Shown here: in pieces, positions 1-64,000 of the stretch
How the letters are laid out: every line of letters begins with the position of its first letter
Numbering within the stretch: the stretch's first letter is position 1
Assembly (NCBI GenBank): GCA_025463055.1
Contig: JAOAPV010000047.1
Span: 62,001 to 126,000, forward strand
Length of the DNA: 64,000 bases
Reading direction: 5' to 3'
Source: Candidatus Acidiferrum typicum
Lineage (GTDB): Bacteria > Acidobacteriota > Terriglobia > Acidiferrales > UBA7541
Notes under the pieces: generated by a model
Databases searched by the model: none
What the model was told of the DNA's origin: nothing
What the model saw: the letters and a program-made list of their open reading frames with translations, nothing else
Program-made: the position numbers and the translations under genes

Positions 1-933
1 GTTTGGTAGCGAAGGCATCAGCACAATCGGTTTTTCCCAAAGCAGAAGGCGTCCGTTCGCGTCACTACGTGGCTTCCACAGGTACCGCCCTTGTGCGTCC
101 TTGAGTCTCAGTAAACTGATTAGCGTGTTGTTGTTCATTCCCCAAAAACATTTCGGAGAGGCCAAGTATGCAGGGTCCACGCTCTGCATCAGAGTCAGGG
201 TATCGTCTAAGCTGATTGCTGTTGGAGCGGCACTGGTAGCTCCGCTGGTGGTACTTGAAATCAACGTGCTGACATTGGCCGTACCAACTCCTCGTTGAAA
301 ACGCGACGCAACAGCGGGAGTGATGACGGCTTCCTCTACGGGGAATTGCGAATCCTGAAGAAGTTCAAGGGTTGCATACATGCGACCACTTTTCCACGTA
401 GGAACTTTGCCCAGCAACAAGCGGTCAATCGTTGTAATTTCCTGCTCATTCGGGCTTGTGTTTTCGCTAACGATTGACGCGGCTACTGCCGTATCGTCAT
501 AGAGAGCAAACGTCTGAACATTGCCGTGGTCAGATTCAACCACGGTCACCACATCATCATTCCAAAGGCCGTCAGCCTGTTTCAGCGCAGCCGTCACAGT
601 GGAATAGAAATCTTGGGGCACGAAGTACCCCCCAAGTGCATCAGTGGCTACGCTCATGCCCGCGTAGGTTCGAAGCTCCCCAGTTCTAAGGTAACTGCGC
701 AAGCTTTCTCTTGCGCTGAGCACACCAACTTCTTGCGCTGCTGATACTGCTCGCGCACGGATTTCTTCATCGGTGCTCAAGCTTCCAGCTTTCAGCGCGC
801 TAATTTTTGCGAGCAAAAACTTGCTACGGTTCTGCTGGTCACTGCTCAATTTGCCCGGTGTCCGGGTCAGTGCGTCCAATTCATCGAACGCTGCACGCAA
901 TTCACTCTGCGTGCCCATAGTTGCCAGAGACAT
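1..933 (-). CDS. HK97-fold phage major capsid protein, C-terminus outside window
   Basis: The minus-strand frame is open from an ATG at 933 to the window edge, giving 311 codons without a stop. The translation reads as an HK97-type capsid subunit. A helical N-terminal stretch of about 80 residues, resembling a scaffolding delta domain, is followed by the typical entry into the fold (LRTYAGMSVATDALGGYFVP), then a region with LELLQDSQFPVEEAV and FQRGVG, which matches the spine helix and the following strand of this family. A purine-rich AAAGGAAAAG precedes the start. It is the last visible gene of a leftward phage-like gene set. The family call is from recognition of conserved segments. The remaining C-terminal part lies outside the window. 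Confidence 0.88.
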   Translation of the reverse strand, partial: MSLATMGTQSELRAAFDELDALTRTPGKLSSDQQNRSKFLLAKISALKAGSLSTDEEIRARAVSAAQEVGVLSARESLRSYLRTGELRTYAGMSVATDALGGYFVPQDFYSTVTAALKQADGLWNDDVVTVVESDHGNVQTFALYDDTAVAASIVSENTSPNEQEITTIDRLLLGKVPTWKSGRMYATLELLQDSQFPVEEAVITPAVASRFQRGVGTANVSTLISSTTSGATSAAPTAISLDDTLTLMQSVDPAYLASPKCFWGMNNNTLISLLRLKDAQGRYLWKPRSDANGRLLLWEKPIVLMPSLPN

Positions 934-1007
934 TTCTTTGCTTTTCCTTTTTGTGGTTGGGATTGTGTTCACGCCACTGCTGCCCGGTGAACGCGGGTTC
1001 TGAATTC

Positions 1008-1292
1008 TTACAGAAGCTTGAAAGCTTCTAAGCGAATACGCAGTTTTTCTTTCTCGCCGTTCGGGTCATCATCAACAACTGTTGGCTTCGCCGGTGCGTT
1101 ACTGCGCGGGGTAGTTGCCAGTATGCTGCGTGCGCTTCTAACTTCCATTCCACTTGGGAACGGGGTCAGCGAGAGTCCATTTCTCTTCTCATAAATTCGG
1201 CGCACTGCCCACGCTGGCATTGAGGGGAACTCACCCATGCCGCGCTGTGCGTGCTCTGACGCAAGTGCAGACCGCATTTCTTGAATTTGCAT
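1008..1292 (-). CDS. small phage-island protein of unknown function (94 aa)
   Basis: This 94-residue reading frame has a strong ribosome binding site (AAGGAGGAAAC) a few bases before its ATG. It lies directly upstream of the capsid gene on the same strand. The protein is hydrophilic, with a Pro/Asp-rich central part (KPTVVDDDPNGEKEK) and a basic helical end. I see no signal peptide, membrane segment or known motif. A place just before the major capsid gene is where phages often carry a scaffold or head accessory protein, but that is only positional inference. Confidence 0.6.
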   Translation of the reverse strand: MQIQEMRSALASEHAQRGMGEFPSMPAWAVRRIYEKRNGLSLTPFPSGMEVRSARSILATTPRSNAPAKPTVVDDDPNGEKEKLRIRLEAFKLL

Positions 1293-1322
1293 TCTTGTTT
1301 CCTCCTTTCTCAGATTTGACTG

Positions 1323-1700
1323 CTAAATTTTTCCCATGCGAAATAGCAACTCTCGGGCCGTGCGCCTTGCTGCTTTCTTAGCAGCTTTCGCGTCTTCTCG
1401 CCTGATGTTCCTTGCTAAGAGTCTCGCTCGCTTCTTCATCCGCTTGACTTCCGTTACCGGAACAGACATGCGATAAAATTTTCTGCTGCTGCCATCGCTC
1501 ATCCGAATATTTTTCACGGCTGAGACGGAGAGTGTGTTGTCAGCTTTGGGTTTGTCTGGCGTCCAGCCTTCTGCTGCATCGGGCAAGGGCTGGCCGTCAA
1601 CCGGAGCAGGGTCTTGGAGCAAAAGTTTTCTCCGCTTTGATTTGCTTTGCATCTGCTCGCGTTTCAACGCGCTGTGAGACTTCAGGTCTTCGGCTTTCAT
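1323..1700 (-). CDS. basic small protein of the phage island (125 aa)
   Basis: The frame is open further upstream to 1739, but the ATG at 1700 overlaps the stop of the preceding gene in an ATGA arrangement, the usual sign of translational coupling, so that start is preferred. The product is strongly basic, with Arg/Lys clusters at both ends (SKSKRRKLLL near the start and KRMKKRARLLARNIRRED near the end). This would suit nucleic-acid binding, but no recognised domain is visible. It belongs to the same leftward gene string as the capsid gene. Confidence 0.55.
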   Translation of the reverse strand: MKAEDLKSHSALKREQMQSKSKRRKLLLQDPAPVDGQPLPDAAEGWTPDKPKADNTLSVSAVKNIRMSDGSSRKFYRMSVPVTEVKRMKKRARLLARNIRREDAKAAKKAARRTARELLFRMGKI

Positions 1701-2017
1701 GCGACACCCACGCGCCGTTTCAACGCTGAAAGCTGCCAAACACTCAACATCGCTAGGGCTTGGCCGAAATGAAGATACCCAGACGTGACGCTGTTCATGC
1801 GGTGCTTTGGCCGCTCGATTTCTTGCGCCATTGCGATTACTTTTTTGTCTTCAGCCACTCGCTGCCATAGCGACCAAAAATCAGAGGCTGTGGTGTTTTT
1901 CGGAAGGAAACCGTGGCGTTCCAAAATCTGTTGGAACGTTGGTTCGTCAGCCGTTCTGCTTCTCACAGGTGCCATCGCACCAAGTCTGGGCCGCTTTTCT
2001 TTATATCTTCGTCTCAC
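1697..2017 (-). CDS. unknown phage-island protein (106 aa)
   Basis: The reading frame starts at a GTG preceded by AAAGAGA and ends in a 4-base overlap with the next gene, which supports it being real. An internal ATG at 1975 is an alternative start. The protein has a basic N-terminus followed by a helical segment (FQQILERHGFLPKN) and an aromatic patch (SDFWSLWQRV). I do not recognise the family. The position upstream of capsid genes would suit a small terminase or head-assembly factor, but nothing in the sequence proves this. Confidence 0.5.
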   Translation of the reverse strand: MRRRYKEKRPRLGAMAPVRSRTADEPTFQQILERHGFLPKNTTASDFWSLWQRVAEDKKVIAMAQEIERPKHRMNSVTSGYLHFGQALAMLSVWQLSALKRRVGVA

Positions 2018-2284
2018 TTCAAATCTCTTTCATTGCCGTTCACAGACGGATTAGCGAAAAACTATCGAAAAAAGCCCATTTTTCGATGGTAATTAGTCGC
2101 ACTAAACAGCCATTTTAGCTGTTGCAACGACCATGTTTGCGTGTAAAGCTCAGAGAATCAACCACTTAGGCCGTACGATTCCATAAGAAATCGGGCATCA
2201 TTGGGTGGATACAAACCGTGCTATCGCTAGGACCTTTGAATCGCGCCGAACGCAAATCAGACTACCCCCCTAGGGTGTGCAGCA
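2018..2284. other. intergenic gap with a hairpin
   Basis: No supported gene. Bases 2064..2072 (ATCGAAAAA) and 2079..2087 (TTTTTCGAT) are perfect inverted arms around a 6-base loop. Read on the minus strand, the hairpin is followed by AGTTTTTC, so it could be a weak intrinsic terminator separating the two leftward gene groups, or an operator for the group starting at 2017. A second small palindrome, CCCCCTAGGG, lies near 2265. Confidence 0.4.
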
Positions 2285-2473
2285 TCAGCGCGGAGACAAA
2301 CCCAAGTCATTCCACAAAAACTCTTTGAAGCCGCTGTATCGAAGCGTAGTCCAGCGCACGAACCGGTCACGCAACCTTGGCGTGCCAGACGCATAATTGA
2401 AATTGCTTTCTACGACTCGCCAAAACCAAAACTCAGTCAGGAAGCTCATCTTCCCCTTGAATGCTCTTTCCAT
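2285..2473 (-). CDS. small unknown phage-island protein (62 aa)
   Basis: A 62-residue frame with a purine-rich ribosome binding site (AGGAAGAGAAAG) just before its ATG. The protein is rich in aromatic residues and arginine (FLTEFWFWRVVESNF, TPRLRDRFVRW). It has no signal peptide and no recognised motif. It follows the 107-residue gene on the same strand after a short gap and probably shares its transcript. Confidence 0.45.
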   Translation of the reverse strand: MERAFKGKMSFLTEFWFWRVVESNFNYASGTPRLRDRFVRWTTLRYSGFKEFLWNDLGLSPR

Positions 2474-2500
2474 GTTCTTTCTCTTCCTGTCCTTTACCGG

Positions 2501-2824
2501 TCAGTGCAGATGCCTTGCGAGTGCTCCGCACCGTCTCTCATGCAGATAGGTGAAGGCTTCTTGTTCCGTTGGCCGGTCACCTTCGAAATAATCGTCAGGA
2601 ACACCAAGCTCTACGCGGTGTTCATCTAGGTGCATGTCGTATCGCGCAAACACCAGTAGATATGCGCCACGCTCGCAGACTTCAAGGCCACTACTCAGCG
2701 CCACACGCTCAAGCTCTGAGCAGATAGCTTGCAGCAGTTGCTCACCGTCTTCGGCGTCCCTGACCGCAATCAAACGTTCTGCAAACACCTTGCCACACAG
2801 TTCTTCAAAGTTGTTCAGTGTCAT
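2501..2824 (-). CDS. unknown acidic phage-island protein (107 aa)
   Basis: This frame begins five bases after the HNH endonuclease gene ends. The product is acidic and probably soluble, with a helical first half (ERLIAVRDAEDGEQLLQAI) and a segment DMHLDEHRVELGVPDDYF in the middle. No known domain is recognised. The tight spacing with the HNH gene and the shared strand support its being expressed from the same transcript. Confidence 0.5.
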   Translation of the reverse strand: MTLNNFEELCGKVFAERLIAVRDAEDGEQLLQAICSELERVALSSGLEVCERGAYLLVFARYDMHLDEHRVELGVPDDYFEGDRPTEQEAFTYLHERRCGALARHLH

Positions 2825-2829
2825 GTTGC

Positions 2830-3207
2830 TCAGTCACCCGTATTCGTTGGCACATAGACTTCGTTGCCGATGTCTCCGCTGCTCTTGTGATGGCAAGCCC
2901 GGCACAGAGCAATGCAGTGCTCAGCGTCACACAAGTCTTCCGGGTGCTCACGTAGGCCGCGCCGGTGGTGAACTTCCGTTGCAACGTTATGGCACTGCTC
3001 GCCATTCCAAACGCGTTGGCAAATCGGGTTGAGTCTCAGGAACCATTTGCGAAAGCGAAGCCATCGGGCTGTCTTATACAGCGGTCGCAGTTCGTCATCA
3101 GCGCGTTGCCGGTCATAATCGCCACGGTGCTTCTCACAATGACTTCCTTCTTTGATGAGCGTTGGACAACCAACACGCGAACAAGTTCTAAAAGCTTTCA
3201 GTCCCAC
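2830..3207 (-). CDS. HNH endonuclease of phage type
   Basis: The protein carries two Cys/His pairs near the N-terminus (CSRVGCP and CEKH), a segment LYKTARWLRFRKWFL typical of phage HNH nucleases, and the HNH core EVHHRRGLREHPEDLCD followed by CIALCRACHHKSS, so both the catalytic His pair and the structural zinc ligands are present. In tailed phages such genes sit beside the terminase and help DNA packaging. I chose the GTG at 3207, which has AGAAGAAAG six bases upstream and overlaps the stop of the preceding small gene. The frame is open back to a TTG at 3258 but without a ribosome binding site. No terminase gene is visible next to it. Confidence 0.85.
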   Translation of the reverse strand: MGLKAFRTCSRVGCPTLIKEGSHCEKHRGDYDRQRADDELRPLYKTARWLRFRKWFLRLNPICQRVWNGEQCHNVATEVHHRRGLREHPEDLCDAEHCIALCRACHHKSSGDIGNEVYVPTNTGD

Positions 3208-3344
3208 AACAAGCTTTCTTCTAATCGAGCGAGAGCGTTCTTCAACTCGGCAACCCAAGCTTGTGCTACTAGCTTGACTTCATCCGCGATGGCTACACAG
3301 GTGAGCAGCAGCGTTTCAAGGTCTTCAGACATCTGTTTCGTCAT
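3198..3344 (-). CDS. possible small helical protein (48 aa)
   Basis: A short frame starts at an ATG at 3344 and ends at 3198, overlapping the start of the HNH endonuclease gene. The predicted 48-residue protein is a single amphipathic helix (MSEDLETLLLTCVAIADEV, then WVAELKNALARLEESLLWD). Small helical proteins at this place before HNH genes are common in phages. Only the overlap and composition support it, so it stays tentative. Confidence 0.35.
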   Translation of the reverse strand: MTKQMSEDLETLLLTCVAIADEVKLVAQAWVAELKNALARLEESLLWD

Positions 3345-3979
3345 ACGTTCTTGCCTTCAAAAAGAAATTTGCGGACAGCGCAGTGACCTAAAGAGCACCG
3401 CGCCGCCGCTGACCATCGAACAAAGTTCAACCGGCCAAATTTTATGGGGAAATCGAGAGGCTCACCCGAATGAGCAGAAACGATTGCCCGGCCCAACAAA
3501 TCGCTCACAGCATGCGAAACGATTTAATGGGGAACTCAAAATTGGTGCGAGCAGAGTATCGGGCTGAAAGGCTCCTCAGACCCCTCTGGTTAGCCTATAT
3601 TCCGAACCCTGCTCGCGGTTCTCACCTGTTTGTGGTCAGGCGAAAATGGATGCGATGGCCAGCGGAGATTTGGACTCCGGGCAGACCATCGCAGAGACGT
3701 TAGCTGTTTGCGCAGCCTCACCCGGCAAGGATGCTGTCTCAAGCTTTTTTGGAAAATCTTTTGTTGGGATTTCTTTTTTCGCGGGGTCAGAATGACCACC
3801 GGCCAAATAACAGGCACTCACCGCGCAACCGGCGAGGACCTGCACAACTTAATTCGTGGGAAGTGAGCGCACGTTATGCGCACGCAGTGCAGGGCTTTCT
3901 TGCTCCGCGCAATCACACATTCACCTATATAGTGTTTTCAGTTAGGGTGCCAAACGGTATTATTTTGTCCTTCTGGTGC
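3345..3979. other. gap without a supported gene
   Basis: About 630 bases lie between the replication-side genes and the HNH group, all transcribed leftward. Short open frames exist on both strands (for example a minus-strand frame 3636..3845 with a Cys-rich hydrophobic start), but none has a ribosome binding site, a recognisable motif or good coupling to neighbours. The stretch may be a spacer or a promoter region for the HNH-capsid group, or may hold a gene I cannot identify. Confidence 0.3.
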
Positions 3980-4774
3980 TTAATGCTCCGTTCGTTCCTC
4001 TCTCTGCTGAATATCAGACAGGGAATGGCTTTCAGCTTTCGGCCTACGGACGTGGCCCATTCCATACCACTTGCGTGCCCGCTCCTTTTTCGCCTGCTTT
4101 AGCACCGCTGTGTAGAGATAAGCGCGAACGTCTTTGACTTTACCGTTCCTAATCGGCTGAATGGCTGCGTCCATGACCATGCTCACCACTTCGTCACCGC
4201 GTTTCTCATCCGTGGGTTTCAGTCCCGTTCCACGTTCCAGTGGGTCACGAATGATTGCACCGGCCATCTGTCTCAGATGTTTTTGAAACCTCTCATCGAA
4301 GAGCACCGCAAGCTGTTGCTCAGGTGTTAGGCCGTCAGGTTCCTTCGGTGGCTTCAGAGCACGTTTTGCCGCGGCCCTTTCGCGGGTTTCCCTTTTTTCC
4401 TGTGCTGTGATGCGCCGCGCCTTTTGGCGTTCTGTTTCACGTGCCTCAAGGTTTTCCAATCTAAAATCCAGAGAGTCACCATTCTTGTGAGCCACGGGCA
4501 GCGATGCGCCCAGTAAGAACTTTCCAAGCTGTGGACGCGCAGTCTTTCCAGTTGCAGGGTCAACAAATCTAGCGAAGATGTACGGAACTCGCTTAATCCG
4601 TCTCACGTTTGTTGCGTGCTTCCAAAGGTTGCCGATGGTGATGTGTCCATCTGCACTCCTGTACTGCACCTTGGCCGCGTGTGCTTTGACCCTCGCCAGT
4701 CCGGTAGCGCACAAGGTCACGGCCTTGCCGCTCTTCGTGCGTCCCACAGGAACGCTGAACACTTCGGCTGTCAT
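3980..4774 (-). CDS. protein with HNH-like and sigma-region-2-like segments (264 aa)
   Basis: Residues about 60 to 115 resemble the DNA-binding part of HNH-type homing nucleases, ending in VAHKNGDSLDFRLENLEA, which keeps the His, Asn and Asp pattern of that motif. A highly charged helical linker (QEKRETRERAAAKRALK) follows. The C-terminal third has EVVSMVMDAAIQ and DVRAYLYTAVLKQAKKERAR, which looks like region 2 of a sigma-70-family factor. What I see is motif likeness only; the function could be transcription control of the island or DNA cleavage. The start overlaps the previous gene by four bases (ATGA), so translation is probably coupled. Confidence 0.6.
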   Translation of the reverse strand: MTAEVFSVPVGRTKSGKAVTLCATGLARVKAHAAKVQYRSADGHITIGNLWKHATNVRRIKRVPYIFARFVDPATGKTARPQLGKFLLGASLPVAHKNGDSLDFRLENLEARETERQKARRITAQEKRETRERAAAKRALKPPKEPDGLTPEQQLAVLFDERFQKHLRQMAGAIIRDPLERGTGLKPTDEKRGDEVVSMVMDAAIQPIRNGKVKDVRAYLYTAVLKQAKKERARKWYGMGHVRRPKAESHSLSDIQQREERTEH

Positions 4775-5061
4775 GCCGCTACGCTTTCAACAGCGTCCTG
4801 TTTTGTCTTCCTGACGTTTGCCACCTTGCTGCAAAAACGCACTGCATGTTCCAGCGTCATCGCGCCGTTGAGTTTGGCGTTCTTTGCCGCCGTGCGCTTA
4901 ATCGCATCAACCATGCGTTCGAACGTGTGAAGGTCAAGCCACACTCCCATTTGATTCGCACCGGGGCTGAACTCTGGAAAGAGGCTGTACCAGAATTGGC
5001 AAAGGGCAGTGACTTCTTCGCGCCGCTTGTTCATCTGCTCGCGTAATTCTTGCGGCGTCAT
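4771..5061 (-). CDS. unknown protein coupled to RepA-like gene (96 aa)
   Basis: This 96-residue frame overlaps the RepA-like gene upstream and the next gene downstream by four bases each, so the three form one translationally coupled unit. The protein is soluble and mainly helical (LREQMNKRREEVTALCQFW, FERMVDAIKRTAAKNAKL). No conserved domain is recognised. Its place between a replicative ATPase and a possible regulator suggests a role in replication or its control, but that is inference from position. Confidence 0.55.
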   Translation of the reverse strand: MTPQELREQMNKRREEVTALCQFWYSLFPEFSPGANQMGVWLDLHTFERMVDAIKRTAAKNAKLNGAMTLEHAVRFCSKVANVRKTKQDAVESVAA

Positions 5062-6071
5062 GCTGCACCGCCTTTCTCAACCGGCACAGCAATGCAATAG
5101 CGTCTCGCCTTTCCATCACTTTCTGATTTCAGTTTGCCGCTACTTTCCAACTGTTGAAGTACTCTCAGCTTCAACGCCGTCTTGCCTGTCACCAACGCAA
5201 GCAGTTCGCCTTGCGTTGGATTCACTTCAACCAACAGAGCTTCTATGATTTCTTGCTCAATGCGCTCAATAGTTTTTCGTTCTCTGGCTTCGTTCCGTGC
5301 TGCCTCTTCATCTTCAACGGTTGAGCCTAAAGACATGGCTTCTCTTTCCTCATCGAAGAAGAGCAGCGTCGGTTCCATTGAAATTCCCCACCGTTGTTCT
5401 GTGCTGATGATTCGCTGGGTTCCTTGCTTGCTCAGGAAAATGTTTGTGTCAGTGCCGCCGCGAAACCCGGTGCTGCCGATTGGTGAATCTCCAACGTCAT
5501 CACTGCCGCGCTTCTTTCCGTGTGTGAGAAATTGCAGATGCAGACTGTAGGTCTTCGCTATCTGTTCCAGCTTCTCAATTACCACGGTCACTTCATCGTA
5601 GGAATCTGAATCGGCCAAACGAAGTAGTTTGCTTACCGGGTCAACGATTACCAGCTTGACCTTCGGAAGTGTTTTCAGCGTGGCTTCTAATCTCTTTAAT
5701 CCAAGCTCGCCACGGTGCGGCATTTGCTCATGCACAACATGAACGGTGCCGCGCTTCTCCGTGCAGCCCAGCTTCTTCAGGTGTTGCTGCACTACGCCCT
5801 TGGGACCTTCCAATATCAAGTACAGAACGTCACCGCAGATGGTGGGCTTCCCTAAAAATGTAGTTCCTTCGGCCACGGCTACCGCAAGTTGCCGGGCAAA
5901 TGTGCTCTTGCCGGTTTTTGGTTTTCCGCACAGCATACTCACGCCAATGTCGAGCAACAGGTCATCAACAAGGCCGTGGTATATCTCCGGGGCCGCGTTC
6001 GCAAGTTCAAGCCCGGTCTGAGTCTTGAAAGGCTGAACTTTTGACCCGTCTTTCTTCTCTTCACCGCTCAT
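5058..6071 (-). CDS. RepA-like hexameric helicase/ATPase (AAA_25 type)
   Basis: The 337-residue protein has a Walker A motif GKPKTGKST at residues 49 to 57 and a Walker B strand VKLVIVD near residue 144, with the following segment DDVGDSPIGSTGFRGGTDT typical of RecA-fold replication ATPases of plasmids and satellite phages (RSF1010 RepA/AAA_25 kind). The C-terminal part (about 265 to 330) looks like a winged-helix region. It probably unwinds DNA at the element's origin. It is the first gene of the leftward operon, and the long inverted repeat immediately upstream (6159..6297) is a candidate origin or control region. Confidence 0.8.
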   Translation of the reverse strand: MSGEEKKDGSKVQPFKTQTGLELANAAPEIYHGLVDDLLLDIGVSMLCGKPKTGKSTFARQLAVAVAEGTTFLGKPTICGDVLYLILEGPKGVVQQHLKKLGCTEKRGTVHVVHEQMPHRGELGLKRLEATLKTLPKVKLVIVDPVSKLLRLADSDSYDEVTVVIEKLEQIAKTYSLHLQFLTHGKKRGSDDVGDSPIGSTGFRGGTDTNIFLSKQGTQRIISTEQRWGISMEPTLLFFDEEREAMSLGSTVEDEEAARNEARERKTIERIEQEIIEALLVEVNPTQGELLALVTGKTALKLRVLQQLESSGKLKSESDGKARRYCIAVPVEKGGAA

Positions 6072-6158
6072 CTATTTCTTTGTCCTTTATTCGGTTTTCT
6101 GGCCCGTGTCACCCGCAAGGCCGACACTGGGTTACTACTCTTTTTTCCGTCAAACACC

Positions 6159-6297
6159 CCGCGAGCAGGAAAACGAGGAAAAGGGAAAAACAAAATTGCT
6201 TTTCCTTTTGAGAGGGAAAAAGAGAGTATTCCTAACTCTTTCTCCCTACAGCTACTTACAGGAACCGTTTCCCTTTTCCTGCTTTTCCCGCTCGCGG
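6159..6297. repeat. long imperfect inverted repeat with nested hairpins
   Basis: Bases 6159..6188 and 6268..6297 are 30-base arms that pair with only three mismatches, one strand almost all purine and the other almost all pyrimidine apart from the GC end. The 79-base loop holds a second inverted pair (AGGGAAAAAGAG and CTCTTTCTCCCT). The structure lies about 90 bases before the start codon of the RepA-like gene. It could be a replication origin, a single-strand origin or a transcript attenuator; the sequence alone does not decide. Confidence 0.6.
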
Positions 6298-6815
6298 AGA
6301 GATAGGCAGGAAAGAAAAGCTGAAAGCTTGCAGGTCATACCCTTGGGGTGACACGCGCCGGAAATGGTTCCGGTGTTTTGCTAGTTCAAAATGACGACCA
6401 TTGCACGCAACGTCCGTGGTTTTCGGCGTTCGGGTTTTTGCACGACACGAACCGTCAGCATTTTTGGCTTCTGCTCGCGTGCCGCCTTCTTTTTAATTTT
6501 CAAGTGAGTGTTATCCATTCTCGCGGGCACACATTTGGGTTCTGCCAGCGATATGACTAGGATTGGCTGCCCTAATCACTGGAATGCCAGTGGGTTTGCG
6601 GGGTAGGACTACCTCAACTCTACCCAACTATTGTACCCCAAATGACCCGTCTATGTCAATCGTTAGGTTAACAGTATTAACTAATTAACCGAAACGGCTT
6701 GGGTTGGTCAAAGCCCCGTATGGCTCTGTTCGACATCGGACAGACTCTTGTATGACCGATATGCTATAAGGCTCAATTCAAGTCCCCTATCTCAAACTTA
6801 AAGGCCCAGCCGACT
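6298..6815. other. noncoding region upstream of divergent genes
   Basis: No supported gene lies here. The region contains an AT-rich patch at 6666..6690 with inverted hexamers GGTTAA and TTAACC and an inner GTTAA/TTAAC pair, suited to a protein binding site or DNA unwinding element. An extended -10-like sequence TGCTATAAG at 6762..6770 lies about 45 bases before the plus-strand gene at 6816 and may be its promoter. No clear -35 element was found. Confidence 0.35.
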
Positions 6816-7202
6816 GTGTTCCCACCCTTTGATATATTTCGCGTTCATGATGGCGAATTAGTGTGGCAAGAAACCGCAGAAACACTCACGCAGGCTAGAA
6901 TGCGCGTTAGTATGCTGCGGCTCGCCAAGCGTGCCGACTATGTTATCTACAGCCAGAAAACCGGGCACAAGAGCATCGTTAGACTCGATGACGCTAAGGG
7001 CGAGCACCCGATTTGTCCAACACACGAAACTTTCATGGTGCCCCACAGCTTCCAGCCGTGGGAACTATCACTTGCTCAAGGAAAACTCGACGGCTTCAGA
7101 TGCCCGAACTTATCCTGCTCGACCGTCTACATTGAACCGCTCGGCGGTTTTCATTCTCTTGATGATGGCAAGCTCACACTGTTGCGGTCGCCCGAATCGT
7201 GA
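6816..7202 (+). CDS. unknown protein with a Cys-pair element (128 aa)
   Basis: A 128-residue soluble protein starting at GTG. It opens with FDIFRVHDGELVWQETAETL, a form seen in small acidobacterial proteins of unknown function, then a helix MRVSMLRLAKRADYVIYSQK. The second half has scattered cysteines (CPTHE, CPNLSCS) that could bind a metal. No catalytic motif is seen. It is transcribed away from the RepA-like operon and ends two bases before a strong hairpin, which supports a monocistronic unit. Confidence 0.55.
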   Translation: MFPPFDIFRVHDGELVWQETAETLTQARMRVSMLRLAKRADYVIYSQKTGHKSIVRLDDAKGEHPICPTHETFMVPHSFQPWELSLAQGKLDGFRCPNLSCSTVYIEPLGGFHSLDDGKLTLLRSPES

Positions 7203-7203
7203 A

Positions 7204-7242
7204 GTCAAGTGGTTTGGGTAAAAACGAACCAAACCGCTTGAC
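7204..7242 (+). terminator. hairpin after the 128-aa gene
   Basis: Bases 7204..7217 (GTCAAGTGGTTTGG) and 7229..7242 (CCAAACCGCTTGAC) pair over 14 positions with one G-T mismatch around an 11-base loop. The hairpin begins right after the stop codon of the plus-strand gene. No T-run follows, so it is either a factor-dependent terminator or an mRNA-stabilising stem. Confidence 0.5.
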
Positions 7243-7456
7243 GTGCAGCGTATGCACATTCGTTTTGATTCTAAGGCCGTCAAAATTCCCACGATGCGGA
7301 TTCTCTCGCAGCGGTCATACATCGCCTGCCAGCGCCTACCGCTGCGCGAAGCCCGGCCATCACAGACAGCAACGCGGCCCGCCGTTGACGAACCAAACTA
7401 GGCGGCAGCCACGGCAGCGGGAAGCCCGCGCCGCTTGTTCACCGGTGGAACACGGT

Positions 7457-7747
7457 CTATATCTTCACTGTCAAACGTTGAATCAACTTCTTAGCAACGC
7501 TCCGGGCTTCTGCTTTGACCGTTGTGGTGCGCAGCATCACACCGCGCTTCACGCTGACCGGCAGCCCAAGGTCTGTTAGAGAAATGCGCAGCGCACGCTC
7601 CGCTGAAGCAGCGACTGCACCCTGAATTTCTGCCGCCGTCAGCCCCTTACCCAGCAACGCGTCAACCAACGGTTCGAGAATATCTCCTGCACCATCCTTC
7701 GCAATGAACAGCGCAACATTTTCTTCGCTCATGAATGCGGTTTTCAC
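7457..7747 (-). CDS. unknown small protein of the island (96 aa)
   Basis: The frame begins at a GTG with GGAGAG seven bases upstream; an ATG lies five codons further in. The product is a small soluble alpha/beta protein with a helical middle (LVDALLGKGLTAAEIQGAV) and a basic C-terminus (AEARSVAKKLIQRLTVKI). Nothing in it matches a family I know. It lies alone on the minus strand between two plus-strand genes of the island's right flank. Confidence 0.5.
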   Translation of the reverse strand: MKTAFMSEENVALFIAKDGAGDILEPLVDALLGKGLTAAEIQGAVAASAERALRISLTDLGLPVSVKRGVMLRTTTVKAEARSVAKKLIQRLTVKI

Positions 7748-7956
7748 TTTGGTTCTCTCCGGTGCCCGGCTGGGCTATTTCTTAGGAACGCGCTGATGAT
7801 GAACCGCAGGGACGTGGGCAGCAATAGAACGAAACTCACACACAGGATTGAAACCATGACTTGAAACACAATTTGTATATGTCAAGTGGTATCGTTGCTC
7901 GGAACTAACCGCATCTGATAACGTCACATGGCTTCAACGCAACACTGAGGGACAGT

Positions 7957-8244
7957 ATGGCGAACTATGTTGCTAGGGTCGAACTTCATTCCGCCACTCG
8001 GGACGATTACGAGCGGCTGCACGCAAGCATGCAGCGTAGAGGATATTACAGAGCCATCCGTGGGTCCGATGGAAAGGCGTATCAGCTTCCAACAGGAACG
8101 TATGTCGTTAGGGATACCAACAGTTCGCTCGACAATGCTCTTAACGCTGCACAAGAAGCCGCAAACGAAATAGGAAAACAGTCATGGGTTTTCGTTGCGG
8201 ATTGGAGTAGTGCCACTTGGTTAGGGCTGTCTATCGTGGGATGA
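7957..8244 (+). CDS. GhoS-like (DUF2622-type) small protein
   Basis: The 95-residue protein reads ANYVARVELHSATRDDYERL, then GYYRAI, YQLPTGTYVV, a helix ALNAAQEAANEIGKQ and a final strand region WVFVADWSS. This alternation of strands and helices and the YQLPTG turn match the small ferredoxin-like proteins annotated as DUF2622/GhoS; GhoS of Escherichia coli is an RNase antitoxin of a type V toxin-antitoxin system. Likeness to that family is from memory of motif order, and RNase function is not shown here. It has GAGGG before the ATG and is followed after 19 bases by the TIR gene, so the two are probably co-transcribed and functionally linked. Confidence 0.65.
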   Translation: MANYVARVELHSATRDDYERLHASMQRRGYYRAIRGSDGKAYQLPTGTYVVRDTNSSLDNALNAAQEAANEIGKQSWVFVADWSSATWLGLSIVG

Positions 8245-8263
8245 AGAAATTCGGGAGATGCAA

Positions 8264-9145
8264 ATGCGAGTATTCCTAAGTTGGTCAGGCGCGTTGAGCC
8301 AGAAGGTGGCACTTGCCTTCAGAGAGTGGCTACCGTCTGTCATTCAGTCACTAGAACCGTATGTGTCTTCGGAAGACATCGACAAGGGGTCACGTTGGAG
8401 TGCGGAATTGGCCCAAGAACTAGATAAATCTCGTTACGGAATTATCTGCCTCACGAAAGAGAACGTGAGTAAACCTTGGATTAACTTTGAAGCAGGTGCA
8501 TTGTCGAGAAGCATTGAAAAGACGACATTAGTCGCGTTCTCACCAGCCGTCTCCCCCTTCCTTTTTGACCTGAAGTCATCGGAGCTTGAGGGACCATTTA
8601 CGCAGTTCCAATACGTAGTAAACGAACGCGATGACATATACAAGCTTGTTTCCAGTATCAACGGCAAAGTGGATGTGAATCAGCTTTCGGCTGAAATGAT
8701 TGATAAAGCTTTTGAGAAATGGTGGCCCGAACTCCAAACGGCGCTGGCAAGAATCGCAGCAGAGGTACCCGCGACGGTTACCAAAACACCCACAAGAAAG
8801 CCAGAGGAAATACTGGATGAATTGCTCGAATTGGTTCGGGCACAGCAAAGGTTAATGATTTCGAAGGAGGACCTAAGCAGTTCGTTTGGCTCACTTCGTG
8901 GTGACATTGTGCAAGCTCTAGGAGGGAGTATCTTCGGCAGCGGCCTTGGAGCAACCGGGATGGTGAACTTTCGTAGTCTACTTGGAGGACGGGGCGGCGG
9001 ATTTACCTCTGAAATTCCCGGCGCGACGGTGCTCCACTCCGGTTCGTTGCCGAGTGGTTCGCCACCGAGTGGAGCGGGGCACACAGCGCCAAGCGTCGAT
9101 AGTCAGCCAGAACCGAAAAAGGCCAGCACCGACAAAGCGCAGTGA
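8264..9145 (+). CDS. TIR-domain protein, probable NADase effector
   Basis: Residues 1 to about 150 form a bacterial TIR domain: RVFLSWSGALSQKVALAF at the first strand and helix, the BB-loop-like VSSEDIDKGSRW, then YGIICLTKENV and WINFEAGALS, in which the Glu after Trp is the expected catalytic residue for NAD+ cleavage. Residues about 170 to 220 form a helical region, and the last 60 residues are Gly/Ser/Pro-rich and probably disordered. The ATG at 8264 is chosen because GGGAG lies six bases upstream. There is no signal peptide or membrane segment. TIR NADases act in phage defence by depleting NAD+; the island setting fits this, but no partner such as ThsA or Argonaute is present. Confidence 0.8.
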   Translation: MRVFLSWSGALSQKVALAFREWLPSVIQSLEPYVSSEDIDKGSRWSAELAQELDKSRYGIICLTKENVSKPWINFEAGALSRSIEKTTLVAFSPAVSPFLFDLKSSELEGPFTQFQYVVNERDDIYKLVSSINGKVDVNQLSAEMIDKAFEKWWPELQTALARIAAEVPATVTKTPTRKPEEILDELLELVRAQQRLMISKEDLSSSFGSLRGDIVQALGGSIFGSGLGATGMVNFRSLLGGRGGGFTSEIPGATVLHSGSLPSGSPPSGAGHTAPSVDSQPEPKKASTDKAQ

Positions 9146-9482
9146 GAGTGATGATTCTTGTGTACAACCTGTGTACAAAATAGGCGTTTTGAAGGGCCTG
9201 AAAATGGACCTAAGCAACGCAGAATCAACAACAGCATCCTGAGCTACAGGCCCATGAGCAACGCCAAATTTTAACATGGGTTAGAGCAGTTCGCACATAT
9301 TCGGCAAGCCGCCGGAGCAACACCACAACATTCCGCGAACCCTGCCCGAGAGCGCCACGAGAAGGTGTAATAGAACAGGCGGACGTAACATTTGAAACTT
9401 GGCGAGGGCGTTCCTGCATCTTAGTTCCAGAGAACCGGGCTGACGTGTCTTTTCGAAGTCGATGACCACTTTTGGAGGAACG
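9146..9482. other. island right-flank gap
   Basis: No supported gene lies between the TIR gene and the outer membrane protein gene. Short frames on both strands lack ribosome binding sites and family likeness. The gap contains the tRNA-like sequence described separately (9194..9253) and may include the right end of the mobile island, since genes from here on are ordinary chromosomal ones. Confidence 0.4.
9194..9253 (-). other. tRNA 5'-end copy / tRNA-like sequence, possible attachment site
   Basis: Read on the minus strand from 9253, the first 15 bases GGGCCTGTAGCTCAG are identical to the 5' end of the intact tRNA-Arg at 36323, including the acceptor and D-arm start, and the three bases TCA four to two positions before them also agree. 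The segment ends with CAGGCCC at 9200..9194, which can close a 7-base-pair acceptor stem. At about 60 bases with no anticodon or T arm it is not a working tRNA. It may be an attachment-site core or tRNA remnant at the island's edge. Confidence 0.5.
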
Positions 9483-10130
9483 ATGCGATACCGCTTGCCG
9501 CTGTTGCTCATGTTCACGTTGTGCTTCGCTGCAGGTTCGCCGGTGTTCGGGCAGTGGCGCGACCTTACGAAATGGGAAGTGGCGCCGTTTGTGGGATACG
9601 AAACGGAAGGCTCCTACCCGGTGACAAATTCGTTCACCATAGACAGGTTGCGAGTGGATGGCGGGCTAAGTTACGGCACTTTCATTGATTACACGCTGAC
9701 GGAGAACTCGCAAGCGGAATTCATGTGGAGCAGAAACAATACGAGTTTTAGCGAGCGGGATGCGGCAACAGGAACGTACTCGAAAGCTTTTAATTCGGAT
9801 TTTGACCAATTCTCGTTTGGCTTTCTCTACATGCTGAAGAACAGCGAAAGAAAGCTGCGGCCGTTTATTGCCGGCGGCATTGGCTTTTCGCACGAATCCA
9901 ACAGCGGAGGCAATTCGAATCATACTTTGCTCGCGTTTAATCTGGGCGGCGGAGCGAAATACGAAGTGACGCGGCACTTTGCCTTGCGCGGAGATCTGCG
10001 GTGGCTGCCCTCGCGTGCCAACAAAACTCCGGCGGTGCAGTGCGATCCGTTTGGAAACTGTTTCCAGCAGAACGTTTCCAATTATCTGCAGCGGGTGAAC
10101 TTCACTGGCGGGATTGCGTTTCGGTTTTGA
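9483..10130 (+). CDS. outer membrane beta-barrel protein
   Basis: The 215-residue protein starts at the ATG at 9483 (GGAGG seven bases upstream) with a Sec signal peptide (RYRLPLLLMFTLCFAAGSPVFG). The mature part alternates short hydrophobic strands with turns (VAPFVGYE, SYGTFIDYTL, FDQFSFGFLYML, RPFIAGGIGF, LAFNLGGGAKYEV, ALRGDLRWL) and ends in a C-terminal aromatic residue after GIAFRF, as outer membrane barrels do. The likely fold is an eight-stranded OmpA/OmpW-type barrel. The substrate or role is not known; it stands alone between the island and the thiolase gene. Confidence 0.8.
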   Translation: MRYRLPLLLMFTLCFAAGSPVFGQWRDLTKWEVAPFVGYETEGSYPVTNSFTIDRLRVDGGLSYGTFIDYTLTENSQAEFMWSRNNTSFSERDAATGTYSKAFNSDFDQFSFGFLYMLKNSERKLRPFIAGGIGFSHESNSGGNSNHTLLAFNLGGGAKYEVTRHFALRGDLRWLPSRANKTPAVQCDPFGNCFQQNVSNYLQRVNFTGGIAFRF

Positions 10131-10230
10131 CGCGCGAGCGGCGGCCGATCAGAGCAAAAAAGCGCCGAAATCGAAAAAACGTCTATCATTGATAATGAAG
10201 AGCTGAGCTTGTGGATAGGCTCCCTTCTGC

Positions 10231-10262
10231 CAACGCTTGTGTGGCAATCACGACAAGCGTTG
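10231..10262 (+). promoter_or_regulatory. hairpin just before the thiolase gene
   Basis: CAACGCTTGT at 10231..10240 and ACAAGCGTTG at 10253..10262 form a perfect 10-base-pair stem, extended by GTG/CAC across a small bulge. It ends about ten bases before the AGGAG ribosome binding site of the thiolase gene. This could be a 5' leader structure affecting expression or a terminator for upstream transcription, although no T-run follows. Confidence 0.4.
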
Positions 10263-10284
10263 CTCGCCCTTTAGGAGATTGCAC

Positions 10285-11502
10285 ATGCCTGAAGCCGTGA
10301 TCGTTTCCGCCGTGCGCACGCCAGTTGGCCGAGCGTATAAAGGGTCGCTGCGCGCCACGCGACCGGACGACCTCGCCGCGCTCGCCATAAAAGAGGCTCT
10401 CGCGCGCGTTCCTGGCGTGGACGCGAAAGAAATCGAGGACGTGATCCTCGGCTGCGCTATGCCCGAGGGCGAACAAGGCATGAACGTCGCGCGAATCGCT
10501 GCTCTGCGCGCCGGTCTCCCCGTCGAAACCTCGGCGATGACCATCAACCGCTTCTGCTCCTCTGGGCTGCAAGCGATCGCGCTTGCTGCCGAACGCATTC
10601 GGAGCGGCTCGGCCGAAATCATCATCGCCGGCGGCACGGAATCGATGTCGCTCGTGCCCATGGGCGGCAACAAAATTTCTCCCAATCCCTGGCTGGTTGA
10701 CCATTATCCTGACGCGTACATCAACATGGGACTCGGCACAGAAAATATCGCCCGCAAGTTCGGCATTACCCGAGAACAGGCTGACGAATTCTCCGCCAAT
10801 TCGCACAAGAAGGCTCTCGCCGCTATTGCCGCGGGGAACTTCAAGGAGGAAACCATTCCTGTCGAAGTGAGAATTACTTCACTTCCGAACGGAAATGGGA
10901 ACGGCGCTTCCGCAAAATCGAAGTCTTCGCCAAAGCCTACGACGCAAACCTTCCAATTCGAGACGGACGAACTTCCCCGGGCCGATACTTCGCTCGAAGT
11001 TCTCGCCAAGCTAAAACCGGCGTTCCACGCGAAAGGCACGGTTACCGCGGGAAACAGCTCGCCCATGAGCGACGGTGCCGCCGCCGCGGTGGTGATGAGC
11101 GAAGCTCGCGCCAACGCGCTCGGCCTGAAGCCGCTCGCGCGTTTCGTCGCGTACGCAACGGCCGGATGTCCTCCCGAGGAGTTCGGCATCGGCCCGGTCT
11201 TCGCGATTCCAAAGGCTCTGAAGCTCGCTGGCCTTTTGTTGAACGATATCGCCGTAATCGAGCTTAACGAAGCTTTCGGCGCGCAATCGCTCGCGGTGAT
11301 ACAGCAAGCCGGCCTGGACGCCGCGCGCGTCAATCCCAACGGCGGCGCGATCGCCCTGGGACACCCGCTAGGCTGCACCGGGGCCAAACTCACCGCTACG
11401 TTAATTCGCGATCTTCAGCGCAAAAACGCCCGCTACGGCATGGTCACCATGTGCATCGGCGGAGGAATGGGCGCCGCCGGCATCTTCGAGCGCCTTTCGT
11501 AG
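10285..11502 (+). CDS. fadA: acetyl-CoA acyltransferase (thiolase)
   Basis: The 405-residue protein is a complete thiolase. The nucleophilic cysteine lies in [14 protein letters not shown], the catalytic His in [17 protein letters not shown] and the second Cys in [14 protein letters not shown]. The segment [17 protein letters not shown] is typical of 3-ketoacyl-CoA thiolases of beta-oxidation, which cleave 3-ketoacyl-CoA to acetyl-CoA and a shortened acyl-CoA. The ATG at 10285 has AGGAG eight bases upstream and starts the usual [14 protein letters not shown]. Use as a degradative FadA or as a biosynthetic acetyl-CoA acetyltransferase cannot be separated by sequence alone; the acyl-CoA dehydrogenase at 14019 supports beta-oxidation. 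Confidence 0.92.
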
Positions 11503-11597
11503 CCTGCAAATGAAGCTAGCACCGCAGAAATGAATGCTTCGCACACCTGTGGAGGTACACCTGCGACGCTCCGCGAGTTCTTCGCGTTTAACTTGTC

Positions 11598-12452
11598 ATG
11601 CAGGCACCAGCCAAGTACGATTCCGACTTCATGAAACCAGCCCTTGCCCTTATCTGCATGGCGTTATGGTGCTCCGCAACGCGCGCCCAAGCGCCCCAAC
11701 TACCGGCGCCTAATCTTCCGCTCCAAAACCCAACTGCGCCGCAAGGACCTGTGCCCATCAGCGACGAACCCCACCACCGTCTGGTGCTGCAAAACGATTT
11801 CGCGCGTGTTTACAATGTGACCGTTCCGCCGCTGGACAGCACGCTTTTACATCAGCACGATCTCCCGTATCTGTATGTTGTGCTGGGCCTCGCGGACATC
11901 ATCAACGCTATCGTCGGCAAGCCTGAACTCCATCAAGTGCTGGAAGATGGGGAAACGCATTATTCGTCCGGGCATTTCGCGCACATCGTGCGGACGGATT
12001 CCGGCATGCCGTTTCATAACATCACTATCGAACTGGTCCGTCCTCAGGGCACACCGAAGAATCTCTGCAAAGATGTGCTGCCGGCTCCGCTGGATTGTCC
12101 GGAACAGCGGCCGGCCATTAACGGCAGCAAGCGCAAAAAAGCTACTCCACAAGTTGCGTCGGAAGATGTTCCCTATTTTGAGACGGATGAGGTTCGCGTC
12201 GATCTGCACAAGGTGTCCGGCGGGAATGATTACGTTGACGCGGCGCCGAAGGTCGATGCCCTGCTCGTCGGGCTGACCAATTCCAATCTCGACGTAAATC
12301 TCGGAGGCGAACACATTGGATTTCTGCACGGCGGCGACGTGCTATGGCTGCCTGCCGGCCAGCCTCGCCGAATCGTCGATTTCCTTGGGACACACTCCGG
12401 GTTCCTATTAATTTCATTTAAGGACAGCGCCGCGCGTCCGACCGCCCAGTAG
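11598..12452 (+). CDS. secreted cupin-like protein of unknown function
   Basis: The 284-residue protein has a Sec-type signal sequence starting at an internal Met (KPALALICMALWCSATRAQA), so the ATG at 11631 may be the true start. The body shows two beta-rich halves, each with cupin-like features: PLDSTLLHQHDLPYLYVVLG in the first and GGDVLWLPAGQPRRIVDFLG in the second. The first half keeps two closely spaced His residues that could bind a metal. It is probably periplasmic. No enzyme family is recognised, and the gene has no clear operon partner. Confidence 0.6.
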   Translation: MQAPAKYDSDFMKPALALICMALWCSATRAQAPQLPAPNLPLQNPTAPQGPVPISDEPHHRLVLQNDFARVYNVTVPPLDSTLLHQHDLPYLYVVLGLADIINAIVGKPELHQVLEDGETHYSSGHFAHIVRTDSGMPFHNITIELVRPQGTPKNLCKDVLPAPLDCPEQRPAINGSKRKKATPQVASEDVPYFETDEVRVDLHKVSGGNDYVDAAPKVDALLVGLTNSNLDVNLGGEHIGFLHGGDVLWLPAGQPRRIVDFLGTHSGFLLISFKDSAARPTAQ

Positions 12453-12659
12453 CGAACGGGAGCGCTCGTCGAAGCGCTACGAGCATCTCCCTTCCAGAAT
12501 CTCTGCCCTCTGAGGTTTTTTTGCACGTCACCCATATAACGCGGACTCGTTAATCTTTGAGAGACGCGATGAGGCTCGTGCGCACCAGGTCGATGCTGGC
12601 AATATCGTTGCTCGGGCGCATAGAATTGGCCTGCGAATACGGATGGGGCGCGGACTGCT

Positions 12660-13487
12660 TTGAACACACTTGAATTTACCGCTCTCATTGGATTGGGCGG
12701 CCTGGTGGCGGGATTTTTGGGGGCGCTTACCGGGCTAGGGGGCGGCGTTGTGATTGTGCCGCTGCTCACGGTGGTGTTTGGTGTCGATATTCACTATGCG
12801 ATTGGGGCGGCGCTGGTTTCCGTGATTGCTACCTCCAGCGGAGCGGCGGCGGCGTACGTGCGCGAAGGGTATTCCAACGTGCGCGTGGGTATGTTTTTGG
12901 AAATTGCCACCACGGTGGGAGCATTGGTGGGCACGGCGCTGATTTTGCACCTGCGCGTCTCAATCATCTCCATCATCTTCGGAGTAGTGCTGCTGTACTC
13001 CGCCTACGCATCCATGACAGAGCATACCCATTCCGGTGCAAACGACGGACCGGATCGCATCGGCACCTGGCTGAAGATGGACAGCACCTATCCCACCGCG
13101 AACGGAATGGAGGGCTACCATGTGCGCGGAGTGCCACAGGGGTTTGTGCTGATGTTTGTGGCAGGAGTGCTTTCGGGCTTGCTGGGGATTGGCTCCGGGG
13201 CGGTGAAGGTGCTAGCAATGGACAAGGCGATGAAGCTGCCGTTCAAAGTGTCGACAACCACCTCGAATTTCATGATCGGGGTGACTGCGGCGGCGGGCGC
13301 AGGGGTTTATTTGCGGCGTGGCTACATCGATCCGGGGCTGGCGATGCCAGTGATGCTTGGAGTGCTGGCGGGATCATTAATTGGGGCGCGCGTGCTGGCG
13401 GTTGCAAAAGTGAAGGTTTTGCGCAAGGTGTTCAGTGCGGTGATTGGGGTGCTGGCGGCCGAGATGATTTACAACGGACTAAAGTAG
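12660..13487 (+). CDS. TauE/SafE-family sulfite/sulfonate exporter
   Basis: The 275-residue protein has the two-repeat structure of the TauE/SafE family: the first repeat carries GLGGLVAGFLGALTGLGGG followed by VIVPLLTVVFG, and the second carries FVAGVLSGLLGIGSGAVKVL. Seven or eight hydrophobic segments are visible. Family members export small anions such as sulfite or sulfoacetate; the substrate here is not known. The start is a TTG codon; no better ATG lies near. A DUF1634 gene follows after 12 bases, a common pairing, so the two probably form one transporter unit. Confidence 0.85.
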   Translation: MNTLEFTALIGLGGLVAGFLGALTGLGGGVVIVPLLTVVFGVDIHYAIGAALVSVIATSSGAAAAYVREGYSNVRVGMFLEIATTVGALVGTALILHLRVSIISIIFGVVLLYSAYASMTEHTHSGANDGPDRIGTWLKMDSTYPTANGMEGYHVRGVPQGFVLMFVAGVLSGLLGIGSGAVKVLAMDKAMKLPFKVSTTTSNFMIGVTAAAGAGVYLRRGYIDPGLAMPVMLGVLAGSLIGARVLAVAKVKVLRKVFSAVIGVLAAEMIYNGLK

Positions 13488-13499
13488 GACGCACGAGCT

Positions 13500-13892
13500 A
13501 TGGAAGCGATGATCGAAAAGGAAAACGCAGAGAAGCGCATGGACGAAATTATGGGCCGACTGCTGCGCACCGGCGTGATTTTGGCAGCAGTTTTTGTGCT
13601 TGCCGGGGGAGCTGTATACATGGCGCAGCACCCGACACCGGTTACGGACTATCGTGTATTTCAAGGTGAGCCGGCAGAACTGCGCACGGTTTCGGGGATT
13701 TTCCACGAGGCGCTGGCGCTTCATGGGCCAGGGCTGATTCAGTTTGGGTTGTTGATCCTGATTGCTACGCCAATTGCGCGAGTGGCGTTTTCGGTGGTGG
13801 CCTTCCTGTACCAGCGGGATTGGACTTATGTGATGGTTACGCTGGTTGTTCTTAGTCTACTGTTCTATAGCCTTTTAGGCGCCGGTGGGTGA
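13500..13892 (+). CDS. DUF1634 membrane protein
   Basis: A 130-residue integral membrane protein with three hydrophobic segments (LLRTGVILAAVFVLAGGAVYM, IQFGLLILIATPIARVAF after a periplasmic loop, and MVTLVVLSLLFYSLLGAG). The pattern of one segment, a loop with YRVFQGEP, then two more segments is that of DUF1634. Members are regularly found beside TauE/SafE exporters, as here with a 12-base gap, and are assumed to act with them. The function of the family is unproven. Confidence 0.8.
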   Translation: MEAMIEKENAEKRMDEIMGRLLRTGVILAAVFVLAGGAVYMAQHPTPVTDYRVFQGEPAELRTVSGIFHEALALHGPGLIQFGLLILIATPIARVAFSVVAFLYQRDWTYVMVTLVVLSLLFYSLLGAGG

Positions 13893-14018
13893 GGATGGCG
13901 ATAGATAGTTTGGAGCAAGGCCGCAGGGCTCGCTGACTCAGCGCTGCTCTGCAGGGACCGTGGGTGTAGAATTGTTTCGCTGAGTTGGCGAAGACAGCGA
14001 ATTCAAAGAAAGAGAACA

Positions 14019-15824
14019 ATGATGGCGACTGCAACGTTTACGAAGCAGGCGGCTAAGGGCGGGAGCTTTTTGCTGGAATCGCCGTTGCCAGGCGATGTGT
14101 TTACGCCGGCGGATCTCACAGATGATCAGAAGCTGATTGGGCAAACGGCGGAAGAGTTTGTGGTGAAGGAAGTGCTGCCGCTGGCGAAGGATTTGGAGAA
14201 CAAAAAAGCCGGCTTGATGCCGTCACTCGTGAAAAAAGGCGGCGAGCTGGGATTGATGGGTGGCGGAGTGCCGGAGGAGTACGGCGGCGCGGGGCTGGAC
14301 AAGATTGCAACCACGGTGCTGACGGAAAAATTATCCATCTATGGCGGATTTGCGGTGACGCACGGGGCGCACGCTGGCATTGGAACGCTGCCGATCGTTT
14401 ATTTCGGGACGGAAGAGCAGAAGAAGAAGTACTTGCCGAAGCTCGCGACGGGCGAGCTGATTGGCGCTTATTGCTTATCGGAGCCGCAGGCCGGATCGGA
14501 CGCGCAGAATTCGCTCACGCGCGCAGAGCTCAATAGCGAAGGCACGCACTACATCTTGAACGGGCAAAAGATGTGGATCACGAATGGAGGCTTCGCCGAC
14601 GTATACGTCGTGTTCGCGAAGGTCAATGGCGAGAAATTTACGGCGTTCATCGTGGAGCGCACGTTCCCGGGATTCAAGCCAGGCAATGAAGAGCACAAGA
14701 TGGGAATTCACGGGAGTTCGACGACGCCGATTTTCCTGGAGAACTGCAAGGTGCCGAAGGAAAACGTGCTGCACGAAATCGGGCGCGGGCACATTGTGGC
14801 ATTCAATATTTTGAATGCGGGTCGCTTTACGCTGGGGGCATCGTGCGTGGGCGGGGCGAAGAATGTGCTGGCAACGTCTTCAAAATATGCGAAGGAACGC
14901 AAGGCGTTCGGCAAGCAAATTGGCGATTTTGGATTGATCCGGGAAAAACTGGCAGAGATGGCCATTCAGATTTTTGCGGTGGAGTCCATGGTGTACCGGT
15001 CGGCGGGAAATATTGAAGCGGCGATGGCGGCGGCTTCCGTTTCCGGCGGGGACAAGATCCAGAGCGCGATGAAAGTGCTCGAGGAATACGCGATCGAGAG
15101 TTCCATCGCGAAAGTGTATGGCAGCGAAATGCTGGACTACGTGGTGGACGAGGCTGTGCAGATCTTCGGTGGATACGGATTTCACGAAGAATATCCTGTG
15201 TGCCGAGCGTATCGCGATTCGCGCATCAATCGGATTTTCGAGGGCACCAACGAAATCAACCGCATGCTGATCATTCAGATGCTGATGAAGCGCGCGATGG
15301 GCGGGCAGCTCCCGCTGATTCCGGCGGCGATGAAGCTGGCGGACGAGATTCTGGCAGGGCCTTCCTTCGAGGACGCGCCGGAAGGTGTGCTCGCTGACGA
15401 GGCGCGGGTGCTGGCAAACGTGAAGAAAATGTTTTTGCAGGCGGCGGGCGGAGCGGTGCAGAAATTCCGGGAAAAGTTGGCGGACGAGCAGGAACTAATC
15501 GCCGCGCTATCGAACATTGTAATGGAAATTTACGCCATGGAGTCTTGCCTGCTGCGCGCACAAAAAGCGGCGGCGGCGAAGGGTGAATCCGCTACGCAGA
15601 CGCTGATCGATGCGGCGCGAGTGTTTATCGCGGAGGCCGCGGAACGCGTGGAGCATGAAGCCAAGCGTGCCGTGACGGCAGTGAATGAAGGCGACATGCT
15701 GACGACGCAGATGGCCGTGCTGAAGCGGTTTGGCAAGCGCGCGCCGGTGGACACGATCGCGCTGCGGCGCGGCGTCGCGGCGGCAGTGCAGGCCCAGGAC
15801 CGGTATCCCTTTGAGGGCCGCTAG
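14019..15824 (+). CDS. fadE: acyl-CoA dehydrogenase, long C-terminal type
   Basis: The 601-residue flavoprotein carries the FAD/substrate segments AYCLSEPQAGSDAQNSL and WITNGGFADVYVVFAK, the C-terminal helix signature QIFGGYGFHEEYPVCRAYR and RINRIFEGTNEINRM, where the Glu of FEGTNE is the expected catalytic base. About 190 residues follow this core, giving a length close to VLCAD and ACAD9-type enzymes, which act on longer chains and have a membrane-associated C-terminal domain. The start has a purine-rich AAAGAAAGAG before ATGATG, so the first or second Met may be used. With the thiolase at 10285 it fits fatty-acid beta-oxidation. Confidence 0.9.
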   Translation: MMATATFTKQAAKGGSFLLESPLPGDVFTPADLTDDQKLIGQTAEEFVVKEVLPLAKDLENKKAGLMPSLVKKGGELGLMGGGVPEEYGGAGLDKIATTVLTEKLSIYGGFAVTHGAHAGIGTLPIVYFGTEEQKKKYLPKLATGELIGAYCLSEPQAGSDAQNSLTRAELNSEGTHYILNGQKMWITNGGFADVYVVFAKVNGEKFTAFIVERTFPGFKPGNEEHKMGIHGSSTTPIFLENCKVPKENVLHEIGRGHIVAFNILNAGRFTLGASCVGGAKNVLATSSKYAKERKAFGKQIGDFGLIREKLAEMAIQIFAVESMVYRSAGNIEAAMAAASVSGGDKIQSAMKVLEEYAIESSIAKVYGSEMLDYVVDEAVQIFGGYGFHEEYPVCRAYRDSRINRIFEGTNEINRMLIIQMLMKRAMGGQLPLIPAAMKLADEILAGPSFEDAPEGVLADEARVLANVKKMFLQAAGGAVQKFREKLADEQELIAALSNIVMEIYAMESCLLRAQKAAAAKGESATQTLIDAARVFIAEAAERVEHEAKRAVTAVNEGDMLTTQMAVLKRFGKRAPVDTIALRRGVAAAVQAQDRYPFEGR

Positions 15825-15848
15825 CAAGAACGATTCAAGGAAACCCGA

Positions 15849-16322
15849 TTAGGCGAACGATGCCTTGCGTGTGGCGCGCAGCCGCATAAACAAGTAGATC
15901 GAAGTAATCAGCAGAAAAGGCGAAGAATAGAAGCCCGGAGCCGGACGCGGAAGCCGGACCGAGGGCACGGTGTGGCCCAGCACCGTGAAAATCGTGTGAC
16001 CCATTCCATTGAGCAGCATAATTGCGGCAAAGAAATAGGCCAGCGGTCGCAGGCCACGCGCATTGCGATAGGCAAACGGCGTGAGCGCCAGCAGGACTAA
16101 ATTGACGAGGATGAGCCCGACTAACCATTCGCGGTACTCGAATGTGGGCATCGGAAACCAGCTTAGCCTAGCATGCATGGCGATAACGGTGGGATTGTAA
16201 ACGCTGAGGAAGCCCGTAAGCGCCTCGTCCACGACGTGAACACAGAAGGCGAGACACAGCAGGATCCAAGCAAGGCCAAAATTATCGATTGAGGCCGAAG
16301 CCCGAGTAGCGGCTGGAGCCAT
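15849..16322 (-). CDS. HXXEE-like integral membrane protein
   Basis: A membrane protein of about 157 residues with four hydrophobic segments. The first carries LCLAFCVHVVDEALTGF, close to the His-x-x-Glu-Glu pattern of the HXXEE family, and the third carries LNGMGHTIFTVLG with another conserved His. The frame is open to a GTG at 16388, but the ATG at 16322 gives the expected N-terminus. The family's function is unknown; conserved acidic and His residues in the membrane hint at a hydrolase. It is transcribed divergently from the sensor kinase. Confidence 0.65.
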   Translation of the reverse strand: MAPAATRASASIDNFGLAWILLCLAFCVHVVDEALTGFLSVYNPTVIAMHARLSWFPMPTFEYREWLVGLILVNLVLLALTPFAYRNARGLRPLAYFFAAIMLLNGMGHTIFTVLGHTVPSVRLPRPAPGFYSSPFLLITSIYLFMRLRATRKASFA

Positions 16323-16466
16323 GGCGGGATTGTAGCGCACTAAGGGCTGGGAGAGAGCTGTTTGCTCTTGGGGTACGAAGAGGCACACGAAGCTTTAGTA
16401 GGTTAAGCGCTTACCTTACACTTTATCGCAAGCGATATACCGCCGCCGTGGAAGGAGCAGCTTGGG

Positions 16467-19334
16467 ATGTTCCGACGGCTGTCAGTCTTGGCGCTCGTCA
16501 TTATTGCGCTGCACATCGCGGCGGTGCTGACGCTCGGAATATCATGGACTGGATCGCTCGTAGGGAACCTGCTGCAGATCGTGTCGTGCGGGCTGGCGGT
16601 TACCGCGTCGATTGTCGCCTCGCGGCGCGCCACGGGATTGAGCCGTCGGTTCTGGCGTCTCTTCGCATGTGGATTGGCTATCTGGGGAGTGGCGAACCTC
16701 GGCTGGATGTACTACGAAATCGTGCTGCGTATGGAGCCGCCCACGGGCTCGGTAGTGCGATTTTTGTTCGGCACACAGTCGATCTTCTTCGCGCTCGCGG
16801 TCTTTTTAAACCAGGACAAAGACTCCTCGACGCTTGACCTGGAATCCGCACTTGATTTCGTCCAAATCGCCATCGTTTTCTTTTTCATTTTTCTTGGATT
16901 TTATTACATACCGTCATACCACCTGGATACGCACAGCGCCTACGTGCGAGAGATATGGGTGGAAGTCGGCGAAAACACGGCACTTGTATTGCTCGCCTTG
17001 GCACAAGGAATCCGGGCGCGATCAAGCCAGATGCGAAAACTGTACCAGGGCTTCGCCATGTACTTGCTGGCATATGCCGTGTGCGCGGGGGTCGCGGATT
17101 ACCTACAGACAAAGAATGCCACTCCGACGGGAACATGGTGCGACCTCGGATGGACCGTTCCGCTGCTGGGAGCCGCAATGTGGGCGGCGAATTGGCAACC
17201 ATCGCCCGCAGTCCCAGGTCCGCAGCGTGTGCGGCAAAAAAGATTTGGTGAAATGCTGCTGGATAATTCCACGCTCGCTCTCGCGCCTCTGATCGTTTTG
17301 CTGCAAGTAGCGCAGCTCGGAACGGAATGGCGGGCGCTGCGGTTCACCCTGCTGGGTCTTTCCATTGTGTGCTATGCGGCGCGGCTGGGAGTCACGCAAT
17401 ATCGACAGAGCCGGGCCGAAGACACGTTAGAACGGCACAATCGCGCGATGGACTCGGCGGCGAACGGAATCGCGATTGTGGACGCGAAGGGCCAACATTC
17501 GTACGCCAATGCCGCGTTTGCACAGATGATGGGGCACGACACCGCGGAATCCATCTTGCGCCGACCGTGGCGCGACATTTATGCACCGCAGGACGTTGCG
17601 AGAGTGGAAGAGGACATTCGCGAATCACTCCGCAAAAGCGGGAAGTGGCAGGGGCCTGTGAATATTCACCGGCAGGACGGGAGCACGCTGCCGGTGGAAA
17701 TGGCGATCACGAGTTTGCCGGACGGCGGGGTAGTTTGCGTCAGCCGTGACATGACAGCCAAGCGTGACGCCGAAAACGCGCGTGCGCAAGCGGAAGCGAA
17801 ATACCGCATGCTGGTCGAGCAAGTGGCGGCGGTCAGCTACATTGCCGAGCTGGGAATGCACGGAGAATGGCTCTACGTCAGCCCCCAGGTGGAGACGATG
17901 TTTGGATTTTCGGCCGAAGAGTGGCTGACAGATTCGCGGGCATGGACGAAGCATGTACATCCGGAAGATCACAACGTCGTGGAGGCCGCAGAACAGGCGA
18001 GCCAGCGCGGGGAGCGTTTTCAGGCGGAGTATCGAATTGTCCGCAAAGACGGGCGCGTAATTTGGGTAAGCGACACGGCCGTGGTGGTAGAGGGGAGCGG
18101 CGCACATCCGTTGATGGAAGGAATTATTGTAGACATCACGGAGCGCAAGCAGCTCGAGACCCAATTGCAACAGTCGCGGCGTATGGAGGCAATTGGCAGG
18201 TTGGCAGGCGGAATCGCCCACGACTTCAATAATCTACTGACGATTATTAAAGGTTATACGGAACTCGCGCTGCAGCGGCCGAGAATTTCGCCCGAGCTGC
18301 AAGCGGACGTGGAGCGCATCGAAGACGCTTCGGAGCGCGCGAGCACGCTGGTGCGCCAACTACTGGCGTTCAGCCGGCGACAAGTGTTGCAGCCGAAGCT
18401 CTTGGACTTGAACAGCATCGTTTTAGGATTGGACAAGCTGCTGCGGCGCTTGATGGACGAAGAGATCCGAATGTCTACGATTCCGGGGAAAGATACTGGC
18501 ACTATCAAAGCGGACCCCGGGCAGATGGAACAAGTGATTATGAATTTGGTGGTGAACGCGCGCGACGCGATGCCAAAGGGCGGCCGGCTCACGGTAGAAA
18601 CAGCGAACGTGGACCTGGACGCGGCGTATGCTAGCGAACACGCGACTGTAAAGGCGGGACGTTACGTGATGCTGGCCGTTTCCGACACTGGGACTGGAAT
18701 GAGTCCGGAAACCGTAGCGCATATTTTCGAGCCTTTTTACACGACGAAAGAAAGCGGGCGCGGCACGGGGCTGGGGCTTTCCACAGTCTATGGAATTGTG
18801 AAGCAGAGCGGCGGGTACATTTGGGTGTACAGCGAGTTGGGGCGAGGATCATCGTTCAAGGTATATCTGCCGCGCGTCGAGCAGGCGCCCGAGGCACTGC
18901 CCGCAATCAAGCCTGCGAGCGGGAAACAGACCGGATCGGAAACTATTTTGCTGGTGGAAGATCAGCCGCAGGTTCGTGAGCTCGCGCGGATGGCGTTGTC
19001 TGAAAAAGGATACACGGTGCTGGTGGCCTCGAGCCCCGAAGACGCGGAGGATGCGCGCTCGAAGCATGGGGCGGAGATTCATTTGTTGTTGACCGATTTG
19101 ATTCTGCCGGGAATCAGCGGGCGGGAGTTGGCGAAGCGGCTGACGGCGCTGCATCCAAAGATGTGCGTGCTGTATATGTCTGGCTACACGTTTAACATCA
19201 TGGCGCAGGGCGCAACGGAAGGTGGGATGCTGGAGGATGGCATGGCGTTCCTGCAGAAACCGTTCACCCCGAGCGGGCTTACAGAGAAGGTGCGCGAGGT
19301 GCTGGACCGTAGCGTTGCGACAAGCAGAAGCTGA
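16467..19334 (+). CDS. hybrid sensor histidine kinase with two PAS domains and receiver
   Basis: The 955-residue protein has about eight hydrophobic segments in residues 1 to 310, two PAS domains (about 325 to 440 and 450 to 560, the second with the PAC motif GIIVDITERKQLE), a HisKA domain with phospho-accepting His585 in GGIAHDFNNLLTI, an HATPase domain (MNLVVNARDAMPKGG, DTGTGMSP, GTGLGLSTVYGIV) and a C-terminal receiver with Asp877 in LLLTDLILPG. This is a hybrid kinase of the kind common in Acidobacteriota. The signal is not known. GGAAGGAG lies before the start. No response regulator gene is adjacent, so the built-in receiver probably passes the phosphate on or tunes the kinase. Confidence 0.9.
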   Translation: MFRRLSVLALVIIALHIAAVLTLGISWTGSLVGNLLQIVSCGLAVTASIVASRRATGLSRRFWRLFACGLAIWGVANLGWMYYEIVLRMEPPTGSVVRFLFGTQSIFFALAVFLNQDKDSSTLDLESALDFVQIAIVFFFIFLGFYYIPSYHLDTHSAYVREIWVEVGENTALVLLALAQGIRARSSQMRKLYQGFAMYLLAYAVCAGVADYLQTKNATPTGTWCDLGWTVPLLGAAMWAANWQPSPAVPGPQRVRQKRFGEMLLDNSTLALAPLIVLLQVAQLGTEWRALRFTLLGLSIVCYAARLGVTQYRQSRAEDTLERHNRAMDSAANGIAIVDAKGQHSYANAAFAQMMGHDTAESILRRPWRDIYAPQDVARVEEDIRESLRKSGKWQGPVNIHRQDGSTLPVEMAITSLPDGGVVCVSRDMTAKRDAENARAQAEAKYRMLVEQVAAVSYIAELGMHGEWLYVSPQVETMFGFSAEEWLTDSRAWTKHVHPEDHNVVEAAEQASQRGERFQAEYRIVRKDGRVIWVSDTAVVVEGSGAHPLMEGIIVDITERKQLETQLQQSRRMEAIGRLAGGIAHDFNNLLTIIKGYTELALQRPRISPELQADVERIEDASERASTLVRQLLAFSRRQVLQPKLLDLNSIVLGLDKLLRRLMDEEIRMSTIPGKDTGTIKADPGQMEQVIMNLVVNARDAMPKGGRLTVETANVDLDAAYASEHATVKAGRYVMLAVSDTGTGMSPETVAHIFEPFYTTKESGRGTGLGLSTVYGIVKQSGGYIWVYSELGRGSSFKVYLPRVEQAPEALPAIKPASGKQTGSETILLVEDQPQVRELARMALSEKGYTVLVASSPEDAEDARSKHGAEIHLLLTDLILPGISGRELAKRLTALHPKMCVLYMSGYTFNIMAQGATEGGMLEDGMAFLQKPFTPSGLTEKVREVLDRSVATSRS

Positions 19335-19357
19335 CGTTGTGCAGGGCGCGCTATTCG

Positions 19358-20935
19358 TTAGTCAGGCTTTGGCACTGAGCCTGGCGTTGCAGGCAAACTC
19401 GCCGGGGCATCAGAAGCGCCCTTGGGCTTGCCGATTGCAGCAATACTCTCTACGTTGAATTTCTTATAGTCCGAATAGCGCGTTACTTCGTTAACCTTGA
19501 TTGCCTTCACCAGCAGGACGCGCACGCCGACGTGAGCTTCTTCGTAAGTTGGCAGCCAAACTTCGTTGTTAACGTAAGCTTGTTCAAAGACAAAACTTGT
19601 GCCCTTTTGCAGGTTGGCGATCACGCCGCCGCCGAAGCGGAAATCTCCGACAAAATAACCTTCCAGGCGCGCGACATCGTGGGCCTTTTCGTCAATCCAA
19701 ACAACACCGGCCAGCTCATGGACTACTTTCTCGACCAATTTGTGCGGCTTGAATTCGGGATTGGGCTCGAAGTCAAAGACCAGGACATCCTGGCCGCGGA
19801 AGCGCTCGCGCCGGGGATTCACGAATTGGCTTGCGCGAAGGAATATCTCGATGCCCGGTTCATCGTCAGCCCCTTTGTCCTTTCCCTCTTCCTTGGCTTT
19901 TTCCTCCTTAGCTTCCTTTTTTGCGTCGCGCTTCTCGATATCTTGAATTTCCTTTTGCACTCTATCGTTTTCCTTCTTCTGTTCTTCCTCGCTCAGCGGC
20001 TTGCCATCTTTCTTGACCAAAGTGGAGACTTCGTGCCCGCCCAAATAGAAAAAATTGGATTCGCGCAGTTCGCGTTTGCTGATTTTTCCGGTTTTATCGT
20101 ATTCGGTTTCTTCTTCGCTGCGAGTGCCCGCGTAGTTTTCCTTGATTTTGTCGATAGCCTTCTGGTTATCGTCAATTTCTTTGAACAGCGCCTTCAAGTC
20201 TGGTAGCTGAACTTGCGATTTCTTGGGGAAGTCAAAGACTCGCTCACCGACCGAGCCGTTCACTTCCGCGCGCGTCACGGTGATCTCGTAGGTTTCTGTT
20301 CCGCGGTGCAGCTCGATTTTGTAGGCGATTTTCAGGCCGTTCAGCGGGCGGTAGTCATCGTAGAAAATTTGCTCGTCGATCCCACCGATCGTGGCTGCCT
20401 CTTCCACGATGAGGTGCGTCTGAGGATCGAAGAAGACATGCCGCTTCACGCCACTCGTAGTGGTGACTTCAATTTCTAACGCGTCTCTGCCGCGCACTTT
20501 TGCAAAACTAGCGAAACCGATGCCGATCTTGTTCTTCCTGGCGTCCACCAGGTGCGAATTGTAGTACTGTCCAGCAGCTTCGAGTTGGCTGCCTTCCGCG
20601 CCGACCAGCGTTGCGAACTCACCATTCGCGGTGCGGCGCCATGCGGACTTGCCGTTGTAAGCTTCGATTAAACTGGTGTCACCTGCGACGACTTCGGAGT
20701 AATAACGGTTGGGCAGTCTTGTATTAAGCGTATAGGTTCCGGACTTGCCATCTGGCGTGTAAAAAGTGCCTTCAATCGCGATCGTTCGAGCCTTAGAAAG
20801 CGCTTTGGAGCCACCCGCAGCCTTGATGTATTGCTCGACCAGTTTCTGGGGGTCTTGCGCGGATGCGGCCGCGGGAAGAAGGGTCAGGCAAAATATGGCT
20901 ATTGACGCGAGCTTCTGCGTAGTCATGGTGCTCAT
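19358..20935 (-). CDS. secreted LolA-like (outer-membrane lipoprotein-sorting type) protein
   Basis: The 525-residue protein has a cleavable signal peptide (IAIFCLTLLPAAASAQ). The body has two beta-rich halves resembling the LolA/LppX half-barrel: one about 25 to 240 with VKRHVFFDPQTHLIVEEA and YDDYRPLNGLKIAYKIEL, and another about 370 to 490 with VWIDEKAHDVARLEGYF. Between them lies a long Lys/Glu-rich segment (EKRDAKKEAKEEKAKEEGK) that should form a charged helix. It probably acts in the periplasm on lipids or lipoproteins. The ADOP permease gene ends upstream of it on the same strand, 56 bases away, so an envelope transport unit is possible. Confidence 0.65.
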   Translation of the reverse strand: MSTMTTQKLASIAIFCLTLLPAAASAQDPQKLVEQYIKAAGGSKALSKARTIAIEGTFYTPDGKSGTYTLNTRLPNRYYSEVVAGDTSLIEAYNGKSAWRRTANGEFATLVGAEGSQLEAAGQYYNSHLVDARKNKIGIGFASFAKVRGRDALEIEVTTTSGVKRHVFFDPQTHLIVEEAATIGGIDEQIFYDDYRPLNGLKIAYKIELHRGTETYEITVTRAEVNGSVGERVFDFPKKSQVQLPDLKALFKEIDDNQKAIDKIKENYAGTRSEEETEYDKTGKISKRELRESNFFYLGGHEVSTLVKKDGKPLSEEEQKKENDRVQKEIQDIEKRDAKKEAKEEKAKEEGKDKGADDEPGIEIFLRASQFVNPRRERFRGQDVLVFDFEPNPEFKPHKLVEKVVHELAGVVWIDEKAHDVARLEGYFVGDFRFGGGVIANLQKGTSFVFEQAYVNNEVWLPTYEEAHVGVRVLLVKAIKVNEVTRYSDYKKFNVESIAAIGKPKGASDAPASLPATPGSVPKPD

Positions 20936-20991
20936 AGATAGGAACGCAGGTTCATGGCAAAAGTTTCCTATGGTTTACACAATCCGACGAT

Positions 20992-23418
20992 CTATTCGTA
21001 GCGCAAGGCGACGATGGGATCCACACGGGTGGCGCGTCGCGCGGGGAAGTAGCACGCTGCGACGCTAATGAGCGTCAGGAGCAATGCCACGACTAGGAAC
21101 GTTGTCGGATCGAATATGCTGATTCCGTACAAGAAGGTTCGCAGCAGGCGCGTGAGCACGAGCGCAGCGATCAAGCCAGCGGCGACACCGAACAGAGCAA
21201 TCCTGGCTCCTTCGCCGACAATGCTGCGAAAAACGTCCGTGGCTTGGGCGCCGAGGGTGACGCGAATGCCGATCTCGTTAGTGCGCTGCGTGACGGTGTA
21301 CGACATGACGCCGTAAACTCCAACGGCTGCGAGCAAGAGTGCGAGAGCGGCGAAGATGCCGATGAGCCAGGTGCGAAAGCGCGGCTGCGCTACGCTGGCG
21401 GACATGTTTTCTTCCATGCTGCGAACTTTCACCAGCGGCTGATTAGGATCGATTTCAGCTAGAGCGCTGCGCAGGGCCGAGGCCTGAGCCAAGGGATCCG
21501 CGGCCGTCCGTAGAACGACCGACATCTGGAACACCGGCAAGAGCGCGTCGGCTTGACGGTAAGGTAGGTACATTTCGGCGGCAGGCCCGAGATCGAGCCC
21601 CTGCAGCAGATCTCCCACAACGCCCACAACTTCCATCCACGGGACTTCCTTATCCGGTATGGCTCCGAGTTGCATGCGCTTCCCGATCGGATTTTCGCCC
21701 GCGAAAAAGGTACGCGCCATAGTGGCGTTAATGACCACGACCGCTGGCGACTTGTCCGTATCGGCAGGCGTGAATAGGCGGCCTTGCAACATCGGCACAC
21801 CCAGCGTTTCAAAATAGTGCGGCGTGACGGTGCGATATCCGGCGGCGATGAATTCGTGGGCGCTCTTGGGCGGGCGTCCGTAAATGTTGAAATGAATGAT
21901 GCTGCCGCCGCCGCTCACGGGAAGGAAAGAGGCGGCTGCGGCCGAGCGGACACCGGGAAGAGCTTTGGCGCGTTCAACCAGGCGATCGAAAAATTCGAAA
22001 CGCTGCTCGGGCTTCGCATAAGCATTTTGCGAAAGAGGAATGTCAGCGACGAGCAGATGATCGGCCTGGAAGCCGGGAGGCACATCTTGCAGGCGTGAAA
22101 AGCTTCGCAGGAGCAATCCCGCCCCGACTAGAAGCAACATAGCGAGCGCGGTCTCGGTGGCGACAAGGGCCGCGCGGACACGATGCTGGCCCGGCCCGGC
22201 CGTGGATCCGCGCGACCCTTCGTTTAGCGTTCCGCGCAAATCAAGTTTGGCGGTACGGAGCGCTGGCACGAGACCGAATACCAAACCGGTCAAGACAGAC
22301 AGCACTAACGTGAAGACTAAGACCGAACGATCGAGGGTGACGGAAAAGGCTTGCGGAACACTGCCAGCGGAAATTCTTAACAAAGGCCCGAGCGAGGCAG
22401 AGGCCAGAAATAAACCCAGAATGCCGCCCGCGACCGAAACTAAAACACTTTCGGTCAGCAGTTGGCGAATGATGCGGCCGCGGCTTGCACCCATCGAAGT
22501 GCGGATGGCGACTTCCCGCCCGCGTGACGCAGAGCGCGCAAGCAAAAGATTAGCGACGTTGACACACGCGATGAGCAGAACGAAGCTGACAGCGCCGAGA
22601 AGAAGGATCAGCGCGGGGCGGACATTCTGTACCATTTGCTCCTGCATACCGACGATGTCTGCACTCGTGCCGGTGTTGTAGTCCGGATACTGCTGCTCAA
22701 GGCGCTTGGTGATAGCCACCATTTCCGTTCGCGCTTGTTCGCGGGAGACGCCGGGCTTGAGCCGCGCGATAGCAATGATCCCGGGGTGCCAGTTGCGATC
22801 ATCGGGCAAAGTTTTCGCCCACGGCATAAGAGGGACGAAGACGTCGGCAGGCTGCAAAACTTGGAAATTAGGAGGCAGCACACCAATCACGGTGTAAGGC
22901 CGCGAATCCAAATTAATTGGCTTGCCAAGAATATATTGCGAGCTGCCGAAGCGGCGTTGCCATAAGCCATAGCTGAGCACAACCACCGGAGCGCCGCCGG
23001 CGCGATCGTCCTCGACGGTGAATGTGCGCCCCGCAACAGTATTTGCGCCGAGCATTGAGAAAAGGCCGGCAGTGGCCATACGCGCGTTCAGGCGCTCGGG
23101 TTCTCCTGCGTCGGTCAAGGTCAGCGTTGTGCCCCTTGTACCTTCCAGGGACTCAAAGGAACGGCTTTGGTCGCGCCAATCGAGCCAGTTCTGATAGGAA
23201 GTGGAAATCACTGGAAAAGAACTCTTCTCAGCGACGATCACCAAACGGGCGGGATCGCGGAATTCCAGCGGACGAAGCAGCACGGCGTTTACCACGCTGA
23301 AAATCGCCGTATTTGCGCCGATTCCGAGGGCCAGGGTCAGAATCGCAATGGCAGTGAAACCCGGATTCCGCGCGAGCACGCGGAACGCATAGGGCAGGTC
23401 ATGCAGGATCGTATCCAT
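20992..23418 (-). CDS. ADOP-type ABC permease (MacB/FtsX family)
   Basis: The 808-residue protein has the duplicated MacB/FtsX layout: an N-terminal membrane segment ([20 protein letters not shown] then [20 protein letters not shown]), a large periplasmic MacB core, a three-segment FtsX domain with the ADOP-typical [20 protein letters not shown]-like stretch, a second periplasmic region and a final FtsX domain ending in [19 protein letters not shown] chose the ATG at 23418 (GGGAG upstream) instead of the open frame to 23532, since the added residues look noncoding. Unlike the other two ADOP proteins here it lacks the N-terminal soluble extension. No ATPase gene is adjacent, normal for orphan permeases of this family. 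Confidence 0.88.
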
Positions 23419-23547
23419 GGGTACTCCCGGAGTTTCGCTGGCTAGAGTATCAGACGCGTGAGACGCGAAGACGTTTCCGCCGCGAAGAGCAGAACGACGC
23501 TGGTTAAGGCGCCGCCGTGCTGCACTATGCATTCCTGGGACTGCCTA

Positions 23548-24894
23548 TTATTTCGCTTTCGGGCGATTTAAATATTTCTCGTAGAGGGCTTTCTGTTTGT
23601 TGTCGAGCGAGGTGAGCTGTCCCTTGATGAAGAGATAACGAACCTCGGTGGTGAGCTCGAGCGGATCACCGTTGGTCACGATGACGTTGGCGATCTTGCC
23701 GCTCTCCAGCGTACCAACTTGATCAGCAAGGCCAAAAATTTCGGCCGGATACAAGGTCACGGCCTTGAGTGCTTCATCATATGGAAGACCGTAAGCCACG
23801 GCGTTTGCGGCTTGTTGGCCCAGGCGTCGCGCGAAAGAATTGTCGAAGCTGCCGAAGGCAAATTTTACGCCCGCCGCCGCCAGTTCCGCAGGCTGCGTCA
23901 GCAAGCGGTCATACGGATCGTCTTCTTCGCCAGGCAGGGTCAGCGTGGGACCAAGAATTACAGGGATGCCCTTCGAGCGCAGCAGATCCTTTACCTTGTA
24001 TGCTTCGGCGCCACCGCCGAGAATCATTTTTAGTTTTTGCTTTTCGCAGAACTCCACCGCGCCGCGAATGTCGCGCGCTTTGTCGGCAAATACCAGAACC
24101 GGCAGTTCCCCGCGTGTGACCGGCACCAGTGCGTCCAGCTTGACGTCGCGTTGAAAGTCGCCGGCACCACCGTGACCGAGCGCTTGCGCGTAATGGCGGG
24201 CACGCTCAAGCCAGTCAGTGAGCTCGATCACCTGTTTCTCGTATTCTTGCTTGGCGTCGCTATAAGACTTTTCCTTTCTGGAAAACGTGGAGAAATCAAA
24301 TGTCTTAGTCTCGATGGTCGGCCAGTTGAGCACCATCGCAACGCTCTTCTTCAGAAGCATGTCACTGATGGTCCAGCCGGACATGTGAATCGCGGACGCT
24401 TGCCCGCCCAAGATTCCCGTCGCCCCGCCGGAGTCCATGCCTCCGCTCGCCGGCACAGCAAGAACCTCGGTAATTCCCGAGGCGCGGGTCACCGGAATGT
24501 GTTCGCTCGACGGCAGCACTGCTTCAGCGGCAACCACGTCCGGATTGAACTGACCAGTTTCGGCGGAATCCACAGTGGCACTGACGGCGCCGATTTCGCG
24601 CAAGCCCATCTGCGTGACTGGATCAAATAAGCCGGGATACACCTGCAGACCCTTGCCATCAATCACCTGCGCGCCTACCGGGACTTCCACGGCCGCTCCG
24701 ACGTTTGCAATCTTGCCGTTCTGAATTACGACCGTCCCATCATCAATTATGGTGCCGGAAAGTGTGAAAATCTTCGCGTGCGTGATGGCGTAAGTAGTCG
24801 GCTGAGCTTGCGCACTAGCTGTCTTCGGAAGGCAAGGGAGCGTCAGTACACAAAGAACATAAATCAAAGCGCGCGGCAAAATAGGAAGCTTCAC
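23548..24894 (-). CDS. secreted amidohydrolase-family protein lacking the HxH motif
   Basis: The 448-residue protein has a signal peptide (PRALIYVLCVLTLPCLPKTA) and an amidohydrolase fold: an N-terminal beta sandwich part (AKIFTLSGTIIDDGTVVIQN), the TIM-barrel entry YPGLFDPVTQMGL, and the C-terminal VTLYPAEIFGLADQVGTLES with GKIANVIVTNGDPL. The first metal-binding HxH of the family is replaced by FDP, so classical metal catalysis is doubtful. It is the last gene of a three-gene set; its start overlaps the upstream amidohydrolase gene by four bases. It may form a complex with that partner. Confidence 0.82.
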   Translation of the reverse strand: MKLPILPRALIYVLCVLTLPCLPKTASAQAQPTTYAITHAKIFTLSGTIIDDGTVVIQNGKIANVGAAVEVPVGAQVIDGKGLQVYPGLFDPVTQMGLREIGAVSATVDSAETGQFNPDVVAAEAVLPSSEHIPVTRASGITEVLAVPASGGMDSGGATGILGGQASAIHMSGWTISDMLLKKSVAMVLNWPTIETKTFDFSTFSRKEKSYSDAKQEYEKQVIELTDWLERARHYAQALGHGGAGDFQRDVKLDALVPVTRGELPVLVFADKARDIRGAVEFCEKQKLKMILGGGAEAYKVKDLLRSKGIPVILGPTLTLPGEEDDPYDRLLTQPAELAAAGVKFAFGSFDNSFARRLGQQAANAVAYGLPYDEALKAVTLYPAEIFGLADQVGTLESGKIANVIVTNGDPLELTTEVRYLFIKGQLTSLDNKQKALYEKYLNRPKAK

Positions 24895-26339
24895 CGCGCA
24901 CCTCCGAAGACATCGTCAACTTGCGGCGGCTTCGGCTTTTCTTCTGGCTTTTTCTCTTCTGACTTCTCGCCGGCCTTTTTCGCGGCCTTCTTCTCTTTTT
25001 CGAGCAGCGCCTTCTTTTCCTTTTCACGAACGGGCCGGTCGGCGATGTCGCGCTGGCGATCAAAGTAGACGCGGCCATCGATCAACGTCTTCTGGACCAC
25101 GGCGTAATCGCTAAGCGGATCGTGGTTGTAAATGACTAGGTCTGCGTCCTTTCCGGTATCGATCGTGCCAACTCGCTTGTCAATCCCGAGCTGAATCGCC
25201 GGATTCAGGGTCACCAACTTGAGCGCCTCGTCATGCGAAAGCCCGCCAAACTTGATGCTCTTCGCGGCTTCCTGATTGAGGTGTGTAGCCTCCTCCGCGT
25301 CGTCGGAATTCACGGAGACGAGAACGCCGCGACGCGTCATCAATGCGGCGTTATAAGGAATCGCATCATAGGCTTCGACTTTGTAAGCCCACCAATCAGA
25401 AAAGGTGGACGCGCCCGCGCCGGACGCAGCGATTTCGTCAGCCACTTTGTAGCCTTCCAAAACATGCTGGAACGTGCGCACCTTGAACCCAAATTCCTTG
25501 GCCACGCGCAAGAGCATCAGGATTTCGTCTTCGCGATAGCAGTGCGAATGCACGTATCGCTTCCCTTCAAGCACTTCGACAAGTGGCTCGAGCCGCAAAT
25601 CTCGACGCGGCGGAATTAAGTTTTTCTCGCCGCTGGCAGTGCGCTTGTTGTAACCGTCCCACGAAGCCTTGTAATCGCGCGCTTCCGTAAACGCGCCGCG
25701 AATTGTTTCCTCGACACCCATGCGCGTCGCCGGATAGCGCGCCGTGCCGCGACTGAAATTGGAGCGCTTGGGATTCTCGCCGAGCGCGAACTTGATGCCC
25801 GGCAGCGCGCCTTCAAAGGGCAGCCTGGAGGCCGGCTGTCCCCAACGCAGCTTAATCACAATAGTTTGACCGCCGATGGCGTTAGCGCTGCCATGCAGCA
25901 CGTTGGCCACCGTGACGCCGCCGGCCAAATCGCGATAAATATCCACGTCATCCGGATTCAGCACGTCACCGATGTTGACGGTAGAGGAGACCGATACGCT
26001 GCCCTCGTTAACGCTACCGTCCACAGCGATGTGCGAGTGGCAGTCGATAATTCCGGGCATGACGAACTGTCCGCCGGCGTCAATTATCTGCGCATCCTTC
26101 GGGGCCTTTACGGACGCGCCAACCTCCGCGATTTTTCCATCTTTGATCAAGATCGAGCCACGCTCGATAGTGCCGTGGCTTACCGTCAATATGGTGGCGT
26201 TTTGAATCAATATAATGGGCGAGCCTTCGGCGGCGACCGCGGGAGATTTGGGAGCGTCGGCCAGAAGAGTCGCAGGCGACGTAAGCAGCGCGCAGCAGAT
26301 AAGGAGTCTCGCGCCGCAGATAAATGTCGCCGTTCTCAT
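24891..26339 (-). CDS. secreted amidohydrolase, imidazolonepropionase-like
   Basis: The 482-residue protein has a signal peptide (ICGARLLICCALLTSPATLLA) and the full amidohydrolase set: HxH in MPGIIDCHSHIAVDG, later His residues in KRYVHSHCYREDEI and VRTFQHVLEGYK, and the Asp in LVSVNSDDAEEA, so a metal centre can form. The C-terminus is a long Lys/Glu-rich helix then KPPQVDDVFGG. It is the middle gene of three that overlap by four bases each, so all are translationally coupled. Substrates are likely cyclic amides or dipeptide-like compounds, as for related dipeptidases, but this is family inference. Confidence 0.87.
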   Translation of the reverse strand: MRTATFICGARLLICCALLTSPATLLADAPKSPAVAAEGSPIILIQNATILTVSHGTIERGSILIKDGKIAEVGASVKAPKDAQIIDAGGQFVMPGIIDCHSHIAVDGSVNEGSVSVSSTVNIGDVLNPDDVDIYRDLAGGVTVANVLHGSANAIGGQTIVIKLRWGQPASRLPFEGALPGIKFALGENPKRSNFSRGTARYPATRMGVEETIRGAFTEARDYKASWDGYNKRTASGEKNLIPPRRDLRLEPLVEVLEGKRYVHSHCYREDEILMLLRVAKEFGFKVRTFQHVLEGYKVADEIAASGAGASTFSDWWAYKVEAYDAIPYNAALMTRRGVLVSVNSDDAEEATHLNQEAAKSIKFGGLSHDEALKLVTLNPAIQLGIDKRVGTIDTGKDADLVIYNHDPLSDYAVVQKTLIDGRVYFDRQRDIADRPVREKEKKALLEKEKKAAKKAGEKSEEKKPEEKPKPPQVDDVFGGAR

Positions 26340-28012
26340 CGCGCACCCCCGGCAATAGTCGCGCGAACGCCGGGCTTGGTACCGGTGAAGTCAGTCTCGA
26401 ATCCTTGCACGCTGAGCGATCCTTTCATCGTTGTGCCATCGAACGTTCCGGTGAACAGCACGTCAGCCGGCGAACCCTCGATCGGAATGTTAATCGTGAA
26501 GCTGAACTTATCGACGCTAAGATACCCGCTGATAATGTTGGCAGTGCCGCGGGTGCTGGTGATCGTGCCGGAGAGCGAACCGTCGCCGGCCATCACGATG
26601 TCCGCGGTGGCGTCTTCCGCGCCTTCCGGCGTGGTGTACGAGAGCTTCCACTTGCCGGTGAGGTCTCCTTTAGGAGGATCTTTGGGCTTTTCCGGTTCCC
26701 GCACGGTGAATTTGCGGCCGTCGACAAACACAAATTTAATCTTCGTCTTTTCGTCGAAAATATCGCCATCGGCAATAACCAAGTTGGCGATTTTCCCGTT
26801 TTCGATAGACCCTAGCCGGTCGGCGACGCCAAACATTTCGGCAGGCGTCAGGGTAAACGCGCGAATCGCCGCGTCAGGGGAAAGCCCAGCGTCGATAGAT
26901 TTTTTCGCGGCCTTCAGCATGTCTTTCGGCGCGGTGATCGCACCGGAATAGAACGCAAACTTCACTCCCGCCTTCGCCAGCGCGGCCGGAGAAGAAGGCG
27001 CGCGGTCGCGAAAGCGCAGCGTATTGAGCGAAGGCACCTCGTCCGGGTCGGCGTCTTTATCCGCTTCAGGCCATTTCAGGTCCACCAGAACCGGGAGCTT
27101 CTTCGCCGCGATTTCGTTCGCGACTTCGTAGCTCATCTGGCAGCCGTAGAGGACCGCGTTCACATGCCAGCGGTCGGCAAGCTCAAACGCGCGCCGAATC
27201 TGCGTCGCATTGTTCGCGGGGATCAGCACCAACGCGTGGTCTTCCAGCGCATCGGCAAGAGCCTCGTCCGTTCGGTCATAGCGTGGTCGCGCTACGCCTC
27301 GCGGATTTTTTTCGTAGATAGCCTGAGACTTCGTGCTCCAGTCCGTGTCCAGCCAAACCTGGCGAACGTAAGCGAGCGAGCCCATCAGCGATCCGGGAAA
27401 ACTCGAGAAATTGCCGACGGGCTGCAAAGAAATTGGGATTGCAACCGGCGATTTCACCACCATATCGCCATTGCGCTCGCCGCCGAGATTCAGCAGAGCG
27501 GCCTGGCCGGGGAACATCCCGCCCTTGGGAGCCGAAATCACGGCGGTGAATCCGGCGGAGCGCCAGGTCTCGACGCGCTTATCACTCAGGCTCGCCTCGT
27601 CGGCCGCACTCCGCCACGGCGTGGCACCCGGCCGATCTTCCGGGCCATGCGAGACGGGCGGCTGCGGTCGCGCAACGCCTTCGCCGCCTGCGGGCGCGGG
27701 AGCCGGAGGAATGCCAACGTCTGTAAAAGAATCGATGAATCCGGGATAAACGATGAGTCCCTTACCTTCGATAAGCCAAGCCTCATCGGGGATGGTGGCG
27801 TCCTTGCTCACCGCTTTGATCACCCCTCGCGAGATAATGACGGTCGCGTTTTCCAGGCGCGGTCCCGAGACGGGAACAACGGTAGCTCCGCGAATGGCGA
27901 AGTATTGCGGCTCACCTCCCTGCGCCGCGGCGCGCGCCGCCCCCAAGATAGCCGTGCAGCCCACCGCGACCACGCCCAGCGCAAACCTCAACCCCTGCAA
28001 CGAAGAACGCAT
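26336..28012 (-). CDS. secreted amidohydrolase-family protein with C-terminal beta domain
   Basis: The 558-residue protein starts with a signal sequence (LRFALGVVAVGCTAILGAARAAA). It has the amidohydrolase beta sandwich (LENATVIISRGVIKAVSKD), a barrel entry YPGFIDSFTDVGI where the HxH is missing, and the C-terminal FTLTPAEMFGVADRLGSIEN. Residues about 440 to 550 form an extra beta-rich domain (GKWKLSYTTPEGAEDATADI, GSLSGTITSTRG, FTGTFDGTTMKGSLSV), resembling repeats found at the ends of other acidobacterial secreted enzymes. It is the first gene of the coupled three-gene set. Confidence 0.82.
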   Translation of the reverse strand: MRSSLQGLRFALGVVAVGCTAILGAARAAAQGGEPQYFAIRGATVVPVSGPRLENATVIISRGVIKAVSKDATIPDEAWLIEGKGLIVYPGFIDSFTDVGIPPAPAPAGGEGVARPQPPVSHGPEDRPGATPWRSAADEASLSDKRVETWRSAGFTAVISAPKGGMFPGQAALLNLGGERNGDMVVKSPVAIPISLQPVGNFSSFPGSLMGSLAYVRQVWLDTDWSTKSQAIYEKNPRGVARPRYDRTDEALADALEDHALVLIPANNATQIRRAFELADRWHVNAVLYGCQMSYEVANEIAAKKLPVLVDLKWPEADKDADPDEVPSLNTLRFRDRAPSSPAALAKAGVKFAFYSGAITAPKDMLKAAKKSIDAGLSPDAAIRAFTLTPAEMFGVADRLGSIENGKIANLVIADGDIFDEKTKIKFVFVDGRKFTVREPEKPKDPPKGDLTGKWKLSYTTPEGAEDATADIVMAGDGSLSGTITSTRGTANIISGYLSVDKFSFTINIPIEGSPADVLFTGTFDGTTMKGSLSVQGFETDFTGTKPGVRATIAGGAR

Positions 28013-28207
28013 TCACGACTCCTTAGTTTTGGAAAGCGCGATGACGCGATCCGACCCCAGCCTTCTGCAAACGCACGAGGCTAGTGGGAAGTTGCCACAG
28101 AGTCAAGGAGATAGGCCATGAAAAGTGGCCCTGGCGCGCCGTCATTCGCTCTTCAGCAAGAACCAGAATTCTTAGGGAACAAATCTTGGGCAAGCATCGT
28201 CCTCTTC

Positions 28208-28256
28208 TATTGGTATCCCATAGGGTGGTGCCCATCTGATATGGCTATCCCATAGG
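28208..28256. promoter_or_regulatory. two direct 17-base repeats before an ADOP gene
   Basis: TATTGGTATCCCATAGG (28208..28224) and TATGGCTATCCCATAGG (28240..28256) differ at three positions and begin 32 bases apart, about three turns of the helix, so a regulator could bind both on one face. They lie about 50 bases before the start of the permease gene at 28304. The site may be an operator for a PadR-type repressor, which commonly controls ADOP genes, though none is adjacent here. Confidence 0.45.
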
Positions 28257-28303
28257 ACGCGAGGTAAGCTGTGGTGGCTTCGGGTCTGGGGAAAGGAGAA
28301 GTT

Positions 28304-30946
28304 ATGAGAGCGCTCCGTGCATGGCTGGTCCGGCTTGCGGCGATGTTCCGCAAAGATTCAAGCGAGAAGGACCTCGGCGAGGAGCTCGAAGCTCACGTGC
28401 AGATGCACGTTGACGATGGTTTGCGGCGTGGCATGAGTGCGCAAGAAGCACACCGGGAGGCGCTTATAAAGCTGGGCGGAGTGACACAAACGCAAGAAAG
28501 CTATCGCGAGCGGCGAGGACTTCCCGTGCTGGAAACTTTTCTGCAAGATCTGCAGTTTGCAGCGCGCATGTTGCGAAAGAATCCGGGATTCACCGCCGTC
28601 GCCGTGTTGGTGATGGCGCTGGGAATCGGCGCGAACACTGCGATGTTCAGCGTCGTAAACACCGTACTGCTCAAGCCACTGGCTTTCAGCGATCCAGACC
28701 GTGTTGTGATCCTCTCCTCTTTGTGGAAACGAAGCTCCGCACATGGACAGGTGTCCGCGCCCGATTTTCGCGACTGGCACGATCAAAGCACCGCATTTGC
28801 GAACATGGCCTATTACGGATACACAAGCGACGATGAAACGTCCGTGAGTACGGGCTCCTCCGCGGAATACGCAAATGTCGCCATGGTTTCTCCCGACTTT
28901 TTCCAAGTGTTCCACGTGGAACCCAGCGTGGGGCGCGAATTTTCAGTCGAAGAACAAACGAAAGGGGGAGCCGCAGCGGTGATCGTCAGCAACGCGTATA
29001 GCATTGCTCACTTCGGCGATAGTGCAAAAGCGCTCGGGCAAACGTTGCGAATGTTCGGGAAAACGCTGAACGTTGTAGGTGTGATGCCCGCGGGCTTCCG
29101 ATTCCCCGGCAAAACGGACATCTGGTTTCCCACCAACACGATCTTTCCCGACACCGAGTCACGTTCCGGACATAACTATCATGTCGTGGCGCGCCTAAAG
29201 CCAGACGAATCGCTGGACCAGGCGCAAGCGCAAATGACCGCAATTGGAACGCGCCTAGAGCAAAAGTATCCCGACAGCAACAGCGGAAAAAATGTAGCGG
29301 TCACGCGCATGCGCGATGAAATGGTCAGCGATTTCCGTCTCACGCTCTGGATCATGCTGGCCGCGGTGGGCGCGGTGCTCCTCATCGCCTGCGCCAATCT
29401 CGCGAACATGCTGCTCGTAAAGTCGGTAGCGCGCACCAGGGAAATCGCCATTCGCGTTGCACTTGGTGCCGGCCGAGGCCGAATCCTGCGCCAGCTAATC
29501 ACGGAAAGCTTGCTAATGGGTCTGCTCGCCGGGGCTCTTGGCGTGCTGTTGGCGTTTTGGGGAGCGCGCGCACTGGTAGCCCTCGCGCCCGGCGATGTGC
29601 CGCGGCTTTCTGAAACGCACATCGATCTGGGCGTGCTGGCATTTGCGCTCGGAATTTCCCTGCTCGCCAGCGTCTTGTTCGGGCTCGCCCCCGCTATGCA
29701 GACATTGCGCGTGGATTTGAACAGCTCACTTAAGCAAGGCTCAACTCGCGCGACGGGGGGCGGCATTGCCGATCGCATGCGCGGCGCTTTAGTTGTCGCG
29801 GAAATCGCGTTGTCCATGATGCTGCTTACCGGAGCAGGCCTGCTTCTCAAGAGTTTCGTGGCATTGCAGAATGTCGCGCTTGGTTTCCGGCCCAACCGCA
29901 TCCTGGTAATGGAAGCGGACGTGCCTGCTTCCGACCTCGAGAGCGCCCGACGCGGAACGCGTTTTTACAAAGATTTGCTGGACCAAGTCGCCACGCTACC
30001 CGGCGTGCTGAATGCGGGAGCAACAAGGACCACGCCTGGGCATGTTTCCTCTGACGGTGGATATTGGATCGATCATCTGCCGAAAGAACTGAACGTGACC
30101 GCCCCGCAGGCGGTCTTTTCTGTTGCCGCGCCCGGGACATTTGCGACCCTAGGCATTCCTCTCATAAGTGGCCGCGACTTCAATGAAAGCGACACGTATG
30201 ACGCCCCGTTTTCCGCGGTAGTCAACCAAAAACTCGCGCGTGATGCATTTCCCGGCCAGGATCCCATAGGTCGTGTGATTTACTGCGGCTTCGATTCGCT
30301 AAATCCCATGAAGATCGTCGGCATTGTCGGCGATGTGCGCCAGTCTGGTCCCGGGCATCCGCCTTCCGCGGAGATCTACATGGCTTATCAGCAGCACCCT
30401 CAAGCTGCCGCTGGCATGAGCGTCTTGGTGCGCACCGCTATAGAACCGACCGCGCTGATTGAGACGCTGCGCAGCAAGGTGCACGCGCTTTCGACGGATG
30501 TACCCGTGAAGTTCACAACCGTGGAAGCGTCGCTCAGCGAAACCGTCGCGGCGCCTCGCTTTCGCACGCTACTGCTGGGAATATTTGCAGCTCTGGCCAT
30601 GTGCCTGGCGATGGCTGGAGTTTACGGCGTAATGTCCTACGTTGTGGGCCAGCGGGCGAACGAAATCGGCCTGCGTATGGCGCTCGGCGCGAGTCCGCGC
30701 GATGTGCTTCGCCTCATCTTAAGCCAGGCTCTTTCTCTTACATTTGTGGGCATAGCGATTGGTCTTGCCTCCGCCGCGGCTATGACGCAACTTCTCTCCA
30801 GCATGCTCTTCGGCGTGAAGGCCACTGATCCCCTTACCTATCTCGCAGTGGCGGCATTTCTCGGCTTCGTCGCCCTCGCCGCCAGCTACATTCCGGCCCG
30901 TCGAGCGATGCGCGTCGATCCTATCGTGGCGTTACGCTACGAATAG
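28304..30946 (+). CDS. ADOP-type ABC permease (MacB/FtsX family)
   Basis: The 880-residue protein starts at 28304 with AAGGAG eight bases upstream. It has an N-terminal soluble region of about 80 residues (MRALRAWLVRLAAMFRKD, EELEAHVQMHVDDGLRRGMS), then the first membrane segment and the MacB core with the motif GIGANTAMFSVVNTVLLKPL, the FtsX domain with VARTREIAIRVALGAGRGRI, a second periplasmic region and the final FtsX domain ending in [18 protein letters not shown]. This is the full ADOP layout. The role is export or envelope stress handling of unknown substrate, with an ATPase encoded elsewhere. Confidence 0.9.
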   Translation: MRALRAWLVRLAAMFRKDSSEKDLGEELEAHVQMHVDDGLRRGMSAQEAHREALIKLGGVTQTQESYRERRGLPVLETFLQDLQFAARMLRKNPGFTAVAVLVMALGIGANTAMFSVVNTVLLKPLAFSDPDRVVILSSLWKRSSAHGQVSAPDFRDWHDQSTAFANMAYYGYTSDDETSVSTGSSAEYANVAMVSPDFFQVFHVEPSVGREFSVEEQTKGGAAAVIVSNAYSIAHFGDSAKALGQTLRMFGKTLNVVGVMPAGFRFPGKTDIWFPTNTIFPDTESRSGHNYHVVARLKPDESLDQAQAQMTAIGTRLEQKYPDSNSGKNVAVTRMRDEMVSDFRLTLWIMLAAVGAVLLIACANLANMLLVKSVARTREIAIRVALGAGRGRILRQLITESLLMGLLAGALGVLLAFWGARALVALAPGDVPRLSETHIDLGVLAFALGISLLASVLFGLAPAMQTLRVDLNSSLKQGSTRATGGGIADRMRGALVVAEIALSMMLLTGAGLLLKSFVALQNVALGFRPNRILVMEADVPASDLESARRGTRFYKDLLDQVATLPGVLNAGATRTTPGHVSSDGGYWIDHLPKELNVTAPQAVFSVAAPGTFATLGIPLISGRDFNESDTYDAPFSAVVNQKLARDAFPGQDPIGRVIYCGFDSLNPMKIVGIVGDVRQSGPGHPPSAEIYMAYQQHPQAAAGMSVLVRTAIEPTALIETLRSKVHALSTDVPVKFTTVEASLSETVAAPRFRTLLLGIFAALAMCLAMAGVYGVMSYVVGQRANEIGLRMALGASPRDVLRLILSQALSLTFVGIAIGLASAAAMTQLLSSMLFGVKATDPLTYLAVAAFLGFVALAASYIPARRAMRVDPIVALRYE

Positions 30947-30979
30947 CGACTGTCTCCCGCGCAGCCAACGATTCCGCGG

Positions 30980-31792
30980 TTACTTTGCGTCTTTCTTTTG
31001 GATGGAAATCAGCTCGACCTCGAAGATCAGCGTCGCGTTCGGGCCTATCTGGCCGCCGGCGCCGCGCTCGGCGTAAGCCAATTCCGCGGGAACGAAAAGT
31101 TGCCACTTCGATCCCACAGGCATCAGCTGCAGCGCTTCCGTCCAGCCTTTAATCACCCCGGTAACCGGAAATGTAGCCGGCTGCCCGCGCTTGTACGAGC
31201 TGTCGAATTCCGTGCCGTCCAGGAGCGTGCCGCGATAGTTACAGACGACCTGGTCCGTGGCGGCTGGCTTGGGTCCGGTGCCTTCTTGTAGAACTTTGTA
31301 TTGCAAGCCGCTGGGCAGCGCCACCACGCCTTCTTTGGCCTTGTTGGCTTCGAGAAAAGCGAGTCCCTGCTTCTTGTTTGCCTCTCCCACTTGTTGTGCC
31401 GCCTCCTGCTGCTTCATGCGCAAGTCAGCTTGCAGTTGCGTGAGAATCGCCCGGGCTTCGTCTTCGGTTAGCAATGTTTTGCCGTTCGAAAAGGCATCTC
31501 GTAGGCCGCGTGCGAGAATCACCGGATCGATATCGATCGACTGCTTACGCAATCCCGTGCCAAAGTTCATGCCCATTGCATAGCTGGCTTTCTGTTTTTG
31601 TGTCTTTAAAGTGAGCGGCTGGCTCGTACCTGCAGGCGTTCGTGGCTTGACAGCTGTCCCTTGCTGGGGCGGCTTGGCTGGTGCAGCCGGTTGCGTTTTG
31701 GTGGGCGGCGGCGCCTGCTGTTGCGCCATGCTCTCGGGATGCACGCTCGCCGCGGCGAAAAGAACTAACGTGATGCGCAATAAATTTTTCAT
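30980..31792 (-). CDS. periplasmic FKBP-type peptidyl-prolyl isomerase
   Basis: The 270-residue protein has a signal peptide (LLRITLVLFAAASVHPESMA), a Pro/Ala/Gln-rich linker (PPPTKTQPAAPAKPP), an FKBP N-terminal dimerisation domain (KASYAMGMNFGTGLRKQ to EANKKQGLAFLEANKAK), and a C-terminal FKBP domain with GLQYKVLQEGTGPKP, YRGTLLDGTEFDSSYKRGQP, VIKGWTEALQLMPVGSKWQL and IGPNATLIFEVELI. These are the conserved active-site and fold segments of Mip/FkpA-type foldases, which help fold periplasmic proteins by isomerising prolyl bonds. It is transcribed convergently with the upstream ADOP gene. Confidence 0.92.
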   Translation of the reverse strand: MKNLLRITLVLFAAASVHPESMAQQQAPPPTKTQPAAPAKPPQQGTAVKPRTPAGTSQPLTLKTQKQKASYAMGMNFGTGLRKQSIDIDPVILARGLRDAFSNGKTLLTEDEARAILTQLQADLRMKQQEAAQQVGEANKKQGLAFLEANKAKEGVVALPSGLQYKVLQEGTGPKPAATDQVVCNYRGTLLDGTEFDSSYKRGQPATFPVTGVIKGWTEALQLMPVGSKWQLFVPAELAYAERGAGGQIGPNATLIFEVELISIQKKDAK

Positions 31793-31847
31793 CCAAGCAT
31801 TGTGGCACGGCTACAAAGCTTGGCCAAATTCCGGAAAGAGAAATTGC

Positions 31848-33665
31848 TTATGGTTTCTTCTTTTTGAACAGTCCGCCAATGGCGTCGACTGGATTATTTG
31901 GATTCTGCTGCTGTTGAGGCGCGGCCTTGGTCTGCGAACCGCCCCCGCCGAAACAACCCAATTGAGACTTCAGCATGCTCGCTGCAACTCCTCCCACGTC
32001 GGGGACAAACTTTGGATCTTTCGTCGTTCCTTTGATTTGGAACGGGATTGTCGGGCCACTGCCGCCGCTCGCATTCTTGCAATTTCCCATGATGTTTCCT
32101 GCGGCACCACCGACGCCCGCTGCACCAGTAACTTTTCCAAGCAAACCTCCTACGGCATTCGAAGCAGCTCCCGTCGCCGCGCCCCCCACAGCCCCAGCCG
32201 CCCCGCCAACCCCGCTTTTCAGCGTCGCCGCCATTTTGAAATCCAGATTGTTTTTCGCGTCGATCGCCCCGTTGCCCACCAGCGTTCCCAGCGCGGGCAG
32301 CAAAGCCTGAAAGTGCTGCACTTCGATCCCGGTCGGTGCGACGCGGAGATCACTGGTCATCTTCTCAATATCCAGGTCCTTGCCCGTATTTAACCCAACG
32401 AGGGAGCCCAACCCGGACATTTTTGAGCCGAGGTCAAATCCCACCAGCTTCGCGTTGAACATCCCAACGTTTCCAGAAGTAACCAGCTTGTTGGTCGGGC
32501 CGCTGAGCTCCAGGTTCATATTGAGCGTGCCCGCCTGCAGCGACGCACCATTTGGCATGTGAATTCCCACGGCCGGAAGGAACGCCTCCAAATCCTTCGC
32601 CGGCATGTTTTGCCCTTCCGCTTTGACGTGAAGAACCACGGCATCCGAATCGGCGGGCACTTCATAAGTGCCGCTGAGATGCGCGACGTCATTGCCGATT
32701 TTCAGTGTCGAGGGCTCAAGTACGCCGCGGTTTTTGCGCAGATCGTATTTCGTCTTGAAATCCACAATAACTGGAACGGCCGCGGGCGAGCCGCCAGACA
32801 CAAGGAGCGCCTTGGACAACTTAGCGCTGCCGCTGACGACCGCTTCGCCATTCTGCGAGGCGATGGTCGCATCCAAGTCGAGCAAGCCGCCCAGTCCCAA
32901 CGAAGGATCAAGGAACCCGGTGGTGGCGAGATTCAAATTGTTGACCGTAAGCTTGGCGTTCACCGGGGTCAGCGCGGTGTTCTCCTGATCGAGCGGTCCA
33001 GCCGTGCCGTCGAGCTTAAGAGTGCCGCCGCCGGGAAGATTCGCGGTAAGCGTCACAGGAAACTTGGTTGTGAGCGAAACGTTCGAAGCGGTCAGGTCCA
33101 CTTTGTCGTACGTGCTGCGCTTTTGCGAGTTCGTCGAGCCGACAACCACGCGCCCGTTCCGCAGCTCCAGTTTCTCAACCGAAAACTCGCTCGCGCTCGA
33201 GGGCGCCTTTTCCCCTTGCTGCGGTGGGGGCGCCTGCTGCGGGGTCCCTGCTTGCTTCTCCTGCGATTTTGCCGCCGACGCGCCGAACGATGAGTAGTTC
33301 CATACCCCACCCGGATTGCGCAGCAGCGTAACCTCCGGACTATCGATCACAACGGTTGTGATATTCAAGTCTTTGTGCAAGATGAGCGGCACGAGCTCAA
33401 CGCCCACTTTGATGGACTTCGCCGTAAGAAATGGAGAGTTACTGAACTTCGGGTCATCGGCGATAGACAAATTGTCCGCCGCAAGCGAGCCGGTGAACAG
33501 CGACAGGCTCAGGTTCCCGACCTCGACTTTGCGGCCCAGCGCCGCGGAAGCCTTTTCTTCAATCGTCGGCCGGAACTGATTGACAGGAATAAGGAACGGC
33601 GCTACCAGCACTAGCACCACAAGAACAACGATGACAACGAGTAGGACGCGAAGACTACGGCGCAT
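31848..33665 (-). CDS. AsmA-family envelope protein
   Basis: The 605-residue protein begins at the ATG at 33665 (GGAGG six bases upstream) with one membrane segment (VLLVVIVVLVVLVLVAPFLI). The AsmA signature follows: FRPTIEEKASAALGRKVEVG and NLSLSLFTGSLAADNLSIAD. The rest is a repeated beta structure (VPVIVDFKTKYDLRKNRGVL, VVLHVKAEGQNMPAKDLEAF, LVTSGNVGMFNAKLVGFDLG), as in bridge-like lipid carrier proteins of the AsmA/TamB group. The C-terminus is Gly/Ala-rich and then Gln/Pro-rich. It is likely anchored in the inner membrane and works in the periplasm on phospholipid or envelope balance. Confidence 0.85.
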   Translation of the reverse strand: MRRSLRVLLVVIVVLVVLVLVAPFLIPVNQFRPTIEEKASAALGRKVEVGNLSLSLFTGSLAADNLSIADDPKFSNSPFLTAKSIKVGVELVPLILHKDLNITTVVIDSPEVTLLRNPGGVWNYSSFGASAAKSQEKQAGTPQQAPPPQQGEKAPSSASEFSVEKLELRNGRVVVGSTNSQKRSTYDKVDLTASNVSLTTKFPVTLTANLPGGGTLKLDGTAGPLDQENTALTPVNAKLTVNNLNLATTGFLDPSLGLGGLLDLDATIASQNGEAVVSGSAKLSKALLVSGGSPAAVPVIVDFKTKYDLRKNRGVLEPSTLKIGNDVAHLSGTYEVPADSDAVVLHVKAEGQNMPAKDLEAFLPAVGIHMPNGASLQAGTLNMNLELSGPTNKLVTSGNVGMFNAKLVGFDLGSKMSGLGSLVGLNTGKDLDIEKMTSDLRVAPTGIEVQHFQALLPALGTLVGNGAIDAKNNLDFKMAATLKSGVGGAAGAVGGAATGAASNAVGGLLGKVTGAAGVGGAAGNIMGNCKNASGGSGPTIPFQIKGTTKDPKFVPDVGGVAASMLKSQLGCFGGGGSQTKAAPQQQQNPNNPVDAIGGLFKKKKP

Positions 33666-33924
33666 GAACAACCTCCGAATTGGCAGGGACGGGAACGTGA
33701 ACGCGAACGCGGTCGCGGCGAGGGCGATAGTAGCATAGGCATATCCAATAACCCCTACAGGGGAAACCCGATTAGGTGTGTCGTAGCCAAGACCAAAGCT
33801 TCAATTCCTACATAGATTACGGTAGAGAATTAGTTTGAAGCCTACCCGACAAACGGGTAACGTAAGCGCCACCTCATTCTCCCATTTGGTCGGATTTAGT
33901 CGGCAAAGAAAAAGGTAGGGCAAC

Positions 33925-34737
33925 ATGGAGCCAATCAGCCGGGCCCCTAGTCAACGGCTATTCCTAGTACTTATTGCGCTGTTCGTTTCGATGGCGAGCG
34001 GGCGCGCTTGCGCAGCTCAGCAACATGTCCTCGCCAATCTGCCCGATGCTCCAACGCCAAAGGAACCGCTTGATGAACCCCAGCAGAAGGCCGCCACCAG
34101 CCGCCCCACGACGACTTACGACATTTTGAGCCGAAGGTCATTTTTTTTCCCAGACCTCGCCTACACGACTAGGCCGCTGAGCAGCGGGCAAAAGTTTCTG
34201 CTGGCTGCGGACGAAAGCGCCGCCCCCTCCGCCCTCATAGTAGCGGCCATGAGCGCTGGCATCACGCAAGCCCGCAATTCCTGGCCGGGCTACGGCCAGG
34301 GATGGAATGCCTACGGCAAACGCTACGGCGCAACCCTTGCGCTCAACGCTTCAACCGACATGTTTGGAACGTTTTTGCTGCCGTCCGTGCTTCACCATGA
34401 TCCGCGCTACTTCGTCCTCTCGCATGGCACCTTCTCCCAGAAAGTAGGCCACGCGCTCAAGAGCGTCCTGGTGACGCGCACGGATTCCGGAGGACGCGCT
34501 CCAAATATCTCCGGCATCCTCGGTCCCCTCGGCGCTGAGGGTCTCGCAAACACATATCTCCCTGACGCGGAGCGATCCGCAGGCCAAACGTTTGAGCGCT
34601 TCGGAATTCAGATCGCCGTAATTGCCGCCGGCAACGTAGCCAAGGAATTTTGGCCCGCGATTTTCAAGACGCTGCGCGTTGGCAAGGTCATGCCCGGCGC
34701 AAGCCCGGACGCTCGTTCCGACTCTGCAAGGCAGTAA
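33925..34737 (+). CDS. secreted acidobacterial protein with LPDAP motif
   Basis: The 270-residue protein has a signal peptide (RLFLVLIALFVSMASGRACA) followed by VLANLPDAPTPKEPL, an element found after the signal peptide of many acidobacterial secreted proteins. The body is mostly alpha-helical with small-residue-rich helices (ALIVAAMSAGITQARNSWPG, YGATLALNASTDMFGTFLLP), perhaps membrane-associated, and a conserved-looking HHDPRYFVLSHGTF. AGGTAGGG precedes the start. No enzymatic motif is recognised. It lies between an AsmA-like gene and a sensor kinase, both on the other strand. Confidence 0.6.
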   Translation: MEPISRAPSQRLFLVLIALFVSMASGRACAAQQHVLANLPDAPTPKEPLDEPQQKAATSRPTTTYDILSRRSFFFPDLAYTTRPLSSGQKFLLAADESAAPSALIVAAMSAGITQARNSWPGYGQGWNAYGKRYGATLALNASTDMFGTFLLPSVLHHDPRYFVLSHGTFSQKVGHALKSVLVTRTDSGGRAPNISGILGPLGAEGLANTYLPDAERSAGQTFERFGIQIAVIAAGNVAKEFWPAIFKTLRVGKVMPGASPDARSDSARQ

Positions 34738-34764
34738 TTCATCGCTGTCTAGCAAGCGTGCTGG

Positions 34765-35925
34765 TCAGGCGGAAGCCTCTAAACTCCCGGCTGCCGCGGA
34801 CCTCGCTTCCATCGGCGGAGGCGGCGCTATAGCAGGAAGGCGCGCCGTCACAATCGTGCCTTTGCCTTCGCCATCCGAGTGAATATCCAAGGCCCCGCCA
34901 AGCTGTCGCAAGCGCTCGCGCATTCCCCGGATGCCTACGCCGGGAGTCCCCGTTGAGGACGAAATAATTTCCGACCGCTTCTGCTGCGGAATGCCTTTCC
35001 CCTTATCTTCCACCTCGACGTGCACGTGCCCGTCACTATGCGCGATAACTATTCGCGCCACGGTACTTCCCGAATGCCGGTGGATGTTGGTCAGGCACTC
35101 TTGCACCACGCGAAATATCGCGGTTTCCAGGTCGCGCGACAACCGTCCAAAATCCTGCGGAATCTGCAAGTCGATATCGATCTTGCTGCGCTCGGCGAAT
35201 CCTCGTACATACCAGGTGAGCGCCGAGGAAAGACCAGCCTCGTCAAGCAGCGGCGGATGCAGCAAGTAAGAAATCGTCCGGATGTCCGCGCTCATGTCGT
35301 TGACCAGCGCCGTGCTGTCCGTAATGATGCTAGCGGTCTTCGCCAGTTTCTCGATATCCGCTCCCACCGCCGCAAGGTTCATCGACAATGCCGCGAGCGT
35401 CTGCCCCACGCTGTCGTGGAGCTCGCGTGCGATCCGGCGGCGCTCCTCATCCTGCAAGTGCAACAGGCGCGCGGACAACTCGCCCAAATTGTGGTTGGCG
35501 TCGTTCAGTTCCGCGGTGCGTTGCTGTACCTTCTCTTCCAGGTCGCTCTGCGCCCGGTGCAATGCTGCGCTGTCGCGACGCACAAAGTCACCAATGGCGA
35601 CAATCGCCGCCGCCCCCAACGCAAACGCAACCATGCCTGCACCTTGCGGGGCATACGGAAGGCTCAGTGAGTACTTCGGCGATATAAGTAAATAGCGGGT
35701 TCCTACAATTCCCAGGAGGGTGACCAGAGCGGAAGGTCCTATGCCGCAACACCAAGCGGCAAATGCCACCGCTGGGTACAGGGTTACATAAGGCAAATAA
35801 TCGCCAAGCAGCGGGTTCAGCGCGCACCGAGCCGCAAGTGCCACAATCACCGCGCACAAAGCGACACTATAGCGTGCTGCGGCATTGCTGGAAATGCGGG
35901 CCGAAGTAACAGCCAGCCTGCCCAT
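34765..35925 (-). CDS. NarX-type sensor histidine kinase
   Basis: The 386-residue protein has about four hydrophobic N-terminal segments in the arrangement of DUF4118/MASE-type sensors (YSVALCAVIVALAARCAL, YVTLYPAVAFAAWCCGIGPS), a coiled coil (AQSDLEEKVQQRTAELNDAN), a HisKA_3 domain with His170 in RRIARELHDSVGQTLAAL, and an HATPase domain (VQECLTNIHRHS, VEDKGKGIPQ, GVGIRGMRERLRQLGG). The frame extends to a TTG at 36000 and an ATG at 35988, but the ATG at 35925 gives the usual start before the first segment. No response regulator gene is adjacent. The signal is unknown. Confidence 0.87.
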   Translation of the reverse strand: MGRLAVTSARISSNAAARYSVALCAVIVALAARCALNPLLGDYLPYVTLYPAVAFAAWCCGIGPSALVTLLGIVGTRYLLISPKYSLSLPYAPQGAGMVAFALGAAAIVAIGDFVRRDSAALHRAQSDLEEKVQQRTAELNDANHNLGELSARLLHLQDEERRRIARELHDSVGQTLAALSMNLAAVGADIEKLAKTASIITDSTALVNDMSADIRTISYLLHPPLLDEAGLSSALTWYVRGFAERSKIDIDLQIPQDFGRLSRDLETAIFRVVQECLTNIHRHSGSTVARIVIAHSDGHVHVEVEDKGKGIPQQKRSEIISSSTGTPGVGIRGMRERLRQLGGALDIHSDGEGKGTIVTARLPAIAPPPPMEARSAAAGSLEASA

Positions 35926-36322
35926 GTTCGCGCCTTTGCAAATACTAACGTCGGCCGGGGGGACGCAAATGATGTTAATGCGTCCCATCCGGTCAGTCAA
36001 GCACGGTGGCTATCGATATTGGTTTAACGCTCGAGGCGTCTCTGCACTAAGTAGCCACATTCTCTCTAAATACAAGGGCGCCTTCGTCCGGTCTCTAATT
36101 CCCGGCGCTCAAAGTGGCCGCGCCAACAGGACTTGGGTTTACGAGCCAAAAGCCGGTGGGGCTGGCGAGAGTCGAACTCGCAACACGCAGTTTAAGAATC
36201 TGTTCAGGGTTCGCGGTGTTATTGTTTTCAAGAGGATACCGGGCCTACTTGTGCCAACTCGAGCGGATTTTGGGGCTAGTTGGATACAATTTTGGGTATA
36301 GATTTGGGTACACTACTTTCAC
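35926..36322. other. gap with tRNA remnant before tRNA-Arg
   Basis: No supported gene lies here. The possible N-terminal extension of the sensor kinase covers up to 36000. The tRNA-Lys-like 3' half (36155..36203) is described separately. The remainder is unremarkable sequence upstream of the intact tRNA-Arg gene. Confidence 0.4.
36155..36203 (-). pseudogene. 3' half of a tRNA-Lys(CTT)-like gene
   Basis: On the minus strand, from 36203 down to 36155, the sequence reads an anticodon loop TTCTTAA (anticodon CTT), a 3' anticodon-stem half ACTGC, a 5-base variable loop, a T arm GCGAG-TTCGACT-CTCGC that pairs perfectly, an acceptor half CAGCCCC and A-C-C. The 5' half is absent: the stem opposite is only partly complementary and no D arm or matching GGGGCTG follows. 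This form (anticodon loop to 3' end) is what tRNA-targeted integrating elements leave at an attachment site. Confidence 0.65.
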
Positions 36323-36399
36323 GGGCCTGTAGCTCAGATGGATAGAGCATTGGTTTCCTAAACCAAGTGTCGGGAGTTCGAGCCTCCCCAGGCCCACCA
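36323..36399 (+). tRNA. tRNA-Arg(CCT)
   Basis: A complete cloverleaf can be drawn. The acceptor stem is GGGCCTG (36323..36329) with CAGGCCC (36389..36395). The D arm has GCTC/GAGC, the anticodon stem TTGGT/ACCAA with loop TTCCTAA, giving anticodon CCT, which reads AGG arginine codons. The T arm is GGGAG-TTCGAGC-CTCCC. Discriminator A and an encoded CCA end follow. Its first 15 bases recur at the edge of the island at 9239..9253. Confidence 0.95.
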
Positions 36400-36734
36400 T
36401 TTCTCATCCGTGGCCGCGTCAGCTACCTGACGTCTGGCCCAACCCGCGCTGGTTCTGGCGCTAATCCATTTTCATACGCAACAAGTTCGCGTTCGCACAG
36501 CGTGCATGCGACAACGTTCGTGGACACGCCGCCGCCCGCCCACGAACCTGACATTGAAAGCGCGACACCCTCTTTCGCACAGAGTCCGAGTGCAAGCTGT
36601 CATGCTCGATGACATTTGTGAGGCGCGGAAGCTCAAGGACATCGCTTCTTGAAGGTAAATATTGAGGGCGCTGAGCGCAAAGCGCTTTTCACACTTGCTT
36701 CACGCCTGATAAGCTTATATGCGCTTCGACGAAA
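36400..36734. other. gap without a supported gene
   Basis: About 335 bases between the tRNA-Arg gene and the methyltransferase gene. I see no frame with a ribosome binding site or family likeness, and no hairpin with a T-run after the tRNA. A short palindrome GCGCTGAGCGCAAAGCGC lies near 36670. Confidence 0.35.
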
Positions 36735-37553
36735 ATGCCAACTCTCGCCCAAAACTTGAAAATGTGGGACGGCCAATACCTGTGGCCCCACGAAGGAGAC
36801 GAGTGGTCTGCGCAATTCGGGGGCACGGAGGCCATGTGGTGGTTTGCCCTCTATCCGCGTATTCATCGGTTCCTGCCAGCTCCAACGATCCTAGAGATCG
36901 CCCCCGGCCGGGGCCGGTGGACCCAATTTTTGAAGAGTCACTGCCAGTCGATGATTGGCGTGGATATTTCAGAAAAATGTATCGAATATTGTAGGACTCG
37001 ATTTGCAACCGAAACGAATCTCAAGTTCCACGTAAATGACGGCAGTTCGTTGGCGGCAGTTCCAGATAGCTCGGTGGATTTTGTGTTTAGCTTTGACTCG
37101 CTGGTTCACGCAGAGAGAGAAGTGATCGAGGCTTATCTGGTCCAACTGGAACGAAAATTGACACCGAACGGCGTGGGGTTCTTCCATCACTCAAACCTAG
37201 GGGCTTACCCTGGCCGCGTGGCGATCATGAGACATTACCGACGACTTCCGCTCGCTATCAGAAGACGCGTACTCCCGCAAGGCGGTATCGAGTCTGTTCT
37301 ATCGATCCACACCGGCTGGCGGGCGACCTCAATGACAGCAGCGTTATTTCGGCAATACTGTCAGCAGGCCGGCCTGAAATGTATCAGTCAGGAGCTGATC
37401 AACTGGACGCGGGGACGATGCCTTGTCGACAGCATTTCCATATTTAGCAGGCCTAACTCCCCTTGGGATACGAAGGACGCTTATCTGCGAAATGGCGAGT
37501 TCGTTGATGTCGGGCGTCTTACGAGTCGTCTTGCTCAGCTATATTGCCGATGA
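36735..37553 (+). CDS. class I SAM-dependent methyltransferase
   Basis: The 272-residue protein has the Rossmann methyltransferase signature: motif I ILEIAPGRGRWTQFLKSHC, the acidic end of strand 2 in SMIGVDISEKCIEYCRTRF, a motif near KFHVNDGSSLAAVPDSSVDF and the post-motif FSFDSLVHAEREVIEAYL. The N-terminus (MPTLAQNLKMWDGQYLWPHE) with GDEWSAQFGG resembles sugar or lipid-type O-methyltransferases often found in glycan gene groups. The acceptor is unknown. The gene stands alone next to tRNA-Arg, a frequent place for acquired genes. Confidence 0.82.
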   Translation: MPTLAQNLKMWDGQYLWPHEGDEWSAQFGGTEAMWWFALYPRIHRFLPAPTILEIAPGRGRWTQFLKSHCQSMIGVDISEKCIEYCRTRFATETNLKFHVNDGSSLAAVPDSSVDFVFSFDSLVHAEREVIEAYLVQLERKLTPNGVGFFHHSNLGAYPGRVAIMRHYRRLPLAIRRRVLPQGGIESVLSIHTGWRATSMTAALFRQYCQQAGLKCISQELINWTRGRCLVDSISIFSRPNSPWDTKDAYLRNGEFVDVGRLTSRLAQLYCR

Positions 37554-37873
37554 CTCCACAGGTTTGCCCATAAGCGAGAATCACGCACCTCAGCAAATGG
37601 GATAATAAAGGGGGCGCTGCTCTCGCCGCCTACCGCTTAACTCCGGCTTACGTTACATAGGTTACGATTCGCGATTGCTCGTCGACGAGAAAGAATTGAC
37701 TGATCGGAGCGTCGTTCGGTTTTTTCCCCTGTTTCGACTGGCGTACCCGTTGCGCCGTGCGCTCAAAGCGCCGTCTTACTCGAGCGAAGCCAAGAGCCAC
37801 TTGAGTCGCGACCGGCCGGAGCCGGTTCTTTCAGGTTGACATCTTACCTGAACGCGCGCAAACTTCGGGTGAT
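37554..37873. other. intergenic region upstream of the PadR gene
   Basis: No supported gene lies in this 320-base stretch. Its right end holds the operator-like palindrome listed separately (37831..37851). The rest contains no convincing frame or terminator; a short T-rich run (GGTTTTTTCCCC) lies near 37720 without a clear stem before it. Confidence 0.35.
37831..37851 (+). promoter_or_regulatory. operator-like palindrome overlapping a -35 box
   Basis: TCAGGT (37831..37836) and ACCTGA (37846..37851) are perfect inverted hexamers 9 bases apart. TTGACA at 37836..37841, a consensus -35 hexamer, lies inside. The site is 23 bases before the start codon of the PadR-type regulator gene. A regulator bound here would block the promoter, suggesting autoregulation of the PadR-ADOP operon. 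This rests on sequence pattern only. Confidence 0.55.
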
Positions 37874-38230
37874 ATGTCTACCCAAGACGCTAAAGAACGA
37901 CTGGAATTGCTGCAGGGCACATTGGATCTCCTGATCCTCCGCACCCTCATTTTCGGATCGCAACACGGCCAAGGCATCGCGCGCGCCATCCAGCAAACAT
38001 CGCAAGAAGAACTGCTCGTCGAGCATGGCGCTCTCTATCCCGCGCTTCAGCGCCTGGAAGAGCGTGGCTGGATCTCAGCGAAGTGGGGAGTTTCTTCCAA
38101 CAATCGTAAGGCCCGGTTCTATTCGCTGACGCCAGCCGGCCGCAAACAACTAGTCAAAGAAACCAACAAGTGGAATCGATTGACAGGCGCCATCGCGCGG
38201 ATTCTAGGGTCAGAAGCCGCGGAAGGCTAA
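37874..38230 (+). CDS. PadR-family transcriptional regulator
   Basis: The 118-residue protein has the PadR winged-helix fold: a first helix [16 protein letters not shown], a turn region [20 protein letters not shown], the recognition helix in [20 protein letters not shown] and the wing [17 protein letters not shown], then a C-terminal dimer helix. It is of the short PadR subfamily that pairs with ADOP permeases: the permease gene starts four bases after its stop. It likely binds the palindrome at 37831..37851 and represses its own operon until an effector is bound. Confidence 0.93.
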
Positions 38231-38234
38231 AACC

Positions 38235-40913
38235 ATGTTCGGACGCAAGCGCAAACTCGACGACTTCACCTCCGAAATCGAGGCCCACATACAGCTCGAG
38301 ATCGAGCGCTTGCGGGAGCAGGGGCTGAGTGAAGACGAGGCTCGAGCAACCGCGCGTCGCTCCTTCGGCAACGTTATGCAAACCGAAGAACGCTTCTACG
38401 AATCCGGCCGCTGGCTCGCGTGGGGTCACTTATCGCAGGATGCCCGCTACGCTCTGCGCATGTTGCGCAAGTCTCCCGGCTTCACAGCCGTCGCTATTCT
38501 GACGATTGCCCTGGGCATCGGAGCCACGACAGCAATTTTCAGCGTCGTCGATGCCACGCTCCTGCACCCCTTGCCGTACCGACAACCAGAGCAACTCGTA
38601 AGCATCCGGGCAGATCTCCCCGGCGCGGGCGCTCAGGATGTGGGAATGTCCGAACCTGAGTGGCAGGATCTTCAGCGTTCCGGGATTTTCGAATACGTTT
38701 CGCCGACGTGGTTCGACGAAAATAATCTGACAGGCTCATCGCAACCTGCCCGTGTCCGAATACTGATCGTCGCGCCGAATTATTTTGCGCTCCTGGGTGT
38801 GAAAACGCAGTTGGGTCGCGCGTTCAATCCCCAGGATCACTCGCCCGGTCTTATTCTGGAAGTGGTCATCAGCGATGGCCTGTGGAAGCGGGCGTTCGGG
38901 AGCGACCCGCATGTTCTGGACAAGAGTGTGCGGCTCGACTCCGACTTGTATCGAATCGTCGGCGTCATGCCGCCCGGATTTGACTCCCCGGGGCGAACAG
39001 CGGAAGAGAGGGATATCGAGGTCTGGGCCGCAACTAGTTTTTACGGCACGCCTTTGCCTGATAACCCGCCGCGCAACAGCCGGTTTCTTCCGACGGCGGT
39101 CGCCCGGCTCAAACCTGGACTAACCACTGCGCAGGCCCAAAGCCGCGTAAACACGTTGGTCGCATCCTTGCAAAAACAATTCCCCGGCGATTACCCGCTG
39201 CAAAGCGCATGGTCGTTGCGGTTGGTGCCGCTCCAGGAGCGGGTGGTCGGCAATGTTCGGCAGTCGCTGATTCTCCTGTTTGGCGGCGTGGCGCTGGTGC
39301 TGCTGATCGGGTGCGTGAACGTTGCCAATCTCCAGCTTGCGCGCTCCAGCGCGAGAGGTCGCGAAATGGCTGTCCGCCAGGCGCTCGGGGCCGCCCGCAC
39401 GCGGCTCACCCGGCAGTTGCTGACCGAGAGCATGCTACTTTCGCTGCTCGGCGGAATCGCCGGTTTGCTGGTTCTTCTCTGCACGAAACAATCTTTGCTT
39501 CGGCTGCTGCCCGAGAACTTTCCCCGGCTGAGCGACGTATCGATTAGCTGGAGCGTCTTGCTCTTCGCTCTCGTTTCATCTCTTGTCACTGGCGCAATCT
39601 TCGGTCTAGCTCCCGCTTTGCATGCCGGTCGGCTTGATTTGACCCATGCGCTCAAAGAGGCAGCGCGGGGCTCGACAGGATCCGGAGAACAGACGCGCAC
39701 GCGCCGGATACTGGTGATAACGGAGTTCGCGCTCTCTGTGGTAATGATGATTGCCGCAGGCCTTCTGCTGCGCAGTTTCTGGGACTTGCAGAATGTGCGG
39801 CTGGGATTTAGTCCGCAGAACGTGATGGCCGTCCGCACTAGGCTACCCTCCCCAAATGATCCTAGGAACGACCTCTATAGCAACGCTGCTCAAGAGACGC
39901 CGTTCTTACGCGAAGTTCTCCGGCGCACCAGAACGCTACCAGGCGTGGAAGAAGTTGCAATCGGCGACACCGCATCCATTCCCTTAGACCAGGGTCTACG
40001 CGAGTTAAAAGTGATCTCCGAGGGCCAATTCTTGATGACCGTTGAGGGGCGCGACACTCAGGGCGACCTGCCTAGTGTGGTCGAGCGGTCAAGCGTTACG
40101 CCCGACTATTTTCACTTGCTGGGAATCCCGCTGCTGCGCGGTCGCTTCTTCGGCGAATTGGATGACGACAAGGCTACGCAAGTTGCGGTGATCAATGAAG
40201 CGTTCGCACGGACTTACTGGCCAAGCCAGGATCCCTTGGGCCGGCGCTTCAAGAGAAATCGAGTGGATTCGCCCTGGATTACCGTTGTTGGCATCATCGC
40301 AAACGCAAGGACAGAATCGCTGGCGGAAGCGGACGTTCCGCAAATCTATCTGAGTTTGTATCAGTCCGCGTCTCGCCGGCTGGCCATCTTTCTGCGCGGA
40401 CATCTCGACGCCGCTGCAATTTCAACGCAGGTAAGCGCGCAGGTGCAGTCCGTAGATCCAACTCTTCCACTGTCTGGCGCACAGACGCTCAACGAAACGG
40501 TATCCGCGTCTCTCGCCGAAAGGCGGTTCTCGATGGAAATGACTGCGTTGTTCGCTTTAACCGCGTTGCTTCTCGCCGGGCTTGGAATTTACGGAGTGAT
40601 TTCGTACATGGTAAGCCAACGCACGCACGAGATCGGGATTCGCATCGCCCTTGGCGCAGACAGAAAAAACATCTTGCGGATGGTCTTGCGTCAAGGATTA
40701 GGGCTGGCCATCGCCGGTGCAGCGGTTGGGCTTGCTGGTGCTCTGATCGTGTCGCACTTAATGGCCGGCCTGCTCTACGGCGTGCAGCCGACAGATCCTC
40801 TCACATTTGCAGGCGTCGCCTTCCTTCTCATCGGTGTAGCTCTGCTCGCTTGTTATATTCCTGCGCGCCACGCCATCCGCGTCGATGCGCTCATCGCGCT
40901 GAGACACGAATAG
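38235..40913 (+). CDS. ADOP-type ABC permease (MacB/FtsX family)
   Basis: The 892-residue protein begins with the soluble ADOP extension (MFGRKRKLDDFTSEIEAHIQ with LREQGLSEDEARATARRSFG), then the first membrane segment (MLRKSPGFTAVAILTIALGI with GATTAIFSVVDATLLHPLPY), the MacB periplasmic core, an FtsX domain with SSARGREMAVRQALGAARTR, a second periplasmic region and a last FtsX domain ending in IPARHAIRVDALIALRHE. It is directly preceded by a PadR regulator gene, the classic ADOP pairing. No ATPase gene is near. Substrate unknown. Confidence 0.92.
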   Translation: MFGRKRKLDDFTSEIEAHIQLEIERLREQGLSEDEARATARRSFGNVMQTEERFYESGRWLAWGHLSQDARYALRMLRKSPGFTAVAILTIALGIGATTAIFSVVDATLLHPLPYRQPEQLVSIRADLPGAGAQDVGMSEPEWQDLQRSGIFEYVSPTWFDENNLTGSSQPARVRILIVAPNYFALLGVKTQLGRAFNPQDHSPGLILEVVISDGLWKRAFGSDPHVLDKSVRLDSDLYRIVGVMPPGFDSPGRTAEERDIEVWAATSFYGTPLPDNPPRNSRFLPTAVARLKPGLTTAQAQSRVNTLVASLQKQFPGDYPLQSAWSLRLVPLQERVVGNVRQSLILLFGGVALVLLIGCVNVANLQLARSSARGREMAVRQALGAARTRLTRQLLTESMLLSLLGGIAGLLVLLCTKQSLLRLLPENFPRLSDVSISWSVLLFALVSSLVTGAIFGLAPALHAGRLDLTHALKEAARGSTGSGEQTRTRRILVITEFALSVVMMIAAGLLLRSFWDLQNVRLGFSPQNVMAVRTRLPSPNDPRNDLYSNAAQETPFLREVLRRTRTLPGVEEVAIGDTASIPLDQGLRELKVISEGQFLMTVEGRDTQGDLPSVVERSSVTPDYFHLLGIPLLRGRFFGELDDDKATQVAVINEAFARTYWPSQDPLGRRFKRNRVDSPWITVVGIIANARTESLAEADVPQIYLSLYQSASRRLAIFLRGHLDAAAISTQVSAQVQSVDPTLPLSGAQTLNETVSASLAERRFSMEMTALFALTALLLAGLGIYGVISYMVSQRTHEIGIRIALGADRKNILRMVLRQGLGLAIAGAAVGLAGALIVSHLMAGLLYGVQPTDPLTFAGVAFLLIGVALLACYIPARHAIRVDALIALRHE

Positions 40914-40988
40914 TTCAGGCCGGCAGCGCACATCGGGTGTGAAAATCCATATCGTTTAGGTGCCAACAAATCAACGGGAGTCACTCGA

Positions 40989-41641
40989 ATGAAACCAATA
41001 AGAGTCTTCTCGGTGTTGGCAGCACTCATTTTCGCTCTGTTATCAACCGAGGAGCTCGCGGCCCAGTCACCCGCTCCCGTGACTTTAGTAAAAGCCGGCA
41101 AGCTGCTCGATCCCCGGACTGGGAACGTCCTTTCCCCCGCGGCTGTGCTGATTGAAAACGGCAAGATCAAGGAAGTTGGTGCGCTTTCGCGAGTGCAAGC
41201 GGATGCGCCAACGGCCGTCAAAACAATCGATCTGGGCGGTGCGCGGTTGCTGCCCGGGCTGATCAATAGTCACACTCACCTGCTTCTCAACGTAATTGTG
41301 CCTGCGGAACCCGAGATCACGCGCTACAGGGCGTTTGTCCCAGGGCTGTTGCTGGCGGTGGCGGCTAAATCGCCCGCCGAACGGGTGTTGCTCGGCGCGC
41401 AAATGGCTCGCGAAGACCTGGAGAGTGGTTTCACTACCGTGCGCAATGTCGGGCACTCCGGCATTGATGGCGATGCTGCGCTGCGGGACGCGATCAATGC
41501 CGGGCGCGTGCCCGGTCCGAGAATTTGGTGGCCGCGCGTAAACTTACGCCGTTCGGCGGCTATTTCCAGGCCCTTAACCCCACTGTCGCCGTAGTCTACT
41601 ATCGCGCGAACAACCTCGTGCCGCCCGACTCCCGCCGGTAA
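40989..41641 (+). pseudogene. frameshifted, truncated amidohydrolase
   Basis: The first 178 codons encode a signal peptide (VFSVLAALIFALLSTEELAA) and a normal amidohydrolase start with HxH in LPGLINSHTHLLLNVIVPAE and ESGFTTVRNVGHSGIDGDAA, then VPGPRI. After that the frame runs into WWPRVNLRR and stops at 41594. In another frame, from 41528, the expected continuation VAARKLTPFGGYFQALNPTV appears and stops at 41641. Adding one T at the TTT of 41524..41526 would restore the family sequence GPRILVAARK, so one base was probably lost. The rest of the barrel is absent or decayed. Intact relatives have about 430 residues. Confidence 0.85.
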
Positions 41642-42063
41642 CGAGGCCCGTACCTTCTGGACTGCGACTCCTAACTCCCGCATTCATCCGTCACCTCTTG
41701 CGCCCAAAAGGCTGACGACTGGGCGGCCGATTTTCGGGCAACTGTTCATTTTTGCCCGTCCGTCCAGTTTCTTCTGCTCTTTCTTCTCCGTCCAGCACTT
41801 TCATGCAATTACGCACTCTTTTCCGTAACGGCGCCTCGCTATCCCTTTTACCTTCAATAACTTCCGCACTCTTTCTATCATCACGGGGGTGGTACCCCCC
41901 CTCTATGAATCTCGCACTCTCAGTTGTCCTTGGCGCCTGGCTGGCGGTCAAACTTGTTCGGCCTTTGTTTTCATATTCTTGCAAATTGTTATTCCCGCAA
42001 GCGCTTTACTTTCACAACCATCGGCATTGCCCCGGGATGTGGGGGAACAACTCGTGACTGGTT
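41642..42063. other. gap without a supported gene
   Basis: Frames on both strands (for example 41752..42057 plus and 41691..41984 minus) overlap each other and have no family likeness or ribosome binding site. The first bases may be decayed remains of the amidohydrolase pseudogene. A GGGGGTGGTACCCCCC palindrome lies near 41885. Confidence 0.35.
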
Positions 42064-43260
42064 TTAATTTGGGAAGGCTTTGGCGTCGATTCCTGGGAGC
42101 AGTTTCAACGCGTTCTTGTAATAAATCTTCTTCAGAACCTCATCCGGAACTTGGAATCCGTAGATGCGCCAGAACGCGTGCCGCCGCCGGTAATACTCGA
42201 AATATTCGTCGCGTGTTTCCAGCGCGCGAAAATACCATTTGTATTCGTTCACCTCGTAAATGTCTTTGCCCATCAGCACGCGGTCTTGATACTTCACCAG
42301 AAAATCGTGCGCCGAATACGGCTGCCGGCCCAGTTCCGCAAGCACCGCGGCGATATCCACGTACATATTCGGGAGCGTATCGAACAATTTTCCGAGCCGC
42401 TCAAGGTCGTTGCCGTGAAACGCAAGGTGCGCCGCGATGAAATTCACCTTCGGATGCCTCGCAAACAAACGGTTGCGCTCCGCCATCAGCGTCTCAAACG
42501 GCGGATACTTGGAAGGAGGTCGCGCGCGCTGCGGAAACTCTTTTAACTCCTGCCAGCGCTCATTATTTTTGTCCCAGGGATCGAAAAACGCCGAAGGCTC
42601 CGCAACGTGGATCAGCACCGGCAGCTTTAGCTCCGCGCATTTTTCAAACAGCGGATCAAAAATTGGATCGTCGGCATGCACGCGCTCGCCAGTCGCGTAT
42701 TTCAAGTCCATGCCGAAATTCTTGAAGATTTTCAGTCCCTGCGCGCCGTTGCGCACGTCCGCGGCAAGCCGCTCCGCCGCGCGCTGGCCGTACCCGGAAG
42801 TATTGATGTCGTCGTAGCTCGGATTCGCAAACACCACGAAGCGATCGGGATACCGGCCTTTCATGGTTGCCACGGTTTTCTTCAGCTCTTCGCCGGTGCC
42901 GCCGCTGAGATTCACCAGCACGCGGAGATTGATCGTGTCCATCTCCTTCACCAGCTGACCCACATGCTCGGGAGTCGGATTCCCGTGATGGCTGTGAATA
43001 TCGATGAACGGAAATTTCGCGCGCTGAATCTTGTGCTCGGGCACAACGAGCGTGGATTTCGGATTGTATTCCTCAATCGTCGGCGTCTGAGTCGAACTGG
43101 ACGAAGACGGCTGTTGCACCGAAGCAGAAGCCGAGATCGAAGCGAAAGCAATCGGCGACGAAGCCTGCTGCGTTCTGGCTGGGTGCGGCCACAGCAGTGC
43201 TGCGGAGCAAACGCACGCAACTGTAGTCGCAAAAACCGAAATCGCACGCCAGGATTTCAT
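42064..43260 (-). CDS. secreted amidohydrolase-2 family protein
   Basis: The 398-residue protein has a signal peptide (AISVFATTVACVCSAALLWP), a Ser-rich linker, and an Amidohydro_2 barrel (the ACMSD/uronate-isomerase-like group): HxH in FPFIDIHSHHGNPTPEHV, a Lys in GAQGLKIFKNFGMD, His residues in LPVLIHVAEPSAFF and VNFIAAHLAFHGNDLERL, and Asp in DRVLMGKDIYEVNEY. These are the expected metal ligands, so it is probably an active hydrolase or decarboxylase of small carboxylic or amide compounds in the periplasm. No neighbour reveals the substrate. Confidence 0.83.
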   Translation of the reverse strand: MKSWRAISVFATTVACVCSAALLWPHPARTQQASSPIAFASISASASVQQPSSSSSTQTPTIEEYNPKSTLVVPEHKIQRAKFPFIDIHSHHGNPTPEHVGQLVKEMDTINLRVLVNLSGGTGEELKKTVATMKGRYPDRFVVFANPSYDDINTSGYGQRAAERLAADVRNGAQGLKIFKNFGMDLKYATGERVHADDPIFDPLFEKCAELKLPVLIHVAEPSAFFDPWDKNNERWQELKEFPQRARPPSKYPPFETLMAERNRLFARHPKVNFIAAHLAFHGNDLERLGKLFDTLPNMYVDIAAVLAELGRQPYSAHDFLVKYQDRVLMGKDIYEVNEYKWYFRALETRDEYFEYYRRRHAFWRIYGFQVPDEVLKKIYYKNALKLLPGIDAKAFPN

Positions 43261-43364
43261 CGCCCGCTCCTCCGGAGAAACCCGCTTAGTTTCTCACAGA
43301 GCAGCGCAATACCTGCGACGTTCGGAGCACAGATGCAGATCACGACCGGCGCAGATTTGGTGCT

Positions 43365-44798
43365 TCAGATTTTGACGAGGCACCACTCTTCGCTCCAGGG
43401 CAAGCGGGACATTTGGCGCGATGGGCCTTCGGACTGCACGATGAAATTATCGGAAAAATTCGAGCCGATGCCGTGCTCGGGATCGTACAAGCCGGGCTCG
43501 ACAGAAAAAGCCATGCCCGGTTCGAGCATGGTGTAGTCGCCGAGCGAAAGATATGGCTTCTGGTGTCCTTCCCAGCCCTCGCCATGCGCGGGCCGGTGAT
43601 AAATATAGGGAGCAACGCCATTCTTGACTTGGTATTTGTGGATTTTGTAGGCCACGGTGGAGCAGGTAACGCCGGCAATGGATTCTTCTTTTTGCATCAG
43701 GCAGCAGTCGCGGCTTACGGTCCAAAGTTTTTTCATCTGGTCCGTAATCGGATGAATGAACATCGGCCGGTACAGTTCGCCGCCGCAACCGGCGATGTGC
43801 ACGCCGCCTTCAATTTGCAGCGCCTGGCCGCGCGTAATTTTGTTATGCAGAAATTGATTCGGATGCGGATACGCAGTCGAGCGGCCAACGCGGCAGCCAA
43901 CTTCAATCTCGATGCCGACGGCAGTATGCGGCGCACCGTCGCGCTTGATATCGGCCATGACCAGGTCGACGCCATATTTTGTGGCCGCGGCGGCAATGTC
44001 GTAGTCCGTGAGATCGGTGCCGTGCTGCAGCAGCATGTCGCGCGCGTACGCGTGCATCTGATTGAAATAGTTGTACGCGCGACGCGTCAGCGCTTGCTCC
44101 TCAAGAGTTTTGTGTACGCGCATATTCATGCACGCATCTTCGGCGGAGCCAATTTCACGGCCAAGAACCGCGACGGCTTTGCGCTGCGTGGACGGAGTGA
44201 ACTCGGTATCCGCAACTAGATTTTTCTCGGCGAATCCACGCTTTTTTAGCGCCTTGAATACCCATTCGCTGAGATCGATCTTCGCGCCCATTTGCACTTT
44301 GCCTTCATGCGGAAAAGCGCCGTCCGCGTGCGGAAAATCAAAATACATTTCGCTGTCCGTGTTCCACCAAGTTTTAACAAGGTCGCGATCGAGCGCGCCA
44401 TAAAACCAAACCGGATCGCCCTTGGTGGGAAGAAAGACCTGAACAAGGCGCTCCGTGGTGGTGTGCCAAAGCCCGGTGAAATAAATAATGTTCCACCGAT
44501 CCGTCAGCAGAATTCCGTCGCGGCCGTCTTGCGCGAGTTTTTCTTGCAGCAATTTGGCGCGCTGCTTGTGCCATTCGAGCGGCAAGCGATCGTAGGTGGC
44601 TGGTTTTAGATCATCGTCGGGAAGGAAGAGCCGCGCTGATTTTTCGGACGGGCTTGCTGATGCGGAATCCGCGGGCGCACTTCCGGCCACCGCGGCTTTC
44701 GAACTCGCTGCCTCGCCTAACGGAGCTGCGACGGCGCTTACGCTGGACACCGTTACGGCTGCGCCGGTTGCTGCGATGAATTCTCGCCTGCTGATCAT
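43365..44798 (-). CDS. Tat-exported M24-family peptidase with altered metal ligands
   Basis: The 477-residue protein begins with a twin-arginine signal (SRREFIAATGAAVTVSSVSA), so it is probably exported folded. It has an N-terminal creatinase-like domain (RDGILLTDRWNIIYFTGLW) and a C-terminal pita-bread domain of family M24 (YHRPAHGEGWEGHQKPYLSL, LEPGMAFSVEPGLY). The two Asp ligands expected 11 positions apart are Glu in QIEGGVHIAGCGGELYRP, the His of PAHGEGWEGH and the Glu of SVEPGLY are kept, and the last Glu is Asp in SNFSDNFIV. The set could still bind metal. Relatives are Xaa-Pro peptidases or creatinases; the exact substrate is uncertain. Confidence 0.83.
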   Translation of the reverse strand: MISRREFIAATGAAVTVSSVSAVAAPLGEAASSKAAVAGSAPADSASASPSEKSARLFLPDDDLKPATYDRLPLEWHKQRAKLLQEKLAQDGRDGILLTDRWNIIYFTGLWHTTTERLVQVFLPTKGDPVWFYGALDRDLVKTWWNTDSEMYFDFPHADGAFPHEGKVQMGAKIDLSEWVFKALKKRGFAEKNLVADTEFTPSTQRKAVAVLGREIGSAEDACMNMRVHKTLEEQALTRRAYNYFNQMHAYARDMLLQHGTDLTDYDIAAAATKYGVDLVMADIKRDGAPHTAVGIEIEVGCRVGRSTAYPHPNQFLHNKITRGQALQIEGGVHIAGCGGELYRPMFIHPITDQMKKLWTVSRDCCLMQKEESIAGVTCSTVAYKIHKYQVKNGVAPYIYHRPAHGEGWEGHQKPYLSLGDYTMLEPGMAFSVEPGLYDPEHGIGSNFSDNFIVQSEGPSRQMSRLPWSEEWCLVKI

Positions 44799-44972
44799 TC
44801 TTCCCCCTTTTGTTCACACATTGAACTTTCATGGGGAACGCTGATAGCACACTTTGACAGGTTAGGAAAGCAGAGCGTTCGAACGGCGGGTTGGCGAGAG
44901 TGTGTTGAGGAAACAAACACTGGGGGATTGCAACCTCAGAACTTGACTGTGGAAGCTGCTAAAATCTACGCG

Positions 44973-45266
44973 ATGCATACGCGGATTCTATTTCGAGTTG
45001 TGCTGCCCGCGCTGGTGGCGCTGCCCTTGGGATTTGTGGGTTTGGCGCTGGCCGCGGAGAATGAGCCGACGGTGCCTGGGCCGTTGCTGATGCTTTTTTC
45101 GCCGGGGCTGAAATTGGCGGAACTGATTGCGCCGGGTGAGCATGGTTCGCTGGGGGCTACATTTGGGTGGTTTTTGCGCGTGGGAATTGTGGCTAATGCC
45201 GCGTATTACTTTGTGATTTTTGCGCTGCTGGCGTATTTGGTTAGTCGTCGTCGGACGGCTTCGTAA
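44973..45266 (+). CDS. small membrane protein of unknown function (97 aa)
   Basis: The frame opens at a TTG at 44928 but the ATG at 44973 gives a normal membrane start. The 97-residue product has a first hydrophobic segment (RVVLPALVALPLGFVGLALA), a second moderately hydrophobic one (VPGPLLMLFSPGLKLAELIA), and a third (VANAAYYFVIFALLAYLVSR) ending in RRRT, which places the C-terminus in the cytoplasm. No family is recognised. It is transcribed away from the M24 peptidase gene. Confidence 0.5.
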   Translation: MHTRILFRVVLPALVALPLGFVGLALAAENEPTVPGPLLMLFSPGLKLAELIAPGEHGSLGATFGWFLRVGIVANAAYYFVIFALLAYLVSRRRTAS

Positions 45267-45347
45267 TACCGAACGTCTCGCTTCGCTCGCTGGGACGCGC
45301 TAAAGCACGCCCCTACACCACCCTGCCAAGCTCCTGAATATTAGGAC

Positions 45348-45368
45348 GGGCACGGCTGTGCCGTGCCC
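45348..45368. repeat. small intergenic palindrome
   Basis: GGGCACGG and CCGTGCCC pair perfectly over 8 bases around a 5-base loop, between a membrane protein gene and mtnA. It lies where the transcripts of two convergent genes end, so it may act as a bidirectional terminator, although no T-run is next to it. Similar GC-rich palindromes occur at 48677 and 51634. Confidence 0.45.
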
Positions 45369-45445
45369 CTACGTCACGATGCTTTGCAGCAACCTCCATG
45401 CCACATTATCTGGGCGCACCGCCAAAATTTGCTGTGTCACGGCGC

Positions 45446-46504
45446 TTAGGCTATGGCTTTTTCGCTGGCTAGATCGCGGAGGGATTGCGTGTATGGGGAG
45501 CGGGCTACGCCGCGTTCGGTGAAGATGGCGGCTATGTAGCGGGCTGGCGTTACGTCGAAGGCGGGGTGGGCGGCGGGGACGTCAGGGGCGATTCGAACGC
45601 CTTGGATGTGGGTTACTTCGGCTGCGGAGCGCTCTTCGATGGGGATGTGGTCGCCATTGGGGATGGAAAGATCGAAGGTGGAGATGGGCGCGGCGATATA
45701 GAAGGGGACGTTATTTTCTCTTGCGAGGACGGCCATCTGGTAGGTGCCGATTTTATTGGCAGTGTCGCCGTTGGCGGCGATGCGGTCCGCGCCGGTAACG
45801 ATGGCGCCTACTTTTCCGGACTTCAGGAAATGGCCGACCATGTTGTCGGTAATGAGCGTTAGGGGAATGCCGCCGCGGTGCAGTTCCCAGGCGGTGAGGC
45901 GCGCGCCTTGAAGATAGGGGCGCGTTTCTGGAACCAGGACGTGGATTTTCTTTCCTTGTTCGAACGCGACACGAATTACGCCGAGGGCGGTGCCGATACC
46001 GCCGGTGGCTAGCGCGCCCGCGTTACATTGCGTCATCACTTGGCCTTCGCGTGGCATGAATTCTGCGCCGTAACGGCCGATGGCTTCGTCGGTGGCTTTC
46101 TTTTCAAGATGAATTTGTTGGGCTTCGGCTACGAGGGCTTGCCTGATTTTCGTCAGGTCGGAAGATTGCCTGGTGAGCTCGACGAAACGGGCTTTCATGC
46201 GTTCGAGTGCCCAAAACAGGTCGACGGCGGTGGGGCGGGTTTTGGCAATGACTTCGCAGATTTGCGGGAATTCCGCGCGCAATTCCTCGACGGATTTTGC
46301 GGAGGAATGCAGGACGCCTAGAGCGACGCCCATTGCGGCAGCGACGCCGATGGCGGGTGCGCCGCGGATGACCATTTCACGGATGGCGCGGGCGACTTCG
46401 CGGTAATCGGTGTAAGTGTGCGAAATTTCTTCGCCGGGAAGGCGGCGTTGGTCGAGCATTACCACGCCGCGGTCGGTCCATTCAATCGGTTGGGCTACAT
46501 ACAT
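45446..46504 (-). CDS. mtnA: S-methyl-5-thioribose-1-phosphate isomerase
   Basis: The 352-residue protein matches MtnA throughout: [20 protein letters not shown], the catalytic Cys in [20 protein letters not shown] and the Asp in [20 protein letters not shown], and the late segment [20 protein letters not shown]. The enzyme converts methylthioribose-1-phosphate to methylthioribulose-1-phosphate in the methionine salvage pathway. Length is as usual. No other salvage genes are next to it. It is on the same strand as the CPBP protease gene but about 110 bases apart, so co-transcription is uncertain. Confidence 0.95.
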
Positions 46505-46616
46505 AGGCTGGAACTATTGTAACTAACGGATGAGATGATTGCTCGGCGGGTCCCGACGAGAGCTCGACTGGCGCAGCAGGCTGCGCCCTACCAGGGAAAC
46601 CGGGAGACGAGTTCGG

Positions 46617-47558
46617 CTATTTTGTGGGGATTTGGGTGAAGCCGTGAGTGCCGATTATGGTGGCGACGGCAATCATGGAATTGTAGCCGAGATGGAGGAG
46701 AAAGCTGGCGAGGACGGTGCCTGTGTGTGCGCGCGCGAAGGTGAAGATGATTCCGACCAGAATCAGCAGGCCAACGATGCCCCAAGTCCAACCGAGTTGA
46801 GAGCCGTGCATGAGTCCGAAGAGGACGCCGGTTAGTAAAATTCCCGGAACGATGCCGAAGGACTTCGCGAAAAGGGGATAGAGATACCCTCGAAAAACGG
46901 TTTCCTCCACGAGCGGGGCGACGAGGACAGCCATAGCCATGAGCAGCATGGCGCTGCTGCGATTTTTCAGGATCTCTTCAATGGGCATCTTGTCGTTGGT
47001 ATGGACCTGCGAGCTGGCGATAAAAACAAAGATAGCCAGGCCGCATCCGGAGAGAAAGTAGGCCCAGGGATTGGCTTTGCCGGCGGAGATGTTGGATTTC
47101 AGTTTTTTCCAGCCAAGGGAGCGCCAGAACGGGACGCCGCGAAGCACGCCGAGCGTCACGTAAAGAAACAAAAAGATAGAGGCGTACCACAGGAGATTGG
47201 TGCCGAAGAGAAACTGTGGCTTATTGAGCAGGTAGCGCTCAAGTTCTTTGGGAGGCAGGCTGCGGTGCGGCGCGAAGTAGAGAATCAGCGCCATCTGCAC
47301 GAGAAAGAAGCTGGAGAGCGCGTAAAAAATGAAGACAAAGAAGTGCGGCCAAGACCAGGAGATGCGCAGGTCTTCCGGCAACGATGGGCGCGGAGTGTAG
47401 GAAGGGTTCGCCGCGGCGGCGAAGCTGATGGGATCGCCGGCGAGTTGGGAAACGGAATTTTGCGTAGAAGGAGGTTCGGACACGGCAGGCAACGAAAAGT
47501 CGTGCTCGGTATGCTCCTGTTCGGGAGAATCGGGTGGTTTGTCGTCGAAAAAGGTCAT
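46617..47558 (-). CDS. CPBP-family intramembrane metalloprotease
   Basis: The 313-residue protein has a Pro/Ser-rich soluble N-terminus of about 65 residues and six to eight hydrophobic segments. The CPBP (CAAX protease and bacteriocin-processing) motifs are seen: EExxxR in VAPLVEETVFRGYLYPLF and a later His in LTGVLFGLMHGSQLGWTW. The family cleaves substrates in the membrane; the target is unknown. Its start overlaps the stop of the upstream deoxyhypusine-synthase-like gene by four bases, so the two are translated together. Confidence 0.87.
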   Translation of the reverse strand: MTFFDDKPPDSPEQEHTEHDFSLPAVSEPPSTQNSVSQLAGDPISFAAAANPSYTPRPSLPEDLRISWSWPHFFVFIFYALSSFFLVQMALILYFAPHRSLPPKELERYLLNKPQFLFGTNLLWYASIFLFLYVTLGVLRGVPFWRSLGWKKLKSNISAGKANPWAYFLSGCGLAIFVFIASSQVHTNDKMPIEEILKNRSSAMLLMAMAVLVAPLVEETVFRGYLYPLFAKSFGIVPGILLTGVLFGLMHGSQLGWTWGIVGLLILVGIIFTFARAHTGTVLASFLLHLGYNSMIAVATIIGTHGFTQIPTK

Positions 47559-48571
47559 CGATTTTTTTTCGCTTTTTTGCCTGGCGACGTTCGCGGCCAG
47601 CCGCTCGCTAAGGCAGCGGCTACCAGCGGCAGGAGCAGTTCATGATGGCCAGTGATGGCGTAGCCGCGCGACTCCTCTCCCTTGCGGCTACGATCGGAAG
47701 CTGTGGGGCGCCTTACTACATTCTGCAACGGACGGTAGTGCTGAATAAAGTCGAAGTTGGCGGTGGTGATTGGGCGAAGCGGAAGGCCGAGGTTGCGCAC
47801 GACGGAGACGGCTTTCAAAAAAACCTCAGGCAATAGAACAGCAGAGCCCCAATTTAAATAGATGCCGCCGGGATGCATTTGTTGCACCAGGGAACAGAAG
47901 AGACGGAAATCGAGGTGCGTGGCGGAGCCGAGAGCGGCGCCGTCAGCGGTGCGGTGCATGTGAGGAATGTCCGTGCCGATGGCGAGGTGCACGGTGACGG
48001 GAATGCGAAGTTTGTAGGCGGCGGCCAAGACGCTGGAGTCCGCGTAGGGGACGTCGATTACGGCGTTGTCGAGGAATTGGCCGGCGGCTTCACCGTAGCC
48101 GAGGCGGGCGCGCATGGCAACTTTTGCAATTTGGTTGAGATACTCACCCGTTTCCGCGGCCATGCCGAATGCGCCGGCACCGAGACCGGTTTCGACGTCT
48201 TCGGAAGTGTTGCCGGCGAGGGCGATTTCGAAATCGTGGACGAGCGCGGCGCCGTTCATAGCGAGCGAGGTGATGAAGCCGCGGCGCATGAGATCGATGA
48301 GCAGAGGGCCAAGGCCGACTTTGATTACGTGGCCGCCGATGCCCCAGAGAATGGTTTTGCGCTGCTTGCGGGCCTGATGAATCGCGGCGAGGAGATTGCG
48401 GAGGTCGGCGGCGGCGAGGAAGTTGGGGAGGGAAGCGAGAAATTTGTTCAGCGAGGGATTGGCGGCGGGTGGCTTGGCAAAATCGCGCACGCTGACTTTG
48501 CTCTTGCGGGAGGAAAGCGGATAGGTCTTGAGGTTGGTGAGGGTAATGGGGCCGGTGGAGTAGACGCTCAT
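47555..48571 (-). CDS. deoxyhypusine-synthase-like protein
   Basis: The 338-residue protein resembles the deoxyhypusine synthase fold as found in bacterial relatives: an N-terminal LTNLKTYPLSSRKSKVSVRD, the NAD-site-like segment SLAMNGAALVHDFEIALAGN with TSEDVETGLGAGAFG, TVHLAIGTDIPHMHR and a C-terminal ITGHHELLLPLVAAALAS. The WGKI motif bearing the catalytic Lys of true synthases is not evident, so it probably does another reaction (homospermidine-synthase-like or unknown). It is coupled by a 4-base overlap to the CPBP protease gene. The family call is by motif memory. Confidence 0.65.
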   Translation of the reverse strand: MSVYSTGPITLTNLKTYPLSSRKSKVSVRDFAKPPAANPSLNKFLASLPNFLAAADLRNLLAAIHQARKQRKTILWGIGGHVIKVGLGPLLIDLMRRGFITSLAMNGAALVHDFEIALAGNTSEDVETGLGAGAFGMAAETGEYLNQIAKVAMRARLGYGEAAGQFLDNAVIDVPYADSSVLAAAYKLRIPVTVHLAIGTDIPHMHRTADGAALGSATHLDFRLFCSLVQQMHPGGIYLNWGSAVLLPEVFLKAVSVVRNLGLPLRPITTANFDFIQHYRPLQNVVRRPTASDRSRKGEESRGYAITGHHELLLPLVAAALASGWPRTSPGKKAKKNR

Positions 48572-48599
48572 TTAGGAGGATTCACTGTAAGGCGAAGCA

Positions 48600-48699
48600 C
48601 GCGAGAGGCGCAAGTTTAAAGCGCCTCTCGCGGTTGGAGATAGAAGCGTCTCCGCGCTTCGCGTTTCGGTGCGGTGCCGGGGCTAAAGCCCCTGGACTA
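48600..48699. repeat. cluster of three palindromes between genes
   Basis: The gap from 48572 to 48937 has no gene. It holds a 12-base perfect stem CGCGAGAGGCGC (48600..48611) with GCGCCTCTCGCG (48621..48632), a short stem GGAGA/TCTCC (48636..48653), and CCGGGGC-TAAA-GCCCC (48677..48692). The last lies in a 27-base unit at 48673..48699 that recurs near 51631. These look like REP-type dispersed palindromes and may also stop transcription between the divergent genes. Confidence 0.55.
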
Positions 48700-48937
48700 C
48701 TGTTGAAGGGGACAGCAGAGTTTGGCAACGGTGATTTTATTGCGGACCTATTCCCATCGCATCCAGAAGTATCCCGACCGCTATAGCGATTGCGATGCAC
48801 CCCGACGGCCAGGGGAAGCTAACACAGGGTTATCCGTGCGCCAACATCTTAGTAAATGCGCGCATGAAGGGGTCGATCTCGACTGCTTCCATTTCGCGTT
48901 TCAGGTTCAAGCAACGCAGATGTTATAAGATTCTAAG

Positions 48938-50581
48938 GTGAGAATTTGGCGAGCCTTGCGCTTGTTCTGCGGTGTGGCACTTTTGGCGATCGGGCTGTAC
49001 GTCGCGCGACTGATTTGGCATGGCTTTAGCACCGCTGGGGAGCCGTCCTATTTAGAAAAAACGGTGGCTCGCACGGCACGGAACCTGGCGATACCCCGGA
49101 AGGCCCGCCTCGAGGTAAACCCATGGAACGCTACGCCGGAAATTCTGAAGGAATCGCGCGAGAGCTTCCTGGACCGCTGTGCGAGCTGTCACGGTCAGGA
49201 CGGCTCGGGGCAAACCAGAGTTGGGCGTAGTCTCTACCCCAAAGTTCCAGACTTGCGGTTGCCTCGAACGCAGAATCTGACTGACGGAGAAATTCGCTAC
49301 ATTATCCGCAACGGCGTGCGATTGACAGGCATGCCCGGCTGGGCGAGCCCGCACGACGAGCAGAGCGACGACAGCTGGAAGCTGGTTCTGTTCATCCGCA
49401 GCCTGCGCCAACTAACCCCCAAAGAAAAGGAACAACAGGTAGCGATCGCAGGTTCGGCTCATTACGTTGGCTCGAGATCGTGCCAGAAGTGCCATGCGCA
49501 ACTCTACGAACACTGGCGAAAAACGCCGATGGCGAATGTGGTTCGCGATCCGCGCGAGTTTCCTGACGCCATTATTCCCGATCTTTCCACGAACAACATT
49601 GCTCGATTCCCGAAAGAGCAGGTCGCCCTGGTTTACGGCAGCGTTTGGAAACAGCGCTACTTCACGAAAAGAGGAGACGACTATTTTCCGGAACCAGCTC
49701 AGTGGGATGTGACGAACCACGTTTGGCGCCCGTATTTCGTGGCCAATGGAACCGACTGGTGGGCGACACTTTATCCCGCGGACAATATGCAGCGTCCCAC
49801 CGGACCTACGTGCGACGGATGCCACTCCGTTGATTACAACATTCACACCAAACAAGTAGCGGAGTGGAACGTGGGCTGCGAGCGCTGCCATGGCCCAGGA
49901 AGCGCGCACGTCGAGCATCCAACTCGCGGTAACACGCTAAATCCTGCGCGCATGGATTACGTCGCCGCCAGCGACACCTGTATTCAGTGCCATTCGCAAG
50001 GGCGCCCGCTCGCGAGCCCGATTGAGGGGAAATATTATGACTGGCCCGTGGGCTATCGCGTTGGGCTCAACCTGCGAGACTTCTGGCAACTGGAAGAGCA
50101 CACGCTCGGGCAAACGACCTTTACGCATTTCCCCGACGGAACAGCGCACAAGAATCGCATGCAGGGCAACGACTTCGTGCAGAGTGTGATGTACAAGCAC
50201 GGCATCACGTGCTTCAGTTGCCACGACGTGCACGGCACAGAGAACTATGCACAACTGCGAGAGCCTGCGAACAAGCTATGCCTGGATTGCCACGGCCCGA
50301 TGTCCCTAAATGGGCCGCGAACCGGTACGTTGCAGGAGCACACGCATCATAAAGACGGCTCGCCCGGGAGCCAATGTATTGCGTGCCACATGCCCAAGAT
50401 CGAGACGACCCTCGCGGACGTCAAGGTGCGGGCTCACACATTTGCTTTCATCTATCCGGTCATGACGGACAAGTACAAAGTCCCCAATCCATGCACGTCC
50501 TGTCATACGGATAAGTCCACGGCATGGGCGACAGAGGCATTGCGGCAGTGGCCGGAGCGCTCGTCTTGGCGAATGGAGTGA
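48938..50581 (+). CDS. nine-haem c-type cytochrome
   Basis: The 547-residue protein starts at GTG, with an N-terminal membrane anchor (LFCGVALLAIGLYVARLIWH). A monohaem cytochrome c domain (CASCH at residues 81 to 85, Met ligand near LTGMPGW) is followed by eight CxxCH motifs at residues 182, 292, 314, 348, 425, 448, 480 and 519, as in the cytochrome c554/NrfB-like multihaem group. Nine haems thus sit on one chain. It is likely periplasmic and membrane-bound and would move electrons from a quinol or cytochrome partner to an acceptor. The chain ends shortly after the last motif. A cupredoxin-like gene follows on the same strand, about 280 bases later. Confidence 0.9.
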   Translation: MRIWRALRLFCGVALLAIGLYVARLIWHGFSTAGEPSYLEKTVARTARNLAIPRKARLEVNPWNATPEILKESRESFLDRCASCHGQDGSGQTRVGRSLYPKVPDLRLPRTQNLTDGEIRYIIRNGVRLTGMPGWASPHDEQSDDSWKLVLFIRSLRQLTPKEKEQQVAIAGSAHYVGSRSCQKCHAQLYEHWRKTPMANVVRDPREFPDAIIPDLSTNNIARFPKEQVALVYGSVWKQRYFTKRGDDYFPEPAQWDVTNHVWRPYFVANGTDWWATLYPADNMQRPTGPTCDGCHSVDYNIHTKQVAEWNVGCERCHGPGSAHVEHPTRGNTLNPARMDYVAASDTCIQCHSQGRPLASPIEGKYYDWPVGYRVGLNLRDFWQLEEHTLGQTTFTHFPDGTAHKNRMQGNDFVQSVMYKHGITCFSCHDVHGTENYAQLREPANKLCLDCHGPMSLNGPRTGTLQEHTHHKDGSPGSQCIACHMPKIETTLADVKVRAHTFAFIYPVMTDKYKVPNPCTSCHTDKSTAWATEALRQWPERSSWRME

Positions 50582-50862
50582 CCGCTTGGCGACGAAATCA
50601 GGACCTTCTCCGAAGTCTCCTCCCACCAGCTAATGAGCCCAATGCTTGGTTCACGTTGGGGCTTAACAGATAGAACAACTTTGATGCGGTAGTTCCTTTG
50701 TGAGAATGAAAGGGAGTGGATAATTTAACAGGAAGTGCAGTGCTTCCCTCATCATTTCGATTCTGCTAATCGCTTCTCGCATGTTCTGACGCGCTGCACG
50801 CGATACCGGCCCCCGTTCAGGTCATTCCATGTTTGAGTTCTTGGAGAGGAGGGAAAACCGGA

Positions 50863-51570
50863 ATGCGACCGGCAAACGTATGCATGGCCGCCCTATCCAT
50901 TTTGTCCGTTTCAGCCGTGGTCGCGCCCGGCCCCCGCGGCGGGGCCATTATTGGAAGCGCGACCTATACAGGGACTCCACTGAAAGCTGAGCCCATCAAC
51001 CTGTCCAAGGAGCCTGTGTGCGTCAAAATGTATCCCAATGGGCTTATGACTGAGAAGGTGGTCACCGGTCCCGGCAACACGCTGCAGAATGTGGTCGTGT
51101 ACATTTCCGCCGGCTCGGACATTTCTACGGTGCCCACGACTGCGGCGAGCTTCGACCAACAGTCCTGCCACTACACCACGCACGTGCTCGCCTTTCGCGT
51201 GGGGCAGGACGTGAAGATCTCCAATAGCGACCCCTTCTCGCACAATATTCACCCTATCGCGAGAGTCAACCGTGAGTGGAACAGGATGCAACCAGCGGGT
51301 ACTCCTCCCTTTTCGTACTCGTACGAAAACGAGGAGTTCATTCCCGTAAAATGCAATATTCACTCTTGGATGCAGGCTTATTTTGTCGTTCTGAAGACCG
51401 GGCATTTTGCGGTAACGGGAGAAGACGGCCGATTTACGCTGCCGGCCCTTCCCCCAGGCACCTACACTGTCACTGCCTGGCACGAGACCTACGGTACGCG
51501 CAACCAGGAAATCACCATCGTTGGCGACCAAACGGTAAAGGTTAATTTCATCTTTCAGGCAAAACCCTAA
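50863..51570 (+). CDS. exported cupredoxin-like protein with C-terminal carboxypeptidase-regulatory-like domain
   Basis: The 235-residue protein (ATG 50863, with GGAGGGAAA upstream) has a signal peptide (VCMAALSILSVSAVVAPG). A cupredoxin-like region follows with possible copper ligands: His in DPFSHNIHPI, Cys and His in PVKCNIHSWM, and Met in the same segment. This fits a type-1 copper centre of methylamine-utilisation or plastocyanin-like proteins. The C-terminus (GRFTLPALPPGTYTVTAWHE) is a carboxypeptidase-regulatory-like beta domain. It may accept electrons from the multihaem cytochrome encoded upstream, although partnership is inferred from proximity alone. Confidence 0.8.
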   Translation: MRPANVCMAALSILSVSAVVAPGPRGGAIIGSATYTGTPLKAEPINLSKEPVCVKMYPNGLMTEKVVTGPGNTLQNVVVYISAGSDISTVPTTAASFDQQSCHYTTHVLAFRVGQDVKISNSDPFSHNIHPIARVNREWNRMQPAGTPPFSYSYENEEFIPVKCNIHSWMQAYFVVLKTGHFAVTGEDGRFTLPALPPGTYTVTAWHETYGTRNQEITIVGDQTVKVNFIFQAKP

Positions 51571-51630
51571 CGAGAAACTCTATCTGGTAAGTGCCATTCG
51601 CGGGGTTCGCTGCGGATTACGTCGAGGCGG

Positions 51631-51658
51631 GGTGCCGGGGCGTAAAGCCCCTGGGCTA
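51631..51658. repeat. dispersed palindromic unit
   Basis: This 28-base unit contains GGTGCCGGGGCGTAAAGCCC and matches the unit at 48673..48699 with two or three differences. The GGGGC-GTAAA-GCCCC core is a hairpin. It lies between the convergent cupredoxin-like and uvrA genes, where a terminator is expected. Its recurrence points to a dispersed repeat family. Confidence 0.55.
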
Positions 51659-51692
51659 GACGGGCGCGGCGTCTCCACCGGATATGGTCGGT

Positions 51693-54551
51693 TTATTTTG
51701 CGGCGGTATTGTGGCCGTTGGGACTTATGCCTAAGACGCGGGCTAGGGCTTGGCCGGTGTAGGATTTTTTTGTGCGGGCGACTTGCTCGGGCGGGCCTTG
51801 CGCTACGATACGGCCGCCGCCTTCGCCGCCTTCGGGGCCGAGATCGATCACCCAGTCGGCTTGCTTGATGACGTCGAGGTGGTGCTCGATGATGAGGACG
51901 GTGTTGCCGAGAGAGACAAGGCGCTGGAGAACATCGAGCAGTTTGCGGACGTCGTCGAAATGCAGGCCGGTGGTGGGCTCGTCGAGAATGTAGAGAGTGC
52001 GGCCGGTTTGGCGCTTGGAGAGTTCGCGAGCGAGCTTAATGCGCTGGGCTTCGCCGCCGGAGAGCGTGGTGGCGGACTGCCCGAGCTGCACGTAGCCGAG
52101 GCCGACTTCGACGAGCGTGGCGAGCTTTTGCTGAACTTGCGGAATATTTTCGAGCAGCTTCAGGGCTTCGGAGGCGGGCAGATTCAGGACGTCCGAGATG
52201 GAGTGGCCTTTGAAGCGCACGGCTAGCGTTTCGGAATTGTAGCGGCGTCCGCGGCAGACTTCGCACGTGACGTACACATCCGGAAGAAAATTCATTTCGA
52301 TGCGGCGCAGGCCGTCGCCCTGGCAGGCTTCGCAGCGGCCTCCTTTTACGTTGAAGCTGAAGCGTCCGGGGCGATAGCCGCGCTCACGAGATTCGGGGAG
52401 CATGGCGAAAATTTCGCGAATGGGCGCGAAGACGCCGGTGTAGGTGGCGGGATTGGAACGCGGGGTGCGGCCGATGGGGGCCTGGTCGATCTCTATCACT
52501 TTGTCGATCTGATCGGCGCCGACGATTTCGCGATGCGCGCCGGGCGGCTCTTGCGAGCGGTAGAGTTTTTGCGCGAGGGCGCGGTAGAGAATGTCGTTGA
52601 CGAGCGTGGACTTGCCGGAGCCGGAGACTCCGGTGACGACCGTGAGCAGGCCGAGGGGAAGCGTCACGTCCACATCTTTCAGATTGTTGGCGCGGGCGCC
52701 GAGAATCTGGATGCCCTTACCATTGGGACTGCGGCGCGTTTCAGGGACGGAGATTTGGGCGGCGCCGCTTAGGTAGCGTCCGGTTAGCGATTCGGCGCTG
52801 GCGGCGATTTGCTCTGGTTTGCCGTGAGCGACGAGGTAGCCGCCGGCATCGCCCGCGCCGGGGCCGAGGTCGACGACGAAATCGGCGCGGCGAATGGTGT
52901 CTTCATCATGCTCGACAACGAGGACGGTGTTGCCTAGATTGCGAAGCTGCTCGAGGGAGCCGAGGAGGCGATCATTGTCGCGCGCGTGCAGACCGATGGA
53001 TGGCTCGTCGAGAACGTAGAGGACTCCGCGGAGGCGGGAGCCGATTTGCGTGGCGAGGCGAATGCGCTGGGCTTCGCCGCCGGAGAGCGTGGCGGCCGAG
53101 CGGTTTAGGCTTAGATAGCCTAATCCTACGGCGAGAAGAAAATCGAGGCGCTCGGCAACTTCTTCGAGCGGGCGGCCGGCGACTTCGCGCTGGCGCGGAG
53201 TGAGCTGCGAAAGAATTTTATCGACGGCAGGGCGAGCGGCGGCCAGGGAGAACGCGGTGAAATCGGCGATGGACCAACCGGCGAGCTTCACCGCGAGCGA
53301 TTCAGGACGCAGACGCTTGCCGTGGCAGACGCTGCAAAGCGTGGCGGACATGTATTGCGTCATCCATTCACGATAGGAATCGGAATTAGATTCCTGGAAA
53401 TTGCGATCCAGAAATTTCAGGACGCCGGTGAAGCGGTAGCCCTTGTCCACGCGGGCCTGCTTGCGCGTATGGTTCCCTTGTTCATTGGGCGGCGGATAGC
53501 CGTACAAAATCAGGTTCTGCACGCGCGCGGGCTGCTTCTCAAAGGGCGTTTCAAGATTGAACTGGTGGGCGTAGGCGGCGAGTTCGAGGTTGCGCTTCAA
53601 AAGCGCGGAGCCGGAACCAGGACCTAGCCCGCCGTCGAAGAGCGGGCGGGTCCAGTCCACTACGACGCGGGCGGGATCGAAATCGTATTTGGAGCCGAGA
53701 CCGTTGCAGGCCGGGCACGCGCCATAGGGAGAGTTAAAGCTGAAGGAGCGCGGCTCGAGCTGCGGGACGGAAATGCCGCAATCGGGGCAGGCGAGTTTTT
53801 CGGAGAAGACGTGGTCCTTGCCACCGACGATGGAGACGGTGACCAGACCAGAAGCTAGCTTTAGCGCGGTGACGATGGATTGCTCGAGGCGTGAAGCGAT
53901 ACCTTGTTTGACGAGCAGACGGTCGATGACGACTTCGATGGTGTGGTTCTTGCGCTTGTCGAGGACTGGCGGCGCGTCGAGTGGGTACAGCTCGCCATCG
54001 ATGCGTACGCGGACGTAGCCATCTTGCGCGAGCTTTTCCAGCTCCTTGCGATAGGCGCCTTTTCGGCCGCGGACGATGGGCGCGAGGATCATGATGCGAT
54101 CGTCGGGCTTGCAGAGGTCGCCATTGAGAATGGCTTGCACGATCTGTTCGCTGGACTGACGGGTGATGGGCTTGCCGCAATTGGGGCAATGGGGAACGCC
54201 GATGGAGCTGTAGATGACGCGCAGATAGTCGTAGATTTCCGTGATGGTGCCGACCGTGGAGCGCGGGGAGCGCGTGGTGGTTTTCTGCTCGATGGCAATG
54301 GAGGGGGAAAGCCCTTCGATCACGTCGACGTCGGGACGCTCCATCTGGTCGAGGAATTGGCGGGCGTAGGCGGAGAGGGATTCGACGTAGCGGCGCTGGC
54401 CCTCGGCGTAAATCGTGTCGAAGGCTAGGGAGGATTTGCCGGAGCCGGAGAGGCCGGTGATGACCGTGAGGGAGTTGCGGGGAATTTCGACGCTAATGTT
54501 CTTGAGATTGTGCTGGCGCGCGCCGCGGACAACGAGTTTCGTCAGGCCCAT
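51693..54551 (-). CDS. uvrA: excinuclease ABC subunit A
   Basis: The 952-residue protein is a full UvrA: Walker [14 protein letters not shown] at residues 33 to 45, the first zinc-binding part ([30 protein letters not shown]), the first signature [12 protein letters not shown], the second Walker [14 protein letters not shown], the C-terminal zinc motif ([31 protein letters not shown]) and the second signature [15 protein letters not shown]. It recognises damaged DNA in nucleotide excision repair with UvrB and UvrC. I chose the ATG at 54551, which gives the standard N-terminus ([20 protein letters not shown]); the frame is open to 54650 but the extra residues are unlike the family. Confidence 0.97.
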
Positions 54552-55091
54552 GATCCCCAAACGCTCCCTCCACAGGAGCCCTGGCACCCAGTGGGTAGAC
54601 TGAGGCCAGAATAACTCTTCACGATAGCAGGGGCGAGTTGGCGCGGTCAACTTGGGGATGAGAGTGTATCGCGGAGGCTTACAGCAAATCCTGTAGAGTA
54701 TTTATGTTACGGGTAAAATTTGGCCGGGGGTGTCACGTTTTTACTCGGATTTATGCAGCAATATGCTGAGAAAGAAGGACTTACCGATGGCGTTCGGGTT
54801 GCACCCCAGAGAATGTGGGGGACGCGAGCCGAGGATCCCTTTAGGGGATTGAGGGCTGGGCCGGTTCGCTCGTCCCCCTTTTTCATTTTCGCTCCCCCCC
54901 ATTTTCAGTTTAGTTGGTCAGATTCGACGCTGTACTCGGGCGCTCGAACTCCGAAGAGACCCCAAACATAAAGGTGAATGTCGTCCCTGCCGTGTAAACC
55001 CGACCACTGCGTCTATTCAAGATTTTCTTAGGGTGGGTCAGGCCTGACAGGGTTCGGGGCGCACGCTTATGCTGCGCTCGGCGGCCAGATG
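54552..55091. other. gap before uvrA with a plus-strand terminator
   Basis: About 540 bases between the uvrA start and the end of the oxidase operon. No supported protein gene lies here: the frame 54720..54971 runs through the hairpin below. The region must hold the uvrA promoter. The strong hairpin with T-run at 54817..54883 points rightward, although no plus-strand gene precedes it, so a small RNA could be made here. Confidence 0.4.
54817..54883 (+). terminator. orphan intrinsic terminator on plus strand
   Basis: GGGGGACG (54817..54824) pairs with CGTCCCCC (54871..54878), followed directly by TTTTT. Inside lies ATCCCTTTAGGGGAT, a further stem, and GAGCC/GGTTC can extend the outer one. The T-run on the right means rightward transcripts would end here, though no coding gene precedes it. 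A -35-like TTACAG and TTTATG lie about 120 bases upstream, suggesting a small RNA. Confidence 0.5.
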
Positions 55092-55406
55092 CTAGGTCCA
55101 GGAGCGGGAAACGTAATCGCTCATAGTCATGAAGAGCATTATGGCGAGCCAAAAAACGGAGGCGATGATAACGAGCTGCGTGCGCTTGGGGCTGTACTTT
55201 GCGTGCATGAAGAAGAGGACGACGAGCGAAGCTTTAAAGACCGCGATGGTGAGGGCGACGATGATGTTCAAGCCGGAGAAATACTGATTGAGATCGATCT
55301 TGGCGGCGACGACGGTTAGAAAGGTGCAGATCATGAGAGCGGCGAAAATGGTGAGATAGAGCGTTGGTGATGCGATGTGGTGTTGTTCGCTGTGTTGTTC
55401 GGACAC
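55092..55406 (-). CDS. ctaF: cytochrome c oxidase subunit IV
   Basis: The 104-residue protein has three hydrophobic segments (SPTLYLTIFAALMICTFLTV, GLNIIVALTIAVFKASLVVL followed by FFMHAKYSPKRTQLVI, and SVFWLAIMLFMTMSDYV). The FMHAKYSPK element is the signature of the bacterial COX4 family. It is the last gene of the oxidase operon, 25 bases after subunit III. Subunit IV helps assembly and stability of the aa3 complex and is not catalytic. Confidence 0.9.
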   Translation of the reverse strand: MSEQHSEQHHIASPTLYLTIFAALMICTFLTVVAAKIDLNQYFSGLNIIVALTIAVFKASLVVLFFMHAKYSPKRTQLVIIASVFWLAIMLFMTMSDYVSRSWT

Positions 55407-55431
55407 GCGGGTGCCTTTCTTCAGCCTGCCA

Positions 55432-56085
55432 TCAATGACGATCGATCAGGTAGAGCAACGGGAACAGAAAAATCCACACGATATCGACGAAGTGCCAGTA
55501 TAGGCCGATGTTTTCCACCGGCGTGTTGTATTCCGGCGTGAAGCGGCCGCGCAAAGATTCCCTGATGAGCCAAAGAAGCAGGCCGGCACCGATGATCATG
55601 TGCAGGGCGTGCAGGCCAGTCATGCCGAAATATAGCGAGAAGAAAAGCTGCGCGTGGGCGTTGGTGGCAGCATCCGCGCCGGGCTCGAACTGGAAATTCC
55701 AGCCGGGAATGTGGTGCTCGACGTATTTGTCGTGATACTCGACGGACTTAATGCCGAGAAAGACTGTGCCGAGGACCAGTGTGGCGATCAGGAACCAGGT
55801 GAGCGCTTTTTTCTTACCAGTTTGCGAGGCCCAGACAGCCATGGCCATGGTTAAGCTGCTGCCAATGAGGACGACGGTGTTGATGGCGCCCCAGGACAGT
55901 TTGATGGTCTTGCTGGCTTCACTAAAAATGTCGGGATAGGTCGAACGATTGAGCGTGTAGGTCATGAACAGGCCAGCGAAGAAAAGCACTTCGGTGGACA
56001 GGAAGATCCACATGCCGAGCGAAGCGGTTTCCCGCTGCTGCTCCAACGTTCGATACTGTTCGTACAGTTCTCCGGTGCGATGCAC
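55432..56085 (-). CDS. ctaE: cytochrome c oxidase subunit III
   Basis: The 217-residue protein has five hydrophobic segments and typical subunit III features: [20 protein letters not shown] at the N-terminus, [16 protein letters not shown] in the middle, [20 protein letters not shown] with the conserved Gly-Leu-His, and [20 protein letters not shown] at the end. The length is that of the bacterial five-helix form. It lies between subunit I and subunit IV in a compact operon on the minus strand and belongs to the inner-membrane aa3 complex. Confidence 0.95.
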
Positions 56086-56103
56086 GCGGGGCTCCTCTAA
56101 AGT

Positions 56104-57771
56104 TTAGTCGTCTCCGTGCGCGAGTGCAGGCGCACCACTTACATCCAGGCCGAGATCCGGCCGGTTATCGTAGTCGTACGGCTCCCAAGTGACTTCGGGC
56201 GTGACATCGAAATTTTCGGTAGGCGGTGGCGAAGGCGTTCGCCATTCGAGCCCCGTACCGGGCCAGGGGTTGGGACCAGCTATTGCGCCGTAGCGCATGG
56301 ACCAAGTGAGATAAATCATCGGAAGTAGATAGCCGAGCGCGAGGATGGAGGCCCCGGCGGTGGACATCACGTTGAGTACTTGAAATTCAGGGGGATAGCT
56401 GGCGTAGCGGCGGGGCATGCCCAAGTAGCCAAGGATGAATTGCGGAAAGAACGTGAGATTGAAGCCGAGGAACAAGGTAATCGCGGCGATGCGCGCGAGA
56501 AATTCCGGATATAGCTTGCCGGTGATCTTGGGCCACCAGTAGTGCAAGCCGCCAACGTAGCCCATCACCGCGCCGCCGACCATGATGTAGTGGAAATGCG
56601 CGATGACGAAATAAGTGTCGTGGAGATGAATGTCCAAGCCGAGGCACGCGAGGAATAGGCCGGTAAGCCCGCCGATGAGAAAGAGGCCGATGAAGCCCAG
56701 GGCGTAAAGCATCGGAGTGTCGTAAGAGATGGAACCTTTATAGAGCGTGGAGGTCCAATTGAAGACCTTCACAGCGGAAGGAATCGCTACAAGGTAGCTG
56801 AGCAGCGAAAAGGTGAGCGCGGCATAGGTGGATTCGCCGGTCACAAACATGTGATGAGCCCAAACAAAGAAGCCGATAACGGCGATGGCGATACTGGAGC
56901 CAGCGATGAAGGAGTAGCCAAAGATTGGCTTGCGCGCGAAGGTCGGAATGATCTCGCTGATGACGCCCATGGCCGGCAAAATCATGATGTAGACGGCGGG
57001 ATGGGAGTAAAACCAGAACAAGTGCTGGAAGAGAATGGGGTCGCCGCCGAGCGCGGGATTGAAGAAGCCGAGGTGGAACACGCGTTCCAAGCCGGCGAGG
57101 AGCAACGTGATGGCAATCACGGGAGTGCCGAGAATGAAGATGATGCTCGTAGCGTATTGCGCCCAAACGAAAAGCGGCAAGCGGAACCAGGTCATACCGG
57201 GCGCACGCATGGTGTGCACGGTAACGATAAAGTTCAAGCCCGTCAGGATGGAGGAGAATCCGTTGATAAAGACGCCGAGTACGGCGGGCGTGACGGCGGA
57301 ATTGGAATAGACGCTGCTGAGCGGCGTGTAAAAAGTCCAGCCGGTATCGAGGCCGCCGGTGGAGAAGGAATAGAGAACGAAGCAGCCACCGACGAGGTAA
57401 ATATACCAGCTCAAAAGATTGATCTTGGGAAAGGCCAGATCCTTGGCGCCAATCATGATGGGCAACAGGAAATTGCCCAGAACGGCGGGAATGGAAGGAA
57501 TCAGGAAAAAGAAGATCATAGCCACGCCATGCATGGTGAACAGCTTGTTGTAAGTTTCCGGCGTGACGAGCAGACCCTTGGGGCTGAGCAGGTGAATGCG
57601 AATCATGGTGGCGAACGCGCCGCCGATGAAGAAAAAGAAAGTGACCGAAGCGAGATAGAGCAGGGCGATGCGCTTATGGTCGGTGGTAAGAAGCCACGAA
57701 CGAATGCCCCAGGTGGCGTTGAGATAATGCTCGCGCGGCATTTGATTAACCGCTGCTGGTGTGGCGCTCAT
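56104..57771 (-). CDS. ctaD: cytochrome c oxidase subunit I
   Basis: The 555-residue protein is the catalytic core of the haem-copper oxidase. It contains the low-spin haem ligand in [20 protein letters not shown], the CuB and Tyr-His segment [20 protein letters not shown], the CuB His pair in [15 protein letters not shown], and [18 protein letters not shown] with the haem ligands. Twelve hydrophobic segments are visible. It reduces oxygen to water and pumps protons. Its start lies two bases from the stop of the subunit II gene. The C-terminus ([20 protein letters not shown]) is a soluble tail. Confidence 0.97.
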
Positions 57772-57773
57772 AA

Positions 57774-58757
57774 CTATTTCTTCCCCGTGGCCGGCGCAAC
57801 TCCTGAGCCCTTAGTGGGCACTGGTTGCGACTGCAAAGACTTGATGTACGAAGTGAGATCGATAATCTGCTCCTCCGTCAATTGTCCCTGGAAACTGGGC
57901 ATTAGGGGCGCATACCCGGCCACGATTTTAGCTTGCGGGTTCAGAATCGATTCACGAAGGTAGGCGTCGTCCGCCGTAACCGCGGAACCATCGGCCAAGA
58001 GGACATTCGCTCCATACACGCCGTTCAGGGACGGCGCGCGCCCAGTGCCGTTGGTCACATGACAAGTATTGCAAGCCTTCTCGGCAAAGAGCTTCTCGCC
58101 AGCGAGGACGGGATTGGCGGTGGCTTCGGACGAGCCCGACAGCCAAGCGGCATACTCCATTGGCTCCATGACGGTTACCCATCCGCCCATAAGGGCGTGA
58201 TTTGTGCCGCAATACTGCTGGCAGAAGAAATGGTAGCGCCCGGCCTTGGTGGGACGGAACCACATCGTATTGTAGTGGCCTGGAACAACGTCCATCTTGA
58301 CGCGAAAGGCGGGGACGGAAAAATCGTGGATGACGTCTTCGCTGGCCAGGATGAGCTTGACGTTGCGACCGACGGGAACGTGTAGCTCATTAATCTCGCG
58401 CAAACCAGTGGGTTGCTGAATCTTCCACATCCACTGCTTTCCGATCACGTAGATATCGAGGGTATCCATGGGAGCGCGGCGAAAATCTACATACACGACA
58501 GCGCCCCAACCGAACATGGTCAACGCCAGGAACAAGGGAACCACGATCCAGGCAGTCTCCAGCCGCATATCGCCGTGAATCGGGACACCGACTTCACCGG
58601 GATGTTTGCGGCGGTACTTAAAAAAGAAATAGATGATGGCCGCTGTGATGGCAATGGCAAAGAACGCGCAGACCGCGGTGATGTACGCCATCAGCCCATC
58701 GACGCTCATCGCGAAGTTCGAGGCTTGCTCCGGATACAGTGGTAGATCCGCCTGCAC
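57774..58757 (-). CDS. ctaC: cytochrome c oxidase subunit II with cytochrome c domain
   Basis: The 327-residue protein has two membrane segments ([20 protein letters not shown] and [20 protein letters not shown]), the CuA region with [14 protein letters not shown], and the CuA ligands in [14 protein letters not shown], followed by a fused cytochrome c domain ([20 protein letters not shown], Met near YAPLMPSF). Such a caa3-type subunit II takes electrons from cytochrome c. I chose the GTG at 58757, four bases after the SCO gene's stop, with AAGGAG about 12 bases upstream. The frame also opens at 58820 within the SCO gene. Confidence 0.93.
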
Positions 58758-58761
58758 AGTC

Positions 58762-59631
58762 TTATTTCGCTCCTTGTCGTGCGCCAGCTTGCGATGCTGA
58801 ACTATTTGCCGCGTGGACATCCCTACGGCGGAAAATCAGTATGCCCGCGACAATGCTGAAGACAGTCAGAATGCCACCCAGCCGAATAATTTTCAGAATG
58901 GTGGCGCTATAGCGGGCAGTCTCAGGATCGTAATGAAAGCAAAAGAGCAGCAGATGATCGATAGGCGTTCCGATTTTTCCGGCGGAAGCGTCTACCAGGC
59001 CGAGGCGCACATCGCGAGAAGGGTACTCGACGCCATAGAAGTAGCGCGAGATGCGTCCATCCGGGGTGATCAGCATAATGCCGCTGGCGTGGGCGAAAAG
59101 ATTGTTCTTTTCGTCGAAGGAGTAACGGAAATTGGCGGCAGTCGTCAGCGCGTGAATCTGCTCCTCTTTCCCGGTGAGAAAGTGCCAACCGGACGCCGTT
59201 TCCGGACGGCCGTAATGCGACAAGGCCGCAGCTTTTTTCTTGGCAGCCATGTCTGGAGTTTCGCGCGCGTCAAAGCTGACGAAGACTACTTCGTAGTCTC
59301 GCGCGGCGTTGAAGGAGAGCATCTTCAGCGAGCCGACGACCCCTTGCTCAACCTGATTGCAAAGCATAGGACAGCCGTAATAAACGAGCGCGAGCAACAC
59401 CGGCTTGCCGCCGAAATATTGGCGCAACTGGACATCGCGGCCAGACTCATCGCGAAAAGTAAGGTCGAGCGGCAGTTGTGCATTGAGCTGTGGCTCGAAG
59501 CCGACGTTCTGGAGCTGCTTGGGCAAGCCTGAGGAGGCTTTACCGACACTATCCGGAATAGTCTGCGCGCCCACAGTGGCAGAGAAGGCGAGCAACGCAA
59601 CGATTCCGGTGATGGAACGAAAACAATTCAT
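58762..59631 (-). CDS. SCO1/SenC-type copper chaperone
   Basis: The 289-residue protein has a signal peptide (RSITGIVALLAFSATVGAQT), then a thioredoxin-like domain with the copper-binding CxxxC in ALVYYGCPMLCNQVEQG, the third ligand His in NLFAHASGIMLITPDGRISR, and a C-terminal membrane segment (LGGILTVFSIVAGILIFRRR). SCO proteins deliver copper to the CuA centre of oxidase subunit II, here encoded by the next gene. The ATG at 59631 gives the expected start; an upstream frame to 59694 is only basic noncoding-like sequence. Confidence 0.93.
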   Translation of the reverse strand: MNCFRSITGIVALLAFSATVGAQTIPDSVGKASSGLPKQLQNVGFEPQLNAQLPLDLTFRDESGRDVQLRQYFGGKPVLLALVYYGCPMLCNQVEQGVVGSLKMLSFNAARDYEVVFVSFDARETPDMAAKKKAAALSHYGRPETASGWHFLTGKEEQIHALTTAANFRYSFDEKNNLFAHASGIMLITPDGRISRYFYGVEYPSRDVRLGLVDASAGKIGTPIDHLLLFCFHYDPETARYSATILKIIRLGGILTVFSIVAGILIFRRRDVHAANSSASQAGARQGAK

Positions 59632-59635
59632 GCCC

Positions 59636-60106
59636 CTATTTCTTCTTCTTTTCCGCCGGTGGCGTGGAGGCAGCCGGCAAACCTTTATCAGCAATAATCT
59701 TCATGGCATCTTCCACCGGAATCTGAGCAATGCCGCTAGTTTGATCGATCCAGCCCGCTTGTTCATTGGCCTGAATATCTTCCTGCAATTTCTCGCGTAA
59801 ATCAGATTGCGGGTCGGTACGGTGACCGGGAACACCTTGCAGGCGAGGTTCCGGAGGCATGGTCAAGTAATCCTTGCCCATTTCCTGGCGCACAGGCGGA
59901 GGAGGCGTGTCGGACTCCACAGCCATCTTGGTTGTGGCGCGAAGGATAAACACGCACACGACATACGAGAGGATAACCGCGACGGCCAGCACCGCAAGGT
60001 AGACGTATATTGTGCGAGCTTTGACGTCGCGCGTTTCAAACGCGACCGTGTCGTGCTCTGGCACCGCACCGGCGTTGTGAGCCGAGTTGTGAGACTCAGT
60101 GCTCAT
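59636..60106 (-). CDS. small membrane protein of the act-cta operon (156 aa)
   Basis: The protein starts at the ATG at 60106, 11 bases inside the actF end, so the genes overlap. It has one hydrophobic segment (IYVYLAVLAVAVILSYVVCV), then a soluble part with TMPPEPRLQGVPGHRTDPQS and a helix VEDAMKIIADKGLP, ending in a Lys-rich tail. I do not recognise a named family. Proteins of this layout occur after actF in acidobacterial operons, so it may be an accessory subunit or assembly factor. That role is inferred only from position and the single anchor. Confidence 0.6.
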   Translation of the reverse strand: MSTESHNSAHNAGAVPEHDTVAFETRDVKARTIYVYLAVLAVAVILSYVVCVFILRATTKMAVESDTPPPPVRQEMGKDYLTMPPEPRLQGVPGHRTDPQSDLREKLQEDIQANEQAGWIDQTSGIAQIPVEDAMKIIADKGLPAASTPPAEKKKK

Positions 60107-61280
60107 CGTTTGCAATCGCCTCCGCAAGCTTTGGATCGCCGACTGGGAGCACCGGTAACTGCTTGAGTTGCCCGGCGAAGAAAAAGAACCACAAGCCTCC
60201 AAGTCCAAGCGCCGCGGCCAAATCCCAGATAGTGGGCAAAGCCCTGGGGGTAAATTCCGGGCGCGTGTACCAGAAAAGGTCGACCAAGCGCATAAAGATC
60301 AGCCAAACGGCGACGGCCGGCAGGAGCTTGGGATTGCGCTTGAGGTCGCGCGAGAGCAGTAAAAAGAAGGGGACAAAGAAATGAAAGATGAGCACGATGA
60401 CGGCGACCACACCCCATTGACTATGCAGGCGTGAGTAGTAAAAAGTGATTTCCTCCGGCTGGTTGCCCGCCCAGATGATCAGCAGTTGCGAAAATTGGAA
60501 ATACGCCCAGAGCATCACGAATGCCAACAGCAGCTTGCCCAAATCATGAATGTGGCGCGGCTGCAAAACGCCGGAGAGAGGGCCGCTGCGGGCCAGCAGC
60601 ACCACTATAGCAATCATCAGCGACATGGAGGAAATGAGCTGGCCGGCTACAAACAGGAAGCCGTAAATGGTTGACGCCCAGTGCGGCGAAAGTGACATCA
60701 CCCAGTCGATCGCGGCGAAGGTCATGACAAAAACGTAGAGGATGATGCCCGGCCCGGCAAGCATCTTGAAACGCCGGCGGACCGCGGTGTCCTCGGGATT
60801 GGCGTCTTGTTCGCGCGACCAACGGTTGAACAGAAAAACGAGAATGCCCCAAACCGCGAAATAGAGGATGGCGCGGACACGGAAGCCGTTGGGCGTCAGA
60901 TAGCTGCGCTGGAATTCCGAGAGAGCGCCTTCGCCCGAGGGAGGCGCATTGAGCCAAGCTCCATAGAGATACTTCATGCCGAAAAGGATCGGTACGAAAA
61001 GCACGGCAACCACGGCCAGGGCTCGCGTGGCGGACTCCAAGGGGCGGCGAATCATGATGCCCCATTTTCCGCCGGTTAGATGTTGCAGCATCAACAAGCC
61101 AAGTGACCCGAGCGAAAGGCCCAAGACAAATATGAAGGCGAGCAGATAGGAGGGGAAAAACCGGTCTGGAGCTTTGATAATCCCAATTATGCAAATCAAT
61201 AGGCCGACTACGCCGGCGACGAGCGCGCGCCGGCGGATACGGTCGATGCTCTCGGGCGCTCGATAATCCTGCGCGGTCAT
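60096..61280 (-). CDS. actF: alternative complex III quinone-side subunit ActF
   Basis: The 394-residue protein is an integral membrane subunit with about ten hydrophobic segments and the ActF features FAAIDWVMSLSPHWASTIYG, LLAFVMLWAYFQFSQLLIIW, GNQPEEITFYYSRLHSQWGV and RLVDLFWYTRPEFTPRALPT. ActF resembles a second NrfD/PsrC-like chain paired with ActC in alternative complex III. It probably helps form the quinone site and the proton route. It is coupled to actE by a 4-base overlap upstream and followed by an overlapping small gene. Confidence 0.88.
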   Translation of the reverse strand: MTAQDYRAPESIDRIRRRALVAGVVGLLICIIGIIKAPDRFFPSYLLAFIFVLGLSLGSLGLLMLQHLTGGKWGIMIRRPLESATRALAVVAVLFVPILFGMKYLYGAWLNAPPSGEGALSEFQRSYLTPNGFRVRAILYFAVWGILVFLFNRWSREQDANPEDTAVRRRFKMLAGPGIILYVFVMTFAAIDWVMSLSPHWASTIYGFLFVAGQLISSMSLMIAIVVLLARSGPLSGVLQPRHIHDLGKLLLAFVMLWAYFQFSQLLIIWAGNQPEEITFYYSRLHSQWGVVAVIVLIFHFFVPFFLLLSRDLKRNPKLLPAVAVWLIFMRLVDLFWYTRPEFTPRALPTIWDLAAALGLGGLWFFFFAGQLKQLPVLPVGDPKLAEAIANDEH

Positions 61281-61897
61281 TCCGTCTTTCCTCCGGGCGC
61301 GCCCTCGCCTTTTTTCTCCGCAGGCGGATGCAAAACTTTTTCGCGCACGTCTGGCGGCAGATCCGAAATTTTGGCGTTGCGGCTCAACTGCAGGGCGCGA
61401 AGGTAGGCCACGATGGCCCAGCGATCGCGCGGCGGAATCTGCGCTGAGTAGGAGAGCATGGCGCCGAAGCCGTTGGTAATGACGTCGTAAACGTAGCCGT
61501 TAGGCACCTGGCGCAAACGATCCTGATGGTAGGAGGGCGGATGTTTCATACCGCGCATGGCCACCATGCCGTTGCCGTCTCCCTGCAAACCGTGGCAGGG
61601 CGAGCAGAAAATCTTGTAGCGGCTTTCACCACGCTCGAGCAGTTCCATATTGAGGGGAACTGGAAATGCGTTGGACTCCTTGCCAACTGCCATTTCGTCC
61701 TCGATCACGGCGCCGCGCGCAACGGTATTTTCCACGAGGGGACGCGCGGAGCGGCCGTCGGTGAAGAAATCGGAAGGCCATAGCGGCCGATCTTTGGGCT
61801 GCTCGGCCATGTCTTGCTTGAGGCTGCAACCAGCCAGCAATAGCACGGCGACAATAGCGCACAGAAGAGGAGTCCGGGGCCGCGAGGCGCTAATCAT
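61277..61897 (-). CDS. actE: alternative complex III cytochrome c subunit ActE
   Basis: The 206-residue protein starts with a lipoprotein signal (LLCAIVAVLLLAGCSLKQDM), the Cys after LLAG being the lipid site. It has a monohaem cytochrome c domain with FCSPCHGLQGDGNGMVAMRG and a Met ligand near GFGAMLSYSAQIPPRDRW, then LRALQLSR. ActE accepts electrons from the iron-sulfur/haem chain of the complex and passes them to the downstream oxidase. Its start overlaps the actD end by eight bases. The C-terminus is Lys/Pro-rich. Confidence 0.92.
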   Translation of the reverse strand: MISASRPRTPLLCAIVAVLLLAGCSLKQDMAEQPKDRPLWPSDFFTDGRSARPLVENTVARGAVIEDEMAVGKESNAFPVPLNMELLERGESRYKIFCSPCHGLQGDGNGMVAMRGMKHPPSYHQDRLRQVPNGYVYDVITNGFGAMLSYSAQIPPRDRWAIVAYLRALQLSRNAKISDLPPDVREKVLHPPAEKKGEGAPGGKTE

Positions 61898-62435
61898 CTT
61901 CGACCTCGCTGACGTTGACCGCGTTTAGGCTCTTGAGAAAGCGCAACGAATCGGAGAGGCTGAACTTCGGATCGCTCGATTCGATGCACAAGAAAAAACG
62001 GTCCGAGGTAGCGTGTTTGGCGAAACGATCGACATTAAACAGCGGGTGATGCGGGCGCGGCAGTCCGTTGAGCGCGAGCATGCCGAAGACGGCAGAGAGC
62101 GAAGCGCCAAGCACGGTCAGTTCAAAGGTAACGGGGATGAATGCCGGCCAGCTATTGTAGGGACGGCCACCGATGTTCAATGGATACGCGATTACGCTCA
62201 CCCAATACTGGAAAAAGAATCCACCCAAGCCGCCGAGCAGTCCGCCTATCAGGGTGATTAAAGGAACTGCGTTGCGCTTCAAGGCCATGGCTTCGGCAAG
62301 ACCTTCGACGGGGAACGGCGCGTAAGCCTCAAAAGCATGGTAACCAGCCAAGCGCGTTCTCTCAGCCGCTTGTATGAGCTGCTCCGCGGTTTCAAATTCC
62401 GCGACCACTCCGTAAGTGTGCGAGCGATGGTCCAT
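61890..62435 (-). CDS. actD: alternative complex III membrane subunit ActD (DUF3341)
   Basis: The protein starts at the ATG at 62435, overlapping the actC stop in a TAATG arrangement; the longer open frame to 62654 does not resemble the family. The 181-residue product reads HTYGVVAEFETAEQLIQAAE, AYAPFPVEGLAEAM, two hydrophobic helices with LITLIGGLLGGLGGFFFQYW and AFIPVTFELTVLGASLSAVF, and the C-terminal FFLCIESSDPKFSLSDSLRF. This is the DUF3341 layout of ActD, a subunit with two membrane helices of unknown exact role. Confidence 0.92.
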   Translation of the reverse strand: MDHRSHTYGVVAEFETAEQLIQAAERTRLAGYHAFEAYAPFPVEGLAEAMALKRNAVPLITLIGGLLGGLGGFFFQYWVSVIAYPLNIGGRPYNSWPAFIPVTFELTVLGASLSAVFGMLALNGLPRPHHPLFNVDRFAKHATSDRFFLCIESSDPKFSLSDSLRFLKSLNAVNVSEVEDD

Positions 62436-63817
62436 TACTCGTGTTCTCCGGAAGTATGCCGGACTAATTCGCGCATCTCGGCGATAGAGATGGCAGGTAA
62501 CACGCGAACAAACAAGAACAACAGCATGGTGAAGAGTCCCAATGTGCCGACGAACGTGGCGTAATCCCAAAAAGTGGCGGAGTAGCGGCCCCAGGCGGAG
62601 GGCATGAAGTCGCGCGTCAGGCTGATGACCACAATCACGAAGCGCTCCAGCCACATTCCGGTGTTAATGATCAGCGACATAATGAACAGGGCGGGGATGT
62701 TGGTCCGTACTTTGCGGAACCACAGCAGTTGCGGCGTCAAAATATTGCAAAGGATCAGCGCGTAGTAAAAATGACTGTACGGCCCGTGGAAGCGCATTTT
62801 CGTGAGGTAGAGGTCGAATTTATTTCCGCTGTAGACCGACATGAACCATTCGAAGTAGTAGCCGTAGGCGACGATGAGGCCTGTGGCAAGCATCACCTTG
62901 GCCATGTTTTCTAGGTGGCGCATGGTGATGAAGTCTTCAAGGTCGTACGCTTTGCGCAGCGGTATTGCGATGGTGAGCACCATGGCAAAGCCGGAGTAGA
63001 TAGCGCCGGCGACGAAGTAGGGCGGGAAAATGGTGGTGTGCCAGCCGGGAACGATAGCGATCGAGAAATCGAAGCTCACAACGGTGTGAACGGAGAGCAC
63101 GAGGGGCGTTGCCAGTCCCGCGAGTAGCAGGTACGCCGACTGATAGCGGTGCCAGTGACGCGCGGAGCCGCGCCAGCCCATAGCGAGCATGCCGTAAATA
63201 ATTTGCTTGGGCTTGGTGACGGCACGGTCGCGAAGCGTGGCGAGGTCTGGAATCAAGCCCACGCCCCAGAAAAGAAGAGACACGGTGCCGTACGTCGACA
63301 CCGCGAAAACGTCCCAGATGAGCGGGCTGCGAAATTGCGGCCACAAGTACATCGTGCTGGGATACGGGAACATGTAGTACGCCATCCACGGACGGCCGGT
63401 GTGGATGAGCGGGAACAGGCCCGCGCAAGCCACGGCGAAAAGGGTCATGGCCTCGGCGAAGCGGTTGATGGACGTGCGCCACTGCTGGTTCAAGAGAAAG
63501 AGAATGGCCGAAATCAGCGTGCCGGCATGGCCGATACCGATCCACCAAACGAAATTGACGATGGCGAATCCCCAGCCGACCGGAATGTTGATGCCCCAAA
63601 TCCCCACGCCTTTGGCAACCAACCAAGCGACCGATACGGTAAGCACCATCACCAACGTGAAAGTGAGCGCGAAGCCCGCAACCCAACCGAGAGAAGTCGG
63701 GCGAGTGAGAACGATGGCGCTGATCTTGTCGGTGACGGAGGCATAGGTGTGCCCCGGCTCGAGAATCGGCGAGACCGGCCGCGCGTCTGCAGTGTTATAG
63801 GGCGGACGCGTGCTCAT
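62435..63817 (-). CDS. actC: alternative complex III quinol-binding subunit ActC (NrfD-like)
   Basis: The 460-residue protein has about ten hydrophobic segments and NrfD/PsrC features: [20 protein letters not shown] with [20 protein letters not shown], the segment [60 protein letters not shown] and [20 protein letters not shown]. ActC is thought to hold the main quinol site of alternative complex III. It overlaps actB by four bases (ATGA) and actD by one base, so the operon is compact. Confidence 0.93.
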
Positions 63818-64000
63818 GCCTTCTCCATTTCAGGATTAGGATTGCGCACAGCGGCCAAGTATGTAGTGCGGGGACGAGTGTTCAGTTCGCCGAGAACGTT
63901 GTAGTTGCGCTGCTGAGCCTTGAGCTTGGCCACACGGGTGGTCGGGTCGTTGGCATTGCCGAAAACAATGGCTTCAGCGGGGCAAGCCTGGGCGCACGCG
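63814..64000 (-). CDS. actB: alternative complex III iron-sulfur subunit ActB, C-terminal end
   Basis: The open minus-strand frame runs to the window edge and ends at 63814, overlapping actC by four bases. The visible 61 residues begin [20 protein letters not shown], part of a 4Fe-4S cysteine motif, followed by [20 protein letters not shown] and [17 protein letters not shown]. This is the C-terminus of ActB, the large iron-sulfur subunit resembling the fused molybdopterin/ferredoxin chains of PsrA-PsrB. Most of the gene and actA lie outside the window. Confidence 0.9.

What the first reader, a model, noticed from the sequence alone, without database searches (positions are those of the whole stretch)
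1..6071. Compact island with capsid and replication genes but no visible portal or terminase
A RepA-like ATPase, an HNH nuclease and an HK97-type capsid protein are joined by seven or eight small unknown genes. Between the HNH and capsid genes, where terminase, portal and protease are normally found, only small proteins are present. This may be a capsid-encoding phage satellite or an unusual prophage.
Basis: partly seen in the sequence, partly recalled or inferred. Interest (0 to 1): 0.55.

Follow-up and report, generated by a model that had tools for sequence, protein, structure and literature searches.

The report
Phage satellite carrying only a shell
A 16-kilobase mobile island inserted at a tRNA gene of a soil Acidobacteria-type bacterium carries a viral shell gene but no recognisable genes for the DNA-packaging motor, portal or tail, so it probably borrows those from another virus; relatives in other genomes suggest that such 'shell-only' parasites of viruses form a lasting lineage.

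Summary
Extending the contig left shows no prophage morphogenesis module, but a tyrosine integrase against a tRNA-Ile whose first 16 nt recur at window 9238-9253: a 16,147-bp island. Inside: integrase, possible defence cargo (TIR), a RepA-like ATPase, a packaging-type HNH and a full-length HK97-type capsid. Pfam, PHROGs and local profiles found no portal, large terminase or tail gene.

It recurs. 22 of 37 capsid genes in 30 genomes of the class (own included) have no HK97-type portal or TerL within 10 kb (some at contig ends). Six other such elements have direct-repeat ends, 9.6-16.3 kb. The window's capsid lies in a supported clade of nine: eight without portal or TerL, one undecided (8 of 8), though only three show both ends. 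This argues against recent prophage decay. Five of them carry a small terminase without a large one.

Best reading: a phage satellite supplying its own shell, or a shell-resizing subunit, and borrowing motor, portal and tail from a helper. It works like lone-capsid PICIs (EcCICFT073, SaPIbov5) but its capsid is unrelated to EcCICFT073's: a new variant of a known kind. Helper and particle are undemonstrated.

The parts
1..972 (-). major capsid protein, HK97 type, cut by the window edge (full gene L003:7782-8972, 396 aa; 113 residues precede the capsid domain, helical in a low-confidence model, as in an HK97 delta domain)
   Evidence: PF05065 E 5e-25 over residues 114-377; phrog_10 major head protein; nearest solved chain R. 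capsulatus GTA capsid, E 2.4e-10; model of the window part pLDDT 56
1008..1292 (-). 94-aa ORF directly upstream of the capsid gene, unknown
   Evidence: ORF; only weak PHROG matches, E 0.06 or worse
1323..1739 (-). 138-aa basic protein, unknown; a relative lies just upstream of the lone capsid in L042
   Evidence: phmmer E 4.3e-5 to L042:8737-9099; no family
1697..2017 (-). 106-aa ORF, unknown
   Evidence: ORF, no family
2501..2824 (-). 107-aa ORF directly after the HNH gene, where phages keep the small terminase; not recognisable as one
   Evidence: no family; no match to a local TerS profile
2830..3258 (-). HNH endonuclease of the kind found beside terminase genes
   Evidence: phrog_144 E 1.1e-17; also phrog_4581 (terminase small subunit) E 1.7e-4; 33 of 39 relatives outside the island, near-copies included, lie within 1.5 kb upstream of TerS/TerL
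3980..4774 (-). 264-aa protein with a weak HNH_3 match
   Evidence: PF13392 E 0.0013, 18.8 bits, below the 24.8-bit cut-off
4771..5061 (-). 96-aa protein next to RepA; the pair recurs in L166
   Evidence: phmmer E 4.2e-4 to L166:10500-10796, directly after a RepA relative
5058..6071 (-). RepA-like AAA_25 ATPase, presumed replication protein
   Evidence: PF13481 E 1.8e-25; relatives in 47 of 399 class genomes, own included; of 15 stretches fetched around relatives, 12 have an integrase match and none a capsid match
6072..6815 (.). gene-poor stretch between the two divergent halves; candidate replication origin
   Evidence: 46-nt imperfect inverted repeat 6143-6188 / 6268-6313; function inferred
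6816..7202 (+). 128-aa ORF, unknown
   Evidence: ORF; no family
7457..7747 (-). 96-aa ORF, unknown
   Evidence: ORF; no family
7957..8244 (+). 95-aa protein with a weak GhoS-like match, just before the TIR gene
   Evidence: PF11080 17.8 bits, below the 21-bit cut-off
8258..9145 (+). TIR-domain protein, defence-type cargo
   Evidence: PADLOC TIR-TM E 2.2e-85; PF13676 E 9e-8
9238..9253 (.). right end of the island: copy of the first 16 nt of tRNA-Ile, reverse strand
   Evidence: exact 16-bp direct repeat of contig position 55107-55122; shuffles reach 13 bp at most

Best explanation
The feature is a 16.1-kb integrative phage satellite at tRNA-Ile. Its integrase excises and inserts it, and a RepA-like ATPase copies it. 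Once a helper phage is active, its own HK97-type capsid protein makes or resizes the shell, while portal, TerL motor and tail come from the helper. The island's HNH nuclease, a relative of HNH proteins found beside terminase genes, may help the helper's terminase act on satellite DNA. Shown by sequence: end repeats, integrase, capsid, HNH, ATPase, no recognisable TerL, portal or tail gene, recurrence, and a clade of such capsids. Inferred: excision, replication, helper dependence, particle formation, and each protein's role.
For: Ends: tRNA-Ile repeat, integrase beside it, G+C step. Content: capsid, HNH and RepA-like ATPase. Of the eight gene-strand ORFs of 250 aa or more, six have families over a cut-off (integrase, SDH/ClpP-like, DUF5677, capsid, AAA_25, TIR); the other two (363 aa with sub-cut-off zinc-ribbon matches; 264 aa with a weak HNH_3 match) are shorter than the whole portal (386 aa and more) and TerL (526 aa and more) frames of the reference loci. 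Recurrence: 22 of 37 PF05065 places in 30 genomes, own included, have neither PF04860 portal nor PF03354 TerL within 10 kb. In 12 of these genomes none of the 8 Terminase_6N places lies on a contig with a listed capsid place. Six further elements without portal or TerL have direct-repeat ends: L012, L041, L061, L062, L064, L065. Lineage: the window capsid sits in a starred clade of nine (8 without portal, 1 undecided), 8 of 8 once unclear and long rows are dropped (99/96). The no-portal label needs 6 changes against a shuffled mean of 16.4, 0 of 500 as low. L011, L012, L053, L075 and L076 carry a P27-type TerS but no TerL, as expected if the motor is borrowed. EcCICFT073 has the same layout.
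Against: No helper, induction, excision product or particle is shown. None of the 7 genomes of this family among the 30 searched, own included, has a PF04860 portal or PF03354 TerL, so no resident HK97-type helper is visible; Terminase_6N genes over the cut-off are in 5 of the 6 family genomes searched for them, own included (contig C89). The island has no recognised TerS or S78 head protease; cos/pac sites were not searched for. The att repeat is short and lies at the tRNA's 5' end. In two of 11 same-genus loci the right-flank gene is beside tRNA-Ile, but with the tRNA in the other orientation, so no clean empty site was found. Only three of the nine clade members show both ends (window island, L012, L041); L013, L040, L075 and L076 are on short contigs. 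Relatives were gathered with queries from this clade. The small genes have almost no relatives. Single-genome data give no measure of selection.
Confidence: 0.77

Rival explanations
1. Decayed prophage or cf-PICI: an ordinary element lost TerL, portal, protease and tails by deletion, and the capsid is a leftover.
For: The order HNH ... capsid is that of an ordinary HK97-type head module with the middle missing. No HK97-type helper is visible in the genome.
Against: Capsid, integrase, HNH and RepA frames are open. The capsid clade of reduced elements is deep (about 30-36% identity of A1 members to the window capsid), with different tRNA sites and genera. Of the 20 loci labelled without portal (window island included), 11 keep a P27-type TerS and 8 an S78-type protease match, a selective loss.
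Confidence: 0.1
2. Capsid used only as a Ccm-like interference or resizing subunit: it co-assembles with the helper's capsid protein to make small heads and cannot form a shell alone. This is a sub-case of the best explanation, which leaves the choice open.
For: SaPIbov5 Ccm is a capsid homologue that needs the helper capsid protein (PMC5052747 section 16; PMC8569155 abstract). The island has no S78 protease match.
Against: The protein is a full-length capsid protein with a long N-terminal region. Sister elements carry their own head proteases (L012, L053, L076; ClpP-type in L041), which suggests that they mature a shell of their own.
Confidence: 0.35
3. Complete small phage with unrecognised portal, motor and tail genes.
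For: Many island genes have no known family; the largest without a family over a cut-off is 363 aa, not far below the shortest whole portal frame seen (386 aa).
Against: TerL frames of whole matches are 526 aa and more, and no unassigned island ORF approaches that; the 363-aa protein shows zinc-ribbon matches and no portal similarity by hhalign; 16 kb leaves little room for a tail module.
Confidence: 0.05
4. Encapsulin-like or defence compartment: the shell protein was domesticated for a cellular or antiviral role on an island with defence-type genes (TIR; SDH/ClpP-like and DUF5677 genes nearby).
For: The TIR gene is defence-type; most other capsid-adjacent cargo has no relatives in the other loci.
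Against: In relatives the neighbours are TerS and head protease, which are packaging genes; the element has an integrase and end repeats, and the clade lies among phage capsids.
Confidence: 0.05

Closest known systems
EcCICFT073 (PICI of E. coli CFT073; identified by me as NC_004431:1377930-1388654 from its integrase, capsid and head-decoration genes)
   Same: Island with integrase, replication gene and a lone capsid gene; no terminase, portal or tail gene in the record's annotation of that stretch.
   Different: Its capsid is PF03864 (lambda gpE type) with a head-decoration gene, not PF05065; BLASTP and the local capsid profile find no relation. It has a D5-type primase, not AAA_25. It is reported to be packaged in full-size helper capsids (PMC6092414 passages).
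SaPIbov5 / cos-type SaPIs with Ccm
   Same: Satellite with an HK97-fold capsid homologue (PMC5052747 abstract and section 16); that it has no portal or TerL of its own is recalled.
   Different: Ccm has 82 residues ahead of the fold and cannot replace the helper capsid protein; it occupies the pentamers (PMC8569155 abstract). A Staphylococcus element. Its sequence was not compared here.
PmCI172 (Pasteurella PICI)
   Same: Carries a capsid homologue; small heads are seen (PMC6092414 and PMC6893505 passages).
   Different: Sequence not compared here; the role of its capsid gene is not shown in the passages read.
cf-PICIs
   Same: Own capsid, HNH, no tail genes.
   Different: cf-PICIs encode major capsid protein, protease, portal, connectors, TerL, TerS and HNH (PMC10690885 passage); here portal and TerL are not found.
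Ordinary HK97-type head modules of viral contigs
   Same: HNH and capsid proteins are homologous and in the same order; portal found in 66 of 80 viral contigs, and 12 of the other 14 begin within 1.4 kb upstream of the capsid.
   Different: TerS-TerL-portal-protease, normally between HNH and capsid, are replaced by four small unknown ORFs.

Membership tests
cf-PICI | own major capsid protein | tested here: met
   PF05065 E 5e-25
[quoted passage not shown]
   no PF04860 in the whole genome; no portal or connector match in the island better than E 0.29
cf-PICI | large terminase subunit | tested here: not met
   no PF03354 in the whole genome; the one Terminase_6N gene is on another contig; no match in the island
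cf-PICI | small terminase subunit | tested here: inconclusive
   no P27-type TerS found; the HNH protein matches the TerS family phrog_4581 with E 1.7e-4; an unrelated TerS among the small ORFs cannot be excluded
cf-PICI | head maturation protease | tested here: inconclusive
   no S78-type protease; the SDH/ClpP-like protein L003:3368-4633 matches head maturation protease profiles weakly (phrog_1684 E 2.4e-5, phrog_53 E 1.7e-4)
cf-PICI | packaging HNH endonuclease | tested here: met
   phrog_144; 33 of 39 relatives sit beside terminase genes; role not tested
lone-capsid PICI (EcCICFT073 / SaPIbov5 type) | site-specific integrase and att repeats | tested here: met
lone-capsid PICI (EcCICFT073 / SaPIbov5 type) | capsid homologue without portal, TerL or tail genes | tested here: met
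lone-capsid PICI (EcCICFT073 / SaPIbov5 type) | homologous capsid gene (common descent) | tested here: not met
   PF05065 here, PF03864 in EcCICFT073; no similarity; Ccm and PmCI172 were not compared
lone-capsid PICI (EcCICFT073 / SaPIbov5 type) | D5/primase-type replication gene | tested here: not met
   AAA_25 ATPase instead; sister elements L011 and L075 do have D5_N proteins
PICI (general) | phage-dependent induction, packaging into phage-like particles | not testable with these tools
   needs culture or virome reads
ordinary prophage | TerL, portal and tail module | tested here: not met
   left flank read to the tRNA and beyond; no such genes recognised
encapsulin | cargo-loading peptide and cargo enzyme beside the shell gene | not tested
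   -

The most novel reading that the evidence does not exclude
A lasting lineage of 'shell-only' satellites in Terriglobia (Acidobacteriota) builds entire heads from its own HK97 capsid protein, with or without its own TerS and head protease, around the helper's portal and motor. This would be a division of labour between the known extremes: cf-PICIs make everything but the tail, and Ccm-type satellites only resize helper heads. A side branch (L060 in this same genome, and L076) adds its own tape measure protein, so those satellites would bring exactly the two parts that set head size and tail length.
Probability: 0.3. Interest if true: 0.72.

Novelty: new variant of a known kind. Interest (0 to 1): 0.55.

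Why it matters
Satellites differ in how they deal with the helper's head: leave it, shrink it, or make a complete head of their own. A phylogenetically stable set of elements that keeps the shell gene (often with TerS or a protease) and no recognisable motor or portal is an intermediate. It makes testable how little of the head a satellite must encode to monopolise particles, and whether an HK97 shell can accept a foreign portal and motor. It also extends capsid-bearing satellites to a soil phylum: in the one literature search made for it (12 of 86 papers listed) no listed paper held both 'Acidobacteria' and 'phage satellite'.

Tried and rejected
Complete prophage beside the window: rejected after reading the left flank. 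TerS among the small ORFs: local TerS profile (HMMER max mode) and hhalign gave nothing; the hhalign run against TerL did not work (it repeats one stale line) and is not used. Clean empty site in relatives: the right-flank membrane-protein gene lies beside tRNA-Ile in two of 11 same-genus loci but in the other orientation, so it is only suggestive. Helper in the same genome: PF04860 and PF03354 absent; a Terminase_6N gene on contig C89 (L181, 27 bits, cut-off 22) has a neighbouring ORF that matched nothing in Pfam. Structure of the capsid: only the window's truncated part was folded; mean pLDDT 56, pTM 0.28, so no fold search was made. The pooled Pfam and PHROGs scans took 104 of 119 listed ORFs of 200 aa or more and show only the 25 most frequent of 112 and 119 families, so rare families could be hidden; ten suspicious proteins were scanned singly with PHROGs, and seven from such loci with Pfam. 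Rows dropped before counts: from the first tree, capsid pieces under 200 aa and copies of 80% identity or more (114 to 55 rows; undecided L040, L059, L096); from the second also L042, L063 and L067 and the undecided rows (49 rows). With only the seven elements that have end repeats against the 32 with portal, the label needs 2 changes (no shuffle control for this count). The 22 of 37 count includes places near contig ends or on short contigs (G230, G208, G228, G354, G019) and one prophage stretch with tail-like genes (G336, L059). End repeats were not found for the tRNA-Val in L011, nor in L042, L053, L063, L066 and L067; L047 has only 12 bp; L013, L055, L056 and L060 have no tRNA in the stretch and were not tested for repeats. 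Tycheposons and VEIMEs were seen only as mentions; that some carry capsid genes is recalled and was not checked, and it limits the novelty claim. The cf-PICI paper and a paper on PICIs of Gram-positive cocci were not held.


Full report
WHAT WAS CHECKED. The window is contig C49:62001-126000 of a 5.33-Mb, 146-contig genome, 98.9% complete. The capsid gene is cut by the window edge; with the left flank it is 396 aa and matches PF05065 with E 5e-25.

THE ISLAND. Reading left, the main genes on the same strand are a 363-aa protein with sub-cut-off zinc-ribbon matches, a DUF5677 protein (280 aa), an SDH/ClpP-like protein (421 aa), a DUF4145-like protein (209 aa, weak match) and a tyrosine integrase (437 aa), then tRNA-Ile. 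The first 16 nt of the tRNA recur at window 9238-9253, just after a TIR-domain gene. The longest match of the tRNA stretch in 200 mononucleotide shuffles was 13 bp. The island is 16,147 bp with G+C 0.516, against 0.583 and 0.576 in the flanks. A repeat at the 5' side of the tRNA is less usual than at the 3' side (recalled), but L062 shows the same arrangement.

WHAT IS MISSING. No island protein matches portal, TerL, tail or S78 protease families beyond chance-level scores. Local profiles built from portal and TerL genes of this class's prophages, and from a TerS and protease of related elements, give best E-values of 0.57, 0.028, 0.077 and 0.021. The HNH protein also matches a small-terminase family (phrog_4581, E 1.7e-4), and the SDH/ClpP-like protein matches head-protease profiles weakly, so TerS and protease functions stay open. 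Size supports the absence of motor and portal: the largest island ORFs without a family over a cut-off are 363 and 264 aa, whereas whole portal and TerL matches in relatives lie in frames of at least 386 and 526 aa. What the island keeps of a head module is its two ends: an HNH whose relatives lie, in 33 of 39 cases, within 1.5 kb upstream of TerS or TerL, and the capsid.

RECURRENCE. The capsid finds relatives in 30 of 399 sampled genomes of the class, own included. In those 30, PF05065 gives 37 places; 15 have a PF04860 portal within 10 kb, 11 a PF03354 TerL, and 22 neither. Some of the 22 lie at contig ends and one has tail-like genes. In 12 of the genomes Terminase_6N was also sought: 8 places, none on the contig of a listed capsid place. 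Elements without portal or TerL matches and with direct-repeat ends at a tRNA: L012 (16.3 kb, 23 bp), L041 (9.8 kb, 49 bp), L061 (9.9 kb, 61 bp), L062 (10.1 kb, 37 bp), L064 (9.6 kb, 20 bp) and L065 (10.2 or 12.7 kb, 26-27 bp); misses are listed under Tried and rejected. Of 20 loci so labelled, window island included, 11 carry a P27-type TerS and 8 an S78-type protease match, none a TerL match. L041 has a ClpP-type protease directly after the capsid (PF00574 E 5e-30). By contrast, 66 of 80 viral-contig loci with related capsids have a portal; 12 of the other 14 begin within 1.4 kb upstream of the capsid, and the last two, L075 and L076, are of the reduced kind.

LINEAGE TEST. On a tree of 55 capsids (20 without portal, 32 with, 3 undecided) the window capsid lies in a starred clade of nine, eight without portal and one undecided; the no-portal label needs 6 changes against a shuffled mean of 16.4, 0 of 500 as low. 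Without long and undecided rows (49 rows) the clade is 8 of 8 (99/96) and the label needs 5 changes against 14.2, 0 of 500. The label is not one clade, so several origins or reversals are implied, but the window's lineage looks old and stable, which recent decay would not give. Caveats: relatives were gathered with queries from this clade, and only three of the nine members show both ends.

OTHER MODULES. RepA relatives occur in 47 of 399 class genomes, own included. Of 15 stretches fetched around relatives, none has a capsid match and 12 have an integrase match; the other three (L169, L171, L179) are on contigs of 9-14 kb. The integrase-RepA backbone therefore seems to exist without a capsid too. 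L166 repeats the order RepA - 96-aa gene. The 138-aa gene has a relative just upstream of the lone capsid in L042.

HOW IT PROBABLY WORKS. See the best explanation: excision at tRNA-Ile, replication by RepA (a 46-nt imperfect inverted repeat lies in the gene-poor stretch), own capsid protein, helper portal, motor and tail. The helper-dependent steps are inference. No PF04860 portal or PF03354 TerL is found in this genome or in the six other genomes of its family among the 30 searched, while 5 of the 6 family genomes searched for Terminase_6N have one; the helper is probably an incoming phage or of another type.

AGAINST WHAT IS KNOWN. It is not a cf-PICI, which carries portal, TerL and TerS (PMC10690885 passage). 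It works like satellites with a capsid homologue of their own: SaPIbov5 Ccm (PMC5052747 abstract and section 16; PMC8569155 abstract), and EcCICFT073 and PmCI172 (PMC6092414 and PMC6893505 passages). I looked at the annotated EcCICFT073 region: same layout, but its capsid is PF03864 and unrelated by sequence, so that capsid was recruited separately. Eight searches of an open-access library listed no paper whose title or abstract start describes lone-capsid satellites in Acidobacteria; the lists are capped, subscription papers and preprints are mostly not covered, and the tycheposon and cf-PICI papers themselves were not read.

VERDICT. Observation confirmed, interpretation supported, mechanism inferred; a new variant of a known kind.

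Noticed in passing
L060 (same genome, contig C85:27501-47500), 6530-15929: A second capsid gene without portal or TerL match, with an integrase, a tape-measure-like protein (phrog_8462 E 5.7e-32) and a glycosyltransferase-like ORF (by eye). Its capsid groups with three others of the reduced kind, apart from the window's clade.
   Followed up: partly
L076 (viral contig, 8,374 bp): TerS, capsid, protease, tape measure, glycosyltransferase-like ORF (by eye) and integrase start, no TerL or portal match; L061 and L067 also have long ORFs that look like tape measures by eye but match no family.
   Followed up: partly
window 7957-9145: TIR-domain gene of the PADLOC TIR-TM type preceded by a small GhoS-like ORF (below cut-off): possible pair at the island's right end.
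   Followed up: no
L043 (G347), about 1861-18326: 16.4-kb island with 27-bp tRNA-Lys repeats carrying portal, protease and capsid but no PF03354 TerL; L046 (15.1 kb) is similar. Its SDH/ClpP-like gene beside the capsid is a relative of the one in the window's island.
   Followed up: partly
L190, L191, L194, L195: The membrane-protein gene right of the island lies beside tRNA-Ile in two same-genus loci and near 50-54 bp tRNA-Ile pieces in two others: this tRNA-Ile may be a repeated integration site.
   Followed up: partly
L040 (G208), 8790-10442: Head protease and capsid in one 550-aa frame, in the window capsid's clade; the contig ends about 400 bp downstream.
   Followed up: no
L059 (G336), 438-11047: Prophage stretch with TerS directly followed by a shortened capsid and tail-like genes (by eye) but no TerL or portal match, possibly an internal deletion.
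   Followed up: no
window 36323-36399: tRNA-Arg (CCT), the only tRNA in the window; no island was looked for there.
   Followed up: no
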